A stretch of 37,180 nucleotides of DNA. Origin: Methylotenera sp. (GTDB lineage: Bacteria; Pseudomonadota; Gammaproteobacteria; Burkholderiales; Methylophilaceae). The first letter of the stretch is position 1, and every line of letters begins with the position of its first letter. The notes under the pieces are model-generated. The model was given only the letters and a program-made list of their open reading frames with translations. It was not told where the DNA came from and did no database searches. The translations under genes and the position numbers were made by a program. The DNA is taken from positions 1-37,180 of the forward strand of contig JAURWJ010000128.1 in NCBI GenBank assembly GCA_030655015.1. The letters run 5' to 3'. Positions 1 to 37,180 of the stretch are shown here, in pieces.

Positions 1-450
1 ACACCACAGAAAACCGATCAAACAGCCACAGTTAAAGCTACGCCAGATGCAGTTTGGAAATTATTAAGCGAACCATGCGCTATCAAAAACTGGCATCCAG
101 ACGTTGTAGACTGCCAGTCAGATACACCACTAAAACGCACGTTAACTTTAAAAAATGGTAGCAAAATTGCTGAGGAAGTCGATGAAATTCTGCCTGCAGA
201 AATGACTATCTCCTATCGCATCGGTGGCGAGATTGACCTTAAAGCATTACCTGTCAGCTCACTCACCGGCCGCGTTAAGGTTAAGGCCGAAGGCACGAAC
301 GCTAGTGTTTCATGGCTTGCACGTTATTATCGGGCAGATACTACCAACGAACCACCAAAAGGTATGGATGATGAATCTGCGCAGAAGGCTGTAAACGCTT
401 ATGTAAAAGCAGGATTGACTGGATTGGATAACCCAACAGTAAAAAAGTAA
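1..450 (+). CDS. SRPBCC family protein, MxaD-like (5' end outside window)
   Basis: The reading frame is open from base 1 to the TAA at 448-450, so about 149 C-terminal residues are visible and the start lies outside the window. The pattern KATPDAVW followed by KNWHPDV, then RTLTLKNG and a late ENPxxK-like helix, is that of START/SRPBCC (polyketide cyclase/dehydrase-like) proteins. The closest family I know is MxaD, which in methylotrophs is a periplasmic helper of methanol oxidation. A signal peptide would have been upstream, so its location cannot be judged. The lipid- or ligand-binding cavity is a family property. The specific MxaD role is inference, and other SRPBCC proteins share these motifs. 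A hairpin follows directly. Confidence 0.65.
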   Translation, partial: TPQKTDQTATVKATPDAVWKLLSEPCAIKNWHPDVVDCQSDTPLKRTLTLKNGSKIAEEVDEILPAEMTISYRIGGEIDLKALPVSSLTGRVKVKAEGTNASVSWLARYYRADTTNEPPKGMDDESAQKAVNAYVKAGLTGLDNPTVKK

Positions 451-462
451 CAGACCCCACAA

Positions 463-494
463 ATTATTCGCACAGTAAAGATTCTGCGAATAAT
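463..494 (+). terminator. Hairpin after the SRPBCC gene
   Basis: Perfect 10-bp arms (ATTATTCGCA / TGCGAATAAT) with a 12-nt loop lie 12 nt after the stop codon. The following bases are only moderately T-rich (ACTTCTT), so this is a probable but imperfect rho-independent terminator. It could also serve the oppositely oriented yaeQ, which ends nearby. Confidence 0.45.
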
Positions 495-551
495 ACTTCT
501 TGGTGGGGGAGATTTAAGCGGATATTTAGTCGTTAATCCCGTAAAGTTGTG

Positions 552-1100
552 CTAATACGCCTTACTAGGCGCTTTCAAAATCACGGGCGTGATGTCAAAG
601 CTACCATGATCATGCCCCACCAAAATTTCACCATCTTGAATAGTGCAGCTGATACTCATGCTACGTGCGGCCATATTCGCGAGTGCTTGCGTATCAGGTA
701 GATTGATAACGGTGAGATTGTTGAGTTTTAGTAGGCCTTTGCTGTTTTGCTCCCACCACATATCGGCGATTCTGCCACCGTAAAGCATCACCACCACTTG
801 TTTGGCGCGCCCTGCGGCTTTGCGTATGTCTTTTTCAGTGGGCAAGCCTACATCCATCCAAAGTTCGATGGCGCCGGTGAGGTCTTTTTGCCATAGGTCT
901 GGTTCTTCATCGTCGCTTAAACCTTTACCAAAAATAAGTGCTTCATTGGCGTAAAGCGCAAAGCCAAGCAGTCTGACCATGACACGCTCATCGGTTTCAG
1001 ATGGGTGTTTAGCTAGCGTGAGGCTGTGCTGTTGATAGTAATTGCGATCCATATCTGAAACTTGGAGGTCTATTTTGTAAATAGTGGATTTAATAGCCAT
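552..1100 (-). CDS. yaeQ: YaeQ family protein
   Basis: The 182-residue protein starts MAIKSTIYKIDLQVSDMDR and has HSLTLAKHPSETDERVMVRLL, GLSDDEEPDLW and an IELWMDVGLP segment, all hallmarks of the YaeQ family. Length equals that of the family (about 180 residues). YaeQ has a PD-(D/E)XK nuclease-like fold. Its function is unsettled; older reports linked the E. coli protein to suppression of an rfaH haemolysin transcription defect. The protein has no signal peptide and should be cytoplasmic. There is no clear Shine-Dalgarno before the ATG. It is divergent from ettA and seems to be a single-gene unit. Confidence 0.9.
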   Translation of the reverse strand: MAIKSTIYKIDLQVSDMDRNYYQQHSLTLAKHPSETDERVMVRLLGFALYANEALIFGKGLSDDEEPDLWQKDLTGAIELWMDVGLPTEKDIRKAAGRAKQVVVMLYGGRIADMWWEQNSKGLLKLNNLTVINLPDTQALANMAARSMSISCTIQDGEILVGHDHGSFDITPVILKAPSKAY

Positions 1101-1225
1101 GTGGTTTTTAGCATTCTTTGAAGTAGATGCATTATACCTACATTGCGCTTGCTATATTTGATAGCGAGCAAGGCACCCGGCTTTCTGTTAAGCTTTCATT
1201 TTTGTAAATTATTTAAGTAAAAGTC

Positions 1226-2890
1226 ATGGCTCAATACGTAATGTCTATGCTCCGCGTGAGCAAAATCGTCCCGCCTAAAAGAACAATTATTAAAGATATT
1301 TCATTATCTTTCTTCCCTGGCGCCAAAATTGGTTTGCTGGGGTTAAATGGTTCAGGTAAATCTACCGTGCTACGTATTATGGCAGGCGTAGATAAAGAAT
1401 TTGAAGGCGAAGTGCAGTGGCAACCGGGTATTTCTATCGGTTATTTACCACAAGAACCGCAATTGGACCCTGAAAAAACGGTGCGTGAAGAAGTTGAGTC
1501 TGGCATGGGTGAAGTGATGCAGGCACAAGCTAATTTAGAGGCGGTGTATGCGGCTTATGCAGAACCCGATGCGGATTTTGATAAGCTGGCTGAGTTGCAA
1601 GCTAAGTACGAGAACATTATTGCAGCTAGCGGTGCTGATTTAAGCACGCAGTTGGAAATTGCCGCTGATGCATTGCGGTTACCGCCCTGGGATGCAAAAA
1701 TCGGCCCGCTTTCTGGTGGTGAAAAGCGCCGCGTGGCCTTGTGTAAATTATTGCTTTCCAAGCCTGATATGTTGTTGCTGGATGAGCCAACCAACCATTT
1801 GGATGCGGAATCTGTGGAGTGGCTGGAGCAGTTTTTGGTGCGCTTCCCTGGTACGGTGGTGGCGGTTACGCATGATCGATACTTTTTAGACAACGCAGCA
1901 GAATGGATTTTAGAGTTAGACCGTGGCCATGGCATTCCATGGAAAGGTAATTACTCAAGCTGGTTAGAGCAAAAGCAAGCGCGTTTAGCGTTAGAAGAAT
2001 CACAAGAGTCATCACGCCGTAAAGCACTAAATACCGAACTAGAATGGGTGCGCCAAAACCCGAAAGCACGCCAAGCCAAGAGTAAATCACGTATTGCTCG
2101 CTACGAAGAGTTAGCCAGTGCCGAATATCAAAAACGTAACGAAACGCAGGAGATTTTCATCCCCGCAGGTGAGCGTTTGGGCGACCAGGTGATTGAGTTT
2201 AACAACGTCACCAAAGCCTTTAAAGACCGCTTGTTGATTGATAACTTGAGCTTTAGTGTGCCAGCTGGTGCGATTGTCGGCATTATCGGCCCCAATGGTG
2301 CGGGTAAATCGACATTATTTAAAATGATTACCGGTAAAGAGCAGCCAGATAGTGGTGAAGTAAAAATTGGTCAAACCGTGAAAATGGCTTATGTAGATCA
2401 AAGCCGCGATGCATTGAGCGATGCTAAAACCGTGTTTGATGAAATCTCCGGCGGCTCGGATATTTTAACGGTGGGACGTTATGAAACGCCATCTCGCGCC
2501 TATATCGGCCGCTTTAACTTTAAGGGTGGCGATCAACAAAAGTTGGTCGGTAATCTATCCGGCGGTGAGCGTGGCCGTTTGCATTTAGCTAAAACACTGA
2601 TTTCCGGCGGCAACGTATTACTACTGGATGAACCGTCAAACGATTTGGATGTAGAAACCCTACGTGCGCTGGAAGATGCCCTGCTGGAGTTTGCAGGCTG
2701 CGTATTGGTCATCTCACATGATCGCTGGTTTCTGGACCGTATCGCAACGCATATCTTGGCGGCAGAAGGTGACTCACAATGGACGTTCTTTAACGGTAAC
2801 TATCAGGAATATGAAGCTGATAAGCGTAAACGTTTGGGTGAGGAAGGGGCAAAGCCTAAACGTATTCGCTATAAGCCAATCACAAGGTAG
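1226..2890 (+). CDS. ettA: Energy-dependent translational throttle protein EttA (ABC-F)
   Basis: The 554-residue protein has the usual length of EttA (E. coli 555). Two ABC ATPase domains follow each other: Walker A GLNGSGKS at about 39-46 with signature LSGGEKRR and LLLDEPTNHLD, and a second Walker A GPNGAGKS near 355-362 with LSGGERGR and LLLDEPSNDLD. There are no membrane segments, as expected for ABC-F proteins that bind the ribosomal E site. The N-terminus (MAQYVMSMLRVSKIVPPKR) aligns with the family start, which supports this ATG. EttA gates the first steps of elongation according to the ATP/ADP ratio. The linker between domains (about 240-300) is rich in basic residues and RQNPKARQAKS, typical of the family. 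Confidence 0.95.
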   Translation: MAQYVMSMLRVSKIVPPKRTIIKDISLSFFPGAKIGLLGLNGSGKSTVLRIMAGVDKEFEGEVQWQPGISIGYLPQEPQLDPEKTVREEVESGMGEVMQAQANLEAVYAAYAEPDADFDKLAELQAKYENIIAASGADLSTQLEIAADALRLPPWDAKIGPLSGGEKRRVALCKLLLSKPDMLLLDEPTNHLDAESVEWLEQFLVRFPGTVVAVTHDRYFLDNAAEWILELDRGHGIPWKGNYSSWLEQKQARLALEESQESSRRKALNTELEWVRQNPKARQAKSKSRIARYEELASAEYQKRNETQEIFIPAGERLGDQVIEFNNVTKAFKDRLLIDNLSFSVPAGAIVGIIGPNGAGKSTLFKMITGKEQPDSGEVKIGQTVKMAYVDQSRDALSDAKTVFDEISGGSDILTVGRYETPSRAYIGRFNFKGGDQQKLVGNLSGGERGRLHLAKTLISGGNVLLLDEPSNDLDVETLRALEDALLEFAGCVLVISHDRWFLDRIATHILAAEGDSQWTFFNGNYQEYEADKRKRLGEEGAKPKRIRYKPITR

Positions 2891-2898
2891 TTGAAGTT

Positions 2899-3429
2899 GT
2901 GAAAGTCTTGGCCCTTTCTGGTAGTCTTCGGGCGTCATCTAGTAACACGGCTTTGCTTCGAGCGGTTGCCCGTTTAGCACCGTCGGATATGGCCGTTGAA
3001 TTATTCGATAGTCTTGGGCAGCTGCCACTTTTTAACCCTGACCTTGAGGTGACTAGCCCTTCCTCTGTTGCATACTTGCGTGAACGGATTATGTCTGCAG
3101 ATGCGCTGATTATTGCAAGCCCAGAATACGCGCATGGCATGACTGGCGTCATGAAGAATGCGCTTGATTGGATGGTTGGCTGTGAGGCCTTTGTTAATAA
3201 GCCAGTTGCTTTACTAAATGCTTCGCCAAGGGCAGTTTATGCTCACGCCGCCTTGAGAGAAACTGTTTCTGTCATGTCCGCACGGATTATTGAAAATGCA
3301 TCCATTACCGTGCCTATTCTCGGCTCCAATCTGAGTGAAGATGGAATTGTACTTCATCCAGAAATTTCAGCATCGCTGAGAGTAGCACTTGTTGCATTAG
3401 CTGTTTCTGTTGAGGCCGTGCCTATTTGA
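2899..3429 (+). CDS. NADPH-dependent FMN reductase family protein
   Basis: The 176-residue flavodoxin-like protein begins with GTG, eight bases after ettA. The N-terminal LALSGSLRASSSNTALLRA is the phosphate-binding loop of the NADPH-dependent FMN reductase family (ChrR/YieF/SsuE-like). The ASPEYAHGMTGVMKNALDW motif is the second family signature and contacts the flavin. The protein is cytoplasmic and presumably a homo-oligomer that reduces FMN, quinones or other electrophiles with NAD(P)H. The substrate cannot be told from sequence. The close spacing to ettA suggests read-through transcription. Confidence 0.85.
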   Translation: MKVLALSGSLRASSSNTALLRAVARLAPSDMAVELFDSLGQLPLFNPDLEVTSPSSVAYLRERIMSADALIIASPEYAHGMTGVMKNALDWMVGCEAFVNKPVALLNASPRAVYAHAALRETVSVMSARIIENASITVPILGSNLSEDGIVLHPEISASLRVALVALAVSVEAVPI

Positions 3430-3480
3430 GGGTGTCTATTACTGAAAATCCAGCAAAACTAGCGGTATCCAGCTTGCTTG

Positions 3481-4266
3481 TCATTCAATATGGATGCGTG
3501 ATTTATGAGGTGCATTTTTTGCCAGATAATCCCACAACACAGGTGGAATAAGCCGCATTAATCTAGCTACCCAGCCCATTTGCCATGGAATCACACAGAA
3601 GCGGCATTTGCGTTCAATTGCATCTACAAACTTGGTTGCAGCAATATCCGCATCCATTAAAAATGGCATTTTATAGGTGTTGATGTTTGTCATCGGCGTG
3701 CGGATGTAGCCTGGGGCGATGGTGGTGACGGCAATGTTGTGGTGCAACATTTCAACGCGCAAGCTTTCTAAATAGGCAATGGCTGCTGCTTTTGAGGCAC
3801 TGTAAGCGCCTGCACCAGGTAAGCCACGTATGCCTGCCACGCTGGCGATGCCGATGAGTTGTCCTTGCCCAGCTTTGCGCATGGCTTCAATAAATGGTTG
3901 AAAAGTATGCACTAGCCCAAGGACATTGATGTCCATGACGGCTTGAAATGTGGCAATGTCTTCTTGTTGTTCAGTAAGGGTGCCGCTACTCACACCTGCG
4001 CTGGCAATGACAACGTCAGGTGTGCCATATTGTTGTATAAAGTTTGCGGCGGCTGAGGCAAGTGCAGCGCTGTCTCTCACATCAAGTGGGTAGATTGCAC
4101 ATTTAATGTTGCCATGACTCTCTAAACTTTTTTGCAGTTTATGTAAGTGCTCACTGCGCCTTGCAACCAATCCGATAAATGTGTCTTTATTTATATATCG
4201 TTTTGCATATTCATGTGCAAGTGCTTCACCTATGCCACTTGATGCGCCTGTGATAAAAACTTTCAT
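3481..4266 (-). CDS. Short-chain dehydrogenase/reductase
   Basis: The 261-residue Rossmann-fold protein has the dinucleotide-binding TGASSGIGEA at 6-15, the structural Asn in MDINVLG (N114), a catalytic Ser in IASVAG (S142) and YSASK (Y155, K159). The catalytic set of the classical SDR family is therefore complete. The ARR after the second strand points to NADP(H) preference. The C-terminal part resembles the YqjQ/DltE-like 'SDR family NAD(P)-dependent oxidoreductases' that often act on acyl or membrane-associated substrates, but the substrate is unknown. It lies downstream of dsbA and is separated from it by a terminator, so it is probably transcribed on its own. Confidence 0.88.
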   Translation of the reverse strand: MKVFITGASSGIGEALAHEYAKRYINKDTFIGLVARRSEHLHKLQKSLESHGNIKCAIYPLDVRDSAALASAAANFIQQYGTPDVVIASAGVSSGTLTEQQEDIATFQAVMDINVLGLVHTFQPFIEAMRKAGQGQLIGIASVAGIRGLPGAGAYSASKAAAIAYLESLRVEMLHHNIAVTTIAPGYIRTPMTNINTYKMPFLMDADIAATKFVDAIERKCRFCVIPWQMGWVARLMRLIPPVLWDYLAKNAPHKSRIHIE

Positions 4267-4302
4267 AGCATTTTCCAGAATAAAAACGAGTTACATGAAT
4301 GT

Positions 4303-4336
4303 AAAAAACCCGTATTACCACAAGGTAAAACGGGTT
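4303..4336 (-). terminator. Rho-independent terminator of dsbA
   Basis: Read on the minus strand: AACCCGT pairs with ACGGGTT, with a further partly paired inner stem, and is followed by a run of T (TTTTTTAC). It lies between dsbA and the SDR gene. The plus-strand flank is also T-rich, but there is no plus-strand gene to stop. Confidence 0.75.
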
Positions 4337-4436
4337 GGTTTTAATACTCACAAGCTGCTTGAGTTTACCGCTATTATACAAAGCTACCAGTTAAATATTT
4401 TTTTGTAAAAAGTTTTAAACCAGTTGGCTTCCTTTG

Positions 4437-5084
4437 TTACTTTTTTGCGGGTGTTGCCGCTCTAGCCTTATCGGCACGGATATTTGTAATGATGTAGTCT
4501 GCTGTTTTTAAAGCGGCATCATTGTTGCCAGCCATGGTGCTAGAGGTAATGAATTGACCATTGATGATTAGGCTAGGTACGCCTGTTGCACCTGATGCGC
4601 GAAAGATGTTCGCTGCACGGTTTAAGCTGGTATTAGTAGAAAAAGATCCGAAAGCTTCTTCAACTTTCTTTTTATCTAAACCAGCTTGCTTGGTTACCCA
4701 GTCAATCGCTGCTTTTTCATCCGTTGGTTTGAGTGTTTTTTTTGTGTGAATGGCTTCAAATAATGGTGCGTGTAGTTTTTCTAAAACACCCAAAGTTTCC
4801 ATTGCATAATAAGTTTTTGCCATTGGCGCCCATGCTTGATGCGGCAAGCCAGGTACACGCTTAAATACTACATCAGCGGGTAATTTTTTAACCCATGTAT
4901 TTAATGAGGATTCCATTTGGTGGCAATGACCGCAGCCGTACCAAAACAGTTCGATCACTTCGATTTTATTGGGGGTGTCGGAGGTGATGACTTGAGCCGT
5001 TTTATCAAAATCTTTACCCAGTTGTGGGTCTGCCATCACATTGAATGAGGCAAGTAACATTAAAGCCGTTAATAATTTCTTCAT
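4437..5084 (-). CDS. dsbA: Thiol:disulfide interchange protein DsbA/DsbL type
   Basis: The 215-residue exported thioredoxin-fold protein has a signal peptide MKKLLTALMLLASFNVMA, cleaved before DPQ. The active site is C51-G-H-C54 in FWYGCGHCHQ and the cis-proline loop is GATGVPSLII. E. coli DsbA has CPHC; CGHC is common in betaproteobacterial DsbA. It introduces disulfides into periplasmic proteins and needs DsbB, which is not in this window. A helical insert (about 85-150) matches the family. AAGGA lies 10 nt upstream of the ATG. The SPOR-domain gene lies just upstream in the same direction. Mature exported proteins of the nearby amyloid operon contain no cysteine, so they would not be DsbA substrates. 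Confidence 0.92.
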   Translation of the reverse strand: MKKLLTALMLLASFNVMADPQLGKDFDKTAQVITSDTPNKIEVIELFWYGCGHCHQMESSLNTWVKKLPADVVFKRVPGLPHQAWAPMAKTYYAMETLGVLEKLHAPLFEAIHTKKTLKPTDEKAAIDWVTKQAGLDKKKVEEAFGSFSTNTSLNRAANIFRASGATGVPSLIINGQFITSSTMAGNNDAALKTADYIITNIRADKARAATPAKK

Positions 5085-5208
5085 TGATATTTTTCCTTGG
5101 TTTAAGTGATGCTTCAGATTTGCCTATCTAAAACGAATGATGTTGAATTTGGCTGACATCAGTTTTGTTAATAATAATAGCGTTACTCACAGTTGACCAG
5201 AATTTTGG

Positions 5209-5811
5209 CTATTGGTTTTCATTATTCACTTTAATCAGGTCAGCTTTAAAGCCGTTGCTGGTTAATTCAGTTTTTGTTTTGTTGATTTGATCTAAATTAT
5301 CTAAAGGCCCAACACGCACACGGTGCAAAATGCCTTTATTCGGAATAGCCGCCGTTTGTACCAACGCCTCAAAACCTAGCAACGCTAATTTAGCTTTCAT
5401 ATTGTCGGCATCTTCTTCTGTTGCAAAAGCACCCACTTGTAAAAAGTAACTGCTTGGTATGATCGTTTGAGGCTCTTCTTTAATTTCGATTTCTTCAGGC
5501 GCTACTTTGCGCTCGGTTCCGGGCAAAATGGTGTAAAAATCAAAGCGCGTTTTATCATCTTCGTTATCCACCTGATTGTTATTAGCATCAACTTGTTTTT
5601 TTGCATTTTCTGCGATTTTTTCTGCGATTGGTTTAGCCGGTTTATCCAAGCTGGTAAAGGGGCTATCAATCCCGTTGATATACATAACGACCGCCAGTGA
5701 TGCGGCTACGCCTAATAAAACCCCTACTAATAATCCAGAAAAAAATGGACTGCCATTGCTGGCTCTTTTAGTACGTTCAGGGCTTGGTTTGTAATCTCTA
5801 CTCATATTCAT
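5209..5811 (-). CDS. SPOR-domain membrane protein (FtsN-like)
   Basis: The 200-residue protein has a short basic N-terminus, one transmembrane helix at about 24-46 (FSGLLVGVLLGVAASLAVVM) and a charged periplasmic linker. A C-terminal SPOR domain starts at SYFLQVGAFATEEDA and ends at the last residues. SPOR domains bind denuded septal peptidoglycan, and the layout (in/TM/linker/SPOR) is that of FtsN-type division proteins. The argS-SPOR gene pair is common in betaproteobacteria, and the two genes here are 26 bp apart. AAGGA sits 4 nt before the ATG. Calling it FtsN outright would need the essential FtsA/FtsQLB-interacting segments, which I cannot confirm. Confidence 0.88.
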   Translation of the reverse strand: MNMSRDYKPSPERTKRASNGSPFFSGLLVGVLLGVAASLAVVMYINGIDSPFTSLDKPAKPIAEKIAENAKKQVDANNNQVDNEDDKTRFDFYTILPGTERKVAPEEIEIKEEPQTIIPSSYFLQVGAFATEEDADNMKAKLALLGFEALVQTAAIPNKGILHRVRVGPLDNLDQINKTKTELTSNGFKADLIKVNNENQ

Positions 5812-5837
5812 GTAATCCTTATTTTTTTAAAGCTAGC

Positions 5838-7496
5838 CTACATTTTATTCGGGGCGCTGACGCCCAGTAAATCCAGGCCATTTTTAAGCACTTGTTGCGT
5901 GGCGCAGATTAAGCTCAAGCGTGCCAGTTTCAGCGCTTCGTCATCAATTAAAAATTTATATTCGTTATAGTAGCTGTGCAAGTCGCTGGCTAACTCTTTT
6001 AAGTAGTTAGCAATCACATGCGGTGCAAGCTCAGTGGCTGCATTGGCAACCACCTCTGGGTATTCGCTCAGGCGTTGCATCAGCGCGGTTTCATGTGCGT
6101 TATTAAGTGGGCTTAAATCTACATGGATTAAGCTTGCCGTATCGCCATTCCATTGGCTCAACACGCTACAAATACGCGCATGCGCATATTGAATATAATA
6201 AACCGGGTTATCGTTGCTTTGACTACGGGCTAAATCAATATCAAACACCAATTGCGAATCCGCACGGCGTGCTGCCAGAAAATATCTGGTAGCGTCACAA
6301 CCGACTTCTTCAATCAAATCACGCAGGGTCACATAGCTACCTGCACGTTTGGATAGTTTGACTTCTTCTCCGCCACGCATGACAGTGACCATTTGATGCA
6401 ATACATAATCAGGCCAGCCTTGAGGAATGCCAATATCTAAAGCCTGCAAACCAGCGCGAACACGGGTAATCGTGCTGTGATGGTCGGCGCCCTGCTCGTT
6501 AATGACGCGCACAAAGCCGCGATTCCATTTATCGGTATGGTAGGCAATATCAGGCACAAAATAAGTGTAGCCACCATCGGTTTTACGCATGACGCGGTCT
6601 TTGTCATCGCCAAAGTCGGTAGTTTTGAGCCAAAGCGCTTGATGTTCTTCGTAAGTATGGCCGCGGTTGATGAGTGCTTGCACCGTTTGTTCAACATGGC
6701 CGGTGGTATAAAGCGCACTTTCGAGTGAAAACACGTCAAATTTAATTTGAAACGCTTTTAAGTCTAAATCTTGCTCGTGGCGTAAATACGCTACGCTAAA
6801 GGTGCGAATTGATTCTAAATCGTTAATATCACCGCTGGCAGTGACTTCAATATCATCGGCGATTACCGTGTGTTTGGTCAGAAAAGCCGCCGCAATATCA
6901 TTGATATATTCGCCACGGTAACCGTTTTCTGGAAAGCTCACATGGTCAGTCGAGATGCCCTTGCATCGCGCCAAAACAGAAATGGTGAGGTTATCAATTT
7001 GCGCACCGGCATCGTTGTAATAAAACTCACGCGTCACATCCCAGCCATTTGCATCTAACAAACGCGCTAAACAATCCCCTACTGCCGCGCCACGCCCGTG
7101 CCCTACATGTAAAGGCCCAGTCGGGTTGGCAGATACAAACTCTACCTGCACCTTTTGTTTATTGCCGATGGTATTGCGCCCATATAGGCTAGCTGTTTTG
7201 AGTACTTCTTTAATCACCACTTGTTTAGATTGCGGACTCAAAAAGAAATTGATAAAACCCGCCCCCGCGATTTCAGTTTTAGCCACATATTCGCTGACTG
7301 GGAGGGCTTCAATAATCTGAGTAGCAATCGCACGTGGGTTTTGTTTAAGCGGTTTGGCCAAAACTAGTGCTAAATTTGTGGCAAAATCGCCATGGTCTGC
7401 AGATTTTGGGCGTTCTAATAAAATGTTTAAGTCAGCAACGTCAGGCGCAATAGTTTTTGCGGCGGCGGCCAATAATTGGGTAAGATGTGTTTTCAC
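5838..7496 (-). CDS. argS: Arginyl-tRNA synthetase
   Basis: This class I aminoacyl-tRNA synthetase has the HIGH-type motif HVGH in [12 protein letters not shown], a KMSKS-type KLSKR in [20 protein letters not shown], and the C-terminal anticodon-binding DALR-type helices ending [13 protein letters not shown]. The longest frame would start at 7586. However, its extra 30 codons (7497-7586) are built largely from a 19-bp perfect inverted repeat and do not resemble the family. I prefer the GTG at 7496, giving 552 residues and VKTHLTQLL, the usual ArgS beginning. No strong Shine-Dalgarno is visible for either start. It is divergent from priA and is followed by the SPOR gene. Confidence 0.92.
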
Positions 7497-7528
7497 AGTA
7501 ATTGCATAAAATGCTAAAAGCGGTATTT

Positions 7529-7572
7529 TAACCCAGATTATCACTTCGGACGTGAAGTGATAATCTGGGTTA
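7529..7572. repeat. 19-bp perfect inverted repeat between argS and priA
   Basis: The arms at 7529-7547 and 7554-7572 are exact reverse complements separated by six bases (GGACGT). The repeat lies between the proposed argS start (7496, minus) and the priA start (7634, plus), in the shared promoter region. It could be an operator, a transcript hairpin in the argS leader, or a degenerate mobile palindrome. Nothing in the sequence decides between these. Confidence 0.8.
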
Positions 7573-7633
7573 GCTACTGTAATCACTTTTTATTTAATCA
7601 GGTTTTTTTAATCACAGCGTAATCAAATCACCA

Positions 7634-9907
7634 TTGCCCAAGCCCATACTTAAAATTGCATTAGATGTACCGTTAGACCGCTTATTTGATTATTTAAGTG
7701 GTGGTGTTGCCGTGCAAATTGGTCAGCGTGTGCTGGTGCCGTTTGGCCGCCGTAACCAGATTGGTATTGTGGTGGGCGTAGCAGATAGCAGCGAATTTGC
7801 TATAGAAAAACTAAAAACCATCACGCAAGCATTTGTTGATGAGCAACCGCTCGATGCTCAAATGTTAAGCTTGGTTAAATTTAGCGCAGATTATTATCAA
7901 TATCCGTTTGGTCAGGCATTGTTGGCTGCATTGCCCACACGTTTGCGCCAAATTGCCCCTGCCGTTTCACGCAAGCAATTTGCGTATCAATTGACAGATT
8001 TGGGACGAAACACGGATGTCGAGCACCTTGCAAAAAGGCAACGCGTGTTGCGTAGCGTATTGGTGGCGATGCAAACGGCTAAGCAATTGACGGAAGCTGA
8101 GCTGGATACTATTTCCAGTAGTGCGCGCAAAGCCGCGAAAGCGCTAGTGAGCTTAGGTTATGCTAACAGTGAACAGGTGCTGGCAGTGCAACGAGTGCCT
8201 GCCATATTGGCAACGCCTGAGCCGCCATTAAACGATGAGCAGACGCAGGCAGTGGCAAGTATTACAAAAGAAATTCATGCATTTAAAGCATGGTTATTGC
8301 ATGGCATTACCGGCAGTGGTAAAACTGAAGTTTATATCCGTTTGATGCAACATATATTGCAACAAACTGATTCTCAAGCTAATGCTTCTCAAACCCCCAA
8401 TTTTAAAAATCATGGCGCGCAAATACTGGTGCTAGTGCCAGAAATCAATCTTACGCCGCAGCTAGAGGCGCGGTTTAGAGCGCGCTTACCTCAATTTACT
8501 CTAGTGAGTTTACATAGCAGCCTGAGCGAGAGTGAACGCTTACATCATTGGCAACTGGCTCAATCTGGCGCTGCGCAAATCATCATCGGCACACGGCTTT
8601 CTATTTTTACGCCGTTGCCACATTTAAAGCTGATTATTATTGATGAAGAGCATGATAGTTCGTACAAACAGCAAGATAGCATGCGTTACCATGCTCGGGA
8701 TATTGCATTGGTGCGAGCAAAGCGCTTGAATATCCCGGTAGTGCTGGGTTCTGCAACGCCCGCGCTTGAAAGTTGGTACAACGCGGTTGGCAATCAAGCT
8801 CAGCCTGATAAAAACCAAGTCAACAAATACGGCTTGTTGCGCTTAAAGCAACGTGCGGTTACTGCGGCACAGCTGCCACACATTGATTGTATTGATACGA
8901 CTAAAGTGAATCTGCAACAAGGGTTGACGCCGCAGCTCATTGCTGCATTGCGATTAAGGTTAGCGCGTAAAGAACAGTCTTTATTATTTATCAATCGTCG
9001 TGGCTATTCTCCGGTGCTGCTGTGTTCTGCCTGCCATTGGATCGCCTCCTGCACCCGTTGCAGCAGCAAGCTGGTGGTGCATTTGGGGCAGAAGAGATTA
9101 CGCTGTCACCATTGCGGTCATGAGCAAAAAATCCCCAATCAATGCCCCAGTTGTGGTGATGCAGATTTGCATCCTACCGGCCATGGCACACAGCGCCTGG
9201 AGCAAACCTTGGCGCAATTGCTGCCCACTGCGCGTATTGTGCGGGTGGATCGTGACAGCATCAGTCGCAAGCATGCGCTGGTGGAGATTTTAGATCAAGT
9301 GCACAATCAGGAAATTGATATTTTGGTGGGCACACAGATGCTAGCCAAAGGCCATGATTTTCCAAATTTAACCCTGGTAGGCGTGATTGATACCGACAGC
9401 GCCCTGCATAGTCCGGATTTTCGCGCCAGTGAGCGTTTGTTTGCGCAACTCATGCAAGTGGCTGGTCGCGCTGGCCGTGCAGATAAATCGGGTCAAGTCA
9501 TTATTCAAACTGCGTTTCCAGACCATGCCTTGTTTAATGCGTTACGCTGTCAGGATTATGAACGTTACGCCAATGACTTGTTGCAAGAGCGCGAACAAGT
9601 GCAGTTTCCGCCCTACGTGTTTATGGCTTTATTACGCGCGGAAGCGAATGATTACGCGTTGGTGCAACAGTTTTTGCAGTTTGCATTTGAACAGGCACGC
9701 AGTTTAAGCAATGACGTGCTGGTTTATGACCCCGTGCGCCCGCAAATGGAACGTTTAAAAGGCATGGAACGTGGGCATATATTGATGCAAGCGAGCCATA
9801 GGCCAGCCTTGCAACGCCTACTTAAAACCTTGGTTAGCCAGCTCAGGGCACAGGCTATTGCCGCCAAGGTAAGGTGGGCGGTAGATGTAAATCCGTTAGA
9901 ATTTTGA
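7634..9907 (+). CDS. priA: Primosomal protein N' (replication restart helicase PriA)
   Basis: The 757-residue protein has an N-terminal 3'-DNA-end-binding domain (KIALDVPLDRLFDYL at 7-21) and helicase Walker A GITGSGKTEVY at about 224-234. The Walker B/DEAH box is IIIDEEHDSSYK near 334-345. A zinc-binding insert with eight cysteines (CSACHW, SCTRCS, RCHHCG, QCPSCGD) lies at about 468-515, and the C-terminal helicase motif is QVAGRAGRADKSGQV. Superfamily 2 PriA reloads DnaB at stalled forks. The only in-frame start that fits the family is TTG at 7634. No clear Shine-Dalgarno is present, so expression is probably low. A large inverted-repeat element follows the stop codon. Confidence 0.95.
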   Translation: MPKPILKIALDVPLDRLFDYLSGGVAVQIGQRVLVPFGRRNQIGIVVGVADSSEFAIEKLKTITQAFVDEQPLDAQMLSLVKFSADYYQYPFGQALLAALPTRLRQIAPAVSRKQFAYQLTDLGRNTDVEHLAKRQRVLRSVLVAMQTAKQLTEAELDTISSSARKAAKALVSLGYANSEQVLAVQRVPAILATPEPPLNDEQTQAVASITKEIHAFKAWLLHGITGSGKTEVYIRLMQHILQQTDSQANASQTPNFKNHGAQILVLVPEINLTPQLEARFRARLPQFTLVSLHSSLSESERLHHWQLAQSGAAQIIIGTRLSIFTPLPHLKLIIIDEEHDSSYKQQDSMRYHARDIALVRAKRLNIPVVLGSATPALESWYNAVGNQAQPDKNQVNKYGLLRLKQRAVTAAQLPHIDCIDTTKVNLQQGLTPQLIAALRLRLARKEQSLLFINRRGYSPVLLCSACHWIASCTRCSSKLVVHLGQKRLRCHHCGHEQKIPNQCPSCGDADLHPTGHGTQRLEQTLAQLLPTARIVRVDRDSISRKHALVEILDQVHNQEIDILVGTQMLAKGHDFPNLTLVGVIDTDSALHSPDFRASERLFAQLMQVAGRAGRADKSGQVIIQTAFPDHALFNALRCQDYERYANDLLQEREQVQFPPYVFMALLRAEANDYALVQQFLQFAFEQARSLSNDVLVYDPVRPQMERLKGMERGHILMQASHRPALQRLLKTLVSQLRAQAIAAKVRWAVDVNPLEF

Positions 9908-9917
9908 TTGCAGCGCA

Positions 9918-10090
9918 ATAGTGACGGAACAGAGGAGGGGCGCGGGTGATACTCAAAGGATGATGGATAACCATTGTTTCATGCCCATGGAGCTATGGCG
10001 GGTGCAATGGGGCAATCGTACCCTAGATCCTTGGCAATAGACTTGTATCATAGGCGTATCACCCGCGCCCCTCCTCTGCTCCGTCACTAT
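9918..10090. mobile_element. 173-bp MITE-like element with 35-bp terminal inverted repeats
   Basis: The left arm 9918-9952 and right arm 10056-10090 are reverse complements with one mismatch in 35 (position 12 of the arm). They enclose 103 bp with no open frame of note. The element carries TA at both outer edges (ATAGTGACGG ... CCGTCACTAT), compatible with a TA target duplication as made by IS630/Tc1-type transposases. That origin is inference. It sits between the convergent ends of priA and the fapE-like gene, so the transcript would also form a very long hairpin able to stop transcription from either side. No transposase is present. Confidence 0.7.
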
Positions 10091-10134
10091 ATTTTAATAC
10101 TGTAATTCAATTAAATGCACGCTATAAAATCCAT

Positions 10135-11064
10135 TTAGAACAACCCATTTTGCGGCAAGATTTTTAGACCTTGCAAGGCGGCAAAAGCACCGGCAGAGCC
10201 AACCCCACTTGCACTATTTAAACCAATATGCATCGTAATATTGTTGTGAATCTGGTTAAGGTCACCGCCGATACGTGCTGCCTGGAACATGCCCTGATTG
10301 CGGATCTGCTGTAATACATCCCCTTGTCCGGGGACAACAACACTGACCCCGATACTGTTGTTAGAGAGTGTTACCGTGGCAACGGTGCCATCATTTCCGT
10401 TCGCAGATACTGAACCAGCGTGACCTTGTACCGCACTAGAAACTAAGCCGCCAGCCTGTGCTGATGACGAGATATTAACCTGCATATCAATACCGTTATT
10501 AATGCTGTTAGATTGCCCAGCCACCTGAATACTTTGAGAAACGCCACTCACGTTGGCTAACCCCGCGCCACCGCTCACAGAATTAGTTCCACCATTTTGC
10601 GCTGAAGCCGTATCTTGCCCTTGCGATACGATGGTAACGGTAGGCACATATTGCACGGTTGGTGTACTGCCATTACCTCGAAAATCGATATTAAGATTAG
10701 CGCCCGCAGTCACCAGATTACCGGTTGGTGTTTGCCATTGGCTCACCATTTCTATGCCAAAATACATGACCTGATTATTGCTGGCAAACTTGCCGCGCAT
10801 GTGGCCCAAATCACTATCAGACACCTCTTGCATGTTGTTGAATATGTCAACGTCAGGAGGCAATGCGGCATTGGCCATTGGTGAAAAAGCAATAATGCCG
10901 GCAAGTGCTAACGCTAACTTTTTCGGGCGATTTCTAATATTCTTGTTTACGTGTTTTTGGCTAAGTTGGGTCTTTATCTCAGGTTTTGACGCCAAAGCCA
11001 GTTGACGTAAATACTGTGCATGTTGAATCGAATTTATCGTTAAAGTCCTGGTTGAAATAATCAT
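10135..11064 (-). CDS. Exported FapE-like protein, last gene of the amyloid operon
   Basis: The 309-residue protein's ATG has an ideal AAGGAGG seven bases upstream, so the long N-terminus is real. About 46 polar/basic residues precede a signal-peptide core (KKLALALAGIIAFSPMANA, cleavage near 66). After it comes VSDSDLGHMRGKF (82-93), then NQVMYFGIEMVSQW and a Thr/Ser/Asn/Gly-rich body. Residues 174-196 (GVSQSIQVAGQSNSINN...) and 265-279 (IGGDLNQIHNNITMHI) echo the G-x3-V-N-x2-AG-x2-N core of the FapC repeats. Its position right after the peptidase gene matches fapE, a minor fibril component in Pseudomonas. No cysteine is present, whereas Pseudomonas Fap subunits are described with a CxxC. Assignment as FapE rests on position and these weak motifs. 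The next gene upstream is 164 bp away. Confidence 0.55.
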   Translation of the reverse strand: MIISTRTLTINSIQHAQYLRQLALASKPEIKTQLSQKHVNKNIRNRPKKLALALAGIIAFSPMANAALPPDVDIFNNMQEVSDSDLGHMRGKFASNNQVMYFGIEMVSQWQTPTGNLVTAGANLNIDFRGNGSTPTVQYVPTVTIVSQGQDTASAQNGGTNSVSGGAGLANVSGVSQSIQVAGQSNSINNGIDMQVNISSSAQAGGLVSSAVQGHAGSVSANGNDGTVATVTLSNNSIGVSVVVPGQGDVLQQIRNQGMFQAARIGGDLNQIHNNITMHIGLNSASGVGSAGAFAALQGLKILPQNGLF

Positions 11065-11120
11065 TTTTAAACCTCCTTAAAACACCTAGTGCAGTTAACC
11101 CACCGGGGGTTTTATTGCTG

Positions 11121-11152
11121 TAATGTGGAACTGCCAGCTACGCGCCACATTA
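11121..11152 (-). other. Hairpin in the fapD-fapE intergenic space
   Basis: Perfect 8-bp arms (TAATGTGG / CCACATTA) enclose 16 nt, 57 nt before the fapE-like start. There is no T-run on the minus strand, so it is more likely an mRNA processing or stability structure than a terminator. Confidence 0.4.
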
Positions 11153-11228
11153 AAATTTCAAATAAATTAAGCGTATCCAAATTAAGCTTACTCAAATTAA
11201 TCTTAAATTTACGCAAAGCCAGTCACAC

Positions 11229-11984
11229 TTATAATCCGAGCATGTCAGAACGCACAAAGCCGTAATCAAATAACTCGGCATCGGTTAACGGGCGGTAGTT
11301 GTCCATTAAGGTGCGCGCAGTCAGGCCTTCCTTTGGTCGCAGCAACACTGACTCACGATCAAAGCCCTGCCCAATCACAGCAAATACAATACCGTTCCAG
11401 CTGGCATCAAACTCCTCCCGCTTCATAATGCGGTTACCCAAGGCAGGGTCTGCAATGTAGGCTTTATCGGCAGTGGATTTTCTGAGTACAACAAAATGTT
11501 TATAGCCTTTGTAATTCAGTAACACGATGGTCGGAATGGTGATTTTTTCTAATGTGGCGGGTTGTACGTTATAGCCACGCCCACGCATGCCAATGCTCTG
11601 TGTGTAGTTTTTAATATCCAGTAGTGAAAAGCCTTTTTGACGCACCAACTCCACGTCGCTTACTTTTAACATTCCCTCAATCACCTCTTCTTCAGTCAAG
11701 TTATGGTGATAGGCATAGTTCAGAATGGTCGCCAATGCTGCCGCCCCACAACTAAAATCGGTGTGTTGCTGTACCATATTGACGAACTTCATTTCACGCA
11801 TACTGATGAGATTTTTGCGAATGACTGCGCCCCCGGGCAGAACGTTACCAAACGAGATGTCGGCAGCCTGCACTGGCGAGACTAATGATGCTGAAGTTGG
11901 ATGACCAATATTCGCTGTAACAACGCTCGCAAGTATGACTACCGCAAACGCTAGAATTTTTTTGTGCTTAATGTGGTGTTGCAT
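11229..11984 (-). CDS. fapD: Exported C39-type cysteine peptidase, FapD-like
   Basis: The 251-residue protein has a signal peptide ending PVQA at about 40. The peptidase C39 core shows Q73 and C79 (QHTDFSCGAAALATILNY), H163 (GYKHFVVLRK) and D179 (YIADPALGN). The oxyanion Gln and the Cys-His-Asp triad are therefore all present. Unlike bacteriocin exporters, it has no ABC transporter or membrane domain: a stand-alone periplasmic peptidase, as FapD is in Pseudomonas fap operons, where it sits between fapC and fapE as here. Known C39 enzymes cut after Gly-Gly-like leaders. Four neighbouring exported proteins carry a related D-x-[DEN]-[LFV]-x3-[RS]-G-[KR] or looser motif that could be its target (inference). 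C79 is the only cysteine. GGAAAGAGAG precedes the ATG. A 160-bp gap with a hairpin separates it from fapC. Confidence 0.8.
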   Translation of the reverse strand: MQHHIKHKKILAFAVVILASVVTANIGHPTSASLVSPVQAADISFGNVLPGGAVIRKNLISMREMKFVNMVQQHTDFSCGAAALATILNYAYHHNLTEEEVIEGMLKVSDVELVRQKGFSLLDIKNYTQSIGMRGRGYNVQPATLEKITIPTIVLLNYKGYKHFVVLRKSTADKAYIADPALGNRIMKREEFDASWNGIVFAVIGQGFDRESVLLRPKEGLTARTLMDNYRPLTDAELFDYGFVRSDMLGL

Positions 11985-12061
11985 GGCAACTCTCTTTCCG
12001 CACCTTAATTGTTGCTAAAATTGCTACTAAGTCATTCGATAAAAATAATGTTAAGCGGATA

Positions 12062-12091
12062 AGTCCCAGCCAGAAAACTCTGACCGGGACT
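12062..12091 (-). terminator. Intra-operon hairpin between fapC and fapD (attenuator?)
   Basis: AGTCCC/GGGACT outer arms and a CAGA/TCTG inner stem form an imperfect 13-bp hairpin about 55 nt after the fapC stop codon. No T-run follows on the minus strand, so it is not a classical terminator. A hairpin after a structural-subunit gene often protects the upstream mRNA and lowers expression of the downstream export genes. That role is inferred. Confidence 0.45.
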
Positions 12092-12144
12092 CGTTCAATA
12101 GCCTTTTGAGCTATCTACGCGCGATAGAAACTACTACCGAGAAA

Positions 12145-13398
12145 TTACTCAGTAGGGCCAGGACCGCTACCGCCACCAACACCAGCTTGAGTTGCTGAGA
12201 TTGCTAACCCGTTAAATTGTTGGTTGTTGGTACCTGACGCAATGTTCACACCGATATTGCCAGAGGCATTCATCAGTGCGTTATCACCTAATGTTGAGGT
12301 GTTAGTAGTTGCCAAGTTAACAGCAACCACTACTGGAATATATCCAGACACAGTGCCGGTGAGTGATTGGACACCAGCTTCAACAAAGCCTAGGTGACCA
12401 TGCTCGCTACCTGAGTAGGTGCCGCTATTATTGAATGCTAGCGCACCGCCGTCGTCGTTAAGGTCACTACCACCTTGAGTTTGAGTATCTAAGTCAAAGT
12501 GACCGTCAGCTGAGCCGCCTGGATGTGGAGAGTGTTGCTGGCCAGCAGGAACATTTGCAGCGTCACCAGTCCAGATATCTGGATAAACATCACCGATTTG
12601 ATCTGAAGTGCCAGTAGTCGTGCCAGATGCGCTACCGCTATAGCCGCCGAAACCAAGGCCGAAGTAACCACCACTAGCATTCAAGGCTAGATTAACCGCA
12701 ACATTTTGCACTTCCTCTTCATGAATTGGTGTGTTGTTTGTGGTGTTGCCGCCGTTCAACTGATTAGCTTGCACGGTAGCAGTAGCGATACGTGCCACAG
12801 CGACTGAAGCTGCTAGATCGTTCTTTTGTTGATTATTGTTACCGGCAGAAATATTAACGCCGATGTTGCCAGAGGCATTAGCAAGGCCATTGCCACCTAG
12901 TGTGGCAGCATTGGTGTTGCCTTGGTAGTTAGTGGTATTACCCACTACAGCTTGCGTAGCAAAAATTTCTGCATCAGATGAACCGAATACGAAGCTCGCA
13001 TCAGCGGCAGAGAATGCTGCTGCATTGGCTTGCTGGTTGTTGTCACCTGCGGTAACGTTTACGCCGATATTGCCAGAAGCATTATTGAGTGCATCGCCAT
13101 TAACAGTAGCAGCGTTGGTGACTTCGTTGTTCAGCACATTATTACCGCCGTTAATTTGCTTGTCATCTACGATAGCGGTTGAGCTGGCATCGACATAAGC
13201 AAAGCCGCCTACATATATACGACCTTTAACCTCGATGTCTTGCTCAAAACTAATGTCTTTTTTGATGCTGACGCCGTCATGGTTATTGTGACCACCATTT
13301 GGGCCGTCATTGTTGTTACCTTCTGCAAAAGCGACTGGCGAGATAAATAGTGCAGCCAATGCCAACGCAATTGGGGTTTTATTTAATTGTAATTTCAT
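12145..13398 (-). CDS. fapC: FapC-like major amyloid subunit with three 39-residue repeats
   Basis: The 417-residue secreted protein has a signal peptide MKLQLNKTPIALALAALFISPVAFA cleaved at 25/26, then an Asn/His/Gly-rich segment (26-44). Repeats R1 (94-132), R2 (162-200) and R3 (365-403) all follow TN-x2-T-x2-x-x-AL-x-NASGNIGVN, then a four-residue variable stretch, NNQQ and an Ala-rich tail. Pseudomonas FapC/FapB have three repeats with the same GVN-x3-G-x3-NQQ core, which forms the cross-beta fibril. Linker 1 is 29 residues. Linker 2 is 164 residues, much longer, and Gly/Asp-rich with a DLNDDGG loop that might bind calcium. There is no cysteine at all, so the C-terminal CxxC described for Pseudomonas is missing. 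CGGAG lies 7 nt before the ATG. fapD follows, as in known fap operons. Confidence 0.85.
   Translation of the reverse strand: MKLQLNKTPIALALAALFISPVAFAEGNNNDGPNGGHNNHDGVSIKKDISFEQDIEVKGRIYVGGFAYVDASSTAIVDDKQINGGNNVLNNEVTNAATVNGDALNNASGNIGVNVTAGDNNQQANAAAFSAADASFVFGSSDAEIFATQAVVGNTTNYQGNTNAATLGGNGLANASGNIGVNISAGNNNQQKNDLAASVAVARIATATVQANQLNGGNTTNNTPIHEEEVQNVAVNLALNASGGYFGLGFGGYSGSASGTTTGTSDQIGDVYPDIWTGDAANVPAGQQHSPHPGGSADGHFDLDTQTQGGSDLNDDGGALAFNNSGTYSGSEHGHLGFVEAGVQSLTGTVSGYIPVVVAVNLATTNTSTLGDNALMNASGNIGVNIASGTNNQQFNGLAISATQAGVGGGSGPGPTE
12190..12306 (-). repeat. FapC repeat R3 (residues 365-403)
   Basis: Third amyloid repeat. Core ALMNASGNIGVNIASGTNNQ, followed by QFNGLAISAT. It is separated from R2 by the 164-residue linker and ends 14 residues before the C-terminus (GGGSGPGPTE). 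Confidence 0.85.
12799..12915 (-). repeat. FapC repeat R2 (residues 162-200)
   Basis: Second amyloid repeat. Core GLANASGNIGVNISAGNNNQ, followed by QKNDLAASVA. It is separated from R1 by a 29-residue linker. Confidence 0.85.
13003..13119 (-). repeat. FapC repeat R1 (residues 94-132)
   Basis: First amyloid repeat. Core ALNNASGNIGVNVTAGDNNQ, followed by QANAAAFSAA. It is closest in wording to repeat 1 of the upstream FapB-like protein (AVNMAAGDSNVQANAAA). Confidence 0.85.
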
Positions 13399-13436
13399 GA
13401 TATTCTCCGATTAAGGTTGGTTATAAAACAAAAGAA

Positions 13437-14066
13437 CTACGGTTTCGCACCCAGTTGCACCTGAAGAGCGAAGTTATTGGCCGTACTGTTGCCCGACCCC
13501 GCCGACTGGTTGACCTGAACTAGCCCGTGTGCACCATCAAACGCGGAATCATTGATCGATACCGCTTGGTGACTCTTGCCAGCTCCTGCGCCAGTTGGTA
13601 CTGCATTTGAAGTGGCGGCGGAGAGCACGCTTTCCGCTACCACCTCTTCAAACCCCATGGCAAACGCTGCACCGTTAGCTTGTGCATTTCCTACCCCGCT
13701 GGTTTGGTTGACTGAAATCAAGCCTGAGCTATTTGCAAAGACATTGCCTCCAATAACCGCAGGTGCGAGGTCTGGCAAGTTGCCTTGCCGTAGATCTGTC
13801 ACTTGAATGCCTCCTACCAACCCGATAGCCGAGCCGCCTTGTGCATCCAATGCCACTGCTGCGGCATTTGCCTGGACATTTGAATCTCCTGCTGCCATGT
13901 TCACGGCAAAACGCCCGCGTACATGACTTAAAACGTTGCTATCAATGACACTCTGTGTGACATAGCCGGGTAAATCAGGTAAAGGATCTTGCGCCATTAC
14001 CAAGCTGCTATGTAACACTGCTGGCACCACTAGCAATGTTGAAACTAAAATGGTTGAACCTTTCAT
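13437..14066 (-). CDS. Exported protein with three degenerate amyloid repeats (FapB/FapA-like)
   Basis: The start is placed at the second ATG (14066) because AAGGAG lies 6 nt before it and abuts the first ATG; this gives 209 residues. In the numbering of the longer frame, the signal peptide ends at VMA (27), and VIDSNVLSHVRGRF (42-55) follows. Three 30-residue imperfect repeats lie at 46-75, 110-139 and 176-205, about 65 residues apart. Their shared core is G-x3-VN-x2-[AS]G-x2-N-x2-[AT]N, the same geometry as the FapC repeats but without the invariant NNQQ. The protein ends in an aliphatic strand (FALQVQLGAKP). Position before fapC and repeat content suggest a minor subunit or nucleator such as FapB, or a FapA-like partner. 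The sequence does not decide. No cysteine. Confidence 0.6.
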   Translation of the reverse strand: MKGSTILVSTLLVVPAVLHSSLVMAQDPLPDLPGYVTQSVIDSNVLSHVRGRFAVNMAAGDSNVQANAAAVALDAQGGSAIGLVGGIQVTDLRQGNLPDLAPAVIGGNVFANSSGLISVNQTSGVGNAQANGAAFAMGFEEVVAESVLSAATSNAVPTGAGAGKSHQAVSINDSAFDGAHGLVQVNQSAGSGNSTANNFALQVQLGAKP

Positions 14067-14076
14067 AGCCATCTCC

Positions 14077-14595
14077 TTACTGACCGCTGGTGCGCATCAC
14101 TGCGCCCGCCAAGCCACTTAAAGCACCAGTAGCCCCAGCGATGCCACCAGCCATTTGACCAGTTGCGCCTCCTACCGTGCCGGTGAGTGTTGATCCGAGC
14201 GATTGAATTGAACCGCCGCCAGTACTGTTCAGACCATGCCCACCAACCGTTACATTTGATAACCCCATCGCATTCGTCGCGTTAGTCACTACCCCTAAGC
14301 CCTGTGGTGTGTCAGTAGAAATATTGGCAAACTCGCTATCACCTATCTCCATAGATTTAAGGCTAGTTTGCTGACCATTGACAGCTTGTTTCACTTTGTC
14401 ATCAGGTGAAACATCAATAGAAGTAGCGCGTCCAGGACTGCCTTCACGAATAGCATGGCGAACGGGAACATCACGCTGCAACACTACAGTGCCATCACCC
14501 GCCATGAGCGGTGTGGCATACAGCCCTTCCAGCGCAACAAATAATGCGGCTGGAATCGCTGCGTTCATTTTATGTTTATACATGTCTCTATTCAT
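14077..14595 (-). CDS. Exported Gly/Thr-rich protein of unknown function, operon gene 2
   Basis: I do not recognise this family. The first ATG (14613) overlaps the previous stop codon as ATGA but has no Shine-Dalgarno. The ATG at 14595 has GGAGA six bases upstream and gives 172 residues, with a signal peptide ending at PLMA before GDGTVVLQRDV. The middle has MEIGDSEFANISTD, resembling the motif found at the same place in the neighbouring exported proteins. The C-terminal third is Gly/Ala/Thr-rich with alternating small and aliphatic residues (SLGSTLTGTVGGATGQMAG, then ALSGLAGAV), which could be membrane-active, a glycine zipper or a disordered linker. No cysteine. Being inside the operon it may be a chaperone, nucleator or surface anchor of the fibre; this is inference. 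Confidence 0.6.
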   Translation of the reverse strand: MNRDMYKHKMNAAIPAALFVALEGLYATPLMAGDGTVVLQRDVPVRHAIREGSPGRATSIDVSPDDKVKQAVNGQQTSLKSMEIGDSEFANISTDTPQGLGVVTNATNAMGLSNVTVGGHGLNSTGGGSIQSLGSTLTGTVGGATGQMAGGIAGATGALSGLAGAVMRTSGQ

Positions 14596-14609
14596 CGTAT
14601 GTCTCCATC

Positions 14610-14987
14610 TCATCGTTGGTTAATGGTCAGATTGACGTTCTGGAAACCATGACGCCCGCTAACGTCATTATTTGTAGTGCGCTGATTATCGCTTCCACGT
14701 TCATCCCAAAGAATGACTGCCAGCCTCTCGTTGTCGCCCAAGTTTTCTGCTATACCGCCTTTACCGCTGATGACTGACAAATCAATATCCGTCATCGGTT
14801 CTGCTTGATTCCCCGTAGTTTGATTGCTGATCAAAGACAGAGACTCTAAATCTTCAACTAACCCAGAAAGCGGGTCAGCAAGCGCGGAAGTCGAACAGCA
14901 CATTCCGATTACCCCTAACATGCAACCAACGAACCGTAGTCCGTTTAATCCGTTATTAACGGATTGATGTTTAGTCAACCAGTCCAT
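14610..14987 (-). CDS. Small exported protein of unknown function, first gene of the amyloid operon
   Basis: The start is set at ATG 14987, nine bases after AAGGAG. The longer frame from a GTG at 15008 would bury that Shine-Dalgarno. The product has 125 residues: a signal peptide with core LRFVGCMLGVIGMCCSTSALA, then DPLSGLVEDLESLSLISNQ, then MTDIDLSVISGKGGIAEN. The latter resembles both the GG-type leader shape (D-x-x-L-x3-SGK) and the SGQ/SGKxGI segment of several proteobacterial surface proteins. The rest (ERLAVILWDERGSDNQR, ending in NLTINQR) is polar with short strands. Mature protein has no cysteine. First in the sigma-54 operon, 63 nt of leader. It occupies the fapA position, but I see no decisive similarity to FapA. 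Confidence 0.6.
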   Translation of the reverse strand: MDWLTKHQSVNNGLNGLRFVGCMLGVIGMCCSTSALADPLSGLVEDLESLSLISNQTTGNQAEPMTDIDLSVISGKGGIAENLGDNERLAVILWDERGSDNQRTTNNDVSGRHGFQNVNLTINQR

Positions 14988-15061
14988 GCTACTTCGCTCC
15001 TTGCTCACCGACCCTAACTTTATTACCTGATCATTTTTGTTCTTATTGCTGTAATAGTATT

Positions 15062-15077
15062 AGCAACGACTGTGCCA
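15062..15077 (-). promoter_or_regulatory. Sigma-54 (-24/-12) promoter of the amyloid operon
   Basis: On the minus strand the sequence is TGGCACAGTCGTTGCT. It matches the consensus TGGCAC-N5-TTGCW exactly and has the required 10 bases between GG and GC. Transcription should begin near 15050-15052, giving about 63 nt of leader before the ATG at 14987. A sigma-54 activator gene lies just upstream in the same orientation. Confidence 0.85.
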
Positions 15078-15116
15078 TGTTTGTAACTACCTGTTTTTGT
15101 TAATTTAATTTGTATT

Positions 15117-15174
15117 TACACGAATATTCCATAGCGCGGCTTTGTATCATTCGTATTACATAAAGATTCGTGTA
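15117..15174. promoter_or_regulatory. Candidate activator-binding sites (UAS) for the sigma-54 promoter
   Basis: TACACGAAT (15117-15125) faces ATTCGTGTA (15166-15174) as exact reverse complements, with a related ATTCGTATT at 15149-15157 between them. A perfect 8-bp palindrome GAATATTC overlaps the first (15122-15129). They lie about 65-125 bp upstream of the predicted transcription start, the usual distance for enhancer sites of sigma-54 activators. Binding by the VpsR-like regulator is inference. Confidence 0.5.
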
Positions 15175-15305
15175 TTTTTGTATGTCATTGAAATATATGA
15201 GCAAAAATAACTGCAAAAACTGTTTCAGTTTTGATACACGGTTAACGATAAAGGTGGGCGGGTGATAAAGCTATGTGTTGGCTTGGAGGGGTTTTAAGTT
15301 TGAAG

Positions 15306-15424
15306 TGATAGCGAATCTCATAAAATAATGGCAGCAGCCTATTATTTTGTAGGCGCACAATAAGTTGCGCGCCTACAAAGCCATGTCTTTATTTACAGGT
15401 ATGCATTTATGAGAGCCGCTATCA
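15306..15424. repeat. Nested inverted repeats, 119 bp
   Basis: The outer arms 15306-15324 and 15406-15424 match at 17 of 19 positions. Inner arms 15346-15356 and 15369-15379 (TTTGTAGGCGC / GCGCCTACAAA) are perfect. The whole can fold into one long cruciform or RNA stem. It has no coding potential I can support. It lies in the 727-bp gene-free stretch between the activator's stop codon and the operon's first gene. Confidence 0.65.
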
Positions 15425-15508
15425 ATGATCTCAAAGTTTGCCTGAGGTTTGATCTCACTCCCTCTCGCAGGGAGATTTGATTCCAGATTGTTCATCAGGT
15501 TAAATATC

Positions 15509-15633
15509 CCCTCCCCCTTGCAGGGGGAGGGTTAGGGAGGGGGTCGAAACGTGGCAATATTGCTGCTCTATCCCCGTATCGAGTACGGGGCAGGCTCTAC
15601 CCTTCCACACATGAATAATCTGCTTTAGCAGAT
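15509..15633. repeat. Cluster of three short palindromes
   Basis: CCCTCCCCC/GGGGGAGGG (15509-15531, 5-nt loop) is followed by a GGTTAGGGAGGGGG tail. Next come CCCCGTA/TACGGGG (15572-15590) and ATCTGCT/AGCAGAT (15618-15633). The first two resemble GC-rich intergenic palindromes scattered through many proteobacterial genomes. Any of them could help stop the activator transcript, which ends at 15715. I see nothing else in 15634-15714. Confidence 0.6.
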
Positions 15634-15714
15634 ATATTCAGTGGGGGTACCAGTTCGGTTCTAATGAATTATCAGGGTAGATTAAGATAAAAAAATTGGA
15701 TTAACGCAGAGCGT

Positions 15715-17091
15715 TTAAGTGAGGTCGTTAATGCTATCTTGCTTAAAGTCCAACTCGTATTTTTGAATAAGTCTGTACAAGGTCATGCGTGACACTTTAA
15801 GCGCTTGTGCTGCTATTGTCATATTGCCATTATTCTTTTTCAAGGCATTACGAATAACCTCCATTTCTGCCGCATTTCTGGCAGCCTCCAGCGTGGTGAC
15901 TAATCGTTTGCCGTCACGCCGATCAAGGTCAAGATCCTCTGGCGTAATCAGGCGTCGCTCGCACATCACCATGGCACGGCGAACGCGGCTGATAAGCTCG
16001 CGCACATTACCAGGCCATGCGTACTGATTCATGATGCGCAAGGCTGAAGGTGAAAATCCTTTGACGTTGCGCCGTTTTTCGTGGGCAAACTTATCAAAAA
16101 AATACTTAGCCAACACCTCAACATCGCCCTGTCTTTCACGCAGTGCCGGGGTTTTAATTTTGAGTACGTTTAAGCGATAGTAAAGGTCCTCACGAAAACG
16201 TCCCTCTGCAACGGCTGCTTCTAAATCAACGTGGGTTGCAGCCAGCACGCGCACATCTACCGGAATTTGTGAATTACCACCCACCCGCTCAATGGTTTTT
16301 TCCTGCAAAAAGCGCAAAAGATTCACTTGTAATTCAAGTGGCAAATCACCAATCTCATCCAAAAAAATGGTGCCACCGGCAGCCGACTCAATGCGGCCGA
16401 TTTTGCGTTGGCTCGCACCCGTAAACGCGCCCTTTTCGTGCCCGAATAATTCTGATTGAATAAGACCGCTTGGTAGTGAGCCGCAATTCACTGCTACAAA
16501 TGGCATCTTTCGTCTACTTGAGCGCTCATGTAGCGCAAGCGCCGCCAGCTCTTTGCCAGTGCCACTTTCCCCGGTAATCAGCACTGGTGCATCAACCCCC
16601 GCTACTTTGCGTATGTTGCGAAACAATTCCAGCATCTGCGGGCTGGCTCCCACCATTTCGTCCTCACCTATCGGTAGCTCAAGGTCTGTGACCACATCCT
16701 CCCACTTTATTGAAGCCATGCCATGGGCATGACCAAGCGTTGCTAGTAGCCTTTCTGGGGCGGGTGGAAGCGTGTGAAAATCATAAAAGGACTCACTGAT
16801 TACCTGCTTGACATGGCTTTTGCTCATGCAACCTTTGGGTAGCAAAGCGACCCACTCTACAAAATCCACATTACGAAAAAGATTTTCAACCGGCGTAGCC
16901 AGTGAACCGTTTAGTCCATCAAACTGCGCAATGGCGACATGTGGGGTGTATTTGTCGATAATACTGGCTGCACCATCAACATTATTTGTTAATTTTACAT
17001 CCCATCCTGCATCGCACATTTCGCCTACCAGAACGGAAGGTTTATCCGAGGAGTTAAAATAAAGCAAATTATGATTTTCTTTACTGTACAT
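15715..17091 (-). CDS. Sigma-54-dependent activator with VpsR-like N-terminal domain
   Basis: The start is taken at ATG 17091 (AAAGGCGG about 7-10 nt upstream) rather than a TTG ten codons earlier, giving 458 residues. The N-terminal domain (about 1-130) lacks a canonical receiver phospho-acceptor signature but ends with ESFYDFHTLPPAPERLLATLGHAHGMA (positions about 100-126), the signature of the VpsR-type N-terminus. The AAA+ domain has Walker A GESGTGKE (174-181), the sigma-54-contacting GAFTGA loop (221-226) and TIFLDE (241-246), then an R-finger region. A Fis-type HTH (TIAAQALKVSRMTLYRLIQK) ends the protein. VpsR in Vibrio binds c-di-GMP and activates biofilm genes. The GGDEF gene next door and the perfect sigma-54 promoter downstream make this the probable operon activator (inference). 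Confidence 0.88.
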   Translation of the reverse strand: MYSKENHNLLYFNSSDKPSVLVGEMCDAGWDVKLTNNVDGAASIIDKYTPHVAIAQFDGLNGSLATPVENLFRNVDFVEWVALLPKGCMSKSHVKQVISESFYDFHTLPPAPERLLATLGHAHGMASIKWEDVVTDLELPIGEDEMVGASPQMLELFRNIRKVAGVDAPVLITGESGTGKELAALALHERSSRRKMPFVAVNCGSLPSGLIQSELFGHEKGAFTGASQRKIGRIESAAGGTIFLDEIGDLPLELQVNLLRFLQEKTIERVGGNSQIPVDVRVLAATHVDLEAAVAEGRFREDLYYRLNVLKIKTPALRERQGDVEVLAKYFFDKFAHEKRRNVKGFSPSALRIMNQYAWPGNVRELISRVRRAMVMCERRLITPEDLDLDRRDGKRLVTTLEAARNAAEMEVIRNALKKNNGNMTIAAQALKVSRMTLYRLIQKYELDFKQDSINDLT

Positions 17092-17305
17092 AACTAACCG
17101 CCTTTGGTTTTTAATACCCAAAAAACAAATCGCGCAAGTTTATAACTGTATTCGCCACATGCTGCATAAGCAAGCTGCCATAAAGGGTATTAAATTGTTA
17201 TTTCATTAGTATTATTTATAACCATTCGGTCAATTATTTTTATAAAAAAATGGCAAATAGTTAACTTGTCTCACGGGTTGACTCTGCTTAAAAACTACAT
17301 AGCGT

Positions 17306-18808
17306 TCAAACCTTAAAGTGTTGGGTGGGGCTGCCAGTAAATGTCTCTGGTTTAAAAAATCGCAACCTATTGCGCCCAGCCAATTTAGCCTGATACATCG
17401 CAATGTCAGCCTGTTTCTGCAGTTCAGGCACGGTGTAGCGGTGGTCGGTAAAAGTTGTCACCCCAATACTGGCTGTTATGTCATATTCAAGACCTGCCAG
17501 CTGAAATGGCTTGTTGATGGCGGCGAGCATTTTATTGCCAATCACCTCGGCTAAGGCTGCCGCTTCCTGTGGGTTTTCACTCAGGTTTTCTAACATGACC
17601 AAAAATTCATCCCCACCCAAGCGAGCGACCGTGTCACCTTCACGCACGCTAATAGCTAAGCGCTGTGCAACAATTTTCAGCATCAGGTCGCCAGTGTCAT
17701 GCCCCAACGAATCGTTCAGCAATTTGAAATTATCCAAGTCTATGAACATCAACGCACAATGTCTTCTGGTCCGTGCGCTGGTAGCAATGGCTCTATGCAT
17801 TCGGTCTAACAGTAACCGCCGATTGGGCAACCCTGTAAGCGCGTCATAAAATGCCAGTTGCTGTAACTCATCTTCTGCCACTTTGCGCGTTGTAATGTCG
17901 GTGAGCGTTGCAACATAATGTGACACTTCGCCAACTTCATTTTTTACCGCAGTGATGGTGAGCCACACCGGAAATATATCCCCGCACTTTTTGCGGTTCC
18001 ATAGATCACCTTGCCACGTGCCCGTGGCATGAATACCAGACCACATTGCCGCATAAAAATCTTCACCGTGGCGCCCAGACCTCAATAGTCGCGGCGTCTG
18101 TCCCGTGACATCCTGCGCCGTATAACCAGTGATATCGGTAAAGGCATGGTTAACTTTTAATATTACATTGTTGGCATCCGTCACCATCATGCCCTCGCGC
18201 GACTCGAACACCGTAGCCGCCACGCGCAGTTCCTGTTCGGCCTGTTTTATTTCACTGATATCGGTGAGTGCAACACGCATCATCAACGTGCCTGCATCAA
18301 GCCGCGATACATTTTTTGAATCCATCGGCAGGCAATCTAGCCGAGCGTAAAATGTTGTGCCATCCGCACGCTGCATTTTTATATCACAACTTTTATGTTT
18401 ATTCTGTTGCAGGACTTGTTGAAAATGCTGATGCCAATGGTCACTATCTTCATGTGATACAAAGCATAAAAAATGTTGTTTGAGCAGCGCCGCCCTGTTT
18501 TCACCCAACAGTTCGGCACTGATTAGATTAGCCTCGTTAATTACACCATTTTCACTAAGTGTAAGATACCCGACTGGCGCAAACTCATAGAGCGAAACGT
18601 ATCGGTTGAGCGATTCTTCAAGCGATTCTTGAGTACGTCGCAGCTCTTCATTTTGCATCTCTAGCTCAAGCTGGTGCACCTGCAACTCGTGTGATCGTGC
18701 GTCACTATGAGCGTCTGTCACTCCAGTTTCAAGCGCATGCGCTATTTCGTCTTCAGCAGCTTGGCGCAACTTTGGAAGCTGTAACAAGTTCTCTAGTGTT
18801 TTTTTCAT
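17306..18808 (-). CDS. PAS-PAS-GGDEF diguanylate cyclase
   Basis: The start at ATG 18808 is preferred (AGGTG seven bases upstream) over a TTG six codons earlier, giving 500 residues. An N-terminal helix (ELQVHQLELEMQNEELRR) leads into PAS 1 (LYEFAPVGYLTLSENG...) and PAS 2 (VFESREGMMVTDANN ... HYVATLTDITTRK). Then comes a GGDEF domain with intact active site G398-G-D-E-F402 and I-site R389-E-G-D392 five residues before it, so product inhibition by c-di-GMP is likely. No EAL domain and no membrane segment: a soluble sensor cyclase. No haem or flavin ligand can be assigned to the PAS domains. Its sensor half closely resembles that of the LuxR-type protein at 19458-20927. Confidence 0.92.
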   Translation of the reverse strand: MKKTLENLLQLPKLRQAAEDEIAHALETGVTDAHSDARSHELQVHQLELEMQNEELRRTQESLEESLNRYVSLYEFAPVGYLTLSENGVINEANLISAELLGENRAALLKQHFLCFVSHEDSDHWHQHFQQVLQQNKHKSCDIKMQRADGTTFYARLDCLPMDSKNVSRLDAGTLMMRVALTDISEIKQAEQELRVAATVFESREGMMVTDANNVILKVNHAFTDITGYTAQDVTGQTPRLLRSGRHGEDFYAAMWSGIHATGTWQGDLWNRKKCGDIFPVWLTITAVKNEVGEVSHYVATLTDITTRKVAEDELQQLAFYDALTGLPNRRLLLDRMHRAIATSARTRRHCALMFIDLDNFKLLNDSLGHDTGDLMLKIVAQRLAISVREGDTVARLGGDEFLVMLENLSENPQEAAALAEVIGNKMLAAINKPFQLAGLEYDITASIGVTTFTDHRYTVPELQKQADIAMYQAKLAGRNRLRFFKPETFTGSPTQHFKV

Positions 18809-18940
18809 GGTGGCACCTATCAACAATCACTCAGCAACAATTGGCAGACATGGCGGTGCGAGTACAGGCTTACATATAAACAAAGACAACCTTGGCAATG
18901 ATATGAAGGCATGATTTTCCCCGAGATATTGCCAACATTC

Positions 18941-19162
18941 CTACCTCAAGCCGTTTCTGTAGGTTGTCGCCACTGGTTTGGCCTCAGGCTGCGCATCGGC
19001 TTCCAATGATTGGAGTATGTCACCTCCCGACAAAAACCCGCGTTGCTTGGCGTGGTGATAAGCCAGTAAAGCAATCGAGTGTGCATGTTTGTCAGAAAAA
19101 GGCTCCCTATCATCAGCATCGTATTTATTTTTTTTGCTCTTTGTGTCCCATGCATGTCTCAT
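18941..19162 (-). CDS. Small DUF2934-like protein
   Basis: This 73-residue, highly charged protein has AAGGA five bases before its ATG. The central helix (IALLAYHHAKQRGFLSGGDI followed by LQSLEAD) resembles DUF2934, a short proteobacterial domain of unknown function with an I-x2-x-AY-x2-A-x2-RG pattern. No signal peptide or membrane segment. It stands alone between the cyclase gene (133 bp downstream) and the LuxR gene. A duplicated GATCACTG lies just upstream (about 19181-19198). The frame is supported by the Shine-Dalgarno and composition; the family call is tentative. Confidence 0.55.
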   Translation of the reverse strand: MRHAWDTKSKKNKYDADDREPFSDKHAHSIALLAYHHAKQRGFLSGGDILQSLEADAQPEAKPVATTYRNGLR

Positions 19163-19399
19163 TTTAATCCTTTACTAAACGATCACTGATGATCACTGGC
19201 AGAGGGTTTGTCATGCCTCGCAATCAAGCCTTAATCACAACGATGGATAAGGAAACAGAGTGTGCACTCTCCAAATAACTGTCAAATAACAATACACGGG
19301 AGCGTCACACACTAAAAATTTCACAGCTTCATCGTATGCCCATAAAAAAGCACACGCAATTGCAAATAAAGGTAAAGCAAATGGTAAGGAATGGCTATG

Positions 19400-19436
19400 C
19401 CACATAACCATTTTTTATTAATAAATGGTTATGTGG
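19400..19436 (-). terminator. Strong hairpin after the PAS-LuxR gene
   Basis: Perfect 14-bp arms (CCACATAACCATTT and its complement, 19400-19413 and 19423-19436) with a 9-nt A/T loop begin 22 nt after the stop codon at 19458. No T-run follows on the minus strand, so a classical terminator is uncertain. It probably defines the 3' end of the CheBR-LuxR transcript. The rest of 19163-19399 shows nothing I can name. Confidence 0.55.
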
Positions 19437-19457
19437 TGGATGATTTTTTAAGAATGA

Positions 19458-20927
19458 TTAGCTGTGTAACGTAATCAGGTAGCTACGGAGGTTATCTGAT
19501 TTGCTGTTGAGACCGAGCTTTGCGCGAATGTTTTTGCGGTGAATACTGATGGTTTCTGGTGAAAGCGATAAGGTTGCGGCAATGGCTTTAGTGGAAACAC
19601 CCTCACGCACCATGGATGCCACTTGGATTTCTTTGGGCGTTAGGGTTTTATAGACGGATGAAAGACTAGATGCTGAGCCATAAGATGAAATCAGGCGCTG
19701 TAAATTGGCATCCAGTGCGCTTAGCAGACGCACTTGCTTGGGCTCGCGACTACTGCTTTTCAGTCTTTGCAAAAAGGGCATCACTTCTTGTTTCAGTTCA
19801 AGAATGAGTAGATTTTTAGCGTCGCAACTTTCAGATTCTCGCAGCTTGATCATGACTTTTAATGCGGTATTGACTTCCTCGGCCTCAACCTTGGCAAGCG
19901 TCAAGTCGGCAACCGTTTTTTTAACTTGCCGCTCTAAGTGTTTTCGAGCATCCAGCAGTATCTTTTCCGCTTTTTTCTGTACGGAAATATCTAAAAAAGA
20001 ACCCACATAATGTGATATTTTTCCTTCCGCATCATTCACTGCGGTAATGTTCATCAGACTTGGAAATACTTCTCCATTTTTGCGCAGATTCCAAATTTCC
20101 CCTTGCCAGTATTGGTCATGGGTAATGGTGTTAAATATCTCTTGATAAAATACATTGTCATGCTGCCCAGACTTGAGTATTGACGCCGATTTGCCGATTG
20201 TCTCTTCAGCGCTATGGCCTGTAATCCTTGTAAATGCTTTGTTCACGCGAACGATGGTGCTATGTGCATCTGTCACCAACATGGCCTCTTGTACATCGAA
20301 GGCTTTAGCAGCAATGCGCAGCTCTTCTTCGGCTTGCTTGCGCTCGGTGATGTCTGTTAGTGTGATGCGCACAGTAATTGTGCCATCCTTGGTTTTTATA
20401 GGCAGAGCATCCAGATGTACAAAGCGCAACTCGCCATTTTCTCGTTTGATTTGCATGTCACAATTTTTGTGCACATTATGATAAATTATTTGCTTTATAC
20501 AGAGATGAAAATGGTCAACCCAACCTGGCGCGATATGGCGGGAAAAAGGGCGTGACAACAGCTTTTTGCGCTCGCAACCCAGTAGTTCGGCTGCGGTAAA
20601 GTTTACCTCCGCTATCAGACCTGTCGCGGCCAAGGTAAGATAGCCCACAGGCGCGAACTCAAATAAATCTAAATATCGATCACGCGATTCTTCCAATGCA
20701 ATATGCGCGCGCCGCAATTCATCATTTTGCATCTCCAGCTCAATCTGGTGCACCTGAAGTTCATGCAATAACTTATCTGCAGGTGCGGTAACCGCAGTGA
20801 CAGCATTGAGTTGATTAGCCAAGTGCAACTCAGCTTCAGATCTAAGGCTGCGGCGGCGCTCATCAGGCGTCCTTCTTCTCTCTACTTGATCTTTATTGTC
20901 ACTTTTACCTGTTGGAGTATCTCTCAT
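19458..20927 (-). CDS. PAS-PAS sensor with LuxR-type DNA-binding domain
   Basis: The 489-residue protein has a coiled helix with ELQVHQIELEMQNDELRR at about 55-75, PAS 1 (LFEFAPVGYLTLAATG...), PAS 2 (AFDVQEAMLVTDAHS ... HYVGSFLDIS), a long helix (about 310-400) and a C-terminal LuxR/GerE HTH (LTPKEIQVASMVREGVSTKA, about 427-485). There is no receiver domain, so the signal must enter through PAS. The ATG overlaps the stop codon of the CheB-CheR gene (ATGA) and has GGAGG four bases upstream, so the two are translationally coupled. Such CheB/CheR-PAS plus PAS-LuxR pairs occur in other proteobacteria with no known target. The sensor half is a paralogue of that in the GGDEF protein nearby. Confidence 0.9.
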   Translation of the reverse strand: MRDTPTGKSDNKDQVERRRTPDERRRSLRSEAELHLANQLNAVTAVTAPADKLLHELQVHQIELEMQNDELRRAHIALEESRDRYLDLFEFAPVGYLTLAATGLIAEVNFTAAELLGCERKKLLSRPFSRHIAPGWVDHFHLCIKQIIYHNVHKNCDMQIKRENGELRFVHLDALPIKTKDGTITVRITLTDITERKQAEEELRIAAKAFDVQEAMLVTDAHSTIVRVNKAFTRITGHSAEETIGKSASILKSGQHDNVFYQEIFNTITHDQYWQGEIWNLRKNGEVFPSLMNITAVNDAEGKISHYVGSFLDISVQKKAEKILLDARKHLERQVKKTVADLTLAKVEAEEVNTALKVMIKLRESESCDAKNLLILELKQEVMPFLQRLKSSSREPKQVRLLSALDANLQRLISSYGSASSLSSVYKTLTPKEIQVASMVREGVSTKAIAATLSLSPETISIHRKNIRAKLGLNSKSDNLRSYLITLHS

Positions 20928-23848
20928 TTGACCTCCTCAATCGCGAGTAAAATCAGTTGTGCATTGGCCATTTTTCCTGCGATGCAACGTGCATTCAGCC
21001 GCATGTTTCGATGCCCGATGGTCGGAAAATTATGCTCCACCAAATAGTCGTCAAATACTTCACCGCGAGTCAGCACGGCTTCCAGCAGTTTGCGTAATTT
21101 CGGAATGTTCCATTGGCCGCTCCCGAGCTCATAGATCGGTTGCCCGATGACTTCATCGGACGACACTTTGAACACTTTATAAAACGAATTGCTAACAGAA
21201 ACCACCTGTAACGCATTGTTAAGCACAACAAGCGGCTCGCGCACTGTATTTACAATGCCCTCAGCTAGTGCCAGCGCATCTTGCATGACAATAACTTCTA
21301 ACCGCGCAGTGATATTAGTAAAGGTAAGCACCAGCCCGTCGATGACGTTATCTAAACTGCGGTATGGCTGAATCCGCGCCAAGTACCACACGCCGTTGGT
21401 CGATTGTATTTCCCGCTCGTAAGGCATGAGTGTTTCCAACACTTTTTGTGCTGGCAGTAACAGATCATCACCTAACAAATTGGTTTTAATGTCGCCCAAG
21501 TGGCGGCCCACATCCGCTGGCGCCAACCGGTAGGCTTGCACGGCTTCGCGCGTGAAGCGACGAATATGCAGGTGTTGGTCAAGAAAAATAATACCAGAAC
21601 TTACATTATCGAGCAGGTTTTTCATGTCACTTTGCATGCCCGACAATTGCTCAATATTGGACTGTAACTCTGCATTTACCGTAATCAGCTCTTCGTTGAC
21701 TGATTGCAACTCCTCTTTAGAAGTCTCCAGCTCTTCATTGGTTGACTGAAGCTCCTCGTTGGTGGATTGCATTTCCTCGTTGCTGGAGAGCAACTCTTCA
21801 TTGGTGACTTGTTGTTCTTCAATGGTGGCTAGTAGCGTTTCTTTAGTGTGTGCAAGTTCTTGTTCCAGCGTATCAATGCGTAGTTTGGTGCCGCTTTCCG
21901 TCACGCGCGGTAGCCGCTTGGGTTTGCTAGGGGTAGTGGTAGAAACGTCCTGAAAACTCAATAGCAATATGTTTTCGCCAGCCTCAGTGCCAGCCAGCCT
22001 GCGCAAACTGACGCTTACAACCGATAAGCTATCGTTAAATGAAATCGTCACTTCTCGGTTTAATGTTTGCAAGTTATCTTTAACAACAGCATGAAGCATG
22101 GAAAGCAATTCTAGCTGCAAGCTCTCTCGCGCCATATCAATGACGTTGAGGGAAGCCTGACCGGGTGCAGGCCGTAAGTATTTTCCAGTTTCACCATGCA
22201 CAAAAAGAATATTGCCCTGCATATCTGTAACCACCGAGGCTGGCGCAAATAGCTGTAGCAACATGCGCCGGGTCAGCTCTACAAAATTGGCGTCCCTAGG
22301 TTTTTTAATCACCACATCGGGCACTTTGCTGACGATGGCTGAGCCCCACGATAAACCGTTGGTCAACAGCTTGCGTGCAGAAGCGTCGGTATGTATGGCG
22401 CGATAAAACTTCCATTTACGGTTGACCGAGTCAAACAGCTCGGTGTGATTGCCAATGCTTTCTGATGGTGAAACTAACAATATGCCGTCTGGCTTGAGCG
22501 CATAATGAAAGGTAGGAATCAGCCTGTTTTGCAACACCGGCTCAAGATAGATCATTAAATTGCGGCAACTGAGTAAATCCAGTTTAGTAAAAGGCGGGTC
22601 TTTAATCACGTTTTGTACGGCAAATACCACCATCTCGCGAAGGTCCTTTCGCACCCGGTAGCCGGTGTCTTCTTTAATGAAATATTTGCGCAAGCGTTCA
22701 GCAGAAACGTCCTGTGCAATATTGGGCAGATAAAAGCCAGCGCGCGCTTTGCCTATAGCGTCGTCGTCAAGATCAGTTGCATAAATTTGAGTTCTGAACT
22801 CACGGTGGCTCTCGTCCATCCATTCGCGCAGCAAAATAGCAATGGAATAAGCCTCTTCGCCTGTAGCACAACCTGCCACCCAAACACGGAACACATAATC
22901 ATGGTCTTTGCCTGCTAACAGTTGCGGCAAAATATGATGTTTGAGCTCCTCAAAAGCTTCAGTATCGCGGAAAAAACTGGTGACATTGATCAGCAGTTCC
23001 TTGAATAACAGTTGCACCTCAGCGGGATGTTCTTTGAGAAAATGCAAATAAACTTCGGTATCTTCAATATTATGCAGTGACATCCTTCTTTCAATGCGGC
23101 GGGTGATCGTAGTTTTTTTGTATTGCGAGAAATCATGTCCGCAGCCACTGCGTAGCGTCATTAAAATATGGTTAATGCCTACCTCAGTCAGCTGAGATGA
23201 TTTTGCAGCGCGTGGGGCTATCAGGTGCTGTAAATCTCCCATTAGCTGCTGCGGCATCTCTTTAGCGGGTAGTACGTAGGTGGCATAGCCTGCATGAATA
23301 GCGCTGCTGGGCATGCCGTCAAATTTTGCATTTGCGGGTGTTTGTACGAGTGTAATGCCGCCTGCGCCAATAATGGCACGCAAGCCCAAGGTGCCATCGG
23401 TGCCTGTACCAGAGAGTACGATCCCGATAGCCTTCTCTCCCTGATCTTCGGCCAGCGAGCGCATAAATGCATCAATCGGCATACGCTGACCACGTGGCTC
23501 ATTAGGTACACTCAGCTGCAATTTACCGTGAAAAATCGCCATATCACGGTTAGGCGGAATCACATAAACAGCGTTAGGGGCAACTTGCATTTGGTCTTGC
23601 GCCTCAACCACAGGTAAGCGTGTTGAGCGTTGCAGAATTTCGGTGAGGATGCTGGTATGGCTAGGGTCAAGATGTTGTATCAGTACAAAAGCCATGCCGC
23701 AATCAGTAGGCACCTGATGAAAAAACTGCTCAAACGCCTCTAGCCCGCCAGCAGAGGCGCCCATGCCGATAATAGGAAAGCTGCCTTCCGGCGTGACCTC
23801 GACCGGTACTTGCCCCATGGATTTTCTGCTTACTTTTCTGGCAGTCAC
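20924..23848 (-). CDS. CheB-CheR-PAS fusion protein
   Basis: The 974-residue protein starts at GTG. CheB methylesterase (about 23-210) has the triad S32 (GMGASAGG), H59 (LIQHLDPSH) and D151 (SGTGTDGTLG), but no receiver domain. A CheR methyltransferase (about 220-480) follows with YATDLDDDAIGKAR and SCRNLMIYL. A dimerising coiled coil at about 663-736 is built from STNEELQ/TNEELE-type repeats. Two PAS regions lie at about 740-960. Fusions of this type are thought to be signalling proteins uncoupled from classical chemotaxis, and no chemoreceptor or cheA is nearby. Coupled to the PAS-LuxR gene by a 4-bp overlap. Confidence 0.92.
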   Translation of the reverse strand: MTARKVSRKSMGQVPVEVTPEGSFPIIGMGASAGGLEAFEQFFHQVPTDCGMAFVLIQHLDPSHTSILTEILQRSTRLPVVEAQDQMQVAPNAVYVIPPNRDMAIFHGKLQLSVPNEPRGQRMPIDAFMRSLAEDQGEKAIGIVLSGTGTDGTLGLRAIIGAGGITLVQTPANAKFDGMPSSAIHAGYATYVLPAKEMPQQLMGDLQHLIAPRAAKSSQLTEVGINHILMTLRSGCGHDFSQYKKTTITRRIERRMSLHNIEDTEVYLHFLKEHPAEVQLLFKELLINVTSFFRDTEAFEELKHHILPQLLAGKDHDYVFRVWVAGCATGEEAYSIAILLREWMDESHREFRTQIYATDLDDDAIGKARAGFYLPNIAQDVSAERLRKYFIKEDTGYRVRKDLREMVVFAVQNVIKDPPFTKLDLLSCRNLMIYLEPVLQNRLIPTFHYALKPDGILLVSPSESIGNHTELFDSVNRKWKFYRAIHTDASARKLLTNGLSWGSAIVSKVPDVVIKKPRDANFVELTRRMLLQLFAPASVVTDMQGNILFVHGETGKYLRPAPGQASLNVIDMARESLQLELLSMLHAVVKDNLQTLNREVTISFNDSLSVVSVSLRRLAGTEAGENILLLSFQDVSTTTPSKPKRLPRVTESGTKLRIDTLEQELAHTKETLLATIEEQQVTNEELLSSNEEMQSTNEELQSTNEELETSKEELQSVNEELITVNAELQSNIEQLSGMQSDMKNLLDNVSSGIIFLDQHLHIRRFTREAVQAYRLAPADVGRHLGDIKTNLLGDDLLLPAQKVLETLMPYEREIQSTNGVWYLARIQPYRSLDNVIDGLVLTFTNITARLEVIVMQDALALAEGIVNTVREPLVVLNNALQVVSVSNSFYKVFKVSSDEVIGQPIYELGSGQWNIPKLRKLLEAVLTRGEVFDDYLVEHNFPTIGHRNMRLNARCIAGKMANAQLILLAIEEVK

Positions 23849-23989
23849 AAGTTGTCTTTCTTCAAATGCAAGCTATTGTATGTAATCGACAAAATTATAA
23901 AACGTCCGCTCTTAATTTGCACTATATCACAAGCTTGGCGCGGCATACTCCAGTATGGATAGTAATGAAATGTATTGTTGCATATAGCA

Positions 23990-24026
23990 ACAAAAAACCC
24001 GCTTCAGCGATACACTGAAGCGGGTT
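23990..24026 (-). terminator. Rho-independent terminator of the FapF-like gene
   Basis: AACCCGCTTCAG pairs perfectly with CTGAAGCGGGTT (12 bp, 7-nt loop), followed on the minus strand by TTTTTTG. It lies 47 bp after the stop codon of the barrel gene and separates it from the CheB-CheR gene. Confidence 0.9.
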
Positions 24027-24073
24027 GAATAACATGCCTGGATTCGTCGCAAATGACGACTTGCTGGGCAAGC

Positions 24074-25357
24074 TTAGAAGTTATACGGGAACTTAATGCC
24101 CACCGTCACGTCTGGTGCATCTGGTGTGACACCCATGCCGACGTTGGCCACCATTGAAAGCTTGTCAGACATGGCATAAGTGATGCCAAAGTTAAGCGAG
24201 CCAGCACTGGCATCGCTACCGGTGACGCTATTCCATCCTTGCCCCGCTTGTTTAATACGCGCTTTATGTGAAAAGCGGTGCGCATAAGACATGCTAGTAC
24301 TCATGCGATCACTCAATGCAAAGGCAAAGCCACCACCTAACTGGTATGAATCGCCCAAATCAATCTCGCCCGAAACTTTATCGCCAGGGGTCCCGCTAAT
24401 ATCACTAAATTTGCGTGAGAAATTGTGAGAATAGCCAATATTTGCGAACAAAATGGCTGGGTCTATTGTTTTAACAAAAGTTAATCCAGTAGAAAGTGAC
24501 CATAAGCCATTTCCCGTTGGAAGGTCATTAGGCGCAGAAACATCACCAACCTTTGTAAACTTGATACCATAAGGGTCCTTACCCGTTGGCGCTTTTACAC
24601 GGACATTTAAAACAATATCTGGGCTTGTCGGTGTTTCTGGGAACAGGCGGTAATAGGCGCCTGCGCTTACATCGCCGATGTCAGCATTGCTCACATCACG
24701 CTCACCCAATGTTGAAGCGCTTCCACCTACTCCGCTGGATTCAAAAGTTGAATTGCGGTAAAGAAACGGTGCATTAAAGTCAAATTGCAAACGGTCTGTC
24801 ACGCCATAGCGCCCTGTCACATCCAGTTGCACAATGTCAGATTTAATGCGGTCTAGTTTGATGTTGCCTAGAAAAATTGCATCTAAAGCCAAAAAGCCTT
24901 CCAACGTTAGTTGGCGACGATCAGAGTGACTATAACTTATACCTGTTTCCAGTGTAAAAGTCTTATTAAACAATGCGTTTTGCTCACGATAAACCGCCTC
25001 AGCGCTACGCGATGCCGGCGCTTCTTTCACAACAGGCTCATTGGTCACTTGTTCCGGCCGGCTTTCATCGCTGGTCGTTTGAGTGGTGCTGGTGTCAGCC
25101 GCGACTACCGTTTTATTCACGGCATGCATCGGCCTCGCCTGCCCCTGACCTGAGTTTTCGAGCTGCTGCAACCTTTGTGCCAAAGATTGCAAGGTAGCGC
25201 TTTGCGCTTCGTAGCGATTGTTTAATTCACCAAGCTGTTTGCGCAACTCCGCCACATCTTGTGCATCTGTGGCTGGGTCAGCCGCCCAAACGTTGGATGA
25301 GAGGCAGGTAGCCACCGCTAACGCAACGCCGCTTAATTTAAAAAAGTGGTTATTCAT
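24074..25357 (-). CDS. fapF: FapF-like outer-membrane amyloid secretion channel
   Basis: The 427-residue protein has a signal peptide ending SNVWA at 25 and a coiled coil at about 33-68 (VAELRKQLGELNNRYEAQ, then LAQRLQQLEN). A polar linker (69-118) and a short helix (AVYREQNALF) come before a beta barrel from about 132 that ends in Phe (IKFPYNF), the usual outer-membrane signature. Signal-coiled coil-linker-plug helix-barrel is the architecture of FapF, and LEGFLALDAIFLGNI with GRYGVTDRLQFDFNAPFLYR is the kind of sequence found in FapF barrels. FapF exports Fap subunits in Pseudomonas. Here the gene is alone, with its own terminator and a 480-bp upstream region, 9 kb from fapE. Other 'transporter' family barrels share parts of this pattern, but the coiled coil favours FapF. 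No cysteine in the mature part. Confidence 0.72.
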   Translation of the reverse strand: MNNHFFKLSGVALAVATCLSSNVWAADPATDAQDVAELRKQLGELNNRYEAQSATLQSLAQRLQQLENSGQGQARPMHAVNKTVVAADTSTTQTTSDESRPEQVTNEPVVKEAPASRSAEAVYREQNALFNKTFTLETGISYSHSDRRQLTLEGFLALDAIFLGNIKLDRIKSDIVQLDVTGRYGVTDRLQFDFNAPFLYRNSTFESSGVGGSASTLGERDVSNADIGDVSAGAYYRLFPETPTSPDIVLNVRVKAPTGKDPYGIKFTKVGDVSAPNDLPTGNGLWSLSTGLTFVKTIDPAILFANIGYSHNFSRKFSDISGTPGDKVSGEIDLGDSYQLGGGFAFALSDRMSTSMSYAHRFSHKARIKQAGQGWNSVTGSDASAGSLNFGITYAMSDKLSMVANVGMGVTPDAPDVTVGIKFPYNF

Positions 25358-25837
25358 CAGTTAGGTATTCCCATAAAAATGCACAAAATTCACTGTTTGT
25401 TGCGTAGAAAAGACTGGGGTTTTTTACAGGGCACCCTACAGTCATTCCAGTTAAATCACACACGTCAGCACATGCGTAAAAATACGCACACTAATATTAG
25501 CTTAGAGGCACACTTTATAAGGCTGGCTGACAGGGTGCAATCAATTATTCTAGGGGGCTAAAATGGTAGTTAATGGGTATAAAAAATACCTATTATTTTA
25601 AAAGACCCTAAATTTGCTCGATGTGCCCTTGAACTTATTTTTCGCCAAGAACTGGTAAGCGGGAGTAACGAATTGAGATTTTTATGAATAAATCAGTGCT
25701 TCCTTAGGCGCCATGCAAAAATAACTACCCTCAGTGATTTGATAGAGCCAATGGTATTAGTGGTAAAATGTCGCTTAGAAATCGCACAACTAAACGCATA
25801 AGTGCTCATAAGCTTTTATTAAATAGTAGGTTGTACT
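25358..25837. other. Gene-free region upstream of fapF and tRNA-Gly
   Basis: There are no convincing genes here. I see two small hairpins: TGCGTA/TACGCA with an AAAA loop (25473-25488) and GGTAT/ATACC (25576-25590). The first lies about 115 bp before the fapF-like start and might be an operator or leader structure. No sigma-54 promoter faces fapF. The promoter of the tRNA must lie in the last 150 bases, but I cannot place it securely. Confidence 0.5.
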
Positions 25838-25911
25838 GCGGGTGTAGTTCAATGGTAGAACGCTAGCTTCCCAAGCTCGATACGCGGGTCCGATTCCCGT
25901 CACCCGCTCCA
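25838..25911 (+). tRNA. tRNA-Gly (anticodon CCC)
   Basis: The 74-nt cloverleaf includes an encoded CCA. Acceptor GCGGGTG pairs with CACCCGC; the D arm is GTTC/GAAC; the anticodon loop is TTCCCAA (anticodon CCC); the T stem GCGGG pairs with CCCGT. Two oddities: the anticodon stem CTAGC/GCTCG has a U-C mismatch at 28-42, and the T loop reads TCCGATT, so position 55 is C instead of the near-universal U that becomes pseudouridine. GGG codons can also be read by a UCC isoacceptor. thiD starts 38 nt downstream. Confidence 0.92.
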
Positions 25912-25949
25912 TTTTTGATGTAATTAAGACTTAACGGTAGAAGAAAATA

Positions 25950-26810
25950 ATGGCAAATCTTGCACCTCCTTCAGTACTCACTTTTGCAGGCACCGACCCC
26001 AGTGGCGGTGCTGGTTTGCAGGCAGATATTCTCACGTTTGCCAGTATTGGTTGTCATCCATTGTCTGTGGTAACCGCCATCACTGCACAAGATACCGTGG
26101 GTGTAGATGGAGTGCTGGCGATGGACCCAGATTGGGTCAATGATCAGGCACGTGCCATTCTAGAAGACGTTCAGGTGTCGGCATTTAAGCTGGGATTGTT
26201 AGGCTCGGTTGAAAATATTGCAGTGATTGCGGAAATCATGGCTGATTATCCTGATATACCATTACTCATCGATCCAATTTTAACTTCAGGCCGCGGGGAT
26301 GATTTAACGAACGATGAAATGATGGAGGCCATGATTGAGCTGCTTTTTCCTCAAGCCACGTTGATTACACCCAATAGCCTGGAAGCACGTAGATTTGCTT
26401 TTGCCGATGAGGCGGATGAAGTCGGGTTGACTAGCTTAGATGAAAGTGCCGCGCGCCTGTTGGCGATGGGCAGTGAATATGTGTTGATTACCGGCACGCA
26501 TGAGCGCACCACTGAAGTGACCAATATTTTATATGGCGACAACAAACTCATCAAAACTTACAAATGGGAGCGCTTGCCTGGCAGTTATCATGGTTCTGGC
26601 TGCACGCTAACCAGTGCGATTGCTGCTTGCATGGCACATGGACTAAGCCTTGAAGAAGCGGTGCTAGAAGCGCAGGAATATACTTGGCAAACCCTTAAGA
26701 ACGGCTTTAGGCCTGGCATGGGGCAATATATTCCTGACCGTATGTTCTGGGCGCGTGATGAAGAAGATACCCCTGTTAATAGCGGTGATGGCAGCGTTAA
26801 AACGCATTAA
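25950..26810 (+). CDS. thiD: Hydroxymethylpyrimidine/phosphomethylpyrimidine kinase
   Basis: The 286-residue ribokinase-fold enzyme has the family N-terminus TFAGTDPSGGAGLQADILTF, which binds the pyrimidine, the central LITPNSLEARRF and the anion-hole/catalytic motif GSGCTLTSAIAACMAHG near residues 216-232. It phosphorylates HMP and HMP-P in thiamine synthesis in the cytoplasm. thiE follows after 28 bp and hemL overlaps thiE, so the three form an operon, perhaps with the tRNA in front. No TPP riboswitch is visible upstream. Confidence 0.95.
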   Translation: MANLAPPSVLTFAGTDPSGGAGLQADILTFASIGCHPLSVVTAITAQDTVGVDGVLAMDPDWVNDQARAILEDVQVSAFKLGLLGSVENIAVIAEIMADYPDIPLLIDPILTSGRGDDLTNDEMMEAMIELLFPQATLITPNSLEARRFAFADEADEVGLTSLDESAARLLAMGSEYVLITGTHERTTEVTNILYGDNKLIKTYKWERLPGSYHGSGCTLTSAIAACMAHGLSLEEAVLEAQEYTWQTLKNGFRPGMGQYIPDRMFWARDEEDTPVNSGDGSVKTH

Positions 26811-26838
26811 CACCGTTATTACTTAAGGTATTTTTTGT

Positions 26839-27456
26839 ATGATTACTGGTTTATATGCCGTGACACCAGACGAGCAAAATACCGACGTGCTGGTGGCTAA
26901 AGTTGAAGCCGCCTTACAAGGTGGTGTTAAAGTTTTGCAGTATCGCAACAAATTTGCTAATTACAAGTTGCAAACGCAACAAGCGCACGCATTGTTATCC
27001 TTGTGTCGCCAATATCATGTACCACTGATTATTAACGACTCCATTGAGCTTTGCCTCACGTTAGATGCAGATGGCGTACATTTAGGTGCAGATGACGGCA
27101 ACTTGAGTGAAGCGCGTGCCAGATTGGGTGCTAATAAAATTATGGGCGCTTCGTGCTATAACCGTTTTGAATTAGCCGTATCTGCGCAGCAAGCGGGTGC
27201 AGATTATGTGGCTTTTGGCGCATGTTTTGCATCGAGTACCAAGCCGAATGCGCTGGTGGCGGGGTTGGAATTGTTTACTCGCGCTAAAGTTGAACTTACT
27301 ATTACTATTCCTATTGTTGCCATTGGTGGCATCACTTTAGAAAATGCACCATTAGCCATCGAAGCAGGTGCAGATTCAATCGCGGTGATTAACGCAATTT
27401 TTAACGTACAAGATGTAAAATCGACCACTCAACAATTTACAAAGCTATTCATATAA
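26839..27456 (+). CDS. thiE: Thiamine-phosphate synthase
   Basis: The 205-residue TIM-barrel protein has the early VLQYRNKF motif that binds the pyrimidine diphosphate, [20 protein letters not shown] and DDGNLSEAR (Mg/PPi site). [21 protein letters not shown] and the C-terminal phosphate-binding [13 protein letters not shown] complete the pattern. It joins HMP-PP and thiazole phosphate to form thiamine phosphate. Length is typical (about 205-215). The stop codon overlaps the hemL start as TAATG, which indicates translational coupling. Confidence 0.95.
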
Positions 27457-28763
27457 TGACCTCACTCAATCAAACCCTTTTTGAAAAATCCTCTAAATTG
27501 ATTCCAGGTGGCGTGAACTCACCTGTGCGCGCGTTTCGCAGTGTGGGAGGTACGCCGATATTTTTCAAAAAAGGGCTGGGTTCTAAGCTTTGGGATGTCG
27601 ACGGTAAGGAATATATCGATTACATCAACTCTTGGGGGCCGATGATCGTAGGTCATGCGCACCCGGATGTGATTAAAGCGGTGCAAGAGGTGGCGGCAAA
27701 TAGTTTATCATTTGGCGCGCCAACGGGTTTAGAGCTTGAAATGGCTGAGCTTATTAATAAGCTGGTGCCGAGCATGGAGCAGGTGCGTTTGGTGAGCAGT
27801 GGTACCGAGGCTACTATGAGTGCGATTCGCGTTGCGCGCGGTTTTACTGGGCGCAATAAGCTGGTTAAGTTTGAAGGTTGCTACCATGGTCACTCCGACG
27901 CTTTGTTAGTAAAAGCGGGCTCTGGTTTACTCACGTTTGGCAAAAGCAATCAGTTAGGTGTTCCAAGTTCTGCGGGTGTTCCAGCGGAAGTGGCTGCTCA
28001 CACTTTAACGCTTGAATATAACAATACGCAATCACTAAAAGATTTGTTTGCCCAAATGGGTGATGAAATTGCCTGTGTGATTATTGAGCCCGTGGTTGGT
28101 AACATGAACTTAATCGTGCCCACGCAAGAATTTTTACAAACGTTGCGTGCGCTTTGCACTAAGCATGGTGCAGTGCTGATTTTTGATGAGGTAATGACAG
28201 GCTTCCGCGTGGCTTTAGGGGGTGCTCAAGCTCTGTATAACATCAAGCCTGATATGACCACGCTGGGTAAGGTGATCGGTGGCGGCTTGCCGGTGGGTGC
28301 ATTTGGTGGTCGTAAAGATATTATGCAATGTTTGGCTCCGCTGGGTGCGGTTTATCAAGCCGGCACGCTATCAGGCAACCCGGTGGCCGTGACTGCGGGT
28401 CTTGAAACTCTGAAGCTGATTCAGGCGCCGGATTTCCATGCCAAGCTGACGGCACAAACCAAAAAGTTGGTGGATGGTCTGAAAGCGGCGGCAGCAGAGG
28501 CGGGGGTGGTATTCAGCGCGCAAAGCGTGGGCGGTATGTTTGGAATTTATTTTAGTGAAAAATGCCCAACAAGCTTTAATGAGGTGATGCAGTCTAACAA
28601 AGACCACTTTAATCAATTTTTTCACAGCATGTTAGATTCTGGTATTTATTTGGGTCCGTCAGCATTTGAGGCTGGGTTTGTATCAGCCGCACATACGGAT
28701 GAAGATATTGCTTTTACGATTGATGCGGCAAAAAAAGCATTTAAATTGCTGGTGGCACATTAA
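27456..28763 (+). CDS. hemL: Glutamate-1-semialdehyde 2,1-aminomutase
   Basis: This PLP-dependent fold-type I enzyme has 435 residues, the usual HemL length. It begins with [36 protein letters not shown] binds the PLP phosphate; [11 protein letters not shown] contains the Asp that pairs with the PLP ring; the Schiff-base lysine is K272 in [18 protein letters not shown]. It makes 5-aminolevulinate in the C5 haem pathway, so the thiE-hemL coupling joins two cofactor pathways. hemE, a later haem gene, lies 6.6 kb further on. Confidence 0.96.
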
Positions 28764-28777
28764 CTTATAAAAAGCAG

Positions 28778-28985
28778 TTGTCCACGAAATTCACGAACAT
28801 ACACGAACAAAATCAAATGGATATGTGTACTTAAGTTGGCACCCTATGGGTGAGTGTAACGGTTGATTTATCTCTTTAGTATTTTTCGTGGTTTTTGTGT
28901 TGTTCGTGGATTAAAAGCCGTTTTTAGGATTAATCGTGGGGTAACAGTGTTAATTTCATTAAAGATTATTTAATAAATAATCTTT
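28778..28985. repeat. Repeats and palindrome in the hemL-gltB gap
   Basis: The 305-bp gap between hemL and gltB holds an imperfect inverted repeat made of TCCACGAA/TTCGTGGA-type words (28778-28810 against 28881-28913) and a perfect A/T palindrome (28961-28972 and 28974-28985, one-base centre). The first resembles common dispersed intergenic repeats. The second, 83 bp before gltB, could be an operator or a weak terminator. No gene is supported here. Confidence 0.55.
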
Positions 28986-29068
28986 ATCTTTCATATCTAT
29001 CTTATTGAACTCATAGGTATTTAGCGGTAAACTTGAAGGTTCCGCTAAATGTTTTGTGATTAGATAAT

Positions 29069-32000
29069 ATGGCATCAGATTTAAGTAACCAAATTGGTTT
29101 AGAGAACAACCCGGCCGCGCAGAGTAATGTTGCGTCAGCTAACCCGGAAATATATTCAGGGCGACCAGCAGAGCAGGGTTTATATAATCCTTCTAATGAG
29201 CGTGATGCTTGTGGTGTTGGCTTTGTTGCCCATATCAAGGGTGATAAGAGTCACGACATCGTACAAAAAGGTCTGGAGTTGCTGACTAACCTTACGCACC
29301 GTGGCGCCACTGGCTATGACCCTAAATTAGGCGATGGCGCTGGTTTGCTGATGCAAGTGCCAGATGCGTTTATGCGTAAAGAGGCTGCCAAGCTTAATAT
29401 CAACTTGCCCGTTGCCGGGCAGTATGCCGTAGGTAATGTGTTTTTACCGCAAGCTGCAAAAAATCGCGAGGCATGTGAGGCGATATTCACTAAAATTATC
29501 GCGGAAGAAAATCAAAGACTGTTAGGCTGGCGCGATGTGCCGGTTGATAACAGCAATATCGCCCAAGCCGCGCGTGATGTTGAACCGATCATGCGTCAGG
29601 TGTTCATTGCGAGTAACGCTGCAGACCAAAATATATTCGAGCGCAAATTATTTGTCATTCGTAAACGCATTGAGCATGCAATACGCGCGCTTGAGCTAAA
29701 AGATAACGCTGCCTTTTATATGCCGTCATTGTCTTCGCGCACCATCGTCTATAAAGGCATGTTGCTCGCAAATGAAGTGGGCGTTTATTACAAAGATCTC
29801 ATGGACGAAAGCGTCGTTTCAGCGCTTGCATTGGTACACCAGCGTTTTTCAACCAATACCTTCCCTGCTTGGGATTTGGCACATCCGTTCCGCATGATTG
29901 CGCATAACGGCGAAATCAACACGGTTCAGGGTAACGTGAACTGGATGGCAGCGCGCCATGAAACGATGCGCTCAAGCGTGCTGGGTGAAGATTTAGAGAA
30001 GTTGTGGCCGTTGATTGTAGATGGCCAATCAGACTCAGCATGTTTTGACAACTGTCTGGAATTACTGGTGGCGGGCGGTTATAGCTTGCCGCACGCGATG
30101 ATGATGCTCATTCCAGAGGCGTGGTCAGGTAATCCGCTAATGGATGAAGAGCGCCGTGCATTCTATGAATACCACGCCGCGTTGATGGAGCCATGGGATG
30201 GCCCAGCCGCAGTTGCATTTACCGATGGTCGTATGATCGGTGCTACTTTAGACCGTAACGGTTTGCGCCCGGCGCGTTATTTAGTGACAGATGATGACCT
30301 TGTAATGATGGCGTCTGAGATGGGCGTGCTGACATTCCCGCAGACAAAAATTGTTAAAAAATGGCGTTTAGAGCCGGGAAGAATGCTGTTGATTGACATG
30401 GAGCAAGGTCGCATCATTGATGATGCTGAGGTGAAAAACACACTTGCAACCGCTAAACCCTATAAAAAATGGATTGAGAAATCACGCTATTTCTTAAGTG
30501 ATATGCCAACAGTAGAAGGTCATCTTGAGTTGGCGGCTGATTTGTTAGATACACAGCAAGCCTTTGGATACACGCAAGAAGACATCAAGTTTGTGTTGCA
30601 GCCAATGGTGAAAAATGGTGAAGAAGCCTCAGGTTCAATGGGTAACGATGCGGCTTTGCCAGTGTTGTCAGCTAAGCCTAAAGTCTTATACAACTACTTT
30701 AAACAGTTATTTGCGCAAGTGACTAACCCGCCGATTGATCCAATTCGCGAAGAATTAGTGATGTCGCTTGTGACCTTTATCGGGCCCAAACCTAACTTGC
30801 TTGGTGTGGATGAAACCACGCCACCAATCCGCTTGGAAGCTAGTCAACCTGTGTTGACGCTAGAGGAGTTGGCGCAATTAAAGGCAATTGCGACACTGAC
30901 ACAAAATCAATATAAATCGCTGGTGCTGGATATTACCTACCCCGCTGAACAAGGCAAAGCGGGCATGGCCGCGGCTGTGGCAAGCATTACCAATGCGGCT
31001 TCAAGTGCGGTGCAGGATGGTTTTAATATCTTGATTTTGTCAGATCGCAATGTCAGCGAATCACGTGTTGCTATCCCGGCGTTGCTAGCTTGTTCTGCTA
31101 CGCATGAGCATTTGGTGAAAGCCGGTTTAAGAACCAGCACTGGCCTAGTGATTGATACCGGCTCTGCGCGTGAAGTGCATCACTTTGCATTGTTGGCAGG
31201 CTATGGCGCTGAGGCGGTTTGTCCATGGCTTACTTTTGAGACCATTAAAGAAATTGAAGCCGATAGCGGCAAGGCCAATAAAAACTTTGTGAAAGCGATT
31301 AGCAAAGGCTTGTATAAAGTGATGTCTAAAATGGGCATTTCTACTTATCAATCTTATTGTGGCGCACAAATTTTTGAAGCGATTGGTTTAAATAGTGCAT
31401 TTGTCGAGCAGTATTTTACTGGCACAGTTACCAATATTGAAGGCATTGGTTTGGACCAAGTGGCTGAAGAAGCAGTACGTTTGCATACCGCTGCGTTTGG
31501 GTCAGACCCTGTATTGGCAAATAGTCTGGATGCCGGCGGTGAGTATGCTTTCCGCGTTCGTGGTGAAGAGCACACCTGGACTCCGGAATCTATCGCCAAG
31601 CTGCAAAACGCGACGCGTACAGGTCAGTATGAAACTTATAAAGAATATGCCAAGCTGATTAACGACCAAACACGCCGTCACATGACGTTACGTGGTTTAT
31701 TCGAGATTAAATCAGCGGGTGCTGCTATTCCTTTAGACCAAGTTGAATCTGCTAAAGAAATTGTAAAGCGCTTTGCAACTGGTGCGATGTCGCTCGGCTC
31801 AATTTCAACTGAAGCACATGCTACGCTTGCGATTGCCATGAACCGCATTGGCGGTAAATCCAATACCGGTGAAGGTGGCGAAGATGCTAAGCGCTTTATT
31901 CCGGTAGCGACTGCCTCAAGCATGGCAGCCGTGATTGGTCATGATTTGATTGAAGCTGACGTTGCCTTGCAAGCGGGTGACTCTATGCGCTCACGCATTA

Positions 32001-33760
32001 AGCAGGTGGCATCTGGTCGTTTTGGTGTAACTGCTGAGTACTTAGCCAGTGCTGATCAAATTCAGATTAAAATGGCACAAGGTGCAAAACCGGGTGAAGG
32101 CGGCCAGTTACCTGGCCATAAAGTGAGTGAATACATTGCCAAGTTACGTTTCTCTGTGCCTGGCGTAGGTTTAATTTCACCTCCTCCACATCATGATATT
32201 TACTCGATTGAAGATTTAGCACAGTTGATTCATGATCTGAAAAACGCCAATCCAAAGGCATCAATTTCAGTGAAGTTAGTGTCAGAAACTGGCGTGGGCA
32301 CGGTGGCAGCCGGTGTAGCAAAAGCAAAATCAGACCACATCGTGATTGCAGGTCACGATGGCGGTACAGGTGCATCACCTTTATCCTCTGTTAAACACGC
32401 GGGTACACCGTGGGAGTTGGGTTTATCTGAAACGCAACAAACCTTGGTGCTTAACCAATTGCGTGGCCGCGTGGTAGTGCAAGTGGATGGCCAAATGAAA
32501 ACAGGCCGTGATGTACTGATTGGCGCTTTATTAGGTGCTGATGAATTTGGCTTTGCAACCGCTCCGTTAGTGGTTGAGGGCTGTATCATGATGCGTAAAT
32601 GCCACCTCAATACGTGTCCAGTGGGCGTTGCAACGCAAGACCCACTGCTACGTAAGCGCTTTACAGGGCAGCCTGAACATGTGGTGAATTACTTCTTCTT
32701 TGTGGCTGAAGAAGTGCGCGAATTGATGGCTTCAATCGGCATTGCTAAATTTGATGACTTAATCGGCCGACCAGATTTATTGGATATGCAGGCAGGAATC
32801 GAGCATTGGAAAATCAATGGCCTGGATTTCAGTAAAGTGTTCCATCAACCTGATATGCCTGCTAGTGTTTCACGTAAAAATAACGACGTGCAAGACCATG
32901 GTTTAATCAATGCGCTTGATAATCAATTAGTCGCTTTAGCAAAACCTGCAATAGAAAAAGGTGAAAAAGTTGTGTTGGATATCCCAATTTCTAACACTAA
33001 TCGGACTGTGGGTACGATGTTGTCACACCAAGTTGCAAGCCGTTATGGCAATGCAGGTTTGCCGCATGACACGATACGTGTGAACTTTACTGGTACCTCA
33101 GGCCAAAGTTTTGCCGCATTTTTGGCCAAAGGTATTAGCTTTGAATTGACAGGTGAAGGCAATGACTATGTAGGTAAAGGCTTATGCGGTGGCCGTATTG
33201 TGATTAAGCCGCCTCAAGCATTCCGTGGTATTTCACATGAAAATATTATTGTTGGTAACACCGTGATGTACGGCGCGACCACTGGTGAAAGCTACTTCAG
33301 CGGTGTAGCTGGCGAGCGCTTCTGTGTGCGTAACTCAGGTGCATCTGCAGTGGTTGAAGGTGTGGGTAATCATGGTTGTGAGTACATGACAGGCGGCACA
33401 GTGGTGGTGCTTGGCTTAACTGGCCAAAACTTCGCGGCAGGCATGAGCGGTGGCGTGGCTTATGTGTATGATGAAGATGGCTTATTTGCTAAACGTTGCA
33501 ATATGGGCATGGTATCTTTAGAAAAAGTCGAACATGCAGCCAATGTGGCAAAAAATGCCGTGCATCACCTTGATCAGCCGGATGAGGTCACGTTGCTTGA
33601 TTTAATTAACAAGCATATCGGCTATACCAATAGTGGGCGTGCCAAGGCGATTCTTGCCGATTGGGAAAATGCGCGCGATAAATTTGTCAAAGTCATGCCG
33701 AACGAATATAAACGCGCCTTAGTTGAGCTTGCAGAAGATAAAGCACTGATAGCGGCTTAG
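29069..33760 (+). CDS. gltB: Glutamate synthase (NADPH) large subunit
   Basis: The 1563-residue protein has a propeptide of 47 residues followed by the N-terminal nucleophile C48 ([13 protein letters not shown]) of the class II glutaminase domain. A central linker follows, then the FMN-binding synthase domain with the 3Fe-4S ligands C1172, C1178 and C1183 ([15 protein letters not shown]). The C-terminal GXGXG beta-helix contains GGRIVIKPP and [10 protein letters not shown]. It makes two glutamates from glutamine and 2-oxoglutarate with electrons from GltD. Length is slightly above the E. coli enzyme, owing mainly to the N-terminus. gltD follows after 57 bp. Confidence 0.97.
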
Positions 33761-33817
33761 AGTCGCTTTTAATATGAAATAAGTGAAGAGACTCTTAATG
33801 GGAAAAGGCTTTATAGT

Positions 33818-35245
33818 ATGGGTAAAGTAACTGGATTTATGGAATTTCAACGTCTGTCCGAGGCGAATTTGCCGGTTCAGGATCGCGTTAAGAACTACAA
33901 GGAATTTGTATTACATTTAACGGATGACCAAGCCAAGCAGCAGGGTGCGCGCTGCATGGATTGCGGCATTCCGTTCTGCACTACGGGTTGCCCAATCAAT
34001 AATATCATTCCGGATTGGAATGACTTGGTTTACAACCAGGATTGGCACGGTGCAATTGATGTATTGCATTCAACCAACAACTTCCCTGAGTTTACGGGCC
34101 GTATCTGCCCAGCACCATGTGAAGCCGCTTGTACTTTAAATATCAATGCTGACGCAGTCGGTATTAAATCGATTGAACACGCGATTATTGATAAAGCATG
34201 GGACAATAATTGGGTGCAACCGCAAATTAACCCAAATAAAACAGGTAAAAAAGTAGCGGTTGTAGGCTCTGGCCCTGCTGGCTTGGCTGCTGCGCAACAA
34301 TTGGCACGTGCTGGCCACGCAGTTGTTGTGTTAGAAAAAAGTGACCGTATCGGCGGCTTATTACGTTACGGTATTCCAGACTTTAAAATGGAAAAATCGC
34401 ACATTGACCGCCGTATGGTACAAATGGTGGCTGAAGGCGTTGAGTTTCGTGTCAATCAACATGTGGGCGAAAACGTCAATGCAGATGATTTGGTCGCAGA
34501 ATTTGATGCAGTAGTTTTAGCTGCGGGTGCAGAACAGCCACGTAATTTACCCGTCACAGGTCGTGAGCTGGATGGTGTGCATTTTGCGATGGACTTTTTA
34601 ACACCACAGAATAAAGTGAATGCAGGGGATGTCATCCCTAATCAAATTAGGGCCACAGGCAAGCACGTTATCGTGATTGGTGGTGGCGATACCGGTTCTG
34701 ATTGCGTGGGTACTTCAAACCGTCATGGCGCTGCGAGTATTACGCAGTTTGAATTGATGCCACAACCGCCGGAAAAAGAAAACAAAGAGCTTGTTTGGCC
34801 AAATTGGCCGCTCAAAATGCGTACTTCAAGTTCGCATGAAGAAGGTGCAAACCGTGACTGGTCCATTACCACCAAAGAGCTGATTGGTGAAAATGGTAAA
34901 GTGGTTGCCCTTAAAGGCGCACGCGTGGAGTGGAAAGACGGAAAAATGTCTGAAATCTCCGGTTCAGAATTTACTATTCCCGCAGATTTAGTATTTTTAG
35001 CCATGGGTTTTGTCTCTCCAGTACAAAAACTGCTAGAAGCGTTTGGTGTTGAAAAAGATCAACGTGGAAACGCAAAAGCTGCAACAGACGGTGCAAACTG
35101 CTACAAAACGAGTAAAGACAAAGTATTTGCAGCAGGTGATGTGCGTCGTGGTCAATCATTAGTGGTGTGGGCAATCCGTGAGGGTCGCCAAGCCGCGCGG
35201 GCCGTTGATGAATTTTTAATGGGTTCATCTACACTGCCGCTCTAA
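33818..35245 (+). CDS. gltD: Glutamate synthase (NADPH) small subunit
   Basis: The 475-residue flavoprotein has N-terminal iron-sulphur ligands C46, C49, C54, C58 ([14 protein letters not shown]) and C97, C101, C105 ([10 protein letters not shown]). The FAD-binding motif is [20 protein letters not shown], the NADPH-binding motif is [16 protein letters not shown], and the C-terminal FAD contact is [18 protein letters not shown]. It passes electrons from NADPH through FAD and the 4Fe-4S clusters to GltB. Same operon as gltB. Confidence 0.97.
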
Positions 35246-35294
35246 TTTGAAATCAAATCTACACAAATGTTAAAAAATCAAAGGATGCAAAGCT

Positions 35295-35380
35295 AGCGTA
35301 GCCTCGATGGAATGAAATAGAATCGAGGGGAATGTAAGCCAAATCCCTTGATTCTCGCTTCGCTTCATCAAGGCTACGCT
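35295..35380. repeat. Pair of inverted GTAG-type REP units (BIME)
   Basis: Unit 1 (35295 onward) reads AGCGTAGCCTCGATG and then folds on itself through CCTCGAT/ATCGAGG. Unit 2, on the other strand ending at 35380, reads AGCGTAGCCTTGATG and folds through CCTTGAT/ATCAAGG. Each has the GTAG tetranucleotide 5' of a palindromic stem, the hallmark of GTAG-family REPs mobilised by RAYT transposases. The two units face each other between gltD and hemE. No RAYT gene is in the window. Confidence 0.7.
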
Positions 35381-35395
35381 GACTAGGGTATTAAA

Positions 35396-36460
35396 ATGAG
35401 TCAATTACAAAACGATACTTTTTTACGTGCGCTGATGCGCGAACCAACCGATTACACTCCAGTATGGATGATGCGCCAAGCTGGCCGCTATTTACCTGAA
35501 TATCGTGAAAGTCGCAAAACTGCGGGCAGCTTTTTAAGTTTGTGTAAAAACGCACAGTTTGCGACAGATGTTACATTGCAGCCATTAGATCGTTACCCCT
35601 TAATTGATACTGCTATTTTGTTCTCGGACATTCTTACCGTACCAGATGCGATGGGTTTAGGCTTGTATTTTGAAGAAGGTGAAGGCCCGAAATTTGAGCG
35701 CACTTTGCAACAAGAAGCGGATATTCAAAAGTTAGTGGTGCCAGATATGGCTAAACTGCAATATGTATTTGATGCCGTGAGCAGTATACGCAAAGCTTTA
35801 AATGGCAGAGTGCCGTTGATTGGCTTTTCCGGCAGCCCGTGGACACTGGCGACCTACATGGTAGAAGGTAAAGGCGGCACAGACTTTTTAACTATCAAAA
35901 AAATGGCTTATGCCCGTCCGGATTTATTACACCATATTTTAGAAACTACCGCGCAAACGGTGATTCAATATCTTAATGCGCAAATTACCGCAGGTGCGCA
36001 AGCAGTGATGATATTTGATTCATGGGGCGGTGCGCTTTCACACGATGCTTATACTGAGTTTTCACTCAACTACATGCAAAAAATTGTAGCGGGTTTAATT
36101 AAAGACAATGATGGTCGCAAAGTGCCTAGCATTGTATTCACCAAAGGCGGCGCACTATGGCTAGAAGCACAGGCTGAAATTGGCGCGGATGCACTAGGGC
36201 TAGATTGGACGGTAGATATTGGCAGTGCGCGTAAACGTGTGGGCGACAAAGTGGCGCTGCAAGGCAACCTAGACCCTGCTGTATTGCTATCAACACCAGA
36301 AGCGATTGAAAAACAAGTGGCCAGTGTGTTGGCAAGTTACGGACATGGCAATGGCCATGTGTTTAACTTAGGTCATGGCATTACCCAATGGACACCACCT
36401 GAGAATGCGGCAGCAATGCTAGAGGCGGTTAGGCATCATAGTAAGCAGTATCATCAGTAA
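35396..36460 (+). CDS. hemE: Uroporphyrinogen decarboxylase
   Basis: The 354-residue TIM barrel has the HemE signature [16 protein letters not shown] near residues 22-37, which holds the catalytic arginines, and the catalytic Asp in [42 protein letters not shown] and the C-terminal [18 protein letters not shown] complete the pattern. It decarboxylates the four acetate side chains of uroporphyrinogen III. It is preceded by a REP pair and followed by a bidirectional terminator, so it is probably monocistronic. Confidence 0.97.
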
Positions 36461-36493
36461 TTAAAAAACCCGCAAATGATGCGGGTTTTTTAA
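36461..36493. terminator. Bidirectional terminator between hemE and cytochrome b561
   Basis: TTAAAAAACCCGCA pairs with TGCGGGTTTTTTAA (14 bp, 5-nt loop). T-runs on both strands make it work for hemE (+) and for the convergent cytochrome gene (-). It starts directly after the hemE stop codon. Confidence 0.93.
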
Positions 36494-36505
36494 TTTTTGC
36501 GTCAA

Positions 36506-37105
36506 TTATTTCAATGACATACGTTTTAGCGTCTCATCTTTATCAATAAACTTATGTTTTAACGCACCAGCAATGTGCAAAATGATGAATGCCACAAATA
36601 TCATGCCAACAATTTCGTGTACTTCATGGAACAGTTCACGTAAATTTTTGTTGTCTAGCCCGCCAATGAAATCAATGCCAAACCACATGACACCATATTT
36701 GCTGTTAACCGCCATAATAAGACCACTAACAGGCATGGCAATCATCAATAAATAAAGTAAATGATGTGCGCCGGTAGCGAGCTTTCTTTCCCACGCCTTG
36801 TATGAGGCTAACATCGCTGGTGGGCGATGCGTAATGCGCCAAAGCACGCGGAGTGTAATCAAAGCCAATAAAGTAATGCCTATCGATTTATGCAAATTAA
36901 AGTAAAACGTTCTAGGGCTGGCGGCTTCAGAAAGCTGCCAGGTGTAAACGCCTAAATCAAATAAATCAAAGGCAGTTTGTTTGGCGGCATCTTTAGGGAT
37001 TTCACTCATATACCAGCCCAGTGCAAACATCACAAAAATACCAAGGGCAACAAGACCATGTAGCACAATGGCGGTTTTCGTATAGCGTGTTGAGTTGTGA
37101 TTCAT
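36506..37105 (-). CDS. Cytochrome b561 family protein
   Basis: The start is taken at ATG 37105, eight bases after AGGA. The longer frame from 37168 adds 21 residues that do not fit the family. The 199-residue protein has four transmembrane helices, with haem-ligand histidines in IVLHGLVALGIF (helix 1), FNLHKSIGITLLAL (helix 2), GAHHLLYLLMIAMPVSG (helix 3 region) and VHEIVGMIFVAFIILHIAGA (helix 4). These proteins (CybB-like) carry electrons between quinol and acceptors in the inner membrane, including superoxide. The partner is unknown. Upstream promoter sequences are partly cut by the window end. Confidence 0.9.
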   Translation of the reverse strand: MNHNSTRYTKTAIVLHGLVALGIFVMFALGWYMSEIPKDAAKQTAFDLFDLGVYTWQLSEAASPRTFYFNLHKSIGITLLALITLRVLWRITHRPPAMLASYKAWERKLATGAHHLLYLLMIAMPVSGLIMAVNSKYGVMWFGIDFIGGLDNKNLRELFHEVHEIVGMIFVAFIILHIAGALKHKFIDKDETLKRMSLK

Positions 37106-37180
37106 AGTAATATCCTGAAGGAAGTAAATGTTATGGTATGTGACAATGATCACAACCAATAATTGCATAAAAGCGCATCA

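Follow-up and report, generated by a model that had tools for sequence, protein, structure and literature searches.

A Fap Functional-Amyloid System of Methylotenera with an Additional Exported Protein and a Putative FapD Cleavage Motif

Genes and Features of the fap Locus

The window analyzed here is a stretch of Methylotenera sp. DNA of 37,180 nucleotides, in which six consecutive minus-strand ORFs between positions 10135 and 15008 follow one another in the order fapX-fapA-fapB-fapC-fapD-fapE (Table 1). A sequence-only reading of this DNA had proposed that these genes, all encoding signal peptides, form a betaproteobacterial Fap system with an altered gene set. The ORFs were confirmed, and hydrophobic N-terminal stretches were recognized by eye in all six products. 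Together with fapF, the six genes make up the Fap functional-amyloid system of this betaproteobacterium, as the NCBIfam profile matches and the three NASGNIGVN..GxNNQQ cores claimed for FapC bear out. On the sequence side, the repeats matched FapB and FapC and the peptidase gene matched FapD, the similarities on which the proposal had been staked.

Table 1. Features of the Methylotenera fap locus (positions in the window).
Feature	Position	Strand	Remarks
Sigma-54 type -24/-12 promoter, TGGCACAGTCGTTGCT	15062..15077	-	sequence pattern; immediately upstream of fapX
fapX (name coined here)	14610..15008	-	132 aa exported protein outside known families; GTG start, in-frame ATG at 14987
FapX leader-like motif, PMTDIDLSVISGK, residues 71-83	14760..14798	-	alignment of 45 distinct FapX
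FapX LWDE core, residues 100-103	14700..14711	-	invariant in 45 distinct FapX
fapA	14077..14613	-	NCBIfam NF058617, 32.7 bits, E 8.3e-8, cut-off of 110 not reached; 4-base overlap with fapX
FapA internal leader-like motif, EIGDSEFANISTD, residues 89-101	14311..14349	-	window copy without terminal Gly
fapB, minor amyloid subunit	13437..14072	-	NCBIfam NF058557, 84.9 bits
fapC, major amyloid subunit, 417 aa	12145..13398	-	NCBIfam NF058558, 203.2 bits, cut-off of 195 exceeded
FapC repeat core R1, residues 106-123	13030..13083	-
FapC repeat core R2, residues 174-191	12826..12879	-
FapC repeat core R3, residues 377-394	12217..12270	-
fapD, stand-alone exported C39 peptidase	11229..11984	-	PF03412, E 1.6e-25; NF058616, 297.7 bits
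fapE	10135..11064	-	NF058559, 113.6 bits, E 8.3e-33
FapE leader-like motif, EVSDSDLGHMRGK, residues 80-92	10789..10827	-	motif in 82/82 FapE of locus set
fapF, outer-membrane transporter, detached	24074..25357	-	NF058560, 472.9 bits, cut-off of 700 not reached
Sigma-54 activator with VpsR domain	15715..17121	-	PF00158, 1.6e-71; PF20161, 3.9e-16

Among the Fap matches of the window, only that of FapC exceeds its own NCBI curated cut-off; the matches of FapB, FapD, FapE (the last gene, which had been read as FapE-like) and FapF are significant, each under its cut-off, as is that of FapA. Judged by these matches, FapA, B, C, D, E and F are all encoded and the system is complete. The single-operon fapABCDEF order is broken, with fapF apart and upstream and fapX added; since Fap loci with a separate fapF are already on record, this locus still belongs to the family.

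Most of the supposedly altered gene set is ordinary. Passages of PMC3792158 describe separation of fapF as common, FapC size and linkers as differing widely between Fap systems and repeat conservation as generally lower in FapB than in FapC. The detached fapF thus exists and is no peculiarity, and neither the long second FapC linker nor the degenerate repeats of its partner set this locus apart. Two head genes had been called unrecognized: one of them is fapA, and the other, 14610-15008, does remain unrecognized and is the sole real difference.

In 39/81 loci the vicinity of the first fap gene contains a sigma-54 promoter pattern, the expectation being about 0.015 per 750 bases. The adjoining gene 15715-17121 probably encodes a BrfA-like regulator of the fap operon; according to passages of PMC13101488, the fap operon of Pseudomonas fluorescens is a target of BrfA, a c-di-GMP enhancer-binding protein. 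The likeness is one of type (an enhancer-binding protein at a fap operon), orthology aside. The operon would be transcribed from the sigma-54 promoter, probably upon activation by this protein.

FapX, an Additional Exported Protein

FapX had no NCBIfam matches at E 1 and, in Pfam, only a weak match to DUF3789 (E 0.0055, below cut-off). This widespread member of Fap operons is thus without a name in either profile library, and no mention of it was found in passages of the Fap literature. The locus set was built from the best 80 of 543 FapD relatives (79 loci), three of the loci (L025, L026 and L050) being cut by contig ends, and FapX relatives were collected with an iterated profile, halted early since later rounds drifted. 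They were retrieved in 48/83 Fap loci, a frequency that is biased because the relatives were ranked by likeness to the window FapD, and that includes L016, L017 and L018, whose contigs are identical to those of L021, L023 and L070 (these duplicates were removed for the 14-column ranking and for all counts of distinct sequences below). In all 48 loci FapX precedes fapA or fapB, and none of the 24 Pseudomonas/Halopseudomonas loci has it. All eight FapX matches in a class sample adjoin fap genes.

In the alignment of 45 distinct FapX, the Leu of the leader-like motif is invariant and its Gly is at least 90% conserved. A GxNxQ motif is present in the tail of 28/45 FapX (after shuffling, 4.5 on average and at most 11 in 500); the tail of the window FapX is without the strict pattern. 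The predicted structure, mostly unstructured and of low confidence (pLDDT 57), is uninformative, with short helices at residues 25-35 and, where the leader lies, 45-50. Between the FapX profile and FapE, the match is chiefly across the leader region.

FapD Resembles Leader-Binding C39 Peptidases

As had been claimed, FapD carries the full catalytic set of an exported C39 peptidase, with the oxyanion Gln (Q73), C79, H163 and D179 all conserved. It is no PCAT, consisting of 251 aa with the C39 domain alone. The FapD model matches the peptidase domains of ComA, LahT (6mpz) and PCAT1; as modeled, FapD has the fold of C39 peptidases whose structures include a bound leader. A point against leader cleavage by FapD is that its Lys125 stands where PCAT1 has one of its two residues for leader binding. 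The columns that separate FapD from the peptidases of sister, non-Fap C39 loci include T75/Y and R136/D.

Passages of PMC5557850 and PMC6173800 state that the FapD substrate is not known. In passages of PMC5557850, secretion is reported to need the catalytic Cys of FapD, and mass spectrometry to have recovered no peptides from the N-terminal ~70 residues of FapE.

A Leader-like Motif in FapE, FapX and FapA

A feature that the earlier reading did not contain, and that we rate as the more interesting result, is a leader-like motif of FapE, FapX and FapA. In all 82 FapE of the locus set, those of the 24/24 Pseudomonas/Halopseudomonas loci included, a 13-residue motif, [EQ]-[LVI]-S-D-x-E-L-[AG]-x-[LM]-R-G-[RK], lies near the signal peptide and resembles the published C39 double-glycine leader, with Arg or Lys replacing the last Gly. 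FapX has a looser form, [LIV]-x-D-x-x-L-x-x-[IV]-R-G-[RKQ], which ends in SGK in the window.

The published consensus reads L(-12)xxxE(-8)L(-7)xxxxG(-2)G(-1), with a helix from -10 to -4 (PMC6959990), and the FapE motif agrees with C39 leaders at five positions: -12, -8, -7, -4 and -2. Hydrophobic -12, Leu -7 and hydrophobic -4 are V81, L86 and M89 in the window FapE and M72, L77 and I80 in FapX. Family-wide, -4 is L/M/I in 57/64 FapE and I/V/M in 40/44 FapX. Position -8 is Asp in both window proteins and E/D in 56/64 FapE but in only 14/44 FapX; Gly at -2 corresponds to FapE G91 and FapX G82. At -1, both window proteins have Lys in place of a small residue; R/K occupies -1 in 64/64 distinct FapE stretches, as the search pattern required, and R, K, Q or T does so in nearly all FapX. 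These column counts are not independent where L/M, R, G/T and R/K are prescribed by the pattern used for FapE, or where the rule that picked FapX leaders favors L and G (one of 49 FapX ORFs, L027, has no leader under it); the alignment of 45 FapX is independent of that rule. Because -1 lacks Gly or another small residue, the motifs are not classed as canonical double-glycine leaders.

When ORFs were ranked with a 14-column matrix made from FapE only, FapX came first of ~91 ORFs in 24/46 cases and among the top three in 39/46, whereas column-permuted matrices put it first 0.8 times on average (at most 4 in 30). The 99th and 99.9th background percentiles were exceeded by 33 and 16 of 45 FapX with the first matrix (58 stretches) and by 35 and 24 with the final one; with 10 FapE columns only 7/45 FapX reached the 99th percentile, and with 12, 28/45. 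The likeness of FapX to FapE thus rests largely on the RG[RK] end and is weak without R-G-[RK]-[FY]. The FapE matrix also ranks first 6/77 FapB and 9/79 FapF, and the 99th percentile is also reached by 19/84 FapD and 24/79 FapF. FapF also contains GG motifs, and several of the FapF stretches listed fall within the N-terminal coiled-coil region.

The internal motif of FapA reaches the 99th percentile in 36/57 distinct proteins with the 10-column matrix (the FapA pattern missed 5/60 FapA). FapA often has Ser-Gly at -2/-1, with G at -1 in 32/47 distinct proteins, and therefore might be cut; against cleavage, FapA peptides span the protein in Pseudomonas, according to passages of the literature.

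Two other candidates were rejected. The motif-like LSHVRGRF of FapB opens the first Fap repeat and lacks conservation in other FapB. Only 2/77 distinct FapC reach the background 1% level, and 0/78 were ranked first.

In the sister loci, the gene following the FapD-like protease carries the motif with the ending R-G-G in 18/18 cases. The motif common to FapE and FapX is probably a FapD cut site.

Proposed Mechanism and Alternatives

We consider it fairly probable that the locus encodes a complete Fap system in which FapD cuts FapE and FapX, FapA acts as a pseudo-substrate and FapX ends up in the fiber or caps it; the 10-column FapX result and the Ser-Gly of FapA have made us hold this explanation less firmly. 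What the sequences show directly is the identity of the genes, the conservation of FapX, the promoter and the motif, which in sister systems takes a Gly-Gly form; FapD cleavage, the role of FapA and the place of FapX we infer. The six products would be exported via Sec, whereupon periplasmic FapD would recognize the leader-like motif, a helix close to where mature FapE begins, and its looser form in FapX, and cut at or beside R-G-[RK]. FapA, with its similar internal motif, may be bound as a pseudo-substrate and restrain FapD. Processed FapE, with processed FapX where encoded, would exit through FapF together with FapB and FapC. The part of FapX released, ~50 residues with LWDE and, in most members, the amyloid-repeat-like GxNxQ turn, might then join or cap the fiber.

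That the operon is an ordinary one, with FapX as an optional, unprocessed minor fiber subunit or chaperone and the motif shared through ancestry or FapF binding, is rather unlikely. A duplicated N-terminus would indeed give a FapX profile that matches FapE mainly over the leader, and the absence of FapX from the 24 Pseudomonas/Halopseudomonas loci is in line with an optional subunit; however, ancestry or FapF binding does not fit well with the five-position agreement with C39 leaders, nor with the true Gly-Gly of all 18 sister neighbors. The same sister systems, where G stands at the R/K position beside FapD-like C39 peptidases, speak against cleavage of the motif by a basic-preferring periplasmic protease, with FapD acting on FapF or elsewhere. 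Against FapD itself stands the very narrow cleft of C39 peptidases, to which their double-Gly specificity is owed, and R/K before F/Y would be an unusual P1 for such an enzyme; cleavage of FapF was also proposed in passages of PMC5557850. On balance we regard a second protease as improbable. Least likely, with little chance of being right, is that FapX is a released peptide that signals or acts on competitors and leaves by the Fap route: the small precursor, the C39-type leader, the short conserved core and the mostly unstructured model would suit such a role, whereas the constant adjacency of FapX to fap genes in the class sample and its amyloid-turn-like tail would not.

For cleavage by FapD, the motif with its published C39 anchors makes the substrate question testable by point mutation in FapE, and, given its presence in all Pseudomonas/Halopseudomonas loci of the set, in Pseudomonas too.

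Comparison with Known Systems

Like Pseudomonas fapABCDEF, the window has FapA-F, the B-C-D-E order, three FapC repeats and a stand-alone C39 FapD; it differs in fapX as an additional first gene and in fapF, which lies 9 kb off beyond regulatory genes, a kind of separation already reported in passages of PMC3792158. With the PCAT1/CtA, LahT and ComA systems, FapD shares the protease fold and catalytic residues, and FapE matches their leaders at the five positions given above. In contrast to those peptidases, FapD is exported and unfused to an ABC transporter, and FapE and FapX differ from C39 double-glycine substrates in having a Sec signal ahead of the leader and R/K, not Gly, at -1.

Among C39 places, loci were obtained for 30 of 44 listed: 11 Fap-type (window included), 13 sister and 6 FilB-like. 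The FilB/FilC-type systems (NCBIfam "putative pilus system") likewise combine an exported C39 peptidase with a FapF-like pore, and leader-like motifs were seen by eye near the protease gene in 3/6; the window FapD scores 115 bits against FilB, far under its 298 bits against FapD. Tentatively, and with somewhat less than even confidence, we suggest that Fap and the sister systems, possibly with FilB/FilC, belong to one unrecognized export class combining Sec, a C39-type leader removed by a stand-alone periplasmic peptidase and a FapF-like pore, in which FapE and FapX would be substrates and FapA would be a pseudo-substrate; the Fap branch would be marked by G-R/K at the cleavage site where G-G stood before.

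Gene content of the fap locus

Six closely spaced ORFs, all on the minus strand, were found at positions 10135-15008 of the window. NCBIfam names five of them (FapA to FapE), and among the six only the C39 peptidase (PF03412) passed the Pfam cut-off. The Fap amyloid operon proposed by the sequence-only reading (10135-15077) is borne out by NCBIfam matches to FapB, FapC, FapD, FapE and FapF, only that to FapC, within the operon, being above the NCBI cut-off. One of the two head genes left unrecognised by that reading matches FapA; the other has no family in Pfam or NCBIfam, and its product is provisionally called FapX.

Features of the fap locus in the window
Feature	Coordinates	Strand	Basis
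FapE gene	10135-11064	-	NCBIfam, 113.6 bits
FapD gene	11229-11984	-	NCBIfam, 297.7 bits; Pfam PF03412 C39 peptidase, E 1.6e-25
FapC gene	12145-13398	-	NCBIfam, 203.2 bits; only operon match above NCBI cut-off
FapB gene	13437-14072	-	NCBIfam, 84.9 bits
FapA gene	14077-14613	-	NCBIfam, 32.7 bits, E 8.3e-8
FapX gene	14610-15008	-	first ORF of operon
-24/-12 site (sigma-54), upstream of fapX	15077-15062		sequence pattern
FapF gene	24074-25357		NCBIfam, 472.9 bits

FapC has three repeat cores, which start at residues 106, 174 and 377 and leave a long second linker, as had been claimed; core spacing is similar in four other Methylotenera loci, two of which are one contig's neighbours or near kin. 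This linker and the detached fapF had been regarded as departures from the known system. Both are present, but PMC3792158 describes wide variation among FapC linkers and counts separated fapF (4/16 genera), like absent fapA (6/16), among common deviations. FapE carries an extension of ~45 residues ahead of its signal peptide (10922-11064), which resembles an extended signal peptide region and is partly common to other Methylotenera (SIQHAQYLRQL).

A FapD scan of a genome collection described as 84,980 species gave 543 relatives, the best 80 of which (79 loci) were used; among these 80, the closest named records are Methylotenera. FapD-like matches occur in 3 of 25 Methylotenera genomes, including the window's own, and the system is thus patchy. 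Fap systems are known from Beta-, Gamma- and Deltaproteobacteria (PMC3792158). One compared locus (L041) lies on a contig labelled Bryobacterales, outside these classes, through mis-binning or transfer, and Halomonas sp. NO4 has a second fap gene set in tandem.

FapX and the head of the operon

The 79 loci, the window and three further loci made a comparison set of 83, three of which duplicate others. By profile search, FapX is present in 48 of the 83, with holders in Methylotenera, Halomonas and relatives, Amphritea, Methylophaga and others; two further Marinobacterium loci match weakly. None of the 24 Pseudomonas/Halopseudomonas loci in the set has it; Pseudomonas lacks the gene, and its Fap system can do without FapX. 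The layouts were ABCDEF (28), XABCDEF (20), XBCDEF (13), FXABCDE (5, including the window) and others (17), with fapX ahead of fapA or fapB in 48/48. In two Acidiferrobacterales loci (L035, L037) fapC stands before fapX rather than after fapB. In a class sample of 369 genomes, of which 16 match the FapE profile, a four-row FapX profile gave eight matches, each of them next to fap genes: five have a FapE match within ~4 kb, and three were placed by ORF reading.

Among 45 distinct FapX sequences, aligned without leaving any out for want of LWDE, only one leader Leu and LWDE are invariant, and a Gly of the leader is conserved in at least 90%. At E 0.01, no single Pfam or NCBIfam family was matched by two or more of the 45. 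The tail after LWDE (median 32 residues) contains G(x)0-2NxQ in 28/45 sequences, vs a mean of 4.5 and a maximum of 11 in 500 shuffles; the window FapX tail has no strict match. This pattern looks like a single amyloid-repeat turn, and because of that likeness our best guess is that FapX is a fibre cap or anchor.

In Pseudomonas fluorescens, the enhancer-binding protein BrfA, which senses c-di-GMP, drives fapA (PMC13101488). In the window, a sigma-54 activator with a VpsR domain (Pfam) is encoded at 15715-17121, upstream of the operon. Scored from -600 to +150 around the start of the first fap ORF, the -24/-12 pattern was found in 39 of 81 loci, vs ~0.015 expected per 750 bases: 35/48 headed by fapX, 3/29 by fapA and 1/4 by fapB. 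This distribution supports placing fapX at the head of the operon.

Between the activator and fapF lie three large PAS-domain signalling genes (17306-23848): a PAS-LuxR gene, a CheB-CheR-PAS gene and one whose end looks GGDEF-like by eye. This arrangement is shared with one compared locus (L016) and not with another (L017), where fapF adjoins the activator. An intergenic C-rich/G-rich inverted element (CCTCCCCCTGCAAGGGGGAGG) of dispersed-repeat-like character lies at 15450-15545, upstream of the fap promoter.

A leader-like motif in FapE, FapX and FapA

All 82 FapE of the locus set (64 distinct stretches) carry, near the signal peptide, a motif whose commonest letters are [EQ][LVI]-S-D-x-E-L-[AG]-x-[LM]-R-G-[RK]-[FY]-V. 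Counting back from the presumed cut, the 64 have D at -10 (59), E/D at -8 (56), L/M/I at -4 (57; Gln in 5) and F/Y at +1 (63). The FapX form is looser (n=44): D at -10 in 34, E/D at -8 in 14, I/V/M at -4 in 40, R at -3 in 29 and R/K/Q at -1 in 39.

With a 14-column matrix trained on FapE only and background percentiles from 6,213 other ORFs, 35 of 45 distinct FapX reached the 99th percentile and 24 the 99.9th. Corresponding counts were 2/0 of 77 for FapC, 11/8 of 76 for FapB, 19/0 of 84 for FapD, 24/1 of 79 for FapF and 9/5 of 57 for FapA. FapX fell to 28/12 with 12 columns and to 7/4 with the first ten, which omit R-G-[RK]-[FY]; its likeness to FapE therefore rests largely on that end. Within loci (median 91 ORFs), FapX ranked first in 24/46 and in the top three in 39/46, and column-permuted matrices gave it on average 0.8 first places (maximum 4, 30 trials). 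In the reverse test, the FapX profile aligned with 49/82 FapE; the individual E-values were weak, and the alignments fell mostly on the same model positions.

In FapA the motif is internal, E-L-[ST]-D-x-[DE]-F-A-x-[IV]-S-S-G; most copies have Ser or Thr at -2, and Gly is frequent at -1. The 10-column matrix placed 36/57 FapA at the 99th percentile; FapA ranked first in 24/58 loci (permuted matrices: mean 0.9, maximum 11).

Sister systems and the predicted FapD site

The strongest support for reading the motif as a putative C39 leader comes from sister systems, related non-Fap loci with a FapD-like C39 peptidase. When the class was searched with the FilB family, loci were obtained for 30 of the 44 places; 13 of these, two order-level loci and three Halomonadaceae loci, where a second, sister-type C39 peptidase lies beside Fap, made a set of 18. 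The peptidases of the 13 and the two order-level loci score 176-205 against a Fap FapD profile. In 18/18 loci the gene after the sister peptidase has the motif, here ending R-G-G, with a hydrophobic residue at -4 in 17 (Gln in L132). Export of the product is putative in L130, where the 49 residues preceding the motif contain no hydrophobic stretch, and in L053, where the preceding 25 were inspected. Across the 7,536 ORFs of the main locus set, 18 contain [LM]xx[LIVM]RGG, the three Halomonadaceae sister ORFs among them. In three of six FilB-like loci, of the NCBIfam 'putative pilus system' type, inspection by eye shows a leader-like motif near the protease gene (L125, L126, L153). In L053, L057 and L064 (Aidingimonas, Billgrantia), a second, non-Fap C39/FapF-like system (~1000-6800) lies within a few kb of fap, and its leaders have a true Gly-Gly end.

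According to PMC5557850, FapC secretion requires the FapD Cys; its authors call the FapD target unclear, report canonical C39 sequences as absent from Fap proteins and name FapE a candidate for its GG/GA motifs. The same work obtained no peptides from the first ~70 residues of FapE and covered FapA to FapD throughout. We propose that the motif is probably a FapD recognition site at which FapE and FapX would be cut. Because peptides cover the whole of FapA, binding of FapA to FapD without cleavage is favoured, and FapA may bind in this manner. No published record of the motif as a FapD site, and no description of FapX, was found in a library search that covered the main texts of non-subscription papers; for the FapE GG/GA motifs, the text of PMC5557850 refers to its Supplementary Fig. 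18.

Comparison with C39 leaders and peptidases

The substrate consensus of peptidase-containing ABC transporters is L(-12)xxxE(-8)L(-7)xxxxG(-2)G(-1), with -4 also important; the leader helix from -10 to -4 sits in the peptidase groove, and the cleft is narrow (PMC6959990). FapE matches this consensus at -12, -8, -7, -4 and -2 but not at -1, where Arg/Lys would not fit a narrow C39 cleft unless the cut follows R-G or the FapD pocket differs. FapD is predicted to fold as a C39 domain (mean pLDDT 75.8; at least 90 for 115 of 251 residues), and alignment pairs its catalytic Q, C, H and D with those of C39 peptidases. From our reading of the alignment, one of the two published leader contacts of PCAT1 aligns with Lys125 of FapD. 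The model is closest to ComA (3k8u), PCAT1 and LahT with bound leader (6mpz, 33% identity).
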